A stretch of 64,000 nt of DNA from Procambarus clarkii (taxonomy: Eukaryota; Arthropoda; Malacostraca; Decapoda; Cambaridae). The notes beneath the pieces were generated by a model. The model was not told the DNA's origin, ran no database searches, and saw nothing but the letters and a program-made list of their open reading frames with translations. The stretch spans positions 18,567,499-18,631,498 of the forward strand of contig NC_091220.1 in NCBI RefSeq assembly GCF_040958095.1, read 5' to 3'. This document shows positions 1 through 64,000 of this stretch, one piece after another. The position numbers and the translations under genes were made by a program. Position 1 is the first letter of the stretch, and each line of letters begins with the position of its first letter.

Positions 1-735
1 TCCTGGGTGAGAGTAGAGAGAGTCCTGGGTGAGAGTAGAGAGAGTCCTGGGTGAGAGTAGAGAGAGTCCTGGGTGAGAGTAGAGAGAGTGTTGGGTGAGA
101 GTAGAGAGTCCTGGGTGAGAGTAGAGAGTGTTGGGTGAGAGTAGAGAGTCCTGGGTGAGAGTAGAGAGTCCTGGGTGAGAGTAGAGAGTCCTGGGTGAGA
201 GTAGAGAGTGTTGGGTGAGAGAGTGCTGGGTGAGAGTAGAGAGTCCTGGTTGAGAGTAGAGAGTCCTGGGTGAGAGTAGAGAGTCCTGGGTGAGAGTAGA
301 GAGTCCTGGGTGAGAGTAGAGAGTCCTGGGTGAGAGTAGAGAGTCCTGGGTGAGAGTAGAGAGTCCTGGGTGAGAGTAGAGAGTCCTGGGTGAGAGTAGA
401 GAGTCCTGGGTGAGAGTAGAGAGTGTTGGGTGAGAGTAGAGAGTGTTGGGTGAGAGTAGAGAGTGTTGGGTGAGAGTAGAGAGTGTTGGGTGAGAGTAGA
501 GAGTCCTGGGTGAGAGTAGAGAGTCCTGGGTGAGAGTAGAGAGTGTTGGGTGAGAGAGTGCTGAGTGAGAGTAGAGAGTCCTGGGTGAGAGTAGAGAGTC
601 CTGGGTGAGAGTAGAGAGTCCTGGGTGAGAGTAGAGAGTCCTGGGTGAGAGTAGAGAGTCCTGGGTGAGAGTAGAGAGTGTTGGGTGAGAGTAGAGAGTG
701 TTGGGTGAGAGTAGAGAGGGGATGGATGAGAGTGG
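1..735. repeat. 20-bp minisatellite (about 36 copies)
   Basis: Tandem units of about 20 bp built on GTCCTGGGTGAGAGTAGAGA, with a GTGTT variant in some copies and a few 22-bp or shortened units. The array runs off the left edge, so its full length is unknown. No coding function is visible. Confidence 0.95.
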
Positions 736-804
736 AGGACTTTTATAAATGAAAAAATCAATGTTTGAAGTAAGGAAAGAGAATCTTGTTTACCCTGAGA
801 GACA

Positions 805-1620
805 GGGAGCCACAGTGTTGCCACACACTCCTGGCCTTTATGGGGAGCCACAGTGTTGCCACACACTCCTGGCCTTTATGGGGAGCCACAGTGTTGCCAC
901 ACACTCCTGGCCTGTATGGGGAGCCACAGTGTTGCCACACACTCCTGGCCCGTATGGGGAGCCACAGTGTTGCCACACACTCCTGGCCTGTATGGGGAGC
1001 CACAGTGGTGCCTCACACTCCTGGCCCGTATGGGGAGCCACAGTGTTGCCTCACACTCCTGGCCCGTATGGGGAGCCACAGTGTTGCCTCACACTCCTGG
1101 CCCGTATGGGGAGCCACAGTGTTGCCTCACACTCCTGGCCTGTATGGGGAGCCACAGTGGTGCCACACACTCCTGGCCCGTATGGGGAGCCACAGTGTTG
1201 CCTCACACTCCTGGCCTGTATGGGGAGCCACAGTGGTGCCACACACTCCTGGCCCGTATGGGGGAGCCACAGTGTTGCCTCACACTCCTGGCCTGTATGG
1301 GGAGCCACAGTGTTGCCACACACTCCTGGCTCGTATGGGGGAGCCACAGTGTTGCCTCACACTCCTGGCCCGTATGGGGAGCCACAGTGTTGCCACACAC
1401 TCCTGGCTCGTATGGGGGAGCCACAGTGTTGCCTCACACTCCTGGCCCGTATGGGGAGCCACAGTGTTGCCACACACTCCTGGCCTGTATGGGGAGCCAC
1501 AGTGTTGCCACACACTCCTGGCCCGTATGGGGAGCCACAGTGTTGCCACACACTCCTGGCCCGTATGGGGAGCCACAGTGGTGCCACACACTCCTGGCCT
1601 GTATGGGGAGCCAGTGTTGC
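805..1620. repeat. 38-bp minisatellite (about 21 copies)
   Basis: The unit is 38 bp: a GGAGCCACAGTGTTGCC half followed by an ACACTCCTGGCCCGTATG half, with GTGTT/GTGGT, CCTGTATG and one-base-longer (GGGGGAG) variants. It lacks stop codons in several frames and so produces long periodic open frames on both strands. These are repeat artefacts. Confidence 0.95.
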
Positions 1621-1756
1621 CACAGACCCCTCGCTCATGCAGAACGATGCCAAGCACTCTGGCACACTTATATAAAACGTTTAATGAGGTCATCGTGAGT
1701 TGTATTGCATCCCACCTTCTGTTTATTACTGGACGGGCAACCTTTGTTGAACGGGC

Positions 1757-1888
1757 AGGATGGCAGCCCTGGTGGGGAGGATGGCAGCCCTGGTGGTGAA
1801 GGTGGGGAGGATGGCAGCCCTGGTGGTGAAGGTGGGGAGGATGGCAGCCCTGGTAGTGAAGGTGGGGGAGGATGGCAGCTATCATGGT
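1757..1888. repeat. 30-bp minisatellite (about 4 copies)
   Basis: About four copies of a 30-bp GGTGGGGAGGATGGCAGCCC-type unit. The flanks (1621-1756 and 1889-2262) show no gene or further repeat that I can support. Confidence 0.85.
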
Positions 1889-2262
1889 AAAGTGGACGGG
1901 AATACATATAGGAAAAACTTATCATCAAGCACTGGTCCACAGTATCAATGACCAGCTCACACCTGGGAACGTCTACCATCAACAAAACCAAATGATAACT
2001 GCCAGTTTACTCATCTACCATGTTGTACCGCGTTGGCCGACCAGTGAGGACACAGGAACCTGCATTCTCAATAGTTGGTCCTCCGAACCGGATAATCACA
2101 CTCCGCTCGCCAAGGAATATATAGTATCTGTTGTATATGTGGTATGTTTAGAATATGTAGTTGGTCTTTTGTATTCACTTTTCCCTCTGCCTCTGAAGAT
2201 GCTAAGGTGTACCTTAGCACTACAACTCGTGTGAATTGTAAAATCTTGTCCCATAATAAGGC

Positions 2263-2385
2263 ATCTACTCCACAGTGAAGTGTCGTACTCCATAATGAAG
2301 CATCGTATGAATGTAATGAAGCGTCGTACCCCATAATAAAGTGTTGTACCCCCATAATAAAGTGTCGTACAGCCATAATGCACTA
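2263..2385. repeat. Short degenerate tandem repeat upstream of the first PDE9 exon
   Basis: Five or six imperfect copies of a roughly 22-bp GTCGTACCCCATAATAAAGT-type unit. It ends 35 bp before the acceptor of the exon at 2421. Confidence 0.7.
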
Positions 2386-2420
2386 GGTACCCCCACACTA
2401 AGACAGTCTCACCACTGCAG

Positions 2421-2548
2421 GCTGTGTGAGGTGGAGAGAACCGTATCCTCGCTCAAGACCGACCTGCCACCTGTTGTTGACGAACTCCGGAGAGCCGTCG
2501 ACGCCTTCCGGATGAGGCTAGAAACTACCGAGCACCTGTCCTGGCTAG
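2421..2548 (+). CDS. PDE9A: PDE9 exon a (N-terminal, probably helical region)
   Basis: Follows an acceptor at 2419-2420 (CACTGCAG) and ends at CTGGCTAG before the donor GTGAGT at 2549. It starts with one base completing a codon and ends with one base of a Gly codon, which the next exon's GG completes. The translation, [17 protein letters not shown] onward, is charged and heptad-like, fitting the N-terminal helical part of PDE9. Assignment rests on phase, splice sites and position; sequence similarity in this part is weak. Other donors are possible (see the 30-bp array). Confidence 0.65.
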
Positions 2549-5500
2549 GTGAGTGTTCCATACACCTGTCCTGGCTAAGTGAGTGTTCCCTACACCTGTC
2601 CTGGCTAGGTGAGTGTTCCCTACACCTGTCCTGGCTAGGTGAGTGTTCCCTACACCAGTCCTGGCTAGGTGAGTGTTCCATACACCTGTCCTGGCTAAGT
2701 GAGTGTTCCCTACACCTGTCCTGGCTAGGTGAGTGTTCCCTACAGCTGTCCTGGCTAGGGGAGTGTTCCCTACAGCTGTCCTGGCTAGGGGAGTGTTCCC
2801 TACAGCTGTCCTGGCTAGGGGAGTACATCCTGCCTGAGGACAGGGGCGGCCATGCTGGCAAGGGCGCCTGGCGTGATGGCTGCCGTCAGCGCCATCTCTT
2901 GAGTGACGGGCCAATTATAATGGTCCCAGCCAGACGCGTTCCGCCGAGAGTGGTCGAGTTTCTCCTCCTTTTGGCCCTTTTCATGGACCATTTTGGTTTA
3001 TTGGACGCTAAGGAAAAAAAAATATATATATATATACTAATATTTTTATGTTCATTTATATTTTGCATTTATATTATTTTTGCCGTTTTTGTTGCCATCT
3101 TTCATAGGCTTATTTGAAATATTTTGAAACAGGTTATTAGGCTTTTCAAAGTCCCTTAAGGCCAACTGCTTATCTTAAGATGCGACGCTACAATAGTTCT
3201 CTAACTCACGAGTACCTATTTACTGCTAGGAGAGGTGCGTCAGATCAAAGGAAACGTGCCCAACCGCTTCTGTCCGGCCGCGGGAATTGAATGTATGTGA
3301 ATGACAGGTGTTGTCGTATATATAGCCTTGTTTGCCTCGGGAGAGCGCGGCTGTCACCCCCACACCCCCACAGGTCGTCCACACCCCCACACCCCCACAG
3401 GTCGTCCACACCCCCACAGGCAGGTCGCCCTCACCCCCACAGGCAGATCGCCCTCACCCCCACAGGCAGATCGCCCTCACCCCCACAGGCAGATCGCCCT
3501 CACCCCCACACACCCCCACAGGCAGATCGCCCTCACCCCCACACACCCCCACAGGCAGATCGCCCTCACCCCCACAGGCAGATCGCCCTCACCCCCACAC
3601 ACCCCCACAGGCAGATCGCCCTCACCCCCACAGGCAGATCGCCCTCACCCCCACACACCCCCACAGGCAGATCGCCCTCACCCCCACAGGCAGATCGCCC
3701 TCACCCCCACACACCCCCACAGGCAGGTCGCCCTCACCCCCCCCACCCCCCACCCCCCCGTCCTCCTAAGCATTCTTAGCCAAAACCTCGAATTACCGAC
3801 CGTCCAAATGCCTCGTCCATCAACTGCCAATACCAATAATTACCATCAGAACACCTAGCCTAACCCGCCCTAGCCGTAGATATACACAAAACTATAATTC
3901 GTAACAGAATTAATCAATACGGGAGAGAATATCACATTTTAATCACGCGGCCCCGGCAGAGTTTGAGCAGTCCCCCCTGAAGAGCCGGTCGGCCGAGCGG
4001 ACAGCACGCTGGACTTGTGATCCTGTGGTACTGGGTTCGATCCCAGGCGCCGGCGAGAAACAATGGGTAGAGTTTCTTTCACCCTATGCCCCTGTTACCT
4101 AACAGTAAAATAGGTACCTGGGTGTTAGTCAGCTGTCACGGGCTACTTCCTGGGGGTGGAGGCCTGGTCGAGGACCGGGCCGCGGGGACACTAAAAGCCC
4201 CGAAATCATCTCAAGATAACCTCAAGATAACCGAGAAGACCGCCAACTCCGTCAACAAGTACATACCAACCCATCCTCTTAAAAATAAAGTCGCCTATCA
4301 CTCGTATGCGCACTATGGCCAAAAATCCAACCACTTGGCCTGGACGGTAGAGCGACGGTCTTCCGTCACGCAGGTCGGCGTTCAATCCCTGACCGTCCAC
4401 AAGTGGTTGGGGCACCATTCCTTTCCCCCCGTTCAATCCCAAATCCTTATCCTGACCCCTTCCAAGTGCTATATAGTCGTAATGGCTTGGCACTTTCTCC
4501 TCATAGTTCCCTTCCCTATGGCTAAAAATGGACGTGATTTGAAATGAAATCGGCTCACGAAAGTGACGTACTGTCCCGTTTTCTGTCTAGAGTCGTCCGG
4601 CTTACTCTGTTAGGTTAGGAGAGGAAACTTTCAATTAACGGTTTTCATGACGTTATGAACCCTTAGGAGACCTTCCTGCCCTCCTAACCTACCAAGGTAC
4701 CCTTAACCTGCTATTTTGGAAAAAAAAACAAATCCAAAATTAAATTTCCATTATTTTTCATTTTCAAATTACGTCCATTTTCGGCCATCCTGGCAAACGG
4801 CTGAATTCAAACGCAATTTGAAAGAGGGACAGGTTCAACGGGTTTAATGTCATTATCTAACTTTCGAACGATATCGACGCGTCCACGGCGCCAGTGTTGA
4901 TAATGCTTGGGACTTTGGCTTTCCCAGAACCACTCGGCAGGTCTATTATAAATGTCACAGTGAGAGCGTGTATGTGATTACTATTATCGGTGGGCGAGGC
5001 GACGAACTAATCAGCTTCCTTCTGGAGCCCTGACGATCCTATGGCGGAGGGTAGGGTGGGTGACGCCCATAAATTCAAATTCAAATGACGACAGTTGGTC
5101 AACTGCCGTTGTCTTAAACATCATACTGTATTCTCATTCCCTGAATTGATTGATCCTGTGGTGGTCTCTGGGTTTACCTAGTTAATATTCATTAATTACT
5201 GAATTAAGTTAAGTGCGCCTAGCTAACATTCATTTATTATAACCTAACTTAAGTTAACTTGAACTTATTCTACCCAAGCTTAGCATGTTATTTAATAGTG
5301 TGTGCGATTAACCTAACTTAATTCAACCTTATCGTGTCCAACATTGTTTGTTTTCTTACATGTTAAATTGTCCCATTGGAAGCTAACTTGTCGTATGTTA
5401 AGCTTCCTGGACATGCCCAAACAACTAACCAAGCACATATTAACGTAGCGTTAACAGAGCCAGTTAACCCGTACGCTGCGCCTAGACGCCCCCAGGCGTG

Positions 5501-5919
5501 CGGTGCCTACGAATGATGTGAACAACTGGGAGATTGTTGTGCTGGGACCTGGTAAATTAGACCTCAACCACGCCACCTTTGTTGTCCTCTCTCACGTTGT
5601 ACGGACACTCTCTCTCTCTTCTCTCCCAACCTATGACATGCCCCGACACCACACTGATCGAGGTCTCTGCTGCAGGGTTCTACAAGGAGGGGATTGGGGA
5701 GCCGCTGGGCGCCTTGCCGGAGACTCACCCCTATTGGAAACACGTTCAATACCGCAGGAAGGTGGACCAGGAGCTCTCTACCGTCTTCTCCAAGTTCAGG
5801 GAGATATGGTGAGTGTCGTCTGCTCTCTCTTACTCTCTCTCTCTGTCTGTCTCTGTGTGTCTCTGTCTCTCTCTGTGTGTCTCTGTCTCTCTCTGTCTCT
5901 CTCTCTCTCTGTCTCTCTC

Positions 5920-5978
<59 letters not shown>

Positions 5979-6059
5979 GTCTCTGTCTCTCTGTCTCTGT
6001 CTCTCTGTCTCTCTCTCTGTCTCTGTCTCTGTCTCTCTGTCTCTGTCTCTGTCTCTCTG

Positions 6060-6110
<51 letters not shown>

Positions 6111-6119
6111 GTCTCTCTG

Positions 6120-6204
<85 letters not shown>

Positions 6205-6209
6205 GTCTC

Positions 6210-6248
<39 letters not shown>

Positions 6249-6249
6249 G

Positions 6250-6298
<49 letters not shown>

Positions 6299-9200
6299 CT
6301 ACTTCAGGTCTTGTTAACACATAAATTGATATATTTAATGAGTTTATTTCGTTATTAGTATTAGCTATATTATATTTAATATTAACGTTAAATTTATGTT
6401 AAGTAGAGAGAGTAGTCAGTTGTGTTCCAGAACCTTCATGTGAGCAATGGACTAGAAGTTGTTATTATAACCCACTACATCACACAACATGTACCAAATG
6501 CCAGTCACTCAGCCTGTCGTGGGTTGTAAAATATAACTGGAATAGATCATCAGGGGGCAAGTGGGGAGAGGGGGGGGACCTTTGACAAGCCGCCGGCTTC
6601 CTATCCTCGTCGGGGGCGCTAGTATTAGTGGCCCTCAGGTCAATTCAGCTGGAGGGATAATGAATGATTGGTGATGGAGGGATGTTGTTGACGACACGGC
6701 CGCCAGGGTGCTAGTGTGTGAACCCCTTTTGTACAGCTGGTGACTGGGCCTCTTGTACAACTGGTGACTGGGCCTCTTGTGCAGCTGGTGACTGGGCCTC
6801 TTGTGCAACTGGTGACTGGGCCTCTTGTACAGGTGGTGACTGGGCCTCTTGTGCAGCTGGTGACTGGGCCTCTTGTGCAGCTGGTGACTGGGCCTCTTGT
6901 GCAGCTGGTGACTGGGCCTCTTGTGCAGCTGGTGACTGGGCCTCTTGTGCAGCTGGTGACTGGGCCTCTTGTGCAGCTGGTGACTGGGCCTCTTGTGCAG
7001 CTGGTGACTGGGCCTCTTGTGCAGCTGGTGACTGGGCCTCTTGTGCAGCTGGTGACTGGGCCTCTTGTGCAGCTGGTGACTGGGCCTCTTGTGCAGCTGG
7101 TGACTGGGCCTCTTGTGCAGCTGGTGACTGGGCCTCTTGTGCAGCTGGTGACTGGGCCTCTTGTGCAGCTGGTGACTGGGCCTCTTGTGCAGCTGGTGAC
7201 TGGGCCTCTTGTACAGCTGCTGACTGAGCCCCTCTTGTACAGCTGGTGACTGAGCCCCTCTTGTGCAGCCACCGGCTGATGTGGGGTTCAGTCCCTGAGC
7301 CCATTATGTGCCTCTAACCCTTCCCACAACATGGGTATAGGGTGCATAATAACTGAACTAAACATAAAAGAGACGCTGGTTGTCCAGGAAGTTGAAGCAG
7401 GTGGGGAACCAACAGAAACATTGGCCTTGTACATACCAGTAACGCCGCCGACATCTCTGTGGTGTTGAAGTCGCTGATTGGCTTATTCAAACATTTGAAT
7501 TTGAATTAAGATACGCCCAGTCAGGACGGGTCAAGACCTAAAATGAGTCGTCCGGCACAGATCTCTTTAGCAATTGTCCTCGGCAGACAATGTTACCATA
7601 TCCTCTCTTGTATGTGTAAAGATTAGAGTATAATCATCAGCATACTCCTGAGATTCGTGGTTGATGTGTTCATCATTAAAGCTGACATTCCTACAAGGGG
7701 CCAAGCGCGTCGCCCTGCGGCAAGCTAGCTCTGAAAGTAATCTTTTACACTGTTTGTTGACCAGACCACACACTAGAACGTGAAGGGACGACGACGTTTC
7801 GGTCCGTCTTGGACCATTCTCAAGTCGATTGTGATGAGGGAATGAGGCAAAGACATTAAATAGGCAAGAGAGATAGTTTTACCCACTGCTACATTAAGAG
7901 ATCTTGGAGGTAGTCACTTGTGAGATGTAAGACAGCCAGAGATGGTTAGTACTTGAAGCTTCGCCAACAATCCATGGTGCCACACCCAAGGGTGTTAATC
8001 CAGTGGAACAACACGGCTAATTATGCATTCATGAAATAGTGTTGTCCACCAAACTCGTATTAATTTCGAGGGACTTGAACCACGTCTGCCTCCGTACCTT
8101 GAGCTACACAGACATTGAAAAGCAGAGGCCAGCAGCACCACACTCCTGTGTTAAGTCTGCGGCCCACCACATCCCGACCCAACACCTTAACAATGTCAAG
8201 GAACTTCAAGCCGTGTATTAAGGTTGCAATTATTACTTAACCTATCAACGGTATAGGTTAAGTGATAATTGTAATTAAGAAGCAATAAGATGCTTATCGT
8301 AACATACTAAGATGGTTAGGTGAGGTCGGTATTTTCTATGAAGCTTATCAAGGTAAACTAAAATATTCACAATCAATTAGTATGTCACATATGCACTTAT
8401 TAAATAAGCCAATATTGAGTGCGAGAACGGGTTGGACCTTTGTACTTCATATTGTTTAATGATCACCGCTGACAACATTGACATAGTATTTGGAAGAAAA
8501 TGGAGAATGTTGTTCTATATCACGGACCTGCATCGTCGCCGCAAAATGGCCTATCTTATCTTGAGGTTATCTTGAGATGATTTCGGGGCTTTTTTAGTGT
8601 CCCCGCGGCCCGGTCCTCGACCAGGCCTCCACCCCCAGGAAGCAGCCCGTGACAGCTGACTAACACCCAGGATACCTATTTTACTGCTAGGTAACAGGGG
8701 CATAGGGTGAAAGAAACTCTGCCCATTGTTTCTTGCCGGCGCCTGGGATCGAACCCAGGACCACAGTAGTAGCCTGCCAGTAGATCAGTTTCATATTGAT
8801 TACAAGTTGCAACACTTCCCATCGTTCCAGTTTCTTGACGGGATTGAATCCTTCAATCAATTTTATTGCTGATAACCATTGACAACTAGACTCATTCCAG
8901 CAACCAGGAGGCCTGGTCGACGACCGGGCCGCGGGGACGCTAAGCCCCGGAAGCACCTCAAGGTAACCTCAACGTAGACTGAAGAACCCAGTCAACCTGA
9001 TTTCAGATCTGCTCAAGGGGAGACTCGCGCCATCTTTTGCTTCTCACAGTCGGAGACACGAAGCCTATTGGGCTTACCCACGTCCCCCGAGGCCAACTTC
9101 GAACTGGTTGTTATTGGATAAAGTAGATAATGATCCAGGAGCCAACTGCAGTGATTGATTGATTGATGAAGATTAAGCCACCCAAGAGGTGGCACGGGCA

Positions 9201-10261
9201 TGAATAGCCCGTAAAACTGCAGTGTGCCAGAGCCTTCATATATAGCCGCTCTACTTCACATGACGCGTATCTATACACGTTTGAGCAAACAGGTTCCAAA
9301 TGCGATCATCAGCTACAGAGGCCCCCCTGCCGCTGGTATATGTTTGTATAAGCAAATGCGTTCACTTGAGAGCCAGGGAATATAGGCTTGGGTTACCCCC
9401 TGCTTGCATAGTCTGCACTCCGGCGCCACCCAACATTATTTAACGTTCTCTTTCATCAACAAAGACGCTAACTCTCAATTTTCACCGAATTCTCAATTGG
9501 CATTTTTTTATCTTTTTTTTATATATGTAGATAATAGGTATATAGATATTATGTAGATAAAGGTATAAATATATAGATATTAGAGTCATACAGTTTTTAA
9601 TTCAGATTCTCGAAGATTCACAGATTAACGAAGCAGTTACTGCAAGCACTTACGAACCTGTACATCTTTTCTCAATCTTTGGCGGCTTTGTTTACAATTA
9701 TTAAACAGTTAATGAGCTCCGAAGCACCAGGAGGCTGTTTATAACAATAACAACAGTTGATTGGCAAGTTTTCATGCTTGTAAACTGCTTAATAAATGTA
9801 ACCAAAGCCGTCAAAGATTGAGGAAAGATGCACACGTTCGTAACTGCTTCGTGAATCTGGCCCAATGTATAAGAAGAGTCTAGCCTTCATATCAAAGAGT
9901 ATTACAACCTGTATAATTATGTGTGGTAATTAGCATACGTTTGATTTGCTTTGCTTTTGTTCAATCTTTCATGTCAATTTATTATGCACCCATACCCGTG
10001 CTGTAGGTGGTATTGGAGAGGGGGGGGGGTTACAGAGGCACTTAATGGGGTCAGGAACTGAAGCCCAAAATTTCATTTGACTAAGCAAGTTACAGTCTTG
10101 TGAAGCTATTGTTATAGTTCAAGTTATATCAGTAGTCTCTTTTAGCCTAATAGGTTCAAGACGTGACCCCCAAGTCTCTATACACACTAATTTACTGATG
10201 TTGTGAACAATTTATATATATAATATATATATTAACCCCATACCCGTGCTGGGGGTATGGG

Positions 10262-10331
<70 letters not shown>

Positions 10332-10717
10332 GTACCTAGTAGCCAGAACTCACTTCTCAGCCTACTATGCGAGGCCCGATTTGCCTAATAAGCCAAGTTT
10401 TCCTGAATTAATATATTTACTATAATTTTTTTCTTATGAAATGATAAAGCTAACCCATTTCATCTATGTATGAGGTCAATTTTTTTTTATTGGAGTTAAA
10501 ATTAACGTAGATATATGACCGAACCTAACCAACCCTACCTAACCTAACCTAACCTATCTTTATAGGTTAGGTTAGGTTAGGTAGCCGAAAAAAGCTTAGG
10601 TTAGGTTAGGTAGGTTAGGTAGTACGAGAAAACATTAATTCATGAAAACTTGGCTTAATAGGCAAATCGGGCCTTGCATAGTAGGCTGAGAAGTGCGTTC
10701 TGGCTACTAGGTACGAC

Positions 10718-10788
<71 letters not shown>

Positions 10789-13700
10789 TGAGAGGCGGGG
10801 CCAAAGAGCCAGAGCTCAACCCCTACAAGCACAACTAGGCGAGTACACAGACACACAAGCTACCTGTCCCCGACAAAATACTCTGTGAGGCGCCTATATG
10901 AGTGTGAGTGAGAGAGTTGTGTGTTCCCTTACGGGGCTATTCATGCCCGTAAGTATCATCTCTTGGGTGGCTAAATCTTCATCACTCATCAATGGCTTTT
11001 TTCCCGTAGTGACGGTGTGGTGGAGGAGGACACGCGGACGCTGCTCAGACTCCCCACCTTCAACAACTGGGTCTGGGAGGAGTGGGAGATCCTTCTCTTG
11101 CTCCAGCACATGTAGGTTGACCTCTGATTACTCCTTGTTGACCTTGTCTGACGTTCACTGTGTTGACCTTGACCTTGCCTGACGTCACATGTGTTGACCG
11201 TGACCTTGCCTGATGTCACAGTGTTGACCTTGCCTGGCTGGCCTTGTCCATCTTGTCTATTTCCCCTCAGTATCTTGTATGTTGTTATCATATCTCCTCT
11301 ACTTCTTCTGTCCTCCAAGGATGTGAGGGCCAGTTCCTTCAGCCTATCCTCATAAGTTAACCATCTAAGATCTGGCACTAATCTAGTAGCAAACTTCTGC
11401 ACTTTTTCGATTTAAGTTTTATGTTTCACAAGGTATGGATTCCAAGCAGGTGCTGCACCGTATGACCTTGCCTAATTCCACTGTGTTGACCTTGCCCGCC
11501 CCAGTGTGTTGACCTTGCCCGCCCCACTGTGTTGACCTTGCCCGCCCCAGTGTGTTGACCTTGCCCGCCCCACTGTGTTGACCTTGCCCGCCCCACTGTG
11601 TTGACCTTGCCCGCCCCAGTGTGTTGACCTTGCCCGCCCCACTGTGTTGACCTTGCCCGCCCCACTGTGTTGACCTTGCCCGCCCCAGTGTGTTGACCTT
11701 GCCCGCTCCACTGTGTTGACCTTGCCCGCCCCACTGTGTTGACCTTGCCCGCCCCACTGTGTTGACCTTTCCCCTGACTATACTCCTCTGGTGACTGACC
11801 TTTCTCCTGACTATACTCCTCTAGTGACTGACCTTCCCCCTGACTATACTCCTCTAGTGACTGACCTTTCCCCTGACTATACTCCTCTGGTGACTGACCT
11901 TTCCCCTGACTATACTCCTCTGGTGACTGACCTTTCTCCTGACTATACTCCTCTAGTGACTGACCTTTCCCCTGACTATACTCCTCTGGTGACTGACCTT
12001 TCCCCTGACTATACTCCTCTGGTGACTGACCTTCCCCCTGACTATACTCCTCTGGTGACTGACCTTCCCCCTGACTATACTCCTCTGGTGACTGACCTTT
12101 CCCCTGACTATACTCCTCTGGTGACTGACCTTTCCCCTGACTATACTCCTCTGGTGACTGACCTTCCCCCTGACTATACTCCTCTGGTGACTGACCTTTC
12201 CCCTGACTATACTCCTCTAGTGACTGACCTTTCCCCTGACTATACTCCTCTGGTGACTGACCTTTCCCCTGACTATACTCCTCTGGTGACTGACCTTTCC
12301 CCTGACTATACTCCTCTGGTGACTGACCTTCCCCCTGACTATACTCCTCTGGTGACTGACCTTCCCCCTGACTATACTCCTCTAGTGACTGACCTTCCCC
12401 CTGACTATACTCCTCTGGTGACTGACCTTTCTCCTGACTATACTCCTCTGGTGACTGACCTTTCCCCTGACTATACTCCTCTGGTGACTGACCTTTCCCC
12501 TGACTATACTCCTCTGGTGACTGACCTTTCCCCTGACTATACTCCTCTGGTGACTGACCTTTCCCCCTGACTATACTCCTCTGGTGACTGACCTTTCCCC
12601 TGACTATACTCCTCTGGTGACTGACCTTTCCCCTGACTATACTCCTCTAGTGACTGACCTTTCCCCTGACTATACTCCTCTGGTGACTGACCTTCCCCCT
12701 GACTATACTCCTCTAGTGACTGACCTTCCCCCTGACTATACTCCTCTGGTGACTGACCTTTCTCCTGACTATACTCCTCTGGTGACTGACCTTTCCCCTG
12801 ACTATACTCCTCTGGTGACTGACCTTTCCCCTGACTATACTCCTCTGGTGACTGACCTTTCCCCTGACTATACTCCTCTGGTGACTGACCTTTCCCCTGA
12901 CTATACTCCTCTGGTGACTGACCTTTCCCCTGACTATACTCCTCTGGTGACTGACCTTTCCCCTGACTATACTCCTCTGGTGACTGACCTTTCCCCTGAC
13001 TATACTCCTCTGGTGACTGACCTTTCCCCTGACTATACTCCTCTAGTGACTGACCTTCCCCCTGACTATACTCCTCTAGTGACTGACCTTCCCCCTGACT
13101 ATACTCCTCTAGTGACTGACCTTTCCCCTGACTATACTCCTCTGGTGACTGACCTTTCCCCTGACTATACTCCTCTGGTGACTGACCTTTCCCCTGACTA
13201 TACTCCTCTAGTGACTGACCTTCCCCCTGACTATACTCCTCTAGTGACTGACCTTCCCCCTGACTATACTCCTCTAGTGACTGACCTTCCCCCTGACTAT
13301 ACTCCTCTAGTGACTGACCTTCCCCCTGACTATACTCCTCTGGTGACTGACCTTTCCCCCTGACTATACTCCTCTGGTGACTGACCTTTCCCTTGACTAT
13401 ACTCCTCTGGTGACTGACCTTCCCCCTGACTATACTCCTCTGGTGACTGACCTTTCCCCTGACTATACTCCTCTGGTGACTGACCTTTCCCCCTGACTAT
13501 ACTCCTCTGGTGACTGACCTTTCCCTTGACTATACTCCTCTGGTTACTGACCTTTCCCCTGACTATACTTCTCTGGTGACCGACCTTTCCCCTGACTATA
13601 CTCCTCTGGTGACTGACCTTTCCCCTGACTATACTCCTCTGGTGACTGACCTTTCCCCCTGACTATACTCCTCTGGTGACTGACCTTTCCCTTGACTATA

Positions 13701-16700
13701 CTCCTCTGGTTACTGACCTTTCCCCTGACTATACTTCTCTGGTGACCGACCTTTCCCCTGACTATACAATAGTATTAAGATGTTATTCTCCTTGATCTTC
13801 CATTGATCTTGGTCTCAATGGTTTTAATCAATCATCTTGATCTTGAACCTTTGATCTTCAAACTTATTTATAAATCAATATTTGGATATTTATTTTATAA
13901 ATCTCATCATATTATTGATTTTAAGAATCTTTATCGTTTTATTATTTACTTGTATACATCCACCTACAGATAGTACTTTTGTTTAGATGGTACTTTTTTG
14001 ATATGCGGACCATCGTACATACTCCTCGTAAGGGGAGTGAGTAAGGGGAGACATGATAACCACCTACAAAATTCTCAGGGGAATTGACAGGGTGGACAAA
14101 GACAAACTCTTCAGCACGGGTGGGACACGAACAAGGGGACACAGGTGGAAACTTAGTACCCAGATGAGCCACAGAGACGTTAGAAAGAATTTTTTCAGTG
14201 TCAGAGTAGTTAATAAATGGAATGCACTAGGAAGTGATGTGGTGGAGGCTGACTCCATACACAGTTTCAAATGTAGGTATGATAGAGCCCAGTAGGCTCA
14301 GGAATCTGTGCACCAGTTGATTGACAGTTGAGAGGCGGGACCAAAGAGCCAAAGCTCAACCCCCGCAAGCACAATTAGGTGAGTACAATTAGGTGAGTAT
14401 ATATTGATGTACTGGACACTTGGGTAGTAGAATTTGTTACTACTGTACAGTATTTACTTTATAGAGGCCAGAAAAATTAAAGCTGAAAACCAAACCAAAT
14501 ATGCCTAGGCCTAATATAGCAGATATATATATATACTATATTAGGCCTCGGTATCTCTGTACTTCTGTTTTGTTTCTTCTCCATTCTGCTTAATTTGAAT
14601 TAAAATATTTTTTGGGCTGTCTTTAATTTTTTAAAAGTTGTGAACTTTGGTCTTTTAGCTAATTTTATTGGCTCTGCAGATCACTCTTTTTATATTTATC
14701 ATTATAACTCATTATATAACAACATTAATGTTAGTTATTCATATTACAAAGTTTAAACAATGTATAATACATTGATACAGTATTAAGTGTCTCTCATATT
14801 TCTCAAATTGGTTGGCACAGCCCACAGTTTTTTACCTTGATTGATTATATTTATAAATAATATGTGAGTAATACAGTATAGAACATAACCTAACAACTGC
14901 GAAACACATAATGCAAACATGTTATTTAGGCTAAAATACATATGAATATTATACATAATGTATAATTGTAACAATTGTTGTACATTTTAGGTATAATGAC
15001 TTGGATCTGCTAACTAAATTTGGCATCGAGATTGAGGTGCTGCGGAGCTTCTTGTGTCGGGTCTACCACTGTTATAATCAAGTTCCCTTTCACAACTTCC
15101 AGCATGCCTTCTGCGTCACCCAAATGGTGAGACAGTTTGTTTTATTTACTACTATTTATCTTTGGGCTAAAAATACATTTTCTTTTCATATATAGGGTGG
15201 CCAATAAAGTACTGTAAATACTATATTTATACAGTACTACTGCATATAATAAATTATGTATTGTATACAGTTGTTTAATGGTGAGTGCAGGATACAGTTG
15301 TTAAAAGTAACAACATGGAAACTTGGTGTATAACTACAGTACTAGTGTATAACTACACATTGTGGTTTTTGTTAAAGATTTTGTCAGAAAAATTGGACGT
15401 GTCGCAAAACCCATAATCGTTTTGGATAACAAAATAAAGTTCAGTAGTATTGTACAGTATATGTGCAGTCAGGTTTTAATATGTATTGAAAATATACAGG
15501 ACACACTTAAATTAGTGTTAGCAATACTCTTTCTGCACAGTACATACATTACAAATTTTCATTAATACAATATATATACATTACAGTACATAACCTGTTC
15601 TGATGTGAAAACAGGACAAATTTCCAAATTCCAAATTTCTTTTACAATAACCAACTCCCATCTGTTTGAACTAAAAGACTGCAGTATTCAATTGTCAACT
15701 GATGTGACTCCTTAAGTGTCATATTAAGAGTTTTAATTTTTCCATCTGGCTGCTTCAAGGGTTATAAAGAGTGTCTTTTGTGAGTGTACCCAACCTGCAT
15801 CTGTCTGTTGCATTTTTGATATGCACGGGCATTCAGTGTTCACACCACACTCTAAATACAGTTACAGTAAAGTGTTTGTAATGGTTTCTACCAGCAGTGC
15901 ACCCAAGACGAAACATTCGGTGAGGAATTTTTAGCAGAAAGTATAGGTTCTTAAATAAGAGGAGAGTTGCAGCCATAACCAACTTGTATTAAATGTATTT
16001 TCGAGGCTAAAGATAAGATCTTTGTTATTCTGAAAGTGAATATGATAATGCAATGTGGCAGAGGAAGGTAGTGAGTCAGGCTAACATAAAGTGTTGAAGA
16101 TGCTGTGTTCGAGGCAAGCACTAATGGTACAAAACTAAAACATTAGTTCTAAATACATTACTCATGGCAAGGCAAAAGATTTCCATATGCAAATAAATGT
16201 TAACGAGCTGTGTTCATATTGGGAGAGGTGGCTAAGGCATTTTAAGAGTTGCCAAGGTATTAAGCATCTATGGATATGCAGGGAGGAGTTGACTGATACA
16301 GAACATACAGTGGGTACATCACTACAGCAGAAGGGATCTTCCAAGACAATAATTTATCTCTTATGTAAATGTATAATGATAAAAAGAAAGGCTAGTACTG
16401 TACTGACACAGTTGCACAAATATATGCAGTAATAAATGGGAGAATCTTGGTTATCTTGAGATGATTTCGGGGCTTTAGTGTCCCCGTGGCCCGGTCCTCG
16501 ACCAGGCCTCCACCCCCAGGAAGTAGCCCGTGACAGCTGACTAACACCCAGGTACCTATTTTACTGCTAGGTAACAGGGGCATAGGGTGAAAGAAACTCT
16601 GCCCATTGTTTCTTGCCGGCGCCCGGGATCGAACCCTGGACCACAGGATCACAAGCTCAGCGTGCTGTCCGCTTGGCCGACCGGCTCCCTGACTGCACTT

Positions 16701-19700
16701 GCTGGATACAAGCTGAATAGAGAGAAAGAGGGTCACTATACTGTTATGTGCCAATGTAGCTAGCAGTTAAAAAATAAATTTACCAGTGATTGTAAAGTGT
16801 GTGGAAGTCTGAAGACTTGTTTTGAGACAAATTTGAAGATCATTTTGGCTCGGACATGACGGAACACTTACAGAGTGTTGGCCTGCCACACAATAACAGT
16901 GACACTATTTCTTGATAACAACCACTTGCACCATCAGCAGGATGAGATAATAATGGGGGTAATACCTATAGTTATGTACTCGGCACTAATGTAATATCCT
17001 TCATCCAATTTATGGATCGTGATATAATTTTAAAAGATAACAAACCACTACAGAATTGAAAAAAAGTCCTTTAGACATCTCATTGAACAGGAGGGTTACT
17101 ATAAAGAAAGTCTTCAACTTAAAGACAGCCATATACGAGGTGTAGGCTAAACAGAGGCCAAGGTATGCAGTCAACCTTAAAGAATGGTTGTAGCAAATGT
17201 TGCCACTTACAAGAGACTCTCTCTCTCTCTCTGAAAAGATATTCAGGATATTTACAAGGTTGTGAGGCCAAATAACTTAGTGGTAAGATAATGAAATTTC
17301 ACAAATTGTTAGTGAATTATTGATATTCAATATTTTTGAGGAGAGAGAATGAGAGAGAGAGAGAGAGAGAATGAGAATATGAATATTCGCAAGGTGGGTA
17401 TTGCCACAGATCAGAGACCTTAACCATATATGTGATAAGTAGATTATTATTTTCTTTAGGAAATCTTTATTCACCCTTTGTATCTAATATATAAATGTAG
17501 TTTTAATATTGGTTGAAATTCTTGCTTGATACACTCCAGATGTATGGCATGATCTGCAAGTGCGACTTACAAAGACGATTAGGAGATTTGGACGTCCTAA
17601 TCCTGTTGACATCATGTATATGTCATGACTTGGACCATCCTGGCTTCAACAATATCTACCAGGTGTGTAAGTGGGCTTAGAAAGACACTTGACATGCAGT
17701 CTGACTTATCTTTAAACTTCGGAATGCAGCTATCATCAAAAGTTGTCACAAACTGTGTGGACAAAATCTACACCTTGAGTGGTTTCATGAGTTGTAAGAG
17801 GAAGGCGGGTGGTGAGATGGTAACAGAACACCATGTGAGAGTGCTAACACTTCTTAGAACGGAGCAGACTAAGACATTCAACTTGGATAGTTTCTACGTT
17901 CATTTCTTGACTTGTCAGTTTACAAAATGTAATGTTTGTGTTGAAGAACTTGATGTTTATTCAGTTGAAAAAACAGTGATTGAGTACTGTATATAGGCCT
18001 ACAATACAATATGTACACCTACATTGTGCATACGGTAAGTGTTCTTGGCACAACTCAATTGAAGTATCTTGCAATCCACTCCTTTGCAGCAATTTGATCT
18101 GGGAATGGCATCCAGACAGGGATTCAAACACTGGCAGTAGACAAAATCCCATTTGATGATAATTGCATAGTTAGCAATTACAACAATAGCAAGGTTTCTG
18201 TGGGGAGCCCCATTGGCTCCCTCAAGCCGATGGGGCACATACTGATTAAGTGCCACATTACTTAGGGTCATCAGTCACAGAGTTCTTATATGCCTAGTGG
18301 GGACCAGAGCCAGAACCACCAGGAGCCCCCCTCACAGAGGTGCAGGGAGCAATGGCTCATGAACACTTTACATGTAAAGTTTATCTTGCCATTGCCCAGG
18401 GAAGCCCCCAGAAAGGTAGGCGAATGAAAACAGAGTACTGCCTGGTTGGAAAATGCGATCTACGCCCTCAAAACAACAAAAGAACTCCCCCACAAAGAAA
18501 AACTAACAAAACTTAGTCCAATTAACCCCCTGCTCATTAGTGCCACCCTCCCCCAAGCTGGGTCACCACCTCCCAGTTCTTGAAGGATAAAAGCTGCCGA
18601 CTGGAGGGAAAAGGAAAGGGGAGTGCCAGAGAGCCTCTGGGGCTCGCCCAGAAACTGGCGTTTCATTACATTCAGCGCTGGGATTTTTCTTGGGTTTTTG
18701 GTTAACTACTGTACTGTACATCCATGTACAGTACAGTAGATGTGTTATAAATCAGACTTACACAATTGGTATAAAGAGCAGGCAGTAATAATGAAAATTA
18801 GCAAATGACTATGACTGCAGTAGCCATGGAGTGACACAAATGATGATGACTGCATTTTGAGGTTTAATGAATGTGTAATATTGTATGTTCTTCAGTAAAG
18901 GCAATGCTCATTCCTTGACTGTTACACAATATTTCTCAATTCTTTTAATTAAGTTTTCTGTACAAAATAAGTGTCTTCAAGTTTAGTTATGCTTTTAACA
19001 ACTTGACATATACCTGTATCTCTCATTGACAACTTGCACATGCTTGCAGATCAACGCCAAGACAGAGTTGGCACTCAGGTACAACGACATCTCACCGTTG
19101 GAAAACCACCATTGTTCTGTTGCGTTTACTGTCTTGGAGAGGAACGAGTGCAATATATTTAGGTAAATAATTTATAAATTTGTCATTTTCCTTGTTTGGA
19201 TATAAAAATCTCTAGTATTTTCCTGTTTAGAAATGGATATATCACTTGAGAAAAAGGAAGCCTCTTAAGTATTTTCAAGGTTACCTTAGCCCAGGGCGAG
19301 ACTTTTTTTGCATGATCACCCATCCACTTACTAGCTAGACAAAATGGTGCTTAACTTGACTGTACTGCTGAGACAACATTTTGTTGTGGTATAGCAGAAT
19401 CAATTTCTAAATACTGTATAGTGTTTTTGCTGTTGAAAGACCAATATTGAACTGTCTGACAATTCAGGACAAAGTCAGAGGTTCTGTACCATCGACTCTA
19501 ACTACAGTACAGTATTGAATCTGGTTATCAGACATATCTATCAATATACTCTATACACAGAGTATATTTCTGGGTATATTCCATATTCCATTTATTGCTG
19601 GGTATATTCCATATTGCATAGAGTATATTCCAAATGCTTTGCTGGTGGAATAAAAGAAAATGCATAGTTATATTAATACTAAAGAAAATACAATAGTTAC

Positions 19701-22700
19701 ATTACTGAATGTCGCCTCCACTAAATATCCATTAAAGTAAAAAAATCTTTCTAGCCAAATTTATTCTGCAATAAATCTTACAAAAATATGCAATATATAA
19801 ATTGATAAGCAGATCATATTATGGAGAAAACATGGCACTGATAAATATATAACAAATTCCATTATTAAACAAGATTAATTCATAAATGTAATGAAATTTC
19901 CCTTTTCTGGGAGTGTCCACCCTCAGTAGCTCTTCAAGCTTAAGTGCTGTTCTTGTCAAGCCTTAGGGAGATACACTAAGCCCCAGAGCCCCATCCTTGC
20001 CAACAAAGACCACAACTAGAATCTGGCTCTCAGAGAAATCACATTATCACATTAACGTGATTTGATTGTGTATTGAAGTCAGAGTTAGAACCTACTGGTC
20101 GATGGAGCCCGAGTGCAAGGGGAAATTGTATGAAACCCTGATTAGGCTTCAGTGGAAGTCTCGGGATCCTCGTGGGGGCAGTAGCACTCCAGGTTGCAAT
20201 TCTTTTTACCATGTCATGGTACAGTTGACTAGAGCGTGTCTGGAAACACCCAGTGCATAGGTTCGAACACCCATCAAAGCTCTTGTGGATTTGTTCACTA
20301 ATTGGATCATTGTAACCAACCTAACAATGATGTACCTGACCACCACCAGGTGGCAGCCCAGGTCATCTGGGATCCCAGACTGCCAGCCCCCATTTCCGAG
20401 CCCTGCAAACAAAACCTCTCCATTCCACACAGGAGAATGGAACATGGTGGGGGACAGGGAGCTACTGAAGGTCCCAACAGAAAGAATGATTCATTACATT
20501 CCACATTTGATATCTATGAAGGCCCCCTCGGAAGCTCTCAAAGCTAATTTGCAATGGTGCTTCAGCTGAGACAGTCTGCATTTCTGAAAAGGAACAAATC
20601 CATAAACAAAACTGCAGCCAGGGCTTACCCATAGGAGAAGACTGCAGAAGAGGAGGGCCCAGGGTAGAGGGGCACCTGTGATATACCAAACACCTAAACA
20701 AAACAAGTGCAGCTGGGCTGAGGGATACGCCAAGCAAAGCTAAAGGTCGGTTCCTATGTAGACCTCAGAACAAGCCCAAAACTCAAACAGCAGCCAAGCA
20801 GCCAGGCAACACAGAGCATAGGAATGAGGTCAGACCAATGGCTGGCCAAAATTACAGGGCACAGAGGGATGCTAGGCAAGAGTCCCGAGTGCAGGGAACC
20901 TCTAAACCCAGGGGCCTATAGTCCCAGGAATCAGTCACCAGATCTGAATACCCAGAGGAATTCCAGGCCTCTAGGTCAGTAGGCAAAGCAATGTCAACCA
21001 CAATACAGCATCCAGCATCTAAATGTGAAGTCAAACCAACTGAACCCGAGCTCAGAACTTGGGGGCCAGAGCAAAGTCCCCTATACCAAGGCACGCAACC
21101 CAGAAAATGCCAGACTTGTGAGCAATGGGCACCATGCCCAGGAAGAACTGGATACCCTGGCTTGAAGTGTTGTATCATGTGGCCCAAAAGTGTCTGGAAA
21201 CATGGCCCAAGAAAGACTGGGTAAACGGTACAGGCAAGCTTACCGGAATCTCTGGTATAACCTTAGCTGCCACCCGGTGGCAGTCGGGTGTGTCACTATT
21301 AGGATGTTTACACTTTACACTTTAGCAGCAAGCATTTACCCTGTTACCAGAGGGTGCTTAATTTTCTTCAGAATTGCTTTGCTTTGTTGCATTTTACTTT
21401 CTGATGGGACTTTTTCTCAGTTTTGGGTTGAGCTTTGATCTCCAGGCTGCCCTCGCCTAGTAGCGTGAGCCAAATTCTGGTCTTAGCTGCCGGTAAGCAA
21501 GGTTGGGTCTTGGAGGCTTAGAGCATCTCCCTACGACTCGGCTGAACTAGCACGAGACTCACGAAGCTACTGAGGGCAATAAAAGTACAGTACTTCCCAA
21601 TAAAAGTAGCAAAACCACTTTGCCAATGGTTCTTTAATGAACTTAACACTTTTTACCAACAGTGGAGAACCCAGAAACTTGCTTAATAAATAAAAACATG
21701 TTATATTGTATATACCCAAAAAATTTAAAATAATTACTGTGACTGTGTATTCATGTGTGTACAAAGAATAACCAGAGTTTAGGTAGTGGGAATTAGAGCA
21801 CAACTTGCCTTAGAGAATATACATAGATGAAGAACAAAAAGGCTTAAATATGAATAATGTGTTTATATAAAGTTTACATTTTTGTGTCAGACTTTTTAAA
21901 TTTTGTATGCATATGATTATGCACGTGATGCCCTCCACACATCCACTCATGTGCTGCCCTCCACACATCCACTCATGTGCTGCCCTCCACACATCCACTC
22001 ATGTGCTGCCCTCCACACATCCACTCATGTGCTGCCCTCCACACATCCACTCATGTGCTGCCCTCCACACATCCACTCATGTGCTGCCCTCCACACATCC
22101 ACTCATGTGCTGCCCTCCACACATCCACTCATGTGCTGCCCTCCACACATCCACTCATGTGCTGCCCTCCACACATCCACTTATGTGATGCCCTCCACAC
22201 ATCCACTTATGTGCTGCCCTCCACACATCCACTTATGTGCTGCCCTCCACACATCCACTTATGTGCTGCCCTCCACACATCCACTTATGTGCTGCCCTCC
22301 ACACATCCACTAATGTGCTGCCCTCCACACATCCACTAATGTGCTGCCCTCCACACATCCACTTATGTGCTGCCCTCCACACATCCACTTATGTGCTGCC
22401 CTCCACACATCCACTTATGTGCTGCCCTCCACACATCCACTAATGTGCTGCCCTCCACACATCCACTAATGTGCTGCCCTCCACACATCCACTTATGTGC
22501 TGCCCTCCACACATCCACTTATGTGCTGCCCTCCACACATCCACTAATGTGATGCCCTCCACACATCCACTCATGTGCTGCCCTCCACACATCCACTTAT
22601 GTGATGCCCTCCACACATCCACTCATGTGCTGCCCTCCACACATCCACTCATGTGCTGCCCTCCACACATCCACTCATGTGCTGCCCTCCACACATCCAC

Positions 22701-25700
22701 TTATGTGCTGCCCTCCACACACCCACTCATGTGCTGCCCTCCACACATCCACTTATGTGCTGCCCTCCACACATCCACTCATGTGCTGCCCTCCACACAT
22801 CCACTTATGTGCTGCCCTCCACACATCCACTTATGTGCTGCCCTCCACACATCCACTCATGTGCTGCCCTCCACACATCCACTCATGTGCTGCCCTCCAC
22901 ACATCCACTCATGTGCTGCCCTCCACACATCCACTCATGTGCTGCCCTCCACACATCCACTCATGTGCTGCCCTCCACACATCCACTCATGTGCTGCCCT
23001 CCAAGTATTGAGATTTCAAGAGTTGACAGCACTAGTGAAACAATACATGTGAGTAATGATAGAAATATATGGTGTGTAATCTGCATACAACACTTTGACT
23101 TGAATGCAAGAAATAGGTTTTAACACATTTGTTTTGCATGTACAGTGTAATATACTGTATTGCATTATTTTAATTTGGTTGATTGGTTCTAGTGGTAAGA
23201 TTGGCTTGTGTATGTATTACAGGAATGTGTCGGCAGAAGACTACAAGAAGATAAGGGAGGGAATGATTCGGTGCATCCTAGCGACGGACATGGCACGCCA
23301 CAATGAGATTCTTTCCGACTTCCGTGAGATAATACCAGAGTTCGACTTTGAGAACAGAGCTCATATCAATCTTGTATGTCCAATTTTTGTTCTTTGTGAG
23401 GAAGTGATAAGGAACTTGTGCACAAGCATATACAGCAATGTGTTTTCCAGGGATTCTGGGATGTCCTCCTCAGTAGCTCCCTGAGCTGAGCACTGGTCCA
23501 GCTAAGTCTTAAGGGAATGCACAAGGCCATAGAGGCCCATTCTTGTTTACCAAGACCCAGGACCAGAATCGAGTTCACTCTTGAGTCAAGGTGAACTTAA
23601 AAATCTGAGATCAACCCAAAAATAAGAAAAAGACAACAGAAAGCATAAATGGAACCAAACAAGCATCTTCTTGAAGAAAATTGGATACTCAAAAGTAATG
23701 AACCAAATGATCGTTGCTGTGGGGTCAACACAATTCCCGTGATGCCATAAAGTAGTAACCCAGGTCTGCTGGGATTCCAACAGCCTGTCCCCCTCACTCA
23801 CTTGCAAAGCCATTGCATAAGGGCATAGAACCTGAGTTAAGTTCATGCTGAAGCAAAGTGATGTTGGATATCTCTGGAGCATTAGTCCTGTCAGGTCCAT
23901 TGCTTTATTATTTCCTTTCTCCTTCATGATTTTATTTACTATTATCCACATTGCATACGTCCTAGCTTTAGATGTGACTGTGTGCCAGGAACCCCAAGAG
24001 AAGTTTGGGTTCCTCCTCTACAAACTGACTCTTCATCAATTGCCTCATTTCTGAGTTGCACACCATGTGTTCCTCGCTGCAGGGTCTCTTATGGGGAGTG
24101 TAGTCATCTGTGATTGTGTTGCGATCACACATGGACCTGCTCCTTGTGCACATTTTAGTTTTTATAGTGGGCTCGAAGCCTACCTGCTGGCTTCTGCTGG
24201 CCCCAGGTTATTGAGCCCTTGAAGCTCACCTATGGTGGAGTGGTAAGATCAGTAGCTTCTGTCCCTGGCCATATTTCACCTATCTCTTTTGTGGCGTGTT
24301 TAAAGGTCAGCTGTATTTTAATTAGGTCTGAGGACTTGCTATCCTGGGATATTTGATTGTCTTTATTTCCTATTTATTGCTGGGCTTACTTTACCTCTTC
24401 ACTTGGATGCATTTTCAGGTGCTGGGTTTGTGGCCCGGCTCTCACACAGCAGGTTACCGTTGTCTCATCTCCAACTGTGTTTGGCATTCAGTGAGGCCTA
24501 CCTTGGATCATTCTCCAGAATCTGTGCCATGTGTTCTTTCAGGATCCATCTCTGTATTATGTATGGGTTGCCACCTGTTACAGCTAGTCTTATTATTCAG
24601 TTTTTTTGCACTTCTGCCCCATGAGGGCTTGGCGCATGCCCTTGTCTTCTGCCAACTTTTTTGCATGGTTCAGCTTTAGCCACATTTTTTGTCCTGCTCC
24701 TCTGTCAAGGCACTTTTATGAGTTAGCTTGGGGAGGCTGGTGGCAAGGGCTGCCACCTAGCAGTGGTTAGTTGCATCGGTGTCTGGAAGTTTACCGCCTC
24801 AGCAATGATAAGTTTACCTCGTTAGCACTGCTTAGCTCATTTTCTTCAAGCAGTTGCTTGTTTTGTTGCACTTATGCTTTCTGGGGCTTGTTTTGTATTG
24901 GTATTGGGCTGATCTTTGATCCCCAAGCTCCTCTCACCTCAAAGTGCCAGATTCTGGCCCTGGCTCCTAATAGGCAAGGATTGGTCTCCGAGGCCTGATG
25001 CATCACCCTAATGCTTGGCTGGACCAGCACTTGTCATGGGAGACTATTGAGGACCCACCAGAATAGGGCGTTTCATTACATTGTGCTTGATATTTTATTA
25101 CTAGTAAGGACAACAGTTGTTTCCATGCTTAAAGTGCTCAAAATAAACAAAAAGAATAAATCTTTTATTTGCAAAGGAATACATAAAAGAATATTACAGA
25201 GTACATTTTTTCAAAGCCCTTCTATATTCATTGCATTTTTGCAATTCTTAAAACTAACAAGATGGTCATATTATACAGTATATGTCAATATATAATGTTT
25301 TACATTGTAAATATTAGACAATACCAAATTGTATATGAAACATGTACCTTGCATCTCTTGATATAATGTATTGGACAACTTCCAACATTTCCAGAATTAT
25401 TGATTTTGACCAATTTTATATTTTGTATTTTTTCCATAAATTTTGAGTAAACTTTATCCTACTTAAAATGAGAATTCCAATTTGTCTCTCTTTAGACAAT
25501 CAAATTGTAAACAAACACTACAAGAAAACATTACAAAATAAAAAAAAATAAAAAGATTTCATAAATGCTTGTGAAAATAACTGTCCTTTTTTTATACATA
25601 TAGAGTACGGAATAAAACAAAGACTAGGATGTTACTTTTGTAGAATAAAGATGTATTTCAATATGTTAGTGACAGTTTATCCTCTCATTTTCAGCTTCAC

Positions 25701-28700
25701 ATGATTTTGATCAAAGTTGCAGACATTAGCAATGAAGCTCGACCTCTGGACATTGCCGAGCCCTGGCTGGAGTGTCTGATGCAGGTATGTTGTCGGGTAG
25801 TCTGGACAGTGAGACCAGGGACCAGATTCACCAAGCACTTACGCAAGCACTTACGAACGTGTACATCTTTCCTCAATCTTTGACGGCTTTAGTTACATTT
25901 ATTAAACAGTTTACAAGCATGAAAACTTCCCATTCAACTATTGTTATTGTTATAAGCAGCCTCCTGGTGCTTTGAAGCTCATTAACTGTTTAATAATTGA
26001 AAACAAAGCCGCCAAAGATTGAGAAAAGATGTACAGGTTCGTAAGTGCTTGCGTAAGTGCTTTCGTGAATCTGGCCCCAGGTCTAACTTAACTGAAATCT
26101 GGGCCCTACGTGTTGATTGTGGGTACTAACACAGGTGACAGTAAGCGTAGGTGGCCAGGAAGGCCAACTGGTGCTTAGCAAGAGCCCATCTCTGGCACTC
26201 ACCTTTGATAAAAAGTGTTTGGAGGGGCTTTAAATTGTTATATATTTACTGTATCTGAATTTACCTGAGGGCCATGATCCCTAGTGGCCTCAATGAACAC
26301 AGGGAGGCCTGAGGATTTTTATTCCAATAGAATTTTGAACTACCTTGAGGTGTTTCTGGGGGCTTAGCGTCCCAGCGGCCCGGTCATGGACCTGGCTGAA
26401 AACTAGAGTACAGTCTTGACAAGTAGGTGATTCCATGTGCTTATTACCTTATAGGTATTAAGTGGAGGGGATTAAGTGTTCCAGTGAAACTTACGCACCA
26501 GGTACCACCGTGCAGGGACCACGTGAAATATTGCTTGCAGCACTATGCGTGCAAGTTGCTGTGCAAGAATGTACCACATAACATATTTACTTTCAAAACC
26601 CATTGTGCCTTATACTGCCTTATACATAGGACATTGCAGATCTTACTTTATGGACATCTGAATATGATAGCCTAGGAAAAGCATCCTTTGAAAACTTTTG
26701 CAACTAGGTTAAATACAAATTTTATTTTAGTTAAGTTTATGTAATAAAGTTCAATTCTTTTATAGGAGTTTTTCAACCAGAGTGACCTGGAAAAGCTGGA
26801 GGGCCTGCCAGTGTCTCCTTTCATGGACCGGGAGAAGGTGACGAAGCCCTCGTCCCAGTGCTCCTTTATTGGCTTTGTTCTCTTGCCACTTTTTGAAGCA
26901 CTCGGAAAAGTTCTGCCTGAGCTCGATGTAAGACAATTAACTTTACTTAAGTAGTTTTAGTAAGAAAAATCACTGCTATGTAAATATCATGTACTTCTTC
27001 CAATAAATGTTTGTTGAACTCTGATTAACTTTAGGAAAAGTCTTTGAACAGTACACTTAATTCTGTTGATATTGGATGTACACACACTTCACCAATAGCT
27101 TATAAGGAGATAAAGTCCTCCATGAAACGGCCAGAGAAGAATCTATGAGTTGGTATCACACCAAACCTGTCTCTTGAAGCCCACACAAAAAAGATCAAAT
27201 CAGCAGTGTATGAGAGTGAGGCTGTCTAATATCAAAACTGCCTTTAGAAATTTGTGTAAGGAATCATTTATAATAATAATAATAATGATAATAATAATAT
27301 TTTATTTAGGAAAAGTACATACATAGATGCAGTTACATTCTGATTGATTTATCGATAGAGCTAGTACATACAATACCTAAAGCCACTAGTATGCATAGCA
27401 TTTCGGGCAATTTAGAACCTTATACACAACATATGTCAGACCAATGCTAGAATATGCGGCTCCAGCATGAAATCCATACCTTGTCGAGCATAAAACTAAG
27501 TTGAAGAAGGTTCAAAGGTATGCCGAAAGACTAATTCCAGAACTACGAGGTATGAGTTATAAGAAAAAGGCTGCGTGAATTCCACCTCGTATTGCTAGAG
27601 GATAGAAGAATAAGGGGAGACATGATTACCACATACAAAATTCTCAGGTGAATTGACAGGGTTAGATAAATGGAGATAATTTAACATGTGTACTCACACA
27701 AGGGGGGACAAGTAAAAACTGAGTACACAAATGAGCCACAGATACATTAGAAAGAAATTTTTCAGTGTCAGAGTAGTAATAAATAGAAGTGGCGTGGTGG
27801 AGGCAGATTCCAGTTTCAAATGTAGATATGATAGGCTCGGAAACCTGTACACCAGTTGATTGACAGTTGAGAGGTGGGACCACAGAGCCAGAGCTGAAGC
27901 ACAACTAGGTGAGTGTATACACACACTCGCTCTTCACCAACAGGTTATGTGTAGGAATTTCTATGGCTTTATTACCCCACGAGTGAAAAAGCATGCACTT
28001 TTGTCCAATAGTGTGGCTTGTTGATCTTGATGCACAAACCCAATGTACCTTCTCGTATGCCTGTCAGTCGGGCCAGTCTGTCTCCATCCATCCACCCAAC
28101 CCGTCTTGCCCTCCACCTGCTAACCCCGCCTGCCTGCCGGCAGTCAGCCACCTACCCACCCACCCTGCCAGCCATCCCACCTGCCCACTCTGCCCATCTA
28201 CCTGTCCACCAGTCAGCCACCAATCCATCTACCCCACCTGCCTGCCAGTCTAATCCATCTACCCACTAGCCAACCAGTCTACCTGCCCAACCCCCTCTCC
28301 TGCCTGCCTTCCTGCTAACCAGTTATCCATCCATCCAGCCAGCCCACCCACTTACCAGCCAGTTATCCATCCAGCCAGCCCACCCACTTACCAGCCAGCC
28401 CACCCACTAACCAGCCAGTTATCCATCCAGCCAGCCCACCCACTTACCAGCCAGCCCACCCACTTACCAGCCAGCCCACCCACTTACCAGCCAGTTAACC
28501 AGCCAGTCAGCCCACCCACTTACCAGCCAGTTATCCATCCAGCCAGCCCACCCACTTACCAGCCAGTTATCCATCCAGTCAGCCCACCCACTTACCAGCC
28601 AGTTATCCATCCAGTCAGCCCACCCACTTACCAGCCAGTTATCCATCCAGTCAGCCCACCCACTTACCAGCCAGTTAACCATCCAGTCAGCCCACCCACT

Positions 28701-31700
28701 TACCAGCCAGTTATCCATCCAGTCAGCCCACCCACTTACCAGCCAGTTAACCAGCCATCCAGCCCACCCACTTACCAGCCAGTTAACCAGCCATCCAGCC
28801 CACCCACTTACCAGCCAGTTAACCAGGTAGCCAGCCCACCCACTTACCAGCCAGCCATCCAGCCAGCCCACCCACTTACCAGCCAGTTAACCAGGCAGCC
28901 AGCCCACCCAATTGCCAGCCATCCAGCCAGCCTACCCACCATCCAACCTGTTGCTCTCCTAAATATGACTAAACAGTTACCGACATTTTAAAACCTCTGG
29001 ATTTGGCTGAGCCCTGGATTTAATGACCTGGGTACAGCCCCATATAGGTCCTCCCACATAAATTCACCCATGCTCCTTGCACTGGCACCATTACCACAGC
29101 CACCACACAAATTGGCATTATCATACGAGTCATAAATGAGTATTTATGACTCGTATGGTTGCTTCAGTAAGATTGGGAGATGACACGGGTAGTGGTGGTG
29201 GTAATCCTGGCAACGGCAATGACCTGTGAGGCTACAGCATGTGTGGCGCTCACCCTGTACAGGACACGCTCGCTGTATTGTCTTCATCCATGTCTGTATC
29301 ACTTTTATCGGATACTTGTGTTAGGTCTTTATCGTGCCTTGATTCCTCGATACAGTATCGCTATCCTTTCCTTCTTCAAACAATACTGTCCCAATTTCCC
29401 CTTCAGACAGCGATCTTTCAACACAGGGGATTGGGAGCTGGAGGCACATGCATCAGCCATTGTTGCTCAATCAGAGCTGAGCCTACCTGCGGCCCAAGGG
29501 GCATGCTGGAAATTTTTTCTATATGACTGCCGCTCACTGGAAACCTCAGGCCTCCATCTCATAACCAACCCACTGCGTGCGCATTTTGAATCTTACTATA
29601 TCCTAACATCGCTATGAAATCGAGCGGCACACTGACATACTGTGTTTTGTCAAGTGGTGCAGTAAAGTGGTTAATAAAGTACACTATTTTAACCCCTGGG
29701 CTGCTCAACTGTTAATAGCTGACAAACCCCATGGTGTGCAAGAAAACAAAAATCACCCCAGAACTACATCAACTCTCGTATCAGGAACAGTTGAGGGCCA
29801 CAGGACTAACCACACTACAAACCAGACATGACAGGGCTGATCTCACCAAATCCTTTAAAATAATGAACAAGCCGAAACGTATTAATCCAGACCAGTTCTT
29901 TAAAAGGTCAAATGTAACACATACAAGAGCTAGGAGCTTCAAGCTCCATGAGCCATAATGTAGGACAGGAAATGTTTTTTCACTTGTATGATTATAAACC
30001 CATGGAACAATGGGAAGCCTTTGACAGTCTGGCGGCTTTCTGTCCCCATTGAGGCCACTAGAGATTTTAGCCCCTGGGTAAAGTATATGCACATGCAAGC
30101 ACTCAATTCACCAATAGATCATGTGCTGACGCAGATGTACACTCACATTTCATTAACAGCTTATGTAACACATCTTTAGCTTCCGACTAGACATGCCTAT
30201 ATATATAATCACTTCTCTCTTTATGCCATAGACTGTCTCATGCTAATTATAGTCCATCGTTCTTCCACCATCCCATTTTTCTCTCTCCACATTCACTTCT
30301 CTGATAATTCTTACAACCTTGTGTATTTTTATCATTAAATATAGTTTGTGTTTTCAGGAATAAAAATTATGTGGGATATTGCCTTTTTTCAGAGTCATGT
30401 TGAATATGAGGATACTAAGTTTGATATTTGGAGAGGCATTATCTTTTCCATAAATATAAGCTGATAAATTTCTTCTTTTATATCTTAAATTGACTGAGGC
30501 ATATAAAGTAACTTCAATTCACATGTGTTGCAATAAGAACTTCACTAATGAATTTTAATGAAAGCCTATATCTGTGTAAGGATAAATTTGCTAGTTTAAT
30601 TTTTCAGGAATTAATAATCCAGCCAGTGAAGTATGCCCTGGACCACTACCGAACACTCAATGAAGCATCCAAGAAAACTTCACAAGAGCTAGCGATGGTT
30701 CAGTCACCAGAGGAAGAACAACAGCCTCAGAGTCCAAATAGCCCGTTGTCTCAAGATAATACAAAAAAAATAGTTCACAAGACAGAAAGCTTTCACAGTC
30801 TGGGGAGTCGAGCATCGTCACGAGCCTCATTCTATCGCTCCAATACTGTTGACTGTGGAGATGTTGAGATAGATGATGCCAACTTGACAGAGACTGAAGT
30901 TGACGTGAGTGAAAGAACATCTAGATTCAAAATTGCGACCGATATTCATAAATCGCCTTCTAGAAGAAATAGTTCTGAACGCCGCAACAGTGTAGGCGGG
31001 AGGTCAAGTTGTGAGAGAACCATATCTCCCAGAGCACTGGAAGATCGACTCTTGCCTCATGCAGAGGCCAGAATTGAACCTGAAGATAATGAATCACTTC
31101 CCGAGAAATACGAAAAAGAATCTTCTATATTTGCACGTCTAAAAATTTTCTCTGAACGTCTCTCAAGTGATAGGGATAAGAATCTCAATGGTTCGGCTCC
31201 TTTTGGAAAGGGAAGCACGAGGCATAAACAAGGTGGTCTGCAGGGTGTGCTCAAACGAACTAGAAGTAGGTCCGAGCCTGCAAAAGACCGACCCCACAGA
31301 ACGTTTCATATAACTCGACCTAGAATTAGTTTCGGGATAAACACCCAGAAGCCACAAAGTGAAGAAAACATGTTGAGTTGCCATGAGAAAGAGATTTCAA
31401 AAGAAAAAAATGTAGAGTATGTTTCTGATGAAATTCCTTCAACTGGTGAAATCAAAACTTCTACCTCCTTCGAACTTTTAGAACAAAAAAAAAAGCTGTG
31501 CGTGTTAAAAGATGCTCAACTGTCGCCAACACTTTCAGAAAAGTGTGCATTATCCTCGAACTCAATTCTTAAGAATAAAGGGTTCAGCCTTTCTTTAGAC
31601 GTACTTCCTCGAAAAAATGGTCGCTCTAGGAGGCCCAATGGTGATGAAATTCAGACTTCTGAAAACACCCCAGGTGGTTCAGAAGATGACCTTCTAGTGG

Positions 31701-31960
31701 AGACAAAAATACCACAGGTGGATGAAGCCAACAGACACAATCAACATCAATCGGTGCTCAACCAAACCAGAGGCATAAGACAAACTGACAAGTTACCTCT
31801 CGTTTACTATGATTCTCCAAAGAACTCCAAAAAGAAGCCCGAGTCTGCAAGGTACTTACTATTCAAGCCATTCTCCCTTAGAAAAAAATCTCCAACTAAA
31901 GATGAAGGGATAAAGCACAAAGATAATGACTCCCACAGTCCCACTGTAGAGAAATTATGA
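2421..31960 (+). CDS. PDE9A: PDE9-type high-affinity cGMP phosphodiesterase, 10 exons, 5' partial
   Basis: Cyclic nucleotide phosphodiesterase that would hydrolyse cGMP to GMP in the cell. Exons: 2421-2548, 5676-5808, 11010-11111, 14991-15126, 17540-17662, 19050-19162, 23223-23373, 25695-25784, 26766-26927, 30608-31960. All junctions are GT-AG and stay in phase, giving 829 codons plus stop. The family was identified by reading the translation against the remembered PDE9A catalytic domain. Seen: HNFQH with the catalytic and first metal histidines, the metal motif [33 protein letters not shown] with the metal Asp, and the invariant purine-binding Gln in [11 protein letters not shown]. The first two exons are charged and probably helical. 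The start codon and upstream exons lie outside the window or were not found. The last exon adds a roughly 425-residue serine-rich, basic tail that mammalian PDE9A lacks. Introns are full of repeats. Confidence 0.93.
2532..2825 (+). repeat. 30-bp minisatellite made of exon end plus 5' splice site (10 copies)
   Basis: Ten 30-bp copies, each containing CTGTCCTGGCTAG followed by GTGAGTGTTCC, so each repeats the last bases of the PDE9 exon and its donor. GT dinucleotides stand at 2549, 2579, 2609, 2639, 2669, 2699 and 2729. In the last three copies (2759, 2789, 2819) GT has become GG. The unit is exactly ten codons and the frame stays open throughout. Confidence 0.9.
3354..3755. repeat. 23/33-bp C-rich minisatellite
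   Basis: Tandem GGCAGATCGCCCTCACCC units alternating between 23 bp and 33 bp, the longer ones carrying an extra ACACCCCCAC. It gives open frames in three plus-strand frames that are not genes. It lies in the first visible PDE9 intron. Nothing else is seen in 2826-3353 apart from a short AT run near 3020. Confidence 0.9.
3982..4232 (+). mobile_element. tRNA-derived SINE, family 1, near full length
   Basis: The head is tRNA-like: GAGCCGGTCGGCCGAGCGG (pol III A-box type) and, about 40 bp later, GGGTTCGATCCCAG (B-box type). A body follows, then a tail with GGAGGCCTGGTCGAGGACCG and CTCAAGATAAC repeats. Two further copies lie on the minus strand at 8555 and 16447. The tail closely resembles the 3' end of LINE family B (46955-47610), suggesting that LINE mobilises it. 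Confidence 0.88.
4331..4515 (+). mobile_element. Second tRNA-like SINE family (single copy)
   Basis: Contains GGACGGTAGAGCGACGG (A-box-like) and GGCGTTCAATCCC (B-box-like) about 30 bp apart, followed by a non-tRNA body reaching GTTCCCTTCCC. I recognise similar sequence as repetitive in decapods from memory only. Only one copy is in this window, so boundaries are approximate. Confidence 0.55.
4516..5675. other. PDE9 intron sequence without recognised features
   Basis: Unique-looking intron sequence with scattered CCTAACTTAA-like runs around 5220-5330. I see no exon, RNA gene or clear transposon in it. Confidence 0.5.
5676..5808 (+). CDS. PDE9A: PDE9 exon b (linker before the catalytic domain)
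   Basis: Acceptor CTGCTGCAG at 5667-5675, donor GTGAGT at 5809. Two leading bases complete the Gly codon from exon a. Two trailing bases (TG) join the T at 11010 to make Cys. The translation, [20 protein letters not shown] and then a helical stretch ending FSKFREI, corresponds to the region ahead of the PDE9 catalytic domain. Phase agreement on both sides is the main support. A TC-rich microsatellite starts 12 bp after the donor. Confidence 0.75.
5821..6297. repeat. TCTCTG/TC microsatellite (about 475 bp)
   Basis: Interrupted (TC)n with regularly placed TG, in TCTCTG and TCTCTCTG patterns. It begins 12 bp after the exon b donor and yields only Leu/Ser/Cys/Val or Arg/Glu/Asp periodic frames. 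From 6298 to 6730 the intron shows nothing I recognise. Confidence 0.97.
6731..7270. repeat. 24-bp minisatellite (about 22 copies)
   Basis: The unit CTGGTGACTGGGCCTCTTGTGCAG is highly homogeneous; the period of 8 codons leaves several frames open on both strands. Each unit carries a CTCTTGTGCAG stretch that resembles a 3' splice site. No coding function is supported. Confidence 0.95.
7271..8554. other. PDE9 intron; one probable dispersed repeat near 7780
   Basis: Mostly featureless. The segment 7775-7860, with GACGACGACGTTTCGGTCC and CTTGGACCATTCTCAAG, matches a motif I remember as highly repeated in decapod genomes, but there is no second copy here to prove it. Confidence 0.35.
8555..8767 (-). 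mobile_element. tRNA-derived SINE, family 1, truncated in the tRNA head
   Basis: Minus-strand copy of the element at 3982. The tail, body and B-box region are present, but the copy stops near the anticodon arm and the A-box half is missing, as expected of incomplete reverse transcription. Confidence 0.85.
8897..8972 (+). mobile_element. LINE family B 3' end fragment
   Basis: About 75 bp nearly identical to the 3' end of the LINE at 46955-47610: CAACCAGGAGGCCTGGTCGA through AAGCACCTCAAGGTAA. A 5'-truncated solo tail. Confidence 0.8.
9153..9214 (+). repeat. Short dispersed repeat, copy 1
   Basis: About 60 bp containing AAGCCACCCAAGAGGTGGCA and GGGCATGAATAGCCCGTAA. A second copy, inverted, lies at 10929-10995 next to a PDE9 exon. 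Confidence 0.7.
9612..9865. mobile_element. Foldback (MITE-like) element, family F1, copy 1
   Basis: The two ends are inverted copies of each other: GATTCAC...GAAGCAGTTAC and ...TTTACAATTATTAAACAGTT on the left, mirrored by GTAACTGCTTCGTGAATC on the right. A clearly homologous copy lies at 25818-26079. No coding capacity. Confidence 0.75.
10262..10328. repeat. (AT)n microsatellite
   Basis: About 67 bp of uninterrupted AT dinucleotides directly left of the foldback element at 10329. Confidence 0.95.
10329..10717. mobile_element. Foldback element with internal telomere-type repeats
   Basis: The ends are inverted repeats of about 90 bp: GTCGTACCTAGTAGCCAGAA on the left and its complement TTCTGGCTACTAGGTACGAC on the right, continuing through TTGCCTAATAAGCCAAGTTTTC. 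The centre holds CCTAACCTAACCTAACC followed by GGTTAGGTTAGGTTAGG in inverted orientation. TA dinucleotides flank both ends, consistent with insertion into the AT run. No transposase. Confidence 0.85.
10738..10783. repeat. (CA)n microsatellite
   Basis: About 46 bp of CA dinucleotides between the foldback element and a LINE A tail. Confidence 0.95.
10784..10847 (+). mobile_element. LINE family A 3' tail fragment
   Basis: GAGTTGAGAGGCGGGGCCAA through GCACAACTAGGCGAGTAC, matching the 3' end of the LINE at 47976-49427. 5'-truncated solo tail. Confidence 0.8.
10929..10995 (-). repeat. Short dispersed repeat, copy 2, abutting a PDE9 exon
   Basis: Reverse-complement copy of the 9153 repeat (TTACGGGGCTATTCATGCCC to CTAAATCTTCATCACTCATC). 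It ends about 14 bp before the acceptor of the exon at 11010. Confidence 0.7.
11010..11111 (+). CDS. PDE9A: PDE9 exon c (start of catalytic domain)
   Basis: Acceptor TTTTTTCCCGTAG, donor GTAGGT at 11112. T at 11010 completes a Cys codon from exon b; the final AT joins the G of the next exon to make Met. The translation includes [20 protein letters not shown], which aligns with the opening of the PDE9A catalytic domain (remembered as LRKPTFDVWLWE). Homology and phase agree. Confidence 0.9.
11236..11410 (-). mobile_element. LINE family A fragment (end of ORF2)
   Basis: The minus strand reads [20 protein letters not shown] and [20 protein letters not shown], matching the region after the reverse transcriptase in the LINE at 47976-49427. 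It is inserted within TTGACCTTG-type repeats. Confidence 0.85.
11466..11768. repeat. 23-bp minisatellite (about 13 copies)
   Basis: The unit GTTGACCTTGCCCGCCCCACT(GT) alternates CCACTGT and CCAGTGT. Degenerate relatives (TTGACCTTG...) run from 11113 to 11235, so the array appears to begin at the exon c splice donor and to have been split by the LINE at 11236. Confidence 0.93.
11769..13772. repeat. 33-bp minisatellite (about 60 copies, 2 kb)
   Basis: The unit is 33 bp (CTGACCTTTCCCCTGACTAT then ACTCCTCTGGTGA), equal to 11 codons, so the plus-strand reading [11 protein letters not shown] stays open for hundreds of residues. The apparent 259-codon frames at 11791-12570 and 12584-13363 are separated by an extra C. 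CTGGTG/CTAGTG and TTTCCCC/TTCCCCC variants alternate. Near the end a longer block appears duplicated (about 13480-13600 and 13650-13760). It lies within a PDE9 intron and is not a gene. Confidence 0.96.
14040..14397 (+). mobile_element. LINE family A 3' end fragment
   Basis: Reads [18 protein letters not shown], then [18 protein letters not shown] and [18 protein letters not shown], stop, followed by the family 3' UTR and the ATTAGGTGAGTA tail repeated. 5'-truncated. Confidence 0.88.
14398..14990. other. AT-rich PDE9 intron
   Basis: AT-rich sequence leading to the acceptor TACATTTTAG of the next exon. No other feature seen. Confidence 0.5.
14991..15126 (+). CDS. PDE9A: PDE9 exon d (HNFxH motif)
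   Basis: One leading base completes Met; 45 codons follow, ending AFCVTQM before the donor GTGAGA. It carries [14 protein letters not shown], whose first His is the catalytic proton donor and whose second is a metal ligand in the PDE family. The same stretch in mammalian PDE9A is nearly identical from memory. Confidence 0.96.
15127..16446. other. AT-rich PDE9 intron
   Basis: AT-rich intron with several TACTGTA/TACAGTA palindromic words. No exon or transposon recognised. Confidence 0.5.
16447..16688 (-). mobile_element. tRNA-derived SINE, family 1, full length
   Basis: Minus-strand copy. Read on that strand it starts GGAGCCGGTCGGCCAAGCGG, has the B box and the shared body, and ends in CCCCGAAATCATCTCAAGAT. 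Tail, body and head are all present. Confidence 0.88.
16689..17539. other. PDE9 intron with short (GA)n runs
   Basis: Short CT/GA microsatellite runs near 17217 and 17355; otherwise nothing recognised up to the acceptor ACACTCCAG. Confidence 0.5.
17540..17662 (+). CDS. PDE9A: PDE9 exon e (HDLDHPG metal-binding motif)
   Basis: 41 codons, phase 0 at both ends, donor GTGTGT. It contains [20 protein letters not shown]: the His-Asp pair binds the two catalytic metals in PDEs. Essentially the PDE9 signature. Confidence 0.97.
18176..18672. mobile_element. Long-terminal-inverted-repeat DNA element, copy 1 (short)
   Basis: The right end reads GCGTTTCATTACATT, as in the element at 23440-25082. The inner ends are inverted relatives of each other (GGGGAGCCCCATTGGCTCCC on the left, GAGAGCCTCTGGGGCTCGCC on the right). 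No transposase. The left boundary is approximate. Confidence 0.55.
18706..18739. repeat. Perfect 16-bp inverted repeat
   Basis: CTACTGTACTGTACAT, a 2-nt spacer CC, then ATGTACAGTACAGTAG. It lies in a PDE9 intron. Confidence 0.9.
19050..19162 (+). CDS. PDE9A: PDE9 exon f ([10 protein letters not shown])
   Basis: Acceptor GCTTGCAG, donor GTAAAT. 37 codons plus two bases (AG), completed to AGG (Arg) by the next exon. Contains [19 protein letters not shown], conserved in PDE9 and in PDE catalytic domains generally. Confidence 0.96.
19885..21585. mobile_element. Long-terminal-inverted-repeat DNA element, copy 2
   Basis: Left end AATGTAATGAAATTTCCC..TTCTGGGAGTGTCC. The inner left region (CTCAGTAGCTCTTCAAGC, AAGACCACAACTAGAATCTGG) is matched in inverted form at the right (AAATTCTGGTCTTAGC... 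to GAAGCTACTGAGGG). It is related along both ends to the element at 23440. No transposase found; the outermost right end is not well preserved. Confidence 0.65.
21927..23004. repeat. 26-bp minisatellite (about 41 copies)
   Basis: The unit TGCCCTCCACACATCCACTC(ATGTGC), with ACTTATG, ACTAATG and GTGATG variants grouped into sub-blocks, suggests block-wise amplification. It ends 218 bp before PDE9 exon g. The open frames inside are artefacts of the 26-bp period. Confidence 0.96.
23223..23373 (+). CDS. PDE9A: PDE9 exon g (ATDMARH)
   Basis: Acceptor TATTACAG, donor GTATGT at 23374. One leading G completes Arg, then 50 codons. Contains [17 protein letters not shown] and [11 protein letters not shown], matching PDE9A helix sequence from memory. 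Confidence 0.96.
23440..25082. mobile_element. Long-terminal-inverted-repeat DNA element, copy 3
   Basis: Left and right ends are inverted relatives over at least 140 bp: left GTCCTCCTCAGTAGCTCCC, GCACTGGTCCAGC, CAGGACCAGAATC; right GATTCTGGCCCTGG, GCTGGACCAGCAC, GGAGACTATTGAGGAC, then GGGCGTTTCATTACATT. Internal open frames are short and unrecognised. Homologous to 19885-21585 in the same orientation. Superfamily not determined. Confidence 0.68.
25695..25784 (+). CDS. PDE9A: PDE9 exon h (ADISNE metal-binding Asp)
   Basis: 30 codons, phase 0 at both ends, acceptor ATTTTCAG, donor GTATGT. Contains [20 protein letters not shown]: the Asp of DISNE is the fourth metal ligand in PDEs, and EARP/AEPW surround the PDE9 substrate pocket. 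Confidence 0.97.
25818..26079. mobile_element. Foldback (MITE-like) element, family F1, copy 2
   Basis: Begins CCAGATTCACCAAGCACTTA and ends in the inverted GTAAGTGCTTTCGTGAATCTGG, with inner arms ACATCTTTCCTCAATCTTTG / CAAAGATTGAGAAAAGATGT. Homologous to 9612-9865. Starts 34 bp after a PDE9 donor. Confidence 0.8.
26341..26396 (-). mobile_element. LINE B / SINE tail fragment
   Basis: On the minus strand it reads as the shared LINE B/SINE 3' tail, diverged: CCAGGTCCATGACCGGGCCG through CACCTCAAGGTA. Too short to decide between the LINE and the SINE. Confidence 0.6.
26766..26927 (+). CDS. PDE9A: PDE9 exon i (invariant glutamine)
   Basis: 54 codons, phase 0 at both ends, acceptor TTTTATAG, donor GTAAGA. 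Contains [20 protein letters not shown] then [13 protein letters not shown]. The Gln aligns with the purine-selective glutamine of PDEs, and the following Phe with the ring-clamp residue. Confidence 0.97.
27112..27922 (+). mobile_element. LINE family A fragment, interrupted by a LINE C tail
   Basis: Degenerate copy of the region downstream of the reverse transcriptase: [14 protein letters not shown]... and FRNLCKESF before the break, then [18 protein letters not shown] after it, continuing to the GGGACCACAGAGCCAGAGCT 3' UTR and ACTAGGTGAGTGT tail. The interruption at 27272-27415 is a separate element. Confidence 0.83.
27272..27415 (-). mobile_element. LINE family C 3' tail inserted in LINE A
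   Basis: Matches the 3' end of the minus-strand LINE at 34268: read on the minus strand, CCCGAAATGCTATGCATACTAGTGGCTTTA..., ending in (TTATTA)n. It splits the LINE A coding line, so it inserted later. Confidence 0.7.
28070..28932. repeat. 36-bp CAGCC/CCCACC minisatellite
   Basis: From about 28330 the unit is 36 bp (AGCCCACCCACTTACCAGCC then AGTTATCCATCCAGTC), with deletions giving shorter units. The 28070-28330 part is a more degenerate C-rich relative. Periodic minus-strand open frames ([12 protein letters not shown]) are artefacts. Confidence 0.92.
29122..29157. repeat. Perfect 16-bp hairpin
   Basis: CATACGAGTCATAAAT, 4-nt loop GAGT, ATTTATGACTCGTATG. The flanking sequence 29158-29730 contains an unremarkable 145-codon frame with no recognisable domain. 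Confidence 0.9.
29738..30105 (+). mobile_element. LINE fragment (C-terminal region, fourth type)
   Basis: Reads [20 protein letters not shown], then TRSFKLHEP after a region typical of the LINE C-terminus, and after a stop [20 protein letters not shown]. Same general architecture as family A but clearly divergent. 5'-truncated and interrupted by stops. Confidence 0.65.
30608..31960 (+). CDS. PDE9A: PDE9 last exon: end of catalytic domain plus a long serine-rich tail
   Basis: Acceptor AATTTTTCAG; phase 0; 450 codons to TGA at 31958. The first 25 or so residues ([20 protein letters not shown]) finish the catalytic domain. The remaining 425 are low in hydrophobics and rich in Ser, Arg, Lys and Glu, and I recognise no domain, so they are probably disordered. 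Near exon residue 118 are two basophilic kinase consensus sites, SRRNSS and ERRNSVGG. Further motifs are [34 protein letters not shown] and a basic KRTRSRSEP. Mammalian PDE9A ends about 50 residues after the corresponding point, so this tail is an arthropod or lineage-specific addition. The open frame over 1.3 kb without repeats supports real coding. Confidence 0.92.
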   Translation, partial: ELIIQPVKYALDHYRTLNEASKKTSQELAMVQSPEEEQQPQSPNSPLSQDNTKKIVHKTESFHSLGSRASSRASFYRSNTVDCGDVEIDDANLTETEVDVSERTSRFKIATDIHKSPSRRNSSERRNSVGGRSSCERTISPRALEDRLLPHAEARIEPEDNESLPEKYEKESSIFARLKIFSERLSSDRDKNLNGSAPFGKGSTRHKQGGLQGVLKRTRSRSEPAKDRPHRTFHITRPRISFGINTQKPQSEENMLSCHEKEISKEKNVEYVSDEIPSTGEIKTSTSFELLEQKKKLCVLKDAQLSPTLSEKCALSSNSILKNKGFSLSLDVLPRKNGRSRRPNGDEIQTSENTPGGSEDDLLVETKIPQVDEANRHNQHQSVLNQTRGIRQTDKLPLVYYDSPKNSKKKPESARYLLFKPFSLRKKSPTKDEGIKHKDNDSHSPTVEKL

Positions 31961-33660
31961 CACGTGGGAATATGTTCATGCATTTAAATTTTATACTATA
32001 ATGACCACTGCAATCCCAGCTACTTTGAAAGTGTTTCAAGAACCTATCAAGCTGTATAATATCAAACTCAGTGGTAGTTGTACTAATGTATAACATTAGT
32101 TCCACCTTACATGTTTTTCTTAACAAAAGCCACATGGTTAAGTATGACTAGCTTTGGATTTTCCTGAAAATACATGTAGCAGACCGATTCTAATGTTATC
32201 TTACAGGTAGAGCACATTTTAGAAGTTGGATAAGCCACAGACCTCAGGAACAACTACTGTATTCGGGAAATACATAAGAGACTGATAGATTCATAATTTA
32301 CCACTGATGCTTGTCAATTTATTTGAATTAAAATCAGCATAGCTGTTAAATTTGTGTTCTGAATGCAGTGTGAAACCTTTGGTGTATTTGACACACAATT
32401 ATGCTCGCAGGACTCATCTTATAATTGCAGTGGGAAATGTCAGGGATTTCATGGGATATAGTTTTACTTTTTTACGCATTGGATTATATTTTCCCTACAT
32501 ATCAAATTACCTCTTTAAGATATAGCTCATATATTGGTGTCGTGGAGAATCCTATGACTGAGCTGGACATTGGTCATACCAGATCACAACGTTACTGTCA
32601 CACACTGAGGATTCTGAGCCATGTTATGTATGTGCCAAAAGTCTCGTTACTACCTATTATATATCAGTATTTTTCCAAACTTTTGGATACCTATGTATAT
32701 AAGACGTATAGAATTTAATCTGAATAAGATATTTATAATTAGGTATTGCAGAATTCTACAAATTAGAAAACAAGTTTGTATGTCTAGGATGTTATATTTG
32801 TGCTTTTATTCATATTGAAAATTAAAGATCAATATTTTTATTAAAGTATACTGTGTATATATGTAATCCAGGTGTAATCATGTTTTCCAGTGTCTTGATA
32901 TTTTATTTTCTGTACCAAAGACAAATGAAGGCTAACTTTCTTGTCTCGTGTTGGGAATGGAAGCCACAGAATTTAAGTGTGCAATTGTTAGAGGCTTTGC
33001 TAAAGTTGAGAATGAGTGAGTGTGGAGGTGTTAGTGTACCATGATGATGATAAGCTACAGACATTTTGTTTTAACCAGACACTGTAAAAACTCAGTGGAA
33101 GAGTGAATGACTCGCATTCATATTACCCTACAGTGGTTCACTTACCTCATGATTGCTGTCCTGAACGGCATTTATTTTTCCTGGAAATCTCCATAAGTCT
33201 TTTATTGAATCTTAAATAAAACAAGTGGGGTATTAGGCCAACATGTATAGTTTTGAATTCTGTTTCATTACAGTATCTTTGTTTCTGAATTGCATGGAGT
33301 GATTAGTTAAATTGTCAGGTAATGATTGTAGAGGAATATTATGTACCCTCTTGCACCATTTGAAATCAGGAATGTTGTCCAGATAGTTCCTAAATGTTGG
33401 GGTGTAACCTGTTGTTTAGAGAAACTGTTGATGCTTGTTCTCTCACCAAGTTGGTCTTCCCTTATCTGTAGAAAAACAAATGTGTTTGTAATTTGTTTAA
33501 ACCTCATCTAAAAAAAAATTGTTTTATGGGTTTGTATAATAACCAGTTTCCTTGATGTTTATATATTTAATGGTAATATCAGTGTTATGTGAAAAAATTA
33601 TGAAAACTATTCAGCAATTGTTGTTGTGCTGAAGATTAATAAACTTATTCAGTGAATGAA
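31961..33660 (+). other. PDE9A: Probable PDE9 3' UTR
   Basis: AT-rich, non-repetitive sequence after the stop codon with no exon-like frame. ATTAAA motifs occur near 32822 and 32838, and an AATAAA at 33638-33643. Which is used cannot be decided from sequence. Confidence 0.45.
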
Positions 33661-34177
33661 ATGAAAGTGTTTAGTTAGGGATTTTTTAATGTTATGAAAT
33701 TGAAGAATAAGTGTTGTGAACAATGCTAGATAGAATGGAGGATTTTACTACCATTATCCATGTGAAATGTAGCGTGCATCCTGTAGTAGCCTTTCTTAAC
33801 ACGACAAATATTACTGAGCCCTTGGATATTATTAGTGCTTACTAAAGACCATACTAGTTCATTGTACTTACTAGTTCTTGTGACTCACGACAGCCACACT
33901 GCTTTGGTTGTCATAGAGGCAGGTTCTCTATATTTACAGTCATTAAAGAATTATGTTAATGTTGTCCTTAATGTAGACCGTAGGGTAGGTAAATTATTGT
34001 TAATATTGTGGGATGACACGTATGGTCTTAGTTAGCATTGCCATGGCAAGAAGTTAAGCCTTTATATTCCTTTATGACCAAATGTACCCCTACATAATGT
34101 ACAGATGTGTAAAAAATATATAATTTATGTTTTTTATTCCATGTTTTAAACCTTACAGCAAAAGAGATATAACTACA
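33661..34177. other. Intergenic AT-rich sequence
   Basis: No gene, RNA or repeat recognised. Confidence 0.4.
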
Positions 34178-34262
34178 GTGGTACCTCGCATAACGAATTT
34201 AATCCGTTCCATGTTTGTCATGTGAAACGGACGTCATACAAAACGAGTGTCCCCCCATGTAA
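34178..34262. mobile_element. Tigger/mariner-type terminal inverted repeat remnant
   Basis: TACAGTGGTACCTCGCATAA followed by CGAATTTAATCCGTTCC, closely matching the complement of the right end of the element at 60337-61311. Only one end is present. Confidence 0.65.
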
Positions 34263-34267
34263 CCAGT

Positions 34268-34995
34268 GTGATGCACTTTATTTATTTATTTATGCATATA
34301 CAAGAATGTACATAAGGAATGTGAGGATACAAATATGATAATTAGTCTTGTAAAGCCACTAGCACGTGCAGTGTTTCGGGCAGGTCCTTAATCTAAGAAA
34401 ATTTTAAGGAGGTAAATACTTGCAAAATTTATAGACAAAAAAATGATAACAGATTACATGAAATGAAAAAAAAGATGAGAGAAAATTGTAGGTACAGTAT
34501 ATTAAAGCACATAGGTAGCTAAGATTGATTGCAATGACAGCTTGAATGATAGTTGACAAAAATTGGTAGGCACAATACAGCAGAAACAATATAAGATTGA
34601 TTGCAATGACAGCTTGAATGGTAGTTGACAAAAATTGGTAGTCACAATACAGCATATGGCTAGCACATAAAAGAAGACAGCAATGAACACAATGATAAGG
34701 TTGTTTGATATTACATAAAAATTAGGAGATTAGGTAACACTAGGTACAGAGCAAATTTAAAGCTCAGTGTAGGAAACTAAGAAGATGAAGTTAGGTACTT
34801 TTTGGTTTTGCTTTTAAATAAGGCAAAAGTTTTACAGTTTTTCAATTCACTAGGGAGTGAGTTCCATAGACTAGGTCCCTTAATTTGCATAGGGTGTTTA
34901 CACAGATTAAGTTTGACCCTGGGGATATCAAAGAGATTTATTTCTGGTGTGGTGATGTTCCGAACCTTAATGGAATCTGACCCATATATCAATCA
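34268..34995 (-). mobile_element. LINE family C 3' part
   Basis: The minus strand encodes VKLNLCKHPMQIKGPSLWNS then LPSELKNCKTFALFKSKTKK, stop: the typical GPxLWNSLP...FK C-terminus of non-LTR retrotransposons. A 3' UTR follows, with a duplicated segment of about 80 bp (34520-34660) and a terminal TAAA-type repeat at 34268-34285. The same tail occurs at 27272-27415. Confidence 0.75.
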
Positions 34996-35129
34996 GGTCA
35001 ATCCATGTGTTGCGTTTCCAAAAGGGTCGTCCATGTTAGAATCGGTGAACGCCCTAGTAATATTGTTGAAAACATCTTAATAACTTATTAAACCAAAGGT
35101 CTTTTTATGTCAGAAGAACGGCAGAAACT

Positions 35130-35775
35130 GGATCTATATATGAAAACTCTTTCAGGACAAAATTTAAAGTAAAACTAAAGATATTTGTAGTTGTATAAAA
35201 GTTGCATTTTTCATCGGTCGTAGAGCCGGAAATCTGCAATATTCATCTCAGAACAATGCTTATTTCACGCAGAATCGTTAATAAACGTAAGATTTTTATA
35301 CGTCTCAAGAAAGATAGAAACATAATCTTCATTTTAAATGCCTTACCATGGGCATATTTGTATTTAAAGCGAAGATACGTGTATTTTTCTAATCGGCGAG
35401 CTCCGATCCTGCACAGATCGAGCAACGGAGTAACTCTCTCAGAACAATGCTTATTTCACGTAAATTCGTTAATAAACGCAAATGTTTTTATATGTGTTGA
35501 GAAAGATAGAAATATAAGCTTTATTTTAAATACTTTACCATAGATATATATAAAGTTCAAATGAAGATACATGTCTTTTAATAATCGCCGAGCTCCGACC
35601 CCGCACAGACTGATCGACAGAGCAACTCTCTCTCAGAACAATGCTTATTTTACGTAAATTCATTAATAAACACATATGTTTTATATGTCTCAAGAAAGAT
35701 AGAAATATAAGCTTCATTTTAAATACTTTAACATAGACATATATAAAGCTCAAGTGAAGATACATACGTTTTTAT
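35130..35775. repeat. Satellite with 191-194-bp period (3 clear copies)
   Basis: CTCAGAACAATGCTTATTTC starts clear units at 35248, 35439 and 35633. Each unit holds AATAAACG..., AAGAAAGATAGAAA..., and a GCGAGCTCCGA... / CACAGA...CGA block. Degenerate further units seem to extend to about 35940. Confidence 0.85.
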
Positions 35776-35940
35776 AGTGGCATTCAGTAGCTTGTCGGTC
35801 ATGGAATGCAGAAGCCTACGCACTTGCCAATATAGTGTGTAATTAACAAAGATACGCTTATAAAGCCTAAAATATTATATGCCTTCAGAAAGACAGAGAT
35901 ATGCTCGTTATTGTGAGTGCACCAAAGGAAATATATCTTG

Positions 35941-36690
35941 TTGGAGGACAAAGATATATCAATTCTAAAATAAGTTTCGACTCTCGCTCGGGCGAGAGAT
36001 AGCGCGACTCTCGCCCCATCTATTGGAGATTCTGTTCACCTAATGACCCAAAGCTACTCAAAGCCTCCTAGCATTACTTAAATAATGAAGAAATATGGTA
36101 TATTTATTCACTATAATGTTGGTGCTTAATGCAGAACACGAGAAAACATATATTTACTAAAAAATAATATACTTCCATTATGAAATAAGTAAATATGTGG
36201 CCTCATAGGAAGTCAACGGTCCAGGTGTCAATGTTGTGGAGCGACTTATCCAAGATATATTGTTGTCTGGAAAGTGTTTGTTGGCATATCAACCTTCTGT
36301 ACACAGTGATCCAGTCGTCGCACTTCTCTCCTTAAATGATCGCAAATTTAGTTTATTATATTAACAAGTAGAATACGTATTTCTAATAATATCTAACATA
36401 ACTAGCCAGAAAATATTTAAGACTTATTGAAAAATACATGTCTGGAAGTTAAATCGACTTCATAGAACAATAGTGTTGGTCTATACTAATCGTTATTCGT
36501 TAGTATGCGTTCGCTACTTAAAACATTTACTGTACTGATGTAAAATCTCCCATGTCTCTTCGCACATGGAACACCGAACCTTACACACTCTCTGATATAT
36601 TGTTTAATTAATAGAGATTCACTAATAAAGCTTATAATTGTATATTTCTGCTTCTCTGATGACATTAAAAGCAAAGATATATGCATTTTG
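35941..36690. other. Intergenic sequence with possible decayed satellite
   Basis: Includes a short GC-rich palindrome near 35990 (CTCTCGCTCGGGCGAGAG). The words at 36610-36680 resemble parts of the 192-bp satellite. No gene seen. Confidence 0.4.
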
Positions 36691-36694
36691 ATAG

Positions 36695-37050
36695 TTACAA
36701 AGACAGCTCTTTAACACGGGTGGAACACGAACAAGGGGAACTTAGTACCCAAATGAGCCACAGAGATATTAGAAAGAATTTTTTCAGTGTCAGAGTAGTT
36801 AACAAATGGAATGTATTAAGCAGTGATGTGGTGGAGGCTGACTCCATACACAATTTCAAATGTAGATGTGATAGAGCCCAATAGGCTCAGGAACCTGTAC
36901 ACCTGTTGATTGACGGTTGAGAGTCGGGACCAAAGAACCAAAGCTCAACCCCTGCAAGCACAAATTAGGTGAGTACAACTAGGTGAATACAGCTGAGGGG
37001 CGGGACCAAACAGCTGAAGCTCAATTCCCTACGCATAACTAGGCGAGTCC
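36695..37050 (+). mobile_element. LINE family A 3' end fragment
   Basis: Reads [38 protein letters not shown], stop, then the family 3' UTR with AATTAGGTGAGTACAACTAG at the end. An internal deletion removes the start of the conserved block. Confidence 0.85.
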
Positions 37051-37859
37051 ATAGGAATTACTGTTTGTCGTGGCGCCATCTATGTTTTGACAGCAGTACT
37101 ACTAATGTTCCCACGTTATGTGATGATCGCTATACGGGTGTTGCGGTCAGTTGCTCTTCTATATATGTTTATGGACAACGTAGGTGATTTGAGGCAATTT
37201 GCGGCCAGAGTGAAATAGTATCCACGCGGTGAGTGATGGAGGAGGATATATACTGCTGTGTACTCGACCAGCGGGTGAGAGGTAAGTTATATCGAACAAT
37301 TATGGGGAATAGATGGGTTATTTTAAGCGTAGAATGTCAGGTAACCGGTAACTACACAGATGGGGTAGTGTTTTTTTAAGTCTTTATTTACTAAAGTGGA
37401 ACATTACATTATGCCTTTAGCTGAACAAGTCTACTGGTGGGGGAAGTAGAGGGGTTTTATGAAAGTATTTTACCTAAATATTTGTATTTGGTTAACTAGT
37501 TCAGCCGTTACCAGGGAGGGTGTTCCTTAAATCTAATATAAAAATTCTAGCCGGACAAAGTGATTAAATAAAGAAATTGAATAGAACGAAGTGGTTTGCC
37601 AGGGTGCTTAACATTTAGTTTAGTTCACTTACTATGCAGCCCATGCTTAAAGAATGCAAGTTTATCATATTGAATTTACCGTAGTTTTACTGCATTTAAT
37701 ATACCGTTTTTACCCTATTTAATTATGTCGGGTAAAGGCCGGTCGTGGAAAGTTCCTAATATAGCAAGTTTTAAAGGAAAAATTTGAGTAAACTTTAACG
37801 CTTAAGTTAGTGACCAATTAGCTTAGTCTATTGTGAGGAAAGTTACTAGAATGTAACAT

Positions 37860-38345
37860 TGCAAGTGCCATTTCTCTACTCTTTTTGAGAAACATGACTA
37901 GATACATGAATCGTATAGTTTTATTACTAAATGTTCATGGATTAGGTTGCATAGTTGAGGAAATAGTGATAAGGTTTGTGATTTTGTGTACCTTGACTTC
38001 AGCAGAGATTTTGATAGTGACGCAAAATTGATAGGGGCTCGGATCATTGGGAATGCTGACTGAAGTTGATTAGGTCATGGCTATACCAAAGGAAATTAGT
38101 ATAAATGGGGTTAAGTTGGGAGAATTGTTGTAAGTAGTGCCTAAAAGCTCTCCTTGGACCTCGGGTATTCGCAAGATTATGGTTAAGACTGCAATAGTTG
38201 CAGAATTGGCAAATAAAAAATACCGATGCCCTATATAGTTTTTGAAATGGTTAAGACTACCAGATGCAGTTTAATGCTGACAAATGTAAGGTTAGGGGGC
38301 TAGGTAAAGATGATAGATGGTGTAGATTGTTAAGAGTATTAAATT
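37860..38345 (+). mobile_element. Highly decayed LINE reverse-transcriptase fragment
   Basis: Broken frames give VYLDFSRDFDSDAKL, corresponding to the LDF(K/S)xAFDxVPH motif, then a later MQFNADKCKV-like stretch (about 38255-38295) corresponding to the post-ADD region. Many stops. Confidence 0.55.
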
Positions 38346-39661
38346 TGTTGCAGGTGGTAAATTGTCCCCGAGGTGGCACTGCTCTCCAGCCTGGGATGTT
38401 GATTGGTTAGTCTTCAACTGCCTCCCAACATGGTAGTGAGGTCCTGAGCTGACATGCAGTGAGGAACGTGGAAAGTTTCCTGAATTGGCACATGGTATGC
38501 CTCCCTTTCAAACCAGCAGCTGGCACAAATGTTCCAGCTAACATCAGAATAGTGGATGAAGCCCACACTAAAATGTAAGTGGTACAGTAAATGGACACCC
38601 CACCCCCTCTTGACACTGAACAGTTGGGGGGGGGGGTTATGTTGAAATTGTGAAAATTGTAATGTGGGGCATTAGATCTTAAACAGCATAGTTGAGGGTG
38701 TTTTATTAATAATTTTAATGAAATATAAATCTTGTTTAGTTAACATTAAATGTTTGTTAAATAAGCTTTAATATATAAATGTATAACGCTTAAGGGTAAT
38801 CATGAGTCAAATAAAATGGCAGGAAAATTTTTGTTCTAAGTGATGGTATTTTTCCCTTGAAAGTAAAAAAAATATTAAATGTTTACTTTAGCTTGGTTTT
38901 AAATCTATATAGTTTTCCAGAATGTGGTTTGGAAAGTCCAGAAGTCCCTCTGTCAGTTGGAAGAGTTAATTACAGAATCAGGCGAGTTGTAGTAAAGGTT
39001 AATCTGAATAGATTTGCATCAAAGTAAAAACATAGTAATAACTTAAACAATATAGCATTGGCTAAAGATAAATGTAAATTGGCATTGAAGTGCAGTTGTG
39101 GATAGTTTCTCGAATGACATTTACTGAAACTTGGCAAATTGATGCCATATATATTTATATTGCTAAATTAGATCTTTACTACTGCTACTAGAATATGTAG
39201 GAAAGGTAAATTCCTTAAAGAATTTTTTTCCATCTGAATTTGTAAAGTACTGAATGCTAATTTGAAAAGTAAAGCAAGATTGGCTTTAAATCTGAAATTA
39301 ATTTGTTGAAATATTTTTCAGGTGAAAGTGATTATGATGCATAGACTGGCTTGGAGTGAGGCTCCTTTACTCTGCAAAAGTGGGTGAGTTTGAATTTGAT
39401 GTTTTAGCTATATCAATGACCTAATCTTAATTCTCTTATCTAGTCCATTTATAGGTGTGTAACCATGTCCTACTGTTACAACCCACAGGGATTGATGCAG
39501 TTTGTACTGATCCTACCCCATTTCATAAAAGGGGACCAGGCAGTCCTGCAGATTTTCCTGGCTTGGCTTTTTCAGAGCTTTGCTCTACTACCCATCTAAT
39601 GGATGGACTAGATTTGCATAGGTTTAGGGACCCTTAACAATGGTTACATTGTTAATTCTCA

Positions 39662-39806
39662 CAGGGCTTGTTTGCTGAATGGGTGGATGCATCTAACACT
39701 TTAGTGCCTGGCATGCATTGTACAGTGCTTTCAGTAAAGCATATGTACAATGTGTTGATGGCACTAAAGTGGTGGATGTAATGCACCCATTCAGGGAACA
39801 AGCTCT
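39662..39806 (+). repeat. Long imperfect hairpin (about 145 nt)
   Basis: The arms, roughly 39662-39731 and 39734-39806, match at most positions, including GCTTGTT..CTGAATGGGTG, CACTTTAGTGCC and CATTGTACA, with a short terminal loop around CAGT. It is either a pre-miRNA or siRNA-type hairpin or a palindromic MITE. Confidence 0.8.
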
Positions 39807-40080
39807 GCACTGAAACCAGAGGAAGGGATAGGCCTGCTGAGCCTATCTTAAAAGATAGGATGTTAGGATTTTATGGGCTTGTTATTAGGCATTGGTGATA
39901 ATAAAAGTAGTGTCCCTGTTTAATGTTTATTTTTCTTTTACAGGTGATTGTCTCTGGAGTTGTCTTGGCCTTTTGGATCTTCTGTTCATCTATTAGCATC
40001 TGTCCCACAACCTGAAACAATAATAAATATTAGATGTATTATAAATACTATATGTAAAACTTATTAAATAAAACAATTTT

Positions 40081-41164
40081 AATAAAACTACTTTATATAC
40101 CTTATCCTGAAATTATGCTGGAAATTGTTTACTACTATTGATGCAATGTTTAAACATCTGAAATTTTTTTACTTGAAAATAAATACTTGGTAAAATTTAC
40201 ACCTATTTGTAACTTTTACATCTTTTCAATGCACCTATGTAACAAGTGGACTACCTATTCAATTTACATAAACTAAAATATTGCAAATTAGTCTGAAATA
40301 TTAAAGTGGAAGAAACTTTAGTCAATATTTTAGTTTTCATATTTGAAAGTAAATTTAAAGCTATGCAACACCTAAGCTTTGTACAAATTATGATTAAATT
40401 AACTAAAGATCATTGAAATTTACAAAACATTAGAAAAGTGACACTGAAAACCAAAGACTTTGAAGCATCTATACAACATGGTAACTTAAATTTAATCAAA
40501 GCTCTTAAATGATTTGTCTGCCAAACTTCAGATATTCTGAAATATTTTACCTAGATTAAAACCATCATTGTTTGAAAGGGCAAAACAGATTACTGTCAAT
40601 TAGTTTGGTCAAATATCTGCAAGGTCCTGAAGTTATGGAATTTTTTTTTGTAAAACTTTGCTAAAAACAAACCCTGCCTAATGAACCTGCTCATTTTTTT
40701 TTAGAAATGGTAATTGCAACATTACCAAAGGCCATTGTTTTAATAGCCAAAGTACCAAATGAAAGACCAAGAAGCAACAAACAGGTACATGGTAGAAAGG
40801 ACAAAAGAATGGTTACGAGGACCCTTTCATTTGTTAAAGAAATGACTGGGAAAAATGCTGTCATACCACAAGGGGTCTTAACCCTTGTCATATACATCAC
40901 TGACATTAATCTAAATATTACCAACCACAAAAATTACTGATTATAACATGTTATAAAGATTATAATATTGAGGCCTTAATGCAGATCTCTAACTCTACAA
41001 ATAGTAACAAGACTGGCAATTTCTTAATATAAAACAAAAAAAACCCAAGACCTTGCACGTGAGCCAGAACAATCCATATCACAACTACCACATTAAAATG
41101 AAACAACAATGAAGGTAAGGTAATTACCAAAAGAAGGCACCAAACCGGGAAGGCCATGTAGCAC
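40081..41164. other. AT-rich intergenic sequence
   Basis: AT-rich. Short open frames on both strands near 40700-40940 are not recognisable. No gene or repeat assigned. Confidence 0.4.
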
Positions 41165-42690
41165 CATCAAAGTGCGAAATAATCAGAGGGCGCTAAATAT
41201 CACCAAGAATGCCAATACGAGAACAAAAACGCATAAGGCGAACGATATCAAAAGTATCCGATTCCCCTAGAATTCTATCGAGGGACAAGTGACTCCGAGG
41301 GACGGTCGGAAAGCAAGACACACGCTCGTCCTGGAAGTCATGATATTCAACAAGGATATGCACAACTGTAAGAGAGACAATAAGGAGCAGGGCGGCGCTC
41401 CATTAAGTGACCGTGGGTTAAGCGGGTATGACCAACCCACAGCCGTGCCAAAGCAGTGTCCCACCGCCGGTTACGGTGGTAGGAGGAAGGCCACGGGGAC
41501 ACACTAAGTTTGAGAGTACGCAGCCTGTTACCAACCACAGAGGACCAACAACCCTGCCAACGGGGAAGAATGAATAACAGGATAAAAGTCGGAATAAGGA
41601 ATACCTTTACGGGAGATGGGACAAGAACGGATAGCTTCCTTAGCGGCAGCATCCGCACGCTCATTGAAACACCAATATGGCTGGGAACCCAGCAAAACTC
41701 TACTGATTTAAATTTACTAGAAATAAGAAACAGCCAATGTTGAATCTCAATGACCACCGGATGGACAGGATTAAAGGACCCTAGAGCCATGAGGGCACTA
41801 CGAGAATCAACTACAACCACAAAGGAGGAATGAGAAACCAAGAGACGAAGAGCATAGAGAATAGCATAAAGTTCTGCCGTAAAGACGCTAGCCTCCGAAG
41901 GGAGGCGACACATGTAAGTACGGTCAGGAAAAACAACAGAGTAGCCCACACCATCCGCACACTTAGACCCATCAGGGAAGATGGAAATAGAGTGGGAGTG
42001 CGAAGAAAAGTGCTCAAGGAAGAGGCTTTTCAGAATTGTAGGAGGGGTAAAGGCTTTAGTGATACAAGTCAAGGACGTACACAACTTGGGAAGGGGGACT
42101 CTCCACGGAGGTAATGAAGGAACAATACAAGGAGAAACATTAGAAATATGAACAGAAAGAGAATCCTGTAAGCGAGATAACTGGACAGAAAGTGGGAGAC
42201 AATGAAGAGGAACAGGAACCACAGGAGGAGGAAAAGTCAATGCACAACAGAGGTGAGAGGAAGGATGTTGGAAGGACCGCGCAAGATAGCGAAGACAGTA
42301 GCGATCACGGCAGTCCTGAAGAGAGAGAAAGCCAGTGTCAACACACAAACTAAGGGTGGGAGTCGAACGAAAGCCACCAGAGCCGAGACGCAACCCAGTA
42401 TGGTGCAAACCATCAAGATGGCGAAGAGTAGAAGGAGAAGCAGAAGAGTATGCAGGGCAACCATAATTGAGTTTAGACAGGACGAGAGAGGAGTGCAAAT
42501 AGAGGAGCGTGCGCCTATTCGCTCCCCAAGAAGTATGGGACAAAACCTTAAGGAGGTTAAGGACCTTAGAGCATTCAACTCAGAGGCAAGAGATATGGGC
42601 TGACCAAGACAAACGAGTGTCAAAGACTAACCCCAAAAGCTTCGCGGAATCCCTGTACACAATGAGATGACCATAAAGCAACAACAATGA
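41165..42690 (-). mobile_element. LINE with RNase H domain, 3' part, decayed
   Basis: The minus strand reads KLLGLVFDTRLSWSAHISCL at the upstream end (after the reverse-transcriptase core), then an in-frame TGA near 42580, then about 398 open codons. These include an RNase H domain (FPDGSKCADGVGYSVVF, SVFTAELYAILYALRLL, DSRSALMAL, VEFCWVPSHIGV) and the C-terminus. Reading breaks near 41347 but homologous sequence continues to about 41190. The RNase H points to the I/Jockey-like groups of LINEs. The endonuclease and most of the reverse transcriptase are absent. A solo 3' end of the same family is at 45858. Confidence 0.85.
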
Positions 42691-44690
42691 AGTAAAGGTC
42701 CTTTCAGTAAGAATCTATCATTCACTGAAAGTTGCTGCAGTTAAAAATAAAAGAAAATACAAGTCCCTAGAAATAAACAAGCAACCTTTTTGACTAAGGA
42801 AAAGAAGGTAGTTATTCTACTGTATAAATCTAAGTATTCACTTAGATAACTGTATCCAAGCATAGAGGTTCCCCCCCCTTCCCTTTCAGAAAAACATCTA
42901 CTTTCGAAAAAGTTTAACATTGGCCAACAAAAATGATTCCAGAACTAAATTGCCTAAAACCAGGAACAACTGAGAGCCATGACAAACACTGCAACCCTCT
43001 CCTACCCCCAAGTCTTATGCTATTTATGATCCAAGGTAATTTGAGATACTATACTGTACTTCCTACAGACGAGTCTAGTGAGAGGGTGATCTCCTGGCGA
43101 TTAAATTGAAGCACGATACAGGTGTCAACGAACATCAGTCAGCCCACTTGTCAGCACAGTGGATAACTAATGACATCATAATCTGCAGTGTTGTATGCCT
43201 CCCTGTGGCCATTTAAATCAATAAAACACAGGGTTGTGGCAATGTTTACAGCATAAGGCAAGGTATAGAGGAATCCTGGAATGCCATGTAATGTGTAGTC
43301 CTTGAATGTGCTTTAGGCAACCAAATTGAATAACAACATTTCTGGTGTTCGGCTATATAATCCGACTTTCTCATTCGGTATAATGTTTTAAACCTAAATA
43401 GGAATTCACTTTAAAGGTCAATTTATTTGGAAAGTGCTAACCAGATTCCAAATTACTGAGCTCTGAAAGTACTACAAGGCAAGTTTAACCAAATGAGTGT
43501 TTGCCTATCCATACCCCCATGAGGTATGTGACAACACTGAATAAAGAAAGGGTCTTTGAGCATTCACCGTGCAGGTATTTGACATGACCAATATAGCCAA
43601 GTGTTAAAGATCATTCTAAGCAGTTCTGCACAATCCATATACTATCAATTAATATAATTGTACAATGGTGCTTGGTGGATGATATTTCCTATTAAAACTC
43701 ATTGCACAACTGTTTGTATTAGACATTTTAAACCTACAAATGGTAGCCCTAGATATCGCACTACAGTATTAATTACAAGATGAACAATGTAAAATCAATA
43801 CCACAACAGCAAAGGATGACGGCTTTTCAACAACCGACAAACACGCAGGTCTAACACCAGCCATCCCGAGAGAGGACGTCCCAAGCATGTACACCCCACA
43901 ACTTTACATCACCTTTGCTACCTCACGCGAGCACGCAACAGCATGAGGATGCCATACTCCCAAACCAACTCCATGCACTTTGAGGCTTTAACAACTCAAC
44001 ATTTAAAAAGTTGATTTAAAAAATCAAACACCTGAATTTTTCCCTAATTAAATTTACTAGGGAAATGCACACCAAGCCATGAAACTTACAATAAAGATGA
44101 ACAAACTACACACAACTGTCACCAAACTTCCACATACCACCCCCCTCTCACTCCTGCCCTCCCTCCTTAGGTGCTCTGATTGGCTGAGCACCTGAGCCAC
44201 CACCACTCACCTCTTGTTGTGAGAGCCTAAAGCATGTTTGGTTGCACTTTAAAAGTTCCCGAGTGTACTCGCCTAATTGTGAGTACCGCCTGCCCGGTTC
44301 ACCATTTTGTTTTTCAATCTACCTCAATTTACCCCTTTACAGTCAAATATTATGCAAAATTCTGTTTAAGACTTGTCCCTTCTTAACTTAAATAACTGCT
44401 TTGGCCATCTGCAATCTTTCTAGGTGGGTAACAATGACTCTTGAGGCCAGAAAGGACTTATCAGACGGCGATCATAACAATACGGTACACACACAAAATC
44501 ACAACCTGATATACACCAAGCAGAAAATCCACTGGAGCTGTGAGGCGACGTAAACCCTTCCCCAAGGCACTGGCAGCTGCATACTCTACCACAGTATATT
44601 ACTGACTTTGTAAAAGTCTTACAACCGGATTTCCCCATAAATCACAGCAAGTTTTGAGGCCCCTCCTTGAGTCAACGTCTTACGTAAGCC
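42691..44690. other. Intergenic sequence
   Basis: No gene recognised. At 44172-44196 an AGGTGCTC...GAGCACCT palindrome encloses a CCAAT-type GATTGG. A fragment like the LINE A tail (ACTCGCCTAATTGTGAGTAC) lies near 44268. Confidence 0.4.
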
Positions 44691-44704
44691 CTACAAGCAC
44701 TCGG

Positions 44705-44829
44705 GTGAAGGCTGAAGCAGTTCAACACCATACGCCCCAACTTCAAATACACAGTTGAGAGGCGGGACCAAAACGTGATTTTCTGTGTGCGCCTGAAGTT
44801 GGGGCATACGGTCTTGCTTCACCCTTCAC
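44705..44829. repeat. Inverted repeat enclosing a LINE A scrap
   Basis: Left arm 44705-44752 (GTGAAGGCTGAAGCAG... CATACGCCCCAACTTCAAAT) and right arm 44783-44829 (GCCTGAAGTTGGGGCATACG ...TTGCTTCACCCTTCAC) are inverted copies. CAGTTGAGAGGCGGGACCAA of the LINE A tail sits between them. Confidence 0.75.
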
Positions 44830-45248
44830 TTTACCCTTCACCGGCGTACTTCAGGGGCTTTATTTAATACTTGGACTGGCTTCAGTAGGGCCTCCAGACT
44901 TTCTGTGGCTTCACAAGTGTCACGTGAATCCCCTGCATAGCAGTGGAACTGCCTTTTCCCTTCACCTTCAATGCCTCTGCACTGAAAGTATACATCTACA
45001 CCAGCCCAGAAGTCATCAGTCCTGCCACCTCTCCATACCCCCCAGGGCCTGGCACGGCCTGGTACGACTCAGAGGCAAGCCGGGCGCCACTGCTAACTGG
45101 CAGTTTGTCCCCACAAACAAGCAGTTAGCCGCCTTCAACTGACAGTGGTACAGCTCAACACAAAGGTACCGCCAGCCACAACGAGCAGTTTGCTAGTTGA
45201 CCAGATGTCCACCTCGTGTTGACACTGGATGAGTCATCACCGCCGGAC

Positions 45249-45365
45249 TATATAAAGAGCGCTGCCTCCCTGGAGAGGCAATCTCTCCCTTAGTGCTCTA
45301 GGATCACCTTCGTGTCTCTAACCCGTCGTCCGCTTCCAGCCAACGTCGTGTGACTGATGCCATGG
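45249..45365 (+). promoter_or_regulatory. Candidate TATA core promoter and 5' leader of an unidentified gene
   Basis: CTATATAAAGAG at 45248-45259 is preceded by a TGAGTCATC element (AP-1/CRE-like) at about 45229 and followed by a GC-balanced leader. The first ATG contexts at 45357 and 45361 (GCCATGG) lead to short frames; CATGGTG before GTATGG at 45367 could be a donor. No matching downstream exon is recognised. Bursicon, 7 kb downstream, has its own TATA box. Confidence 0.45.
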
Positions 45366-45857
45366 TGGTATGGTAGCTGTCTTCAGAACACCAGTATATC
45401 TTCATACTTTTATTCATTGCTTATAGTTTATTTTTTGCATTTAAGGTCATACTAACTTGTTCACCTTTGCATTACATGATAGTCAAGTATTGTCATGTGT
45501 TATTTTTGTTCATTACTATTTCAGTAAATTGTTTAATTATTTATTTGATAATTTTCATTTGTTTCCACCTGCAACTTACACACTGCAAGGCCAATAGCAG
45601 CATTTCTTTCATTTATGTGAGGGAGAGCCATACCATCTTGGTTCAGTATAGCTGTGATACCATAACCCGTCACACAAGATATCCAGTTGTAAGACTTTTA
45701 CCATCAGTGGTGGTAGAGTATGCAACTGGCAATGCCTTTGTTACAGGTTCGCTTCATCTCACAGCCCCAGTGGATTTTCTCACACATTTGAATACATGAA
45801 ACAACTTTATTTGATACATTCCAAACCAAAGTACTGTACAGTACAGTAATTATCAAA

Positions 45858-45918
45858 CCATCAAATGTGTGGGATAATCATAGTGCGCTAAATATCACTA
45901 ACGTCGCCAATACAATAC
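45858..45918 (-). mobile_element. Solo 3' end of the RNase H LINE family
   Basis: GCGCTAAATATCACTAACGT..GCCAATAC matches 41192-41216 at the 3' end of the minus-strand LINE, including the short flanking words. Confidence 0.6.
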
Positions 45919-46228
45919 AATATATATTTCTCTGTGGATTTTCCGCATATAATACAAAATAAATTTGGTTTCCACAAAAATATTACAAATACAAAAACTG
46001 TAGATGAAAAAAAAGGACCTCAAAATACCTCAGATTCAGCGATGTGTTCTCACCGTGATGTGTCCGACCCCAGCGAGCGGGTGCTAGAGTTTTTGCAGGA
46101 CGGGCGAGACATCGAACTCAGGAGATGCTTGGCCGGGTCTGGAATCGTTCCCAGGAAGAGAAGGTCCTATTGGTTCCTACTGACTCTTCTTGCCGATCTT
46201 TTTCCCACTTGCACGTGCTCTGCTGCAG

Positions 46229-46299
46229 GAGCGGCCTCCTGGTGGTGGAGGCCACACCATGGAGTGCTTCTTTGGGAGTCACACTATGGAGCACTACAT
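46229..46299 (+). other. Candidate exon with a strong acceptor and a donor that seeds a minisatellite
   Basis: A pyrimidine-rich tract from about 46185 to 46224 ends in TGCTGCAG. It is followed by 71 bp open in all three frames, one reading PGGGGHTMECFFGSHTMEHY, and a GTGAGT donor at 46300. The last 20 bp plus the donor are the unit of the array that follows. The protein is not recognised, and the upstream frame 46030-46200 (ending RDIELRRCLAGSGIVPRKRR) is also unknown. Confidence 0.3.
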
Positions 46300-46570
46300 G
46301 TGAGTCACACTATGGAGCACTACATGTGAGTCACACTATGGAGCACTACATGTGAGTCACACTATGGAGCACTACATGTGAGTCACACTATGGAGCACTA
46401 CATGTGAGTCACACTATAGAGCCCTACATGTGAGTCACACTATAGAGCCCTACATGTGAGTCACACTATTTAGCACTACATGTGAGTCACACCATGGAGC
46501 ACTACATGTGAGTCACACCATGGAGCACTACATGTGAGTCACACCATGGAGTACTACATGAGTCACACAT
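46260..46570. repeat. 26-bp minisatellite, left block
   Basis: The unit CACTATGGAGCACTACATGT(GAGTCA) has about 12 copies with variants (TAGAGCCC, TTTAGC, CCATGG). Further copies at 47868-47975 and 49428-49465 show one array split by insertions. Confidence 0.92.
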
Positions 46571-47868
46571 GTAGAGATCTAGGGGTGGTTCTAGATAGAA
46601 AACTATCACCTGAGGACCACATAAAGAATATTGTGCGAGGAGCCTATACCACGCTTTCTAACTTCAGAATTGCTTTTAAATACATGGATGGCGATATACT
46701 AAAGAAATTGTTCACGACTATTGTTAGGCCAAAGCTGGAATATGCAGCGGTTGTATGGTGCCCATATCTTAAGAAGCACATCAACAAACTGGAAAAGGTG
46801 CAGACATGCTACTAAGTGGCTCCCAGAACTGAAGGGCAAGATCTACGAGGAGAGGTTAGAGGCATTAAATATGCCAAAACTAGAAGACAGAAGAAAAAGA
46901 GGTGATATGATCACTACATTCAAAATAGTAACAGGAATTGATAAAATCGATAGGGACCTGCACAACTGCAAGAAAAATGACAGGTTGGATAACAAGAACT
47001 TTTCACACTAGAGATGCTATACCGATGATGATACTTTTCAAAACGCTTGTGCTCTCTAGAGTGGAGTACTGCTGCACAATGACAGCCCCTTTCAAAGCTG
47101 GAGAAATTGCTGACCTGGAGAGCGTGCAGAGATCCTTTACTGCTAGAATCCACTCAGTAAAACATCTAAACTATTGGGACCAACTAAAGCGCAGGCGGGA
47201 GAGGTACATAATAATTTACACGTGGAAAATATTGGAGGGGCTGGTTCCAAACCTGCACACAGAAATAACACCACATGAGACCAGAAGACATGGCAGGATG
47301 TGCAGAATACCCCCGTTGAAAAGCAGAGGTGCAACAGGTACTCTGAGAGAGAACTCTATCAACATCAGAGGCCCGAGACTGTTCAACACGCTTCCACTAC
47401 ACATAAGGGACATAACTGGCCGACCCCTCACAGTGTTCAAGAGAGAACTGGATAAGCACCTCCAAAGGATACCTGATCAACCAGGCTGTGACTCATACGT
47501 CAGGCTGTGAGCAGCCACGTCCAACATCCTGGTTGATCAGTCCGGCAACCAGGAGGCCTGGTCGACGACCGGGCCGCGGGGACGCTAAGCCCCGGAAGCA
47601 CCTCAAGGTAAGGAAGATTTCCTGAGACCTGGAACTTTAAGAACAAGAGGTCATAGATTTAAACTAGCTAAACACAGATGCTGAAGAAATATAAGAAAAT
47701 TCACTTTCGCAAACAAAGTGGTAGACGGCTGGAACAAGTTAGGCGAGAAGGTGGTGGAGGCCAAGACCGTCAGTAGTTTCAAAGCGTTATATGACAAAGA
47801 GTGCTGGGAAGACGGGACACCACGAGCGTAGCACTCATCCTGTAACTACACTTAGGTAATTACACCAA
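46562..47868 (+). mobile_element. LINE family A2, C-terminal part, split by LINE B
   Basis: First part (46562-46954): RDLGVVLDRKLSPEDHIKNI... KLEYAAVVWCPYLKKHINKL ... LEDRRKRGDMITTFKIVTGI. The reading resumes at 47613 with EDFLRPGTLRTRGHRFKLAK and VVDGWNKLGEKVVEAKTVSS, then a 3' UTR ending TTAGGTAATTACAC. A relative of family A, with a frameshift near 46810. Confidence 0.82.
46955..47610 (+). mobile_element. LINE family B 3' part, nested in LINE A2
   Basis: Open for about 180 codons to the stop at 47508-47510. It reads TGWITRTFHTRDAIPMMILF KTLVLSRVEYCC, later NYWDQLKRRRERYIIIYTWK and RGPRLFNTLPLHIRDITGRP, a LINE C-terminal module. The 3' UTR GGAGGCCTGGTCGACGACCG ...CACCTCAAGGTAA is the tail shared with the SINE. 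Flanking TAGG / TAAGG may be a short target duplication. Confidence 0.82.
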
Positions 47869-47975
47869 GAAGTACTACATGTGAGTCACACCATGGAGCG
47901 CTACATGTGAGTCACACCATGGAGCACTACATATGAGTCACACTATGGAGCACTACATGTGAGTCACACTATACA
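47868..47975. repeat. 26-bp minisatellite, middle block
   Basis: About four copies of the same unit as at 46260 (ACTACATGTGAGTCACACCA), lying between the two LINE insertions. Confidence 0.9.
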
Positions 47976-49427
47976 ACAAGTCACTGGTAACAGGTAAACT
48001 GCCAAAAATTTGGAAGACAGCCAATGTAGTCCCAATATACAAGAAGGGTGGTAGGCAGGAGGCACTGAACTACAGGCCAGTGTCCTTAACTTGCATTCCA
48101 TGCAAGATGATGGAAAAGATTGTGCGAAAAAAGCTAGTGGAACATCTGGAGCAAAAGAACTTTGTAACACAACATCAACATGGGTTCAGAGATGGCAAAT
48201 CATGCCTAACAGGATTGAGTTCTATGACCAGGCAACAAAAATCAGGCAAGAGAGAGAGGGCTGGGCAGACTGCATATTTCTGGACTGCCAGAATGCTTTT
48301 GACACAGTACCACATAAGAGACTAGTGCACAAACTGGAGATGCAGGCAGGAGTGAAAGGGAAGGTACTCCACTGGATAATAGAGCACCTAAGCAACAGGA
48401 CACAGCGAGTCACCGTGAGAGGTGAGGTCTCGGAGTGGCGGGGAGTCACCAGTGGAGTCCCACAGGGATCAGTCCTTGGACCTATACTGTTTCTGATATA
48501 CGTAAATGATCTTCCAGAAGGAATTGACTCGTTCCTCGCGATGTTTGCTGATGACGCGAAAATTATGAGGAGGATCAGGACAGAGGAGGATAGTATGAGG
48601 CTACAAGATGACCTAGACAAACTGAAGGAATGGTCCAACAAATGGCTACTAAAGTTCAACCCAAGTAAATGTAAGGTAATGAAACTAGGAGGAGGAACTA
48701 GGAGGCCAGTCACTGGATACCGAATGGGAGATGAAGTCCTTCACGAAACGGACAGAGAGAAAGATCTGGGAGTTGATATCACGCCAAACCTGTCTCCTGG
48801 AGCCCACATCAAAAGAATAACATCAGCGGCCTATGCGAGGCTGGCTAACATCAGAACTGCTTTCAGAAACCTGTGTAAGGAATCCTTCAGAACCTTGTAT
48901 ACCACATATGTAAGGCCAATTCTGGAGTATGCAGCCTCAGCATGGAGTCCGTACCTAGTCAAGCACTAGACGAAGCTGGAAAAAGTTCAGAGGTATGCCA
49001 CTAGGTTAGTCCCAGAACTAAGAGGCATGAGTTATGAGGACAGACTACGTGAACTGCACCTCACGTCGCTGGAAGACAGAAGAGCTAGGGAAGACATGAT
49101 CACCACATACAAAATTCTCAGGGGAATTGACAGGGTGGACAAGGATGGATTATTTAACACGGGTGGCACACGCACAAGGGGACACAGGTGGAAGCTGAGT
49201 ACCCAAATGAGCCACAGAGACATTAGAAAGAACTTTTTTAGTGTCAGAGTAGTTAGTAAATGGAATACACTAGGAAGTGATGTGGTGGAGGCTGACTCCA
49301 TACACAGTTTCAAATGTAGATATGACAGAGCCCAATAGGCTCAGGAATCTGTACATCAGTTGACTGACGGTTGAGTGGCGGGACCAAAGAGCCAGAGCTC
49401 AACCCCCGCAAACACAACTAGGTAAGT
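47976..49427 (+). mobile_element. LINE family A, 5'-truncated, reverse transcriptase and 3' end
   Basis: Non-LTR reverse transcriptase. It starts inside the domain: LPKIWKTANVVPIYKKGGRQ, LNYRPVSLT, then after a one-base frameshift near 48205 DCIFLDCQNAFDTVPHKRLV, TSGVPQGSVLGPILFLIYVN and the catalytic FADDAKI. The C-terminal part has a TAG at 48967 and ends [18 protein letters not shown]. The 3' UTR reads GGGACCAAAGAGCCAGAGCT and ends AACTAGGTAAGTAC. The endonuclease ORF is absent and two breaks make it inactive. ACTATA / ACTATGG at the ends may be a short target duplication from the minisatellite. Resembles CR1/L2-type LINEs; clade not certain. Confidence 0.92.
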
Positions 49428-49465
49428 ACTATGGAGCACCACATGTGAGTCACACCATGGAGCAC
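49428..49465. repeat. 26-bp minisatellite, right block
   Basis: One to two copies of the 46260 unit immediately after the LINE A tail. A purine-rich GA/GGGA stretch follows (49480-49625). Confidence 0.85.
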
Positions 49466-50354
49466 TATGGAAGGTAAAATTGAGCAAAGAGCGGGAATTA
49501 AGAAAGAAAATTGTGTGGGAAGGGGGCCAAAAAATAGGAGAGGGAAGGGGAGAGGGGGGGGGGGGAGAGAGAGTGAGAGGGCAGAGGGGAGAGAGAAGGA
49601 GGGTGAGGGGAGGGGGAAACAGCAGGGTGACACACACACGACACCACCCATGCATTACCTCCCTGCTGAGACCTACTCTCACTCCTCGACCCCTCCCCTG
49701 CATTCCCCAGCTCTCGCATACACGCTTTATTCACTGACGCTCCATCCTTGGTGGGGCGACATCTCCAGTATGTTTGTGTTATGCTGCAATAGTAATACCT
49801 TTAGCAGTTTTATGCTTTACCGTTTATACCTAAATACCTTTTATCACCTCAAGGTGATCTTTGTGCAATCTCCTGGTAAACATCTCTGATGCCATCTCCT
49901 GGTACTCTCAAATACACTCTTTATTGACCACTAATGTTATTCCCTGGTGCTGCCTCTTGTACTATCCCTAATAGCAACAGAGGTAAACAAAATTCTGGTA
50001 ATTCCTACTGTTGATCAGGTGGCATGTCTGTGTGGGACACAGTTGTGTCCCACACTTTGCTTCCTTCACACACACACACATACACACACAACCTAAATAC
50101 ACCCGTTCTAGCATGTCTGGTACTGTCTGTTGATTATCTCTGCTTTGCCATTTCCTGATAATGTCTAGCATTGCCAGACATTATCACTGGTATAGTACTC
50201 TATTTAGTATTGTCCATTAGTGCTATCTCTGGTACCAACTATGGCACTATCTCCTGATGGTACTGTCTTGAATTCTATTACAGTACATGCCCATCTCTCA
50301 CATTGTCCACAGATGTTATGTTTGTCACTGTTCACTGGTGCTCTCTTTCTCTCA
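49466..50354. other. Intergenic sequence with purine-rich and CA-rich tracts
   Basis: A GGGGAGAGG-rich tract spans 49530-49620. 50035-50106 duplicates the bursicon 5' UTR (see the separate entry). CTGGTACTGTC-like words recur between 50110 and 50340. No gene recognised. Confidence 0.45.
50035..50106 (+). repeat. Duplicate of the bursicon 5' UTR segment
   Basis: CACAGTTGTGTCCCACACTT TGCTTCCTTCACACACA through CACAACCTAAATACACC is nearly identical to 52200-52261 at the bursicon transcription start, apart from CA-repeat length. The TATA box and coding sequence are not duplicated here. Confidence 0.88.
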
Positions 50355-50705
50355 CAGTAATTACCTAAGTGTAGTTACAGGATGAGAGCTACGCTCGTGG
50401 TGTCCTGTCTTCCCAGTACTCTTTGTCATATAACGCTTTGAAACTTCAAGTTTCAAAGATGGTTTTGACCTCCACCACCTTCTCGTTTAGCTTGTTCCAA
50501 CCGTCTACCATTCTTGTTTGCAAAAATTTATTTTCTTATACAGGTATTTCTTCAGCAGCTTTGTTTAGTTAGTTTAAATCTATGGCCTCTTATTCTTGAA
50601 GTTCCTGGTCTCGGGATTTCTTCCCAACCAATTCTATCAATTCCCGTTACTATTTTGTACGTAGTGATCACCTCTTTTTCTTCTTTTATCTTCTAGAATG
50701 TTCTT
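50355..50705 (-). mobile_element. LINE family A2 3' end fragment
   Basis: The minus strand reads KEEKEVITTYKIVTGI-like sequence, RPGTSRIRGHRFKLTKQSC, VVDGWNKLNEKVVEVKT, then the TAGGTAATTAC tail, matching 46562-47868. Several frameshifts. Confidence 0.78.
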
Positions 50706-52168
50706 CTGGTACTGTGCCCCATGTGTCATCTTCAGTACTGTTTTTGGTACTGTTTGCACACCTGTATACAATTTCTTTTTTATTCTCAATATAATCCCTC
50801 TATGACTCAGAACTATTAGTTCTCATAATATATTAGTTTTCATCAATGTTATTATATTATAATATTATTATAATACAGTATTATATTATTATTATATTAT
50901 ATTATAACATGGTATTAGTATCTCATCTATGAGAACTATTAGTTCTTATGGTCCCTCTGGTACTGCACCTGGTAAGTACAGTACTTTTCAAAACAAAAGC
51001 ACTAAGCCAGTATGCCTAGCAGCCTCTTGTCCACAACAACAATAAACCATATAGTCCTATGTAACTAAAAATTACATTACACATAACCTATCACTCAAAA
51101 TGCCTATACAATACAGAAAAAAAAAGAAACATATACGTTTATGCACAATGAAGGAGTGAGATTCACCAAGGGTTTTAGTTCGATATCTTTGACTAAAAGC
51201 AATTATTGGCAAGCAAATTTACCTATTATTCGGAATATTGGTGAATTCTGTGAGGGAATATATGACAGGCACTGCATCCAGTTCGTCTCTCTGGTATTGT
51301 ACCTCTGGTGATACTCCATGATATGATTTACTGATAATGTTTTCAGCTTACCACCATCTAACATCTGAAAATATTCCCTGACACAGCTTCCCATTAATGA
51401 GATGTGGGCTATTCCCTGGTCCTCTGATTAAGGAAGTAACTGGTAATCTTTCGTAGACATCTCAAAAATTTCTACAGTTCATGACGACAACATTTTATAT
51501 ACATTTCCTTGCACTTGTTAATACACTTTCACAGCTTTTGATGAATTCTAAATTAGTTAATATATATATTTGTATGCCATAGTTCATAAATTATTATAAT
51601 TAATGTTAATTTTGAAAAAAAAAATACTGTATTGTACATTGCTGCTTTTCAAGTTTAATTTTAAACTTAAACTACTCAAGTTTTGCAGATTAAGGGGAAG
51701 GTCTGTGATACTGCAGTGTCAGATCAAGTAGTAAATAATTATCAGAAGTCAGTATGGCTATATGGAAGCACTGTCACACTAGTGTAAATCACAATAGTCT
51801 CCTTTTAACTCCTCACTGAAAATTCATTCTGTAAAAACATTACAATGAATATAAACAAATAAAAATTTGACAAACACATTAGTTGAGGGGTTTTAATTAC
51901 TTTCTTACTTTTGACGGCATACGTAAATTTTGTAGTGACTGGCTGTGAGAGCACCGTCCATAAAAATGGTTCTAGCCGTCCCTTGATCCCACTCCCTGCT
52001 GAGAGAGGAATATGTCCCCCCCGTGGGAGTGTAAAGAGGCACATACAACTGAGAGAGGTAGGGAAGGCGTGGCTTCCAGAAGGACGAGGGGGAGGGGCAA
52101 AGGGGGCGTGGCTCCTGGCGATGCAATGAGAGAACGGCAAGGGGGCGGAGCACCCCACAGAAAGGCAA
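50706..52168. other. AT-rich intergenic sequence upstream of bursicon
   Basis: A short ATTATATTAT microsatellite lies near 50850. Otherwise I see nothing until the GC-rich promoter-proximal part (51960-52160), which contains a GGGGGCGG GC box at 52140. Confidence 0.45.
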
Positions 52169-52205
52169 TATAAGGCAGAGGCTGACCGTATCATCGTTCA
52201 CAGTT
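52169..52205 (+). promoter_or_regulatory. Burs: Bursicon alpha core promoter
   Basis: TATAAG at 52169-52174, with initiator-like TCATCGTTCACAGTT about 25-35 bp downstream, placing the start near 52195-52203. GC-rich sequence lies just upstream. The leader to the ATG at 52379 would be about 180 nt. Confidence 0.65.
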
Positions 52206-52378
52206 GTGTCCCACACTTTGCTTCCTTCACACACACACATACACACAACCTAAATACACCACACCCTTGCTTTCACACACGCTGCAAGATATTGGTCCTT
52301 CAACAGGATAAGAAAACCACCAAAATAGGCCTAGTCAAGCCTACTAAATTGTTGTGCCCTACTCTATACTTTGGGAGA

Positions 52379-52549
52379 ATGGGCAGGATCTCATGGGTGC
52401 TAGTGGTGATGGGAATGGCCAGCATGGGTGTTGTGTCGGGAGACGAATGTTCCCTCACACCCGTCATCCACATCCTCTCCTATCAAGGCTGCACCTCCAA
52501 GCCCATACCTTCCTTTGCTTGCCAAGGCAGGTGTACCTCCTATGTCCAG
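52379..52549 (+). CDS. Burs: Bursicon exon 1 (signal peptide and first four cysteines)
   Basis: 57 codons ending at TCCTATGTCCAG before the donor GTGAGT. Encodes the signal peptide and HILSYQGC...SFACQGRCTSYVQ. Confidence 0.97.
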
Positions 52550-55500
52550 GTGAGTCAAAGCCCAGTGTTTTACAAATGTTGCCTTGTAGCGATGCCACTT
52601 AAAAGCCAGGCCTTCATTTGCACAGGCATTACACGACCTGATAGTAACATGGTTTCACTACTCGAGTAAAAACAAGATAATTCCTGTGCTAAGTTAGTGC
52701 CACATTAGCTTTATTCTTGAGTAGTTTCAGTTGTGTCTTAATAACAGGGAAGCTCTACTTCGGTATTAGTTAACTTCCAGCACGCCACTAATGCCAAGCT
52801 AAAACTAAAATATACATCTTAATGTCTCAAAGACACTAAGGAAATAAACATGTACAACATTTAGGAAACAAAGGTAATTACACCGTAAAACCAAATAATA
52901 ATCATAGCATTCAAAATAAAATCAACAAGCCAAAGTTAGAGAAGAAACAGAATGAATCAGACATACGTAAGGACACAATCATACAAACTTGATTACCAAG
53001 GCACCAAATAATATATAATAATTTGTTAGTTTACCAAGGTCAGGAAGTAAACTGCAGTAGATTAAAAGACATACACAACGTGAACAACTACTTACAGGTG
53101 TCGGGGAGTAAGTTGTGGCAGACTGAGAGGTCATGCATGTGCTGCCAAGAGTCTGGAGAACGCGAGGCTTCCGTCATACTCAACTGCCCCAATGCCCGTA
53201 AAGGTGAACCCAAACAAAAGAAGGTAGGTTATGAGTGCACAATTCTATATATGTAAGCAGTTTTGTTTTGCAATAAAAATATAAACCCTCATGATTGCAA
53301 TACTGTACAAGTCTTCTAGGGGTAATACTGCAAAAGTATAAAGCCAGAACTCTTTCCTTTGCATTCATTAATCTACAAAGTGACCCCCATAAAGCCATCA
53401 GAATCTACAGCTCTGTATTGGTGAAACTTAAAGTAAAAATCAGCTATTCATTTATAGCAATTTTGTTCCCAATGTCTGATACTGGCAATGTAGTAACTAA
53501 CATTCAGAACATGAAAAGCACTCCACAGCATCACTTAAATTACCCTTTACTGCGAGAGCTTGGTAATTCGATTCCAAAAAACCTGAATCTTCAAGTAATC
53601 CGAATGAATTTACATTTTTTGATTTTTTAACCCTAATAGGAATTTGGCTAAAAGTTTATACCAAATCAGAAACTAACACAGTATATTCAAATCTGGGTGT
53701 TTGACTTTTCAACTCGAATTGAAATTTGGGTTACTGTGATATCTACTAAACAAAAACCCAAATAAATTTGAATGTGTTCATTTTGATACATTTGCCAGTA
53801 ATAAAGTCGGGTAACTTGAATACCCAACTAAAGCAAATGGTGGTGCTTTTTCTTAAAAGTCAAAAGATTCATTTAATTATTCCTAAGGTTTGATTGTTTT
53901 TGTTTTTTTACCACATCTCTTTCTTGCTGAGCAACTTTCAATAACTGATGGGGTGAATTAATCTTGTAGGGCCAATATGTAACCTAGATACTATATACAT
54001 GTTTCCCACTGCCTATTTTGATGACATAAGATATGCCACAAATTGGTCCAATTTGATAGTACTGTACTGTACATAATCTGCTATTTGTAATGTCTGACTA
54101 TCTACCTATAATGGCTACAGAGTGCATTATTAATTACTGTGTAAAGCTTTAAGAAAGAAATTCACTTCTGAGAGATGGGTTAGGCATGGACAGTTTCTAT
54201 AGCAGTGGCATCTGGGAGGCTGGCTGTCTTACATCTGCCAAGATAAGGTGTTAAAAACAAGACTTACATAGATCCAAGTTCACACTACAAACTCTTACAG
54301 ATCACGGGTCACTGGTATTATATAGTATGGTTCCAGGATGTAGACATTCCAGGTTTGAATCTATCTTCATCCATTATTAAGATTTAAAACAACATTTAGC
54401 TCTAAAGCAAAACTTCCTAAAAAAACTGCTTGCGAATGAGACTACCAATTGTATCTCCTGAATCATGATAAGCATGAAGAAACTTGCTTGCAGTAACTTT
54501 TTTTTTTTATATCACCAAAGGTCTCAACCCGCTCCCCTATCCATCCACATAATTATTGCATTAGAACTTTTTGTCATATCTACCCTTAAGACTTAAAAAG
54601 ACTACTTTCTAACAACTTCAGTTAAAAACACTTTGGTGTCCCAATGACGCAATCTGCATCATAAAACTAAAACGCGCAGAGTGGGTGATGATGCAAATGG
54701 CATCGTGCATTAATTTTTGCTTAGTCTTATTAAGTATAAACATTGAGTGAACTAGTTTAACATTGGGTTGTGTGCTCACCGGGAATACTCAGCCTACCTT
54801 CTGGTGTGATTCAGGTGGCCCGCCGGGTAAGCCAAAGTGTTGATATTTTCACAAAAATAAAAGTACACAAACTCGGCAACCAATTAAGAACTACCAGAGG
54901 ACACTTTTGAATATTCTACAGAAATTTATGTGATGCCTCACTACCTTGTAATATTTACGTGATTTACCCGAGGACCTCTACCACTAGTGGCCTCGACGAG
55001 TATACAGTACAGTACGTACTTACTCCCATCCTCGAGGTGTTCCCACATACCCAGTGTTCCCTAATTGATTAGTTGATATCAAATGTCAGACACTTTTAAA
55101 GAGCATCTATATATTTGGTCAAAATAATTGCTCATGTTAGTGTGCTATAAAACGGTGACCATGTAAACAGACAAGACTGAGGAAGACATAGATAATTATC
55201 CAGAGAAAACATTATGCCATTAGGGCTCTATAGCAGTATTACAGTTACAGGTAAATATTAGGTACAGTAGTTATACATCATTTAAGATGCTGATGCAAGA
55301 GCAAAGGAAATGAAGTTAATTGTATTATATGATTCACGTGTGCGTGCCTAATAATATCTTATTTAAGGGAATCTATGGAGAACTAAATCATCTTGGATAT
55401 CTGGGTATTTGACAAGATGTGTAATTTTTTGTGGAATACAACAATTAGAGGAATAAGAGGCAGGTTCTTTTTCCATCAGTTGACCACAAGTCGACCTAGA

Positions 55501-56288
55501 ATTGTCAACAAGCAAGCTCGGTATGTTTGAAATGTTAATAATTTCATGATACGAAGACCATTGGGAAACATTGCATTTGATTTAATGAAAGATTATTATT
55601 GGATAGAGCCATCCTTTGCACTCTCCATTTAAAAAGACAACATATTATTGGGTAGCGATCTGTAGGAGTAATAGGCTCTGTGATAAACGTGCATGTTTAA
55701 GTAGCAGTTTTAAACATCTAATCTGCCGCTTAATACAAGTCAATGTACTGATAAAATGGTACCAGTACTGTGCAAGCCAAACTCCAATTAAAATAAATAA
55801 GATACAGCCAATCTGGAAGTTCTGTACCAAAAGAGGGATTAAAAAGATTCAATAACCAGCAAGACATTTGTGGTCAACAGTAATGGTAATTGACATTTGG
55901 TTTCAGAATAATTAAAGTATTTCTAGTGACCAATGAGGTAGAGAAGAATTATGCAGACCAAACAGCACTAGCAAGAAAGCTAGGAAAATAATCATTACAA
56001 ATTGCCTTCCACTTTTCCCCCCAATGTAGTGCTTCCATGAACAATCTATGATGTGGAAAGTTACTTTTCACCGTCAGATAACATTCAGACATGCTACATA
56101 GTTGTGCACCAGTTTCTGTATGCAGAAAGCATTTACTAACCATTTCTCTCTTCTAGATCCTGACCCGGGCACCCATTGACTGCATGTGTCGGCCCTGCAC
56201 TGATGTGGAAGAAGGCACTGTTCTCGCCCAGGAGATTGCCAATTTCATCCATGACTCCCCTATGGGTAATGTGCCCTTCCTTAAGTAG
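52379..56288 (+). CDS. Burs: Bursicon alpha subunit, 3 exons, complete
   Basis: Secreted cystine-knot neurohormone subunit. In arthropods it dimerises with bursicon beta to activate the LGR2/rickets receptor and drive cuticle tanning and post-moult events. Exons 52379-52549, 53098-53223 and 56157-56288, both introns phase 0, total 142 aa. The signal peptide (MGRISWVLVVMGMASMGVVS G) precedes DECSLTPVIHILSYQGC. Recognised motifs: KPIPSFACQGRCTSYVQVSG, ERSCMCCQESGEREASV, DCMCRPCTDVEEGTVLAQEI. The mature part has 11 cysteines, as expected for bursicon. ATG 52379 was chosen because it starts a good signal peptide; the upstream in-frame extension has no ATG. No breaks. The only oddity is the duplicated 5' UTR upstream. 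Confidence 0.97.
53098..53223 (+). CDS. Burs: Bursicon exon 2
   Basis: Acceptor CTACTTACAG, donor GTAGGT. 42 codons with the SCMCC cluster and a further Cys in LNCPNARKGE. Confidence 0.97.
53224..56156. other. Bursicon intron 2
   Basis: 2.9 kb of AT-rich, largely non-repetitive intron. No transposon or nested gene seen. Confidence 0.6.
56157..56288 (+). CDS. Burs: Bursicon exon 3 (last three cysteines and stop)
   Basis: Acceptor CTCTTCTAG. 43 codons from ILTRAPIDCMCRPC to GNVPFLK, then TAG at 56286-56288. Confidence 0.97.
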   Translation: MLTRAPIDCMCRPCTDVEEGTVLAQEIANFIHDSPMGNVPFLK

Positions 56289-56940
56289 GCTTCTCCCTCT
56301 AACCTCAAAGACTTCCACTACCTCACTTCTATCCCCCATCCCCTCTTATATGGAATGTATACTATCTTCTCGTCCTTCATTTCATCCCGTCTCCGCCCGC
56401 ACCAAATTCTTTTCCAACCCTTTGCACCATTTCCTATTCTATCCTTCAAAGAGGTATCTTGGTAATCAAGACTAATGGAATGCAGCAGCTGTGAACGGTG
56501 TGAGGCAGCAGCAGAAAAACCCGAGATTGCAGTACAAACACCAACACCAGCAGCAAATGGTAGTGTGTTGCTGAATAACACCGGTAGCCACCTACCACAC
56601 ATCAAGGCAAATATACATACCTACAGAAACAGCACTGACAAGTCAGCCTCAGCTGTCCAGTCAGTCAACATTACCACAGTTCTCAGGAAAAGTAGAAAAT
56701 GGTTTAGGAAATAATGTCAACTGTTTACTTAATTTATGTTGCATTGTAATGTGTTGTAAACTACAAAGGTGCAGGGAGGTCTTAAGAGGTTACCTTGTTC
56801 AGGTCACCAACAGGAGCACCTACTGTAGTTGTCAGGTACTGTGCACTGTTGAGCTAATGTGCCTGTAATGGCATCATTGTTAATAATATAGTCATTACAG
56901 TCATTTGTTCTTTATTAACCCCCCACTAATAACCTTTATC

Positions 56941-56946
56941 AATAAA
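56941..56946 (+). terminator. Burs: Candidate bursicon polyadenylation signal
   Basis: AATAAA 650 bp after the stop codon in an AT-rich context. The 3' UTR between shows no other clear signal. Confidence 0.5.
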
Positions 56947-56965
56947 CATAATATTACTGGTCTCT

Positions 56966-57429
56966 TGGCCATTTTCTGTGTGTTCAATGCTGTAGCAAAT
57001 TGTTTATTAACCATTTAACTTGTTCATTTCAACTTTAAAGTGTTCTAATTCTTGATTTGTATCTTATCACATCTTTGTACATGTGAGGTAGATGCTGCTA
57101 TTATGAACAAGGATGATGGGTAATGTAAAAAAAAAAATAACTTCCTAGTCCAACCTTTTCTATGCTCGAATTCACATGCAAAAGTTCTTCATAACACATC
57201 CCAACCATTTTTGTTACTTAAGTCACATTTATTAAACACACTCCTTCACCTTCCACCACCAACTATTTTTTAGCACAATCACTTAACAGCCTCGCATCAA
57301 TGCAATTATCAACTAGTGTATGTAAATCTCTGCTAAACTAACATCCCACCAAGTGTTACAAGATGCGCCAAAATAACCATATACTATTGTATTCCAATTC
57401 TTTCTACACTTCTCTCTTTTTGACTTTGT
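56966..57429. other. Intergenic space between bursicon and MANF
   Basis: AT-rich, no gene recognised. Confidence 0.4.
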
Positions 57430-57612
57430 GCTTGCGGGGGTTGAGCTCTGGCTCTTTGGTCCCGCCTCTCCAACTGTCAATCAACTGGTGTACAGATTAC
57501 CGAGCCTACTGGACTATCATATCTACATTTGAAACTGTGTATGGAGTCAGCCTCCACCACATTACTGCCTGTTCCAGGAATTAGCATTCCACCTGTTAAC
57601 TACTCTGACTAC
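57430..57612 (-). mobile_element. LINE family A 3' end fragment
   Basis: On the minus strand it reads GTGGTGGAGGCTGACTCCAT...AATGTAGATATGATAG and then the GGCGGGACCAAAGAGCCAGA GCTCAACCCCCGC 3' UTR. The last tail unit is missing. Confidence 0.82.
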
Positions 57613-57743
57613 ACGTTTTAAGTGTAGTCAAAAGTGTTAACTACACTTTTGCCATGTTAACACACCTACAGGTATTCCTTCTTACTGCTAATAAAAGAAA
57701 AATTGAATTGCTCTTATGTCGTGATTTTACCACAAAGTATCAC

Positions 57744-57768
57744 ATTGTCGAAATATTATTTCGACAAT
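57744..57768. repeat. Perfect 11-bp hairpin
   Basis: ATTGTCGAAAT, loop ATT, ATTTCGACAAT. It lies downstream of the bursicon and MANF 3' ends. 57769-58677 is probably MANF 3' UTR and spacer; TTTATT at 58133 (AATAAA on the minus strand) could be its polyadenylation signal. Confidence 0.85.
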
Positions 57769-58677
57769 CTGACTACCGTGACTGCTACGTGGTATCCAAA
57801 AACTTGTCCACAAGCACGGTGGCAATGCTCTATTCAGGAGAGAAAATAAAACTGCTACAAGTATACAGAATACTTGAAGGGTTACTTATCTGGCTCACTT
57901 AAATGTGCACAAGAAATCCTAAAATAGAACAGCTGTAACGAAGCATTAATGGCTACTAAATTCTTTCACCTAGCTTTTGATACTAGGAAATTAACCAGAT
58001 TTAACATTACCACAATAACACACACTAGTAACACTGTTCTATCAATGCAGTCTTAATAAATTTATGGTACCGTGCTTCACTAGAGCAGCTCGTCACCAAA
58101 TGTAGAGGAAAACGCATCGTTACAAAAAGGATTTATTAACAACGTTTATAAAATCCACAAAATTATTTTTCCATGCTATTTACTTATTTGTGCTACAGTG
58201 AATGAGAAAATTCAAGAAATCTTCCGTCACATGCAAGCAACTTTCACTTTACGTGGAAGAAACTGAAGGCAATATAAACAAAACTAACCATGTTAGCAGC
58301 CTTATACCAAGAACTGGTCAAATTGCCATTACAATAACAGATTGTAGACATACTAGTTTCTAGGCAATTTCTTGAACATTAACAAAAGAAATGTTAATTA
58401 TTCAATAAAATATTGTCACCTACCTTAAGTATGATACACTGCAAGTAATTCATTAGTGGAATAAATTACCATAATTAAATCTTGACATTTAATTTGCTGC
58501 AAGTAATTTACAGTCTATCATGCACTGCCATAATACTTCAAAATAATTGAAATCATTAACACAGTTATTCGTGGCTTCAGATTTTCCAGTACACTGTCTC
58601 CGTTAGTTCTTAACCTAAATGCCTTTTCACAAAAATAAATAGTAGGCACTAGCCTCTTCATCCTAGTTTCATCCACA

Positions 58678-58844
58678 TTACAGTTCACCTCTCATGTATT
58701 TAGGTTTTAGAGTTTCAATTCTTTTAATGTAATCTCCCTTCTCCAAGCAGTCATCACAAGACTCGTCCCAGTCGTTAAGTATCTTCTTGAGGTCTCGCAC
58801 CTTCAGCTTCTTCAAGTCTACATTCTTCAGATCAATCTGCTTTT
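58678..58844 (-). CDS. Manf: MANF last exon (CxxC domain, RGEL terminus)
   Basis: Follows the acceptor TCCACAG on the minus strand. Two bases complete Glu, then 54 codons [13 protein letters not shown] ... YMRGEL and TAA at 58680-58678. Confidence 0.95.
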
Positions 58845-61800
58845 CTGTGGATGAAAAGCAAGTTTAGGAACAAAAACCAAAATGTGGAGTGGTAAACATG
58901 TTACCTACACACATTGCAACTTTTATATCGATATGCGCTACAGCCTTCATAAATAACGTTGCCAGTTATTAACACTTTTGTCCGGTAACGACGCAGCATT
59001 GCGTCATTTTTTTATTATTTTCATTTTCATACCTGTATAGTATGAAACCAACATGCTGTGCAAGAAAAACCAGCGCGACAAACCAAATACTGGACCTCTA
59101 GAAACGCAGACATGACAATAGTACCAAATTAAAAAGGTGAAGACCAATGAATGCAGGGACTAACCTAATGCCAACTGGACTGAATCAAACCAAAAAAAAT
59201 CACCGAATAATAGTGCCTCGACCCCCCAAAAAAATTAAAATGCAAAATCCATTAATGTTAACATAGTGGCATCTTGTTCATTTAAAATGGACAAATTCTT
59301 TTGAAAATGTACAGTGAAAGATGGCAAAGCTTATCTCAAAATTAGAAATCTCCCAAATGAAAAGTAAAACTATTTACCTTCTCTAGATAGGCAAGGAATA
59401 AAGGGGGGAAAAAGGATTGAAAGTGTACAGTTGTATGTAAGGTTATATAACAAATGTATTCTTTTCTGGATCATACAACGGGTTAAATATATAAACAAAA
59501 TATAACACGTAAACATGGATACAAGACAAGCTTAGCTTTGCAAAGTCTTGGGTAAATACCTTTTTGGCCACCGAACTGCGCAGTGCCTCGAGGCGCTTAA
59601 ATTCACTAACGGAACTATTATAAAAACAAAAATATGTCCTTAACAATTGCACCATGAAGTTTTTGCCAAAACCCGGTGCGCAGTGTGGTTAGAAACCAGA
59701 ATATATAAGCAAGGAATAAATACCAGGTTGCAGACGATGTCACAATATCACGGCTGAAGACATTATAACCAAACTACAACTCTGAAGACGGAGAAGCGAC
59801 TACATATCAGTCCTTCCTGGACACTATCATGTCTTGTAATGACTTGATAATGGTCTAGGAAAAATCAAAACTGTCGCTTCTCCATCTTCAGAGTTGTGGT
59901 TTGGTCATCAAAATACCAGGTTACAAGACATGAGGTCATGTGGAAGGTTTAAGCAAACCAAGCAAACCAGAATTTTGCATAACAAAAGGAGCTGCCTCCT
60001 ACGAATCGATAGGCTTTCAAATTTTTCTAACCATATTTTCATTCATTCGGCATTACTAAATCTCATCAAGCTGCTCTCAATCTTCAGAATTACAGTTTTA
60101 TACCAAGACATCTTTCCAAGATATTTTCATTCCTTAGTTTTCTTTGTCCATCCTTACACCATTAAAGTCATCTCGGTGCCCTGTTTCATAGATGAAAATT
60201 GTCAAGTTGAGGCATGTCTGCCACATACACAATTACAGTACTACCATTCTGTGCAGACCTCTTGGCCAATCTTCCTGTATTCATCCTAACCAGGAGTTTC
60301 ATTGTCCCAGCCCCTTATCCTTTCTCCAATTTACTATACAGTGACACCTTGGCTTACGAATGCCCCTCTATACGAACTTTTCAGGTTACAAGCCCAATTT
60401 TTTTGTAAAATCCAAATCGGGTTACAAACTTTGCCTCGGAAAACAAAGTTTGTTGATACGTGTATGGCCGACCTAGCGAGTGGTGGTACAGCAACCGTGC
60501 CTCAGTTTACCAGTGCTTCCCGCTTAGTGACAATCTTGCCTGAATTCTTTAGAGAGAATTTCAGTGTTTTAGGATTTTTGGGTATTTGAACATAAAAGTT
60601 ATTATATATCTCGTCATGGGTCCCAAGAAAGCCAGTGGTAATGTTCAAGCCAAGAAAACATGAGAATGGCCACAAGGAGCAGCAACAAGAGGCAGCTGAG
60701 GAAATGTCTTCAAGGGAGGAGGCGGCGGTACAGACTGTCCCTTCCTTAACAAATAGAAGTGGTGTAGACTGTGGGAAGAAATGCAAACTTTTGTTGAAAC
60801 GACTCGTCTAGCTGAGCAAGCTGTAGTAGGCTGTTGCATTAACCATTTTTAATGGCACTGGTGATGCCTCACTACAGACAAGTGTTACAATGTAGGGAAA
60901 ACAATCCTTATGGATAGATTTTTTCAAGAAAATCGAGTAATGAGCCACAAGCATGTCCTAGTGGTGTGCAGGAAAAACATGCCAGAAAGTGTACCCCAGA
61001 GAAGTCATCACTGCCTGATGTTATGATGGAAGGGGACTCCCCTTCCAAACACTAACACCTCTCCTCCTCCCTCTCCCTCACCATCTTCCATACATCAATA
61101 AAGGTAAGCAATAACTTGTACATACTTTAGTACTGAAGATTTGGGTGAATTAGGTATAAAATTTACTTTGAAGTTAATTTTTGGAGGGAGTCTGCAACCG
61201 ATTAATTCAATTTACATTACTTCTTAAAGGAAAATTTGCTTCGGTTTACGAATTTTCGGTGTACTAACCCTCAGGGTACGGATTAAATTTATAAGCTGAG
61301 GTACCACTGTATTCTTAACTTCTGCACAAATTCTTATCAATTACACAGCGCGTAAAATATTTATCACACCGAGTTCCCTTCTCTAAACCATCATTATTGA
61401 ATAACCAATGAAAATGCACAAAGTACAATACCACCACAAGTCAGTCGGCCAATTAAAAATTATAATGATCACCATGAGCAAAGATCACAATACTTCTTCA
61501 AAAAAACAACAAACCACTATGAACGGAAATGATATTTCATCGAGTATGCTTTCGAGATTACTCGATCCATGATGCAGAACAGTAACTGAAAACAAGTGAG
61601 AAAAGCAAGCTTAAGAAAGGGAGGAGGGGAACAGCATCTCAGTCGCTGTCTTCTAGTTACCATTCTACATCTTTAATGATTGTAGTAATCCTGAAAGCAT
61701 GCTCAAATGAAATATCATGTCCATTCACAGTGGTTTAATTTGCACGACTACATACAGTATATATTTACCTAGGGCGAGAGCACACACACGTTAGACCAAA

Positions 61801-62378
61801 GACGTCAATGTAGAAGATGGGGGGGGGGGGAAAAGTTGTATTTAAATAGCGATATTGATGTACTAGACAAAATGCTTACCATATCTGAGGTCACAAATCT
61901 GAGCATCCATCTTCTTGAGCTTCTCGCAAACCTTCTCCATTGGCATTCCCCAAGACAGTGGTTTGGACATTTCTCCCAAGATACCGGTAGCAGATTCTTC
62001 CAATCCACCAATATAGTAACAGAAGCGATTTTCTTTACCTAAGAATTAAAATGTAAAAATTTTAGTAAACAAATTAAAATATAATACTGTAATTATATTC
62101 AAAGTAAATATTAATTTACAAGTGAAATTTCATTAAAAATGATTAAACTCCATATCAATTTATTATAGCACATTTCTTTAAATCAAACAAAGCTTTGAAT
62201 TTTTAAATGCATTACGTACATTATTTTACGAGACTTGGCTCTCGGAAGATGGCAAGCAAAAATGACTTACCCTTCGCTTCTTTACATGTTACTCTGAATT
62301 TATCTTCAATAATTTTGGGACTTGACCTTTCCTCCTTAGAGAGAGTATCACTGAACTTGCCCAAGAAGGTTATACACA
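58678..62378 (-). CDS. Manf: MANF/CDNF family protein, 3 exons visible, 5' partial
   Basis: ER-resident and secreted stress-response protein with a saposin-like N-terminal domain and a SAP-like C-terminal domain. Exons in transcript order: 62378-62271, 62038-61880, 58844-58678. Junctions are in phase (Gly split G|GT, Glu split G|AA) and the visible part is about 143 aa. Motifs: [82 protein letters not shown], then the CDDC (CxxC) motif and KPKYMRGEL. Seven of the family's eight cysteines are present; the first, with the signal peptide, is on an exon beyond 64000 or not found. The C-terminal RGEL resembles the RTDL/RSEL ER-retention signals of family members. A Tigger-type element occupies the long intron. 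Confidence 0.95.
60337..61311 (+). mobile_element. Tigger/pogo-like DNA transposon, internally deleted
   Basis: The ends are inverted repeats: TACAGTGACACCTTGGCTTA on the left and the complement of GCTGAGGTACCACTGTA on the right, with TA at both borders as in the Tc1/mariner superfamily. A plus-strand start at 60616 opens [14 protein letters not shown], stop, resembling the first residues of Tigger transposases from memory. The rest is broken frames and the catalytic core is missing. A solo end of a related element is at 34178. Confidence 0.72.
61880..62038 (-). CDS. Manf: MANF middle exon
   Basis: Minus-strand acceptor AATTCTTAG, donor GTAAGC. Two bases, 52 codons, one base. Carries [11 protein letters not shown] and the [16 protein letters not shown] stretch. 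Confidence 0.95.
62271..62378 (-). CDS. Manf: MANF upstream exon (saposin-like domain start)
   Basis: Minus-strand acceptor TTCCTGCAG, donor GTAAGT. Two bases complete Val, then 35 codons [16 protein letters not shown] ... VTCKEAK, then G. Confidence 0.95.
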
Positions 62379-63804
62379 CTGCAGGAAAAACATTTTCAGA
62401 ATGAGGGAATAATTCTAACTTTCCTCCATAATATTGCTTATGAGTACTGTATTATAGAATCCTATTGAATTACCAAATAAATGTAGTGGAAATGTACAAG
62501 ATTTTTATGTAATTAATGACAACTATTCAGTTTTCTTTAAATACTTAAAATAAATTGAGATGTTCGAGTACAGAGTAACCTCATTTCAGCGAACTATGTG
62601 ACAAAACCTGATCCACTGAAGTGAGGGATTTGTTGCAAGTGGAGATTCCTTTAAACGACATTTGTGAGATTTTTTTAGCCAAGACAAATGCACTGCTACG
62701 GTTATCTAATGTTACTTCACACTACAAAAATCATTACGAATGTGATTGGCAACCCCTAATATGACTCCAGTGATACCTTAATAAAATTTCCCATGCCCTA
62801 TGGGCTAATGTCACCAAGCATAATTTTAATTTCAATCTACCATATGATAACTTTCCCACAGGTCTGTGAACTCGGGGGCCCTATTTAGGCATATCTGCAA
62901 ATCCCCCACTTTGCCGAATTTCCAAATACTTGTTTGGCCAAGCAGGCCAGTAAATCCAACCTGGAAAGTGTGTTGCAGCCAGAGATTTACCAAATCCAGG
63001 TGCACTGTATGTACCTTATTAATTAAGGTTAACAGTGGCATCTCAACAATGCTGCCAAAACCAGCAGCATTCAGCAATAGCATACACCCCCATGGAATAA
63101 TATAAGTTTCTAAATGTAAACACACATCACAACCGAATTCTGGTCTCCGTCTTCCCGGGGTACATTGTTCTAGGGTTGGTGCTGCCACCTGGAGGCAACT
63201 GGGGGGCAGTGACCACCTGGAGGCAACTGGGGTGGCAGTGACCACATGGAGGCAACTAGACGTCTGTTAAAAATGGCTTTGGCAGTTATTGTGATGTAGA
63301 GTAGTTCTTTTAAAATGAGGTTAATTTATGAATTTTACTTCAACAAGGGATTTTCCCAAGAAGGATGGGAGGGGAGGGGGGGGGGGTATTTGTGTACGCA
63401 CAGAAATCGATTACGTGATATATATCAATGAACGTGTTATATATCAATGAGAAAATCTACTTTGATTTATCAAGTCTGTGATGGTAGAGTATTGCAGCCT
63501 TGGTCATCAGTCTGAGCCCCAGTGAATTCTCATTTATGCACATGTTACTACTACCTGGCTGCAGTCAGGCAGGTAAACTGTCAAGCCAAGAAATGCCATT
63601 GCAGTCTCCGCTACCAAGGAGGGCTTGGAAGGACTGTTTTTACACTCGTCTTCTAAGTGGCCACTCGAGCAGAATGATATTCTCTAGAGCATTCAAGTAC
63701 TACAATGACCTTTCAGGGGACCACTCGAGATGTGCCACAGACACTGGAACCAGAATGAGCAATAGCTAACTGCATTAGTTTAAAACTAGTGGAAATTATT
63801 AAGG
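62379..63804. other. MANF first visible intron or upstream sequence; no exon found
   Basis: I looked on the minus strand for a signal-peptide exon ending in Cys-Glu plus G before a donor and did not find one. 63175-63258 holds about three copies of a GGAGGCAACTGGGG-type unit. Confidence 0.45.
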
Positions 63805-63844
63805 GGAGCAACCAGGCAAGATAGCCCTCTTGCCTGGTTGCTCC
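63805..63844. repeat. Perfect 17-bp hairpin
   Basis: GGAGCAACCAGGCAAGA, loop TAGCCC, TCTTGCCTGGTTGCTCC. A second smaller inverted repeat follows at once (AAGAGAG TGCTTG CTCTCTT, about 63851-63870). 63871-64000 shows nothing further. Confidence 0.92.
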
Positions 63845-64000
63845 CAGGCAAGAGAGTGCTTGCTCTCTTTGTAACCAACAAAAATTCTAACTAACCAATT
63901 TAAGTAAATTTACCAAAACTAGACAATCCACTATGTAATACATTTTAAATCTCTGCAAGAAAGTGGGAAAACTGCTACAATTAAAAGCATTATATATATA

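Follow-up and report, generated by a model that had tools for sequence, protein, structure and literature searches.

The 3′ end of an internal coding exon of the phosphodiesterase gene PDE9 of the crayfish Procambarus clarkii, together with its splice donor, stands about ten times in tandem in the 64,000-nucleotide stretch of DNA analysed here (the window). The array, the gene, the reading frame and the donor sequences – as well as the use of the first donor by the annotated protein – are observed in sequence and annotation, and we consider it likely that the array is an ordinary minisatellite which has grown across the exon–intron border, leaving extra in-frame donors behind while the first one does the work. 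With identical donors spaced at 30 nt in an otherwise conserved gene, it is a clean natural experiment on donor choice by the spliceosome, and it shows a minisatellite creating in-frame length options with the gene unbroken.

The PDE9 gene and its internal exon a

The identity of the gene is certain. Ten phase-consistent exons (a to j; Table 1) give a single open frame, which matches the Pfam family PDEase_I (PF00233) at E=3.5e-90; among solved structures, PDE9A chains lead – with human PDE9A best at E=3.8e-119 and the next other phosphodiesterase at 2.9e-49 – and homologous proteins agree. The model is also identical (829/829) to the protein annotated at NCBI as 'high affinity cGMP-specific 3',5'-cyclic phosphodiesterase 9A isoform X2 [Procambarus clarkii]', referred to below as P0121, from residue 99 of that protein onward. 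The peptide of exon a is present in P0121, which places this exon in a PDE9 transcript at the level of annotation. The first two peptides of P0121 map farther upstream (at distances of about 26 and 16 kb, in a stretch given partly as N), so that this exon is internal. The match to solved catalytic domains begins at model residue 94, with the insertion point of the array lying about 50 residues before it. The source genome was searched as one 4.03-Gb assembly of 2308 contigs, in which the N-terminal exons of PDE9 match only the contig of the window itself (C71, with the window at 18567499–18631498), while 7 of 17 protein matches fall on other contigs, at 37–48% identity.

Table 1. PDE9 exons and features of the donor-bearing array (positions in the window)
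Feature	Position	Strand	Evidence
Exon a, internal coding, ends ...EHLSWL/G (phase 1)	2421..2548	+	phase-consistent model; identity to P0121; conserved junction
30-bp minisatellite, 9.7 copies, leading 16 bases exonic	2533..2824	+	TRF; unit alignment and borders
Donor 1 GTGAGT, used by annotated protein, U1 duplex −12.5 kcal/mol	2549..2554	+	computed; protein match
Six extra GT donors (2579, 2609, 2639, 2669, 2699, 2729)	2579..2734	+	computed U1 pairing; frame check
Units 8–10, GT to GG, donorless	2742..2824	+	unit alignment
Exon b, ends ...FREI	5676..5808	+	gene model; P0121 match
Exon c, catalytic region begins	11010..11111	+	gene model; solved-structure match
Exon d	14991..15126	+	gene model
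Exon e (HDLDHPG)	17540..17662	+	gene model
Exon f	19050..19162	+	gene model
Exon g	23223..23373	+	gene model
Exon h	25695..25784	+	gene model
Exon i	26766..26927	+	gene model
Exon j, last coding exon	30608..31959	+	gene model

Structure of the array

Starting within the final 16 coding bases of exon a, the array is described by TRF as having a period of 30 with 95% matches and 0% indels (score 507). In the unit alignment, units 1–9 each show 0 to 2 departures from the 30-position consensus, so the array is far beyond chance. The variants are few. Units 8–10 have G for C at unit position 4 and G for T at position 19; units 2 and 6 have A for G at position 17, and units 1 and 5 have A for C at position 29, unit 5 also having A for T at position 6. 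Further differences affect the first position of unit 1 and the end of unit 10, which is broken. Unit 2 equals unit 6 exactly and unit 1 differs from unit 5 at one position, a sharing of variants in steps of four units which hints at the duplication of a block some four units long. It is the shared variants that carry this hint, because the self-identity of the array at a 120-base shift (143/150) is not above that at a 30-base shift (229/240).

The units can also pair with each other as RNA: the array folds at −123.6 kcal/mol (z −2.21), as well as which 5 of 200 shuffled sequences fold, a modest signal from which we draw nothing. Rfam (at the gathering threshold) and a tRNA scan gave no matches across the whole window.

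Splice donors and reading frame

The first-pass annotation of this DNA had described a PDE9 exon end and its donor amplified about ten times, as a ten-codon unit free of stops whose donors all share one phase, with GT kept in seven units and lost in three; all of this is borne out, as is, at the level of annotation, the membership of the exon at 2421 in a PDE9 transcript. Its further statement that each unit repeats both the coding end and the donor holds for units 1, 3, 4, 5 and 7, where the full CTGGCTAG is followed by GTGAGT. It does not extend to units 2 and 6, where GTGAGT follows CTGGCTAA (the G at −1 being lost to an A), or to units 8–10, which read CTAGGGGAGT and have GG in place of GT. 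Complete TAG/GTGAGT sites thus stand in 5/10 units and GT in 7/10 (units 1–7), as donors usable by sequence only.

Pairing with the 5′ end of U1 was computed as a duplex energy, which is a measure of pairing and not a splicing score. By this measure, the donors of units 3, 4, 5 and 7 are identical to donor 1, at −12.5 kcal/mol, and those of units 2 and 6 are weaker (−7.6 kcal/mol); the remaining eight PDE9 donors within the window lie between −1.9 and −11.1 kcal/mol. Across the window, about 7 of 3658 GT sites (0.0019) score no worse than donor 1, and five of these lie inside the array.

The frame of the exon stays open across all ten units and onward to 3117, the two other frames having a stop in every unit and in units 1–7, respectively. 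With a 30-bp unit, splicing at each successive donor would lengthen the protein by ten residues and keep the frame. Alone, however, this property is weak evidence, since a period divisible by three arises in one case out of three and a stop-free unit, given the composition, with a probability of 0.75.

The junction in annotated proteins

P0121 splices donor 1 (2548) to 5676. It represents 4 member sequences clustered at 90% identity and was itself the only one compared; a longer PDE9 isoform could be hidden among the members of this cluster, and the annotated junction may derive from homology rather than from reads. All ten aligned crustacean proteins – nine named decapods and P0002 – pass the junction without insertion, with T133–K144 of P0121 invariant. 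Outside this comparison stand P0129 (Penaeus chinensis), which has no match there, and P0004 (krill) and P0128 (mantis shrimp), whose alignments do not cross the junction.

A broader set of 182 homologs was drawn from overlapping lists (the best 120 of 1375 matches, 9 of 9, and the best 120 of 1011), with counts that reflect annotation rather than RNA content. The peptide encoded by the repeat occurs in 0/182 of these best matches of the longer lists, and in 0/9 proteins from the search aimed at the array region. The junction is aligned across in 170 of the homologs, is not in 11, and has no match in 1. Inserts aligned within model residues 36–50 are found in 35/170. An intact HLSWLG is followed by 3–4 inserted residues in 31 fish proteins and by 12 in P0133, while P0130 is poorly aligned; three proteins beyond these 35 align at the junction without this motif. 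The remaining two of the 35, from Timema (P0163, 38 aa) and Tribolium (P0169, 28 aa), carry unrelated inserts at the junction, which look like retained introns in gene predictions and suggest that an insect intron may lie at the same place as the crayfish junction.

The N-terminal region varies elsewhere. Isoform X2 of Panulirus (P0001) lacks the stretch ELFRSA...ATPCNG of P0121, the N-termini of the two differing, perhaps, by exon skipping.

Minisatellite background and a possible dispersed core

Minisatellites are abundant around the gene: 69 non-overlapping arrays (period 10–100, at least 3 copies) make up 14.9% of 176.5 kb, that is, of the window and 150 kb upstream minus 37.5 kb of N. If exon–intron borders were unprotected, and assuming about 24 of them in the gene, 3.6 would be expected to be struck by a minisatellite; with local coverage of about 15%, no special cause has to be invoked for one that overlaps the end of a PDE9 exon. 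Decapods at large have been reported to hold very many satellite DNA families (PMC10454600).

Chance placement is maybe not the whole story, because AGGTRAG occurs in the units of 2/69 arrays on the strand of the gene and of 1/69 on the other, as against 0.27 per strand expected from shuffling. The second such array on the gene's strand lies at −87580 to −87244, without the full AGGTGAGT. Moreover, a 421-base query comprising the array and most of exon a gave 47 genomic matches other than itself, at 65–73% identity, where a control consisting of one shuffled 300-base array found 2 overlapping matches at one locus. Paralogs or copies of the exon were considered as the source of these matches and rejected: the seven best loci from the 47 non-self matches, three of which belong to one array, hold minisatellites with periods of 24, 28, 29, 32 and 33. 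The five arrays behind these best matches resemble parts of GTTCCCTACACCTGTCCTGG with local scores of 17, 21, 21, 25 and 29. Background TRF rows (64 of them) reach at most 12, and comparisons with shuffled units (500) reach at most 21, so that only L004 (25) and L008 (29) exceed both. Weaker likeness to the core of the PDE9 array is seen in L002, L003 and L007; all five lie on other contigs of the same genome. Chosen as the best matches out of 4 Gb, these arrays are suggestive only; the genome may contain a dispersed minisatellite core, and the PDE9 exon end, by matching such a core, may have been prone to amplification.

Origin of the array and use of its donors

On the explanation we favour, the minisatellite would have arisen where exon a ends (its 3′ side), through slippage or unequal exchange, in a region of the genome crowded with such repeats, and some ten copies of the last 16 coding and first 14 intron bases would have been laid down into the intron. 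Of these, the first (2548/2549) would have remained the working donor, and those downstream would be spare ones – equal to it in sequence in units 3, 4, 5 and 7, weakened in units 2 and 6 and absent from units 8–10 – with minor use or none. Tolerance of longer products may be why the array persists: slippage to a later donor is probably tolerated, since each unit adds ten stop-free codons some 50 residues ahead of the catalytic match.

Later donors may well be used, because four of them equal donor 1 in U1 pairing and because, in other genes, SRSF1 has been reported to shift the choice to intron-proximal donors, and hnRNP A1 to intron-distal ones (PMC5585400); later-donor use may therefore depend on tissue. 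In our judgement, the chances of low-level use of some later donor are about even, and it is improbable that length variation arising from later donors matters.

Several donors might instead be in regular service, with PDE9 produced in lengths 10 residues apart and, possibly, with a copy number that differs between individuals. Five identical strong donors spaced at multiples of 30 nt in one open frame would suit this well, as would the precedent of IFI6, two of whose downstream repeat units are employed as donors (PMC4526556), and the in-frame variation already annotated at decapod PDE9 N-termini (P0001). Against it stand the absence of the repeat peptide from the homologs and from the aimed search, the strong conservation of the junction residues and the presence of donor positions −1 and +2 among the changes within the array; we regard it as unlikely. 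The length-variable PDE9 proposed in the first-pass annotation is something that the array permits, but P0121 joins donor 1 and none of the 182 homologs carries the added peptide. Still more doubtful is the fuller version, in which five identical donors yield a ladder of isoforms, the length of the array varies between animals or lineages, and the whole was perhaps seeded by a dispersed core matching the HLSWL codons. If such a ladder were true, the linker before the catalytic domain would be a heritable, tunable length trait.

That selection retains the extra donors, whether to recruit U1 or to buffer the loss of donor 1 by mutation, strikes us as very improbable. GT is indeed kept in 7/10 units, and buffering, also raised in the first-pass annotation, is compatible with the array; yet 2 of the 5 substitutions inferred within it (counted without the broken end of unit 10 and the first position of unit 1) strike donor positions, namely −1 and +2. 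This compares with 1.5 expected in the 9-nt donor motif (P 0.47; P 0.08 for positions −1, +1 and +2; not significant) and shows no sign of selection keeping the extra donors, which, moreover, could not restore the usual protein upon loss of donor 1, since later donors add residues. It is just as hard to credit that the array stems from faulty assembly, or is wrongly assigned to PDE9: although known from one assembly, it is short (294 bp), has distinct unit variants and lies on a 31-Mb contig between clean flanking exons. Intron gain by tandem duplication, as reported elsewhere (PMC4974935), was also considered and set aside; the introns between units would measure about 30 nt, without a pyrimidine tract by eye.

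Parallels in human genes

Minisatellites bearing splice donors are already described in human genes. Turri, Cuin and Porter reportedly found in 1995 that a minisatellite in IFI6 (6-16, G1P3) provides multiple splice donors, and Lievers et al. are said to have revealed alternative splicing at a VNTR in CBS by RT-PCR in 2001. The PDE9 array likewise straddles an exon–donor border and has several units with a usable donor sequence. As in IFI6, the donor is repeated by the minisatellite itself, but with a unit of 30 bp where that of IFI6 has 12 bp, or four codons. Donor use in IFI6 has been reported in mRNA, with three mRNA species (PMC4526556), whereas the later donors of PDE9 are known from their sequence.

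The CBS repeat, c.1444_1467+7(16_21), consists of 31-bp units present 16–21 times with substitutions between units (PMC2630376); it sits at the border of exon 13 and intron 13 (PMC1395315, PMC5188458), and more repeats are reported to go with lower activity (PMC5188458). Its unit is nearly equal in size to that of PDE9 and straddles the border, with 24 exon and 7 intron bases by its name. However, a step of 31 bp shifts the frame, by arithmetic, and the copy number varies among people, whereas the 30 bp of PDE9 keep the frame. Internal tandem repeats with units averaging 30 bp, some of them at exon–intron borders, have also been reported to modify genes in human segmental duplications (PMC2812944); these belong to recent human paralogs, while the PDE9 N-terminal exons match the contig of the window only. 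Among titles and the beginnings of abstracts, with PDE9 named only in combination with crayfish, no published account of the PDE9 array was found.

Neighbouring repeats and donors

A tandem repeat at 5818–6295 begins about 10 nt past the donor of exon b and another, at 11138–11232, begins 26 nt past the end of exon c, so that all of the first three PDE9 donors in the window are crowded by repeats. The donor of exon c is itself weak (CAT/GTAGGT, −5.2 kcal/mol; 11102–11120), and an alternative GT 4 nt downstream would, by reading, introduce a stop. TRF also finds very long intronic minisatellites at 11763–13767 (33 bp × 60.6) and 21925–23003 (26 bp × 41.5). Finally, donor-like tails at 14371–14399 (ACAATTAGGTGAGT twice) and 49414–49427 (ACAACTAGGTAAGT) come directly after two similar reading frames, at 14041–14292 and 48970–49335, that we read as retroelement-like; there seems to be a mobile element here that carries a sequence resembling a splice donor.
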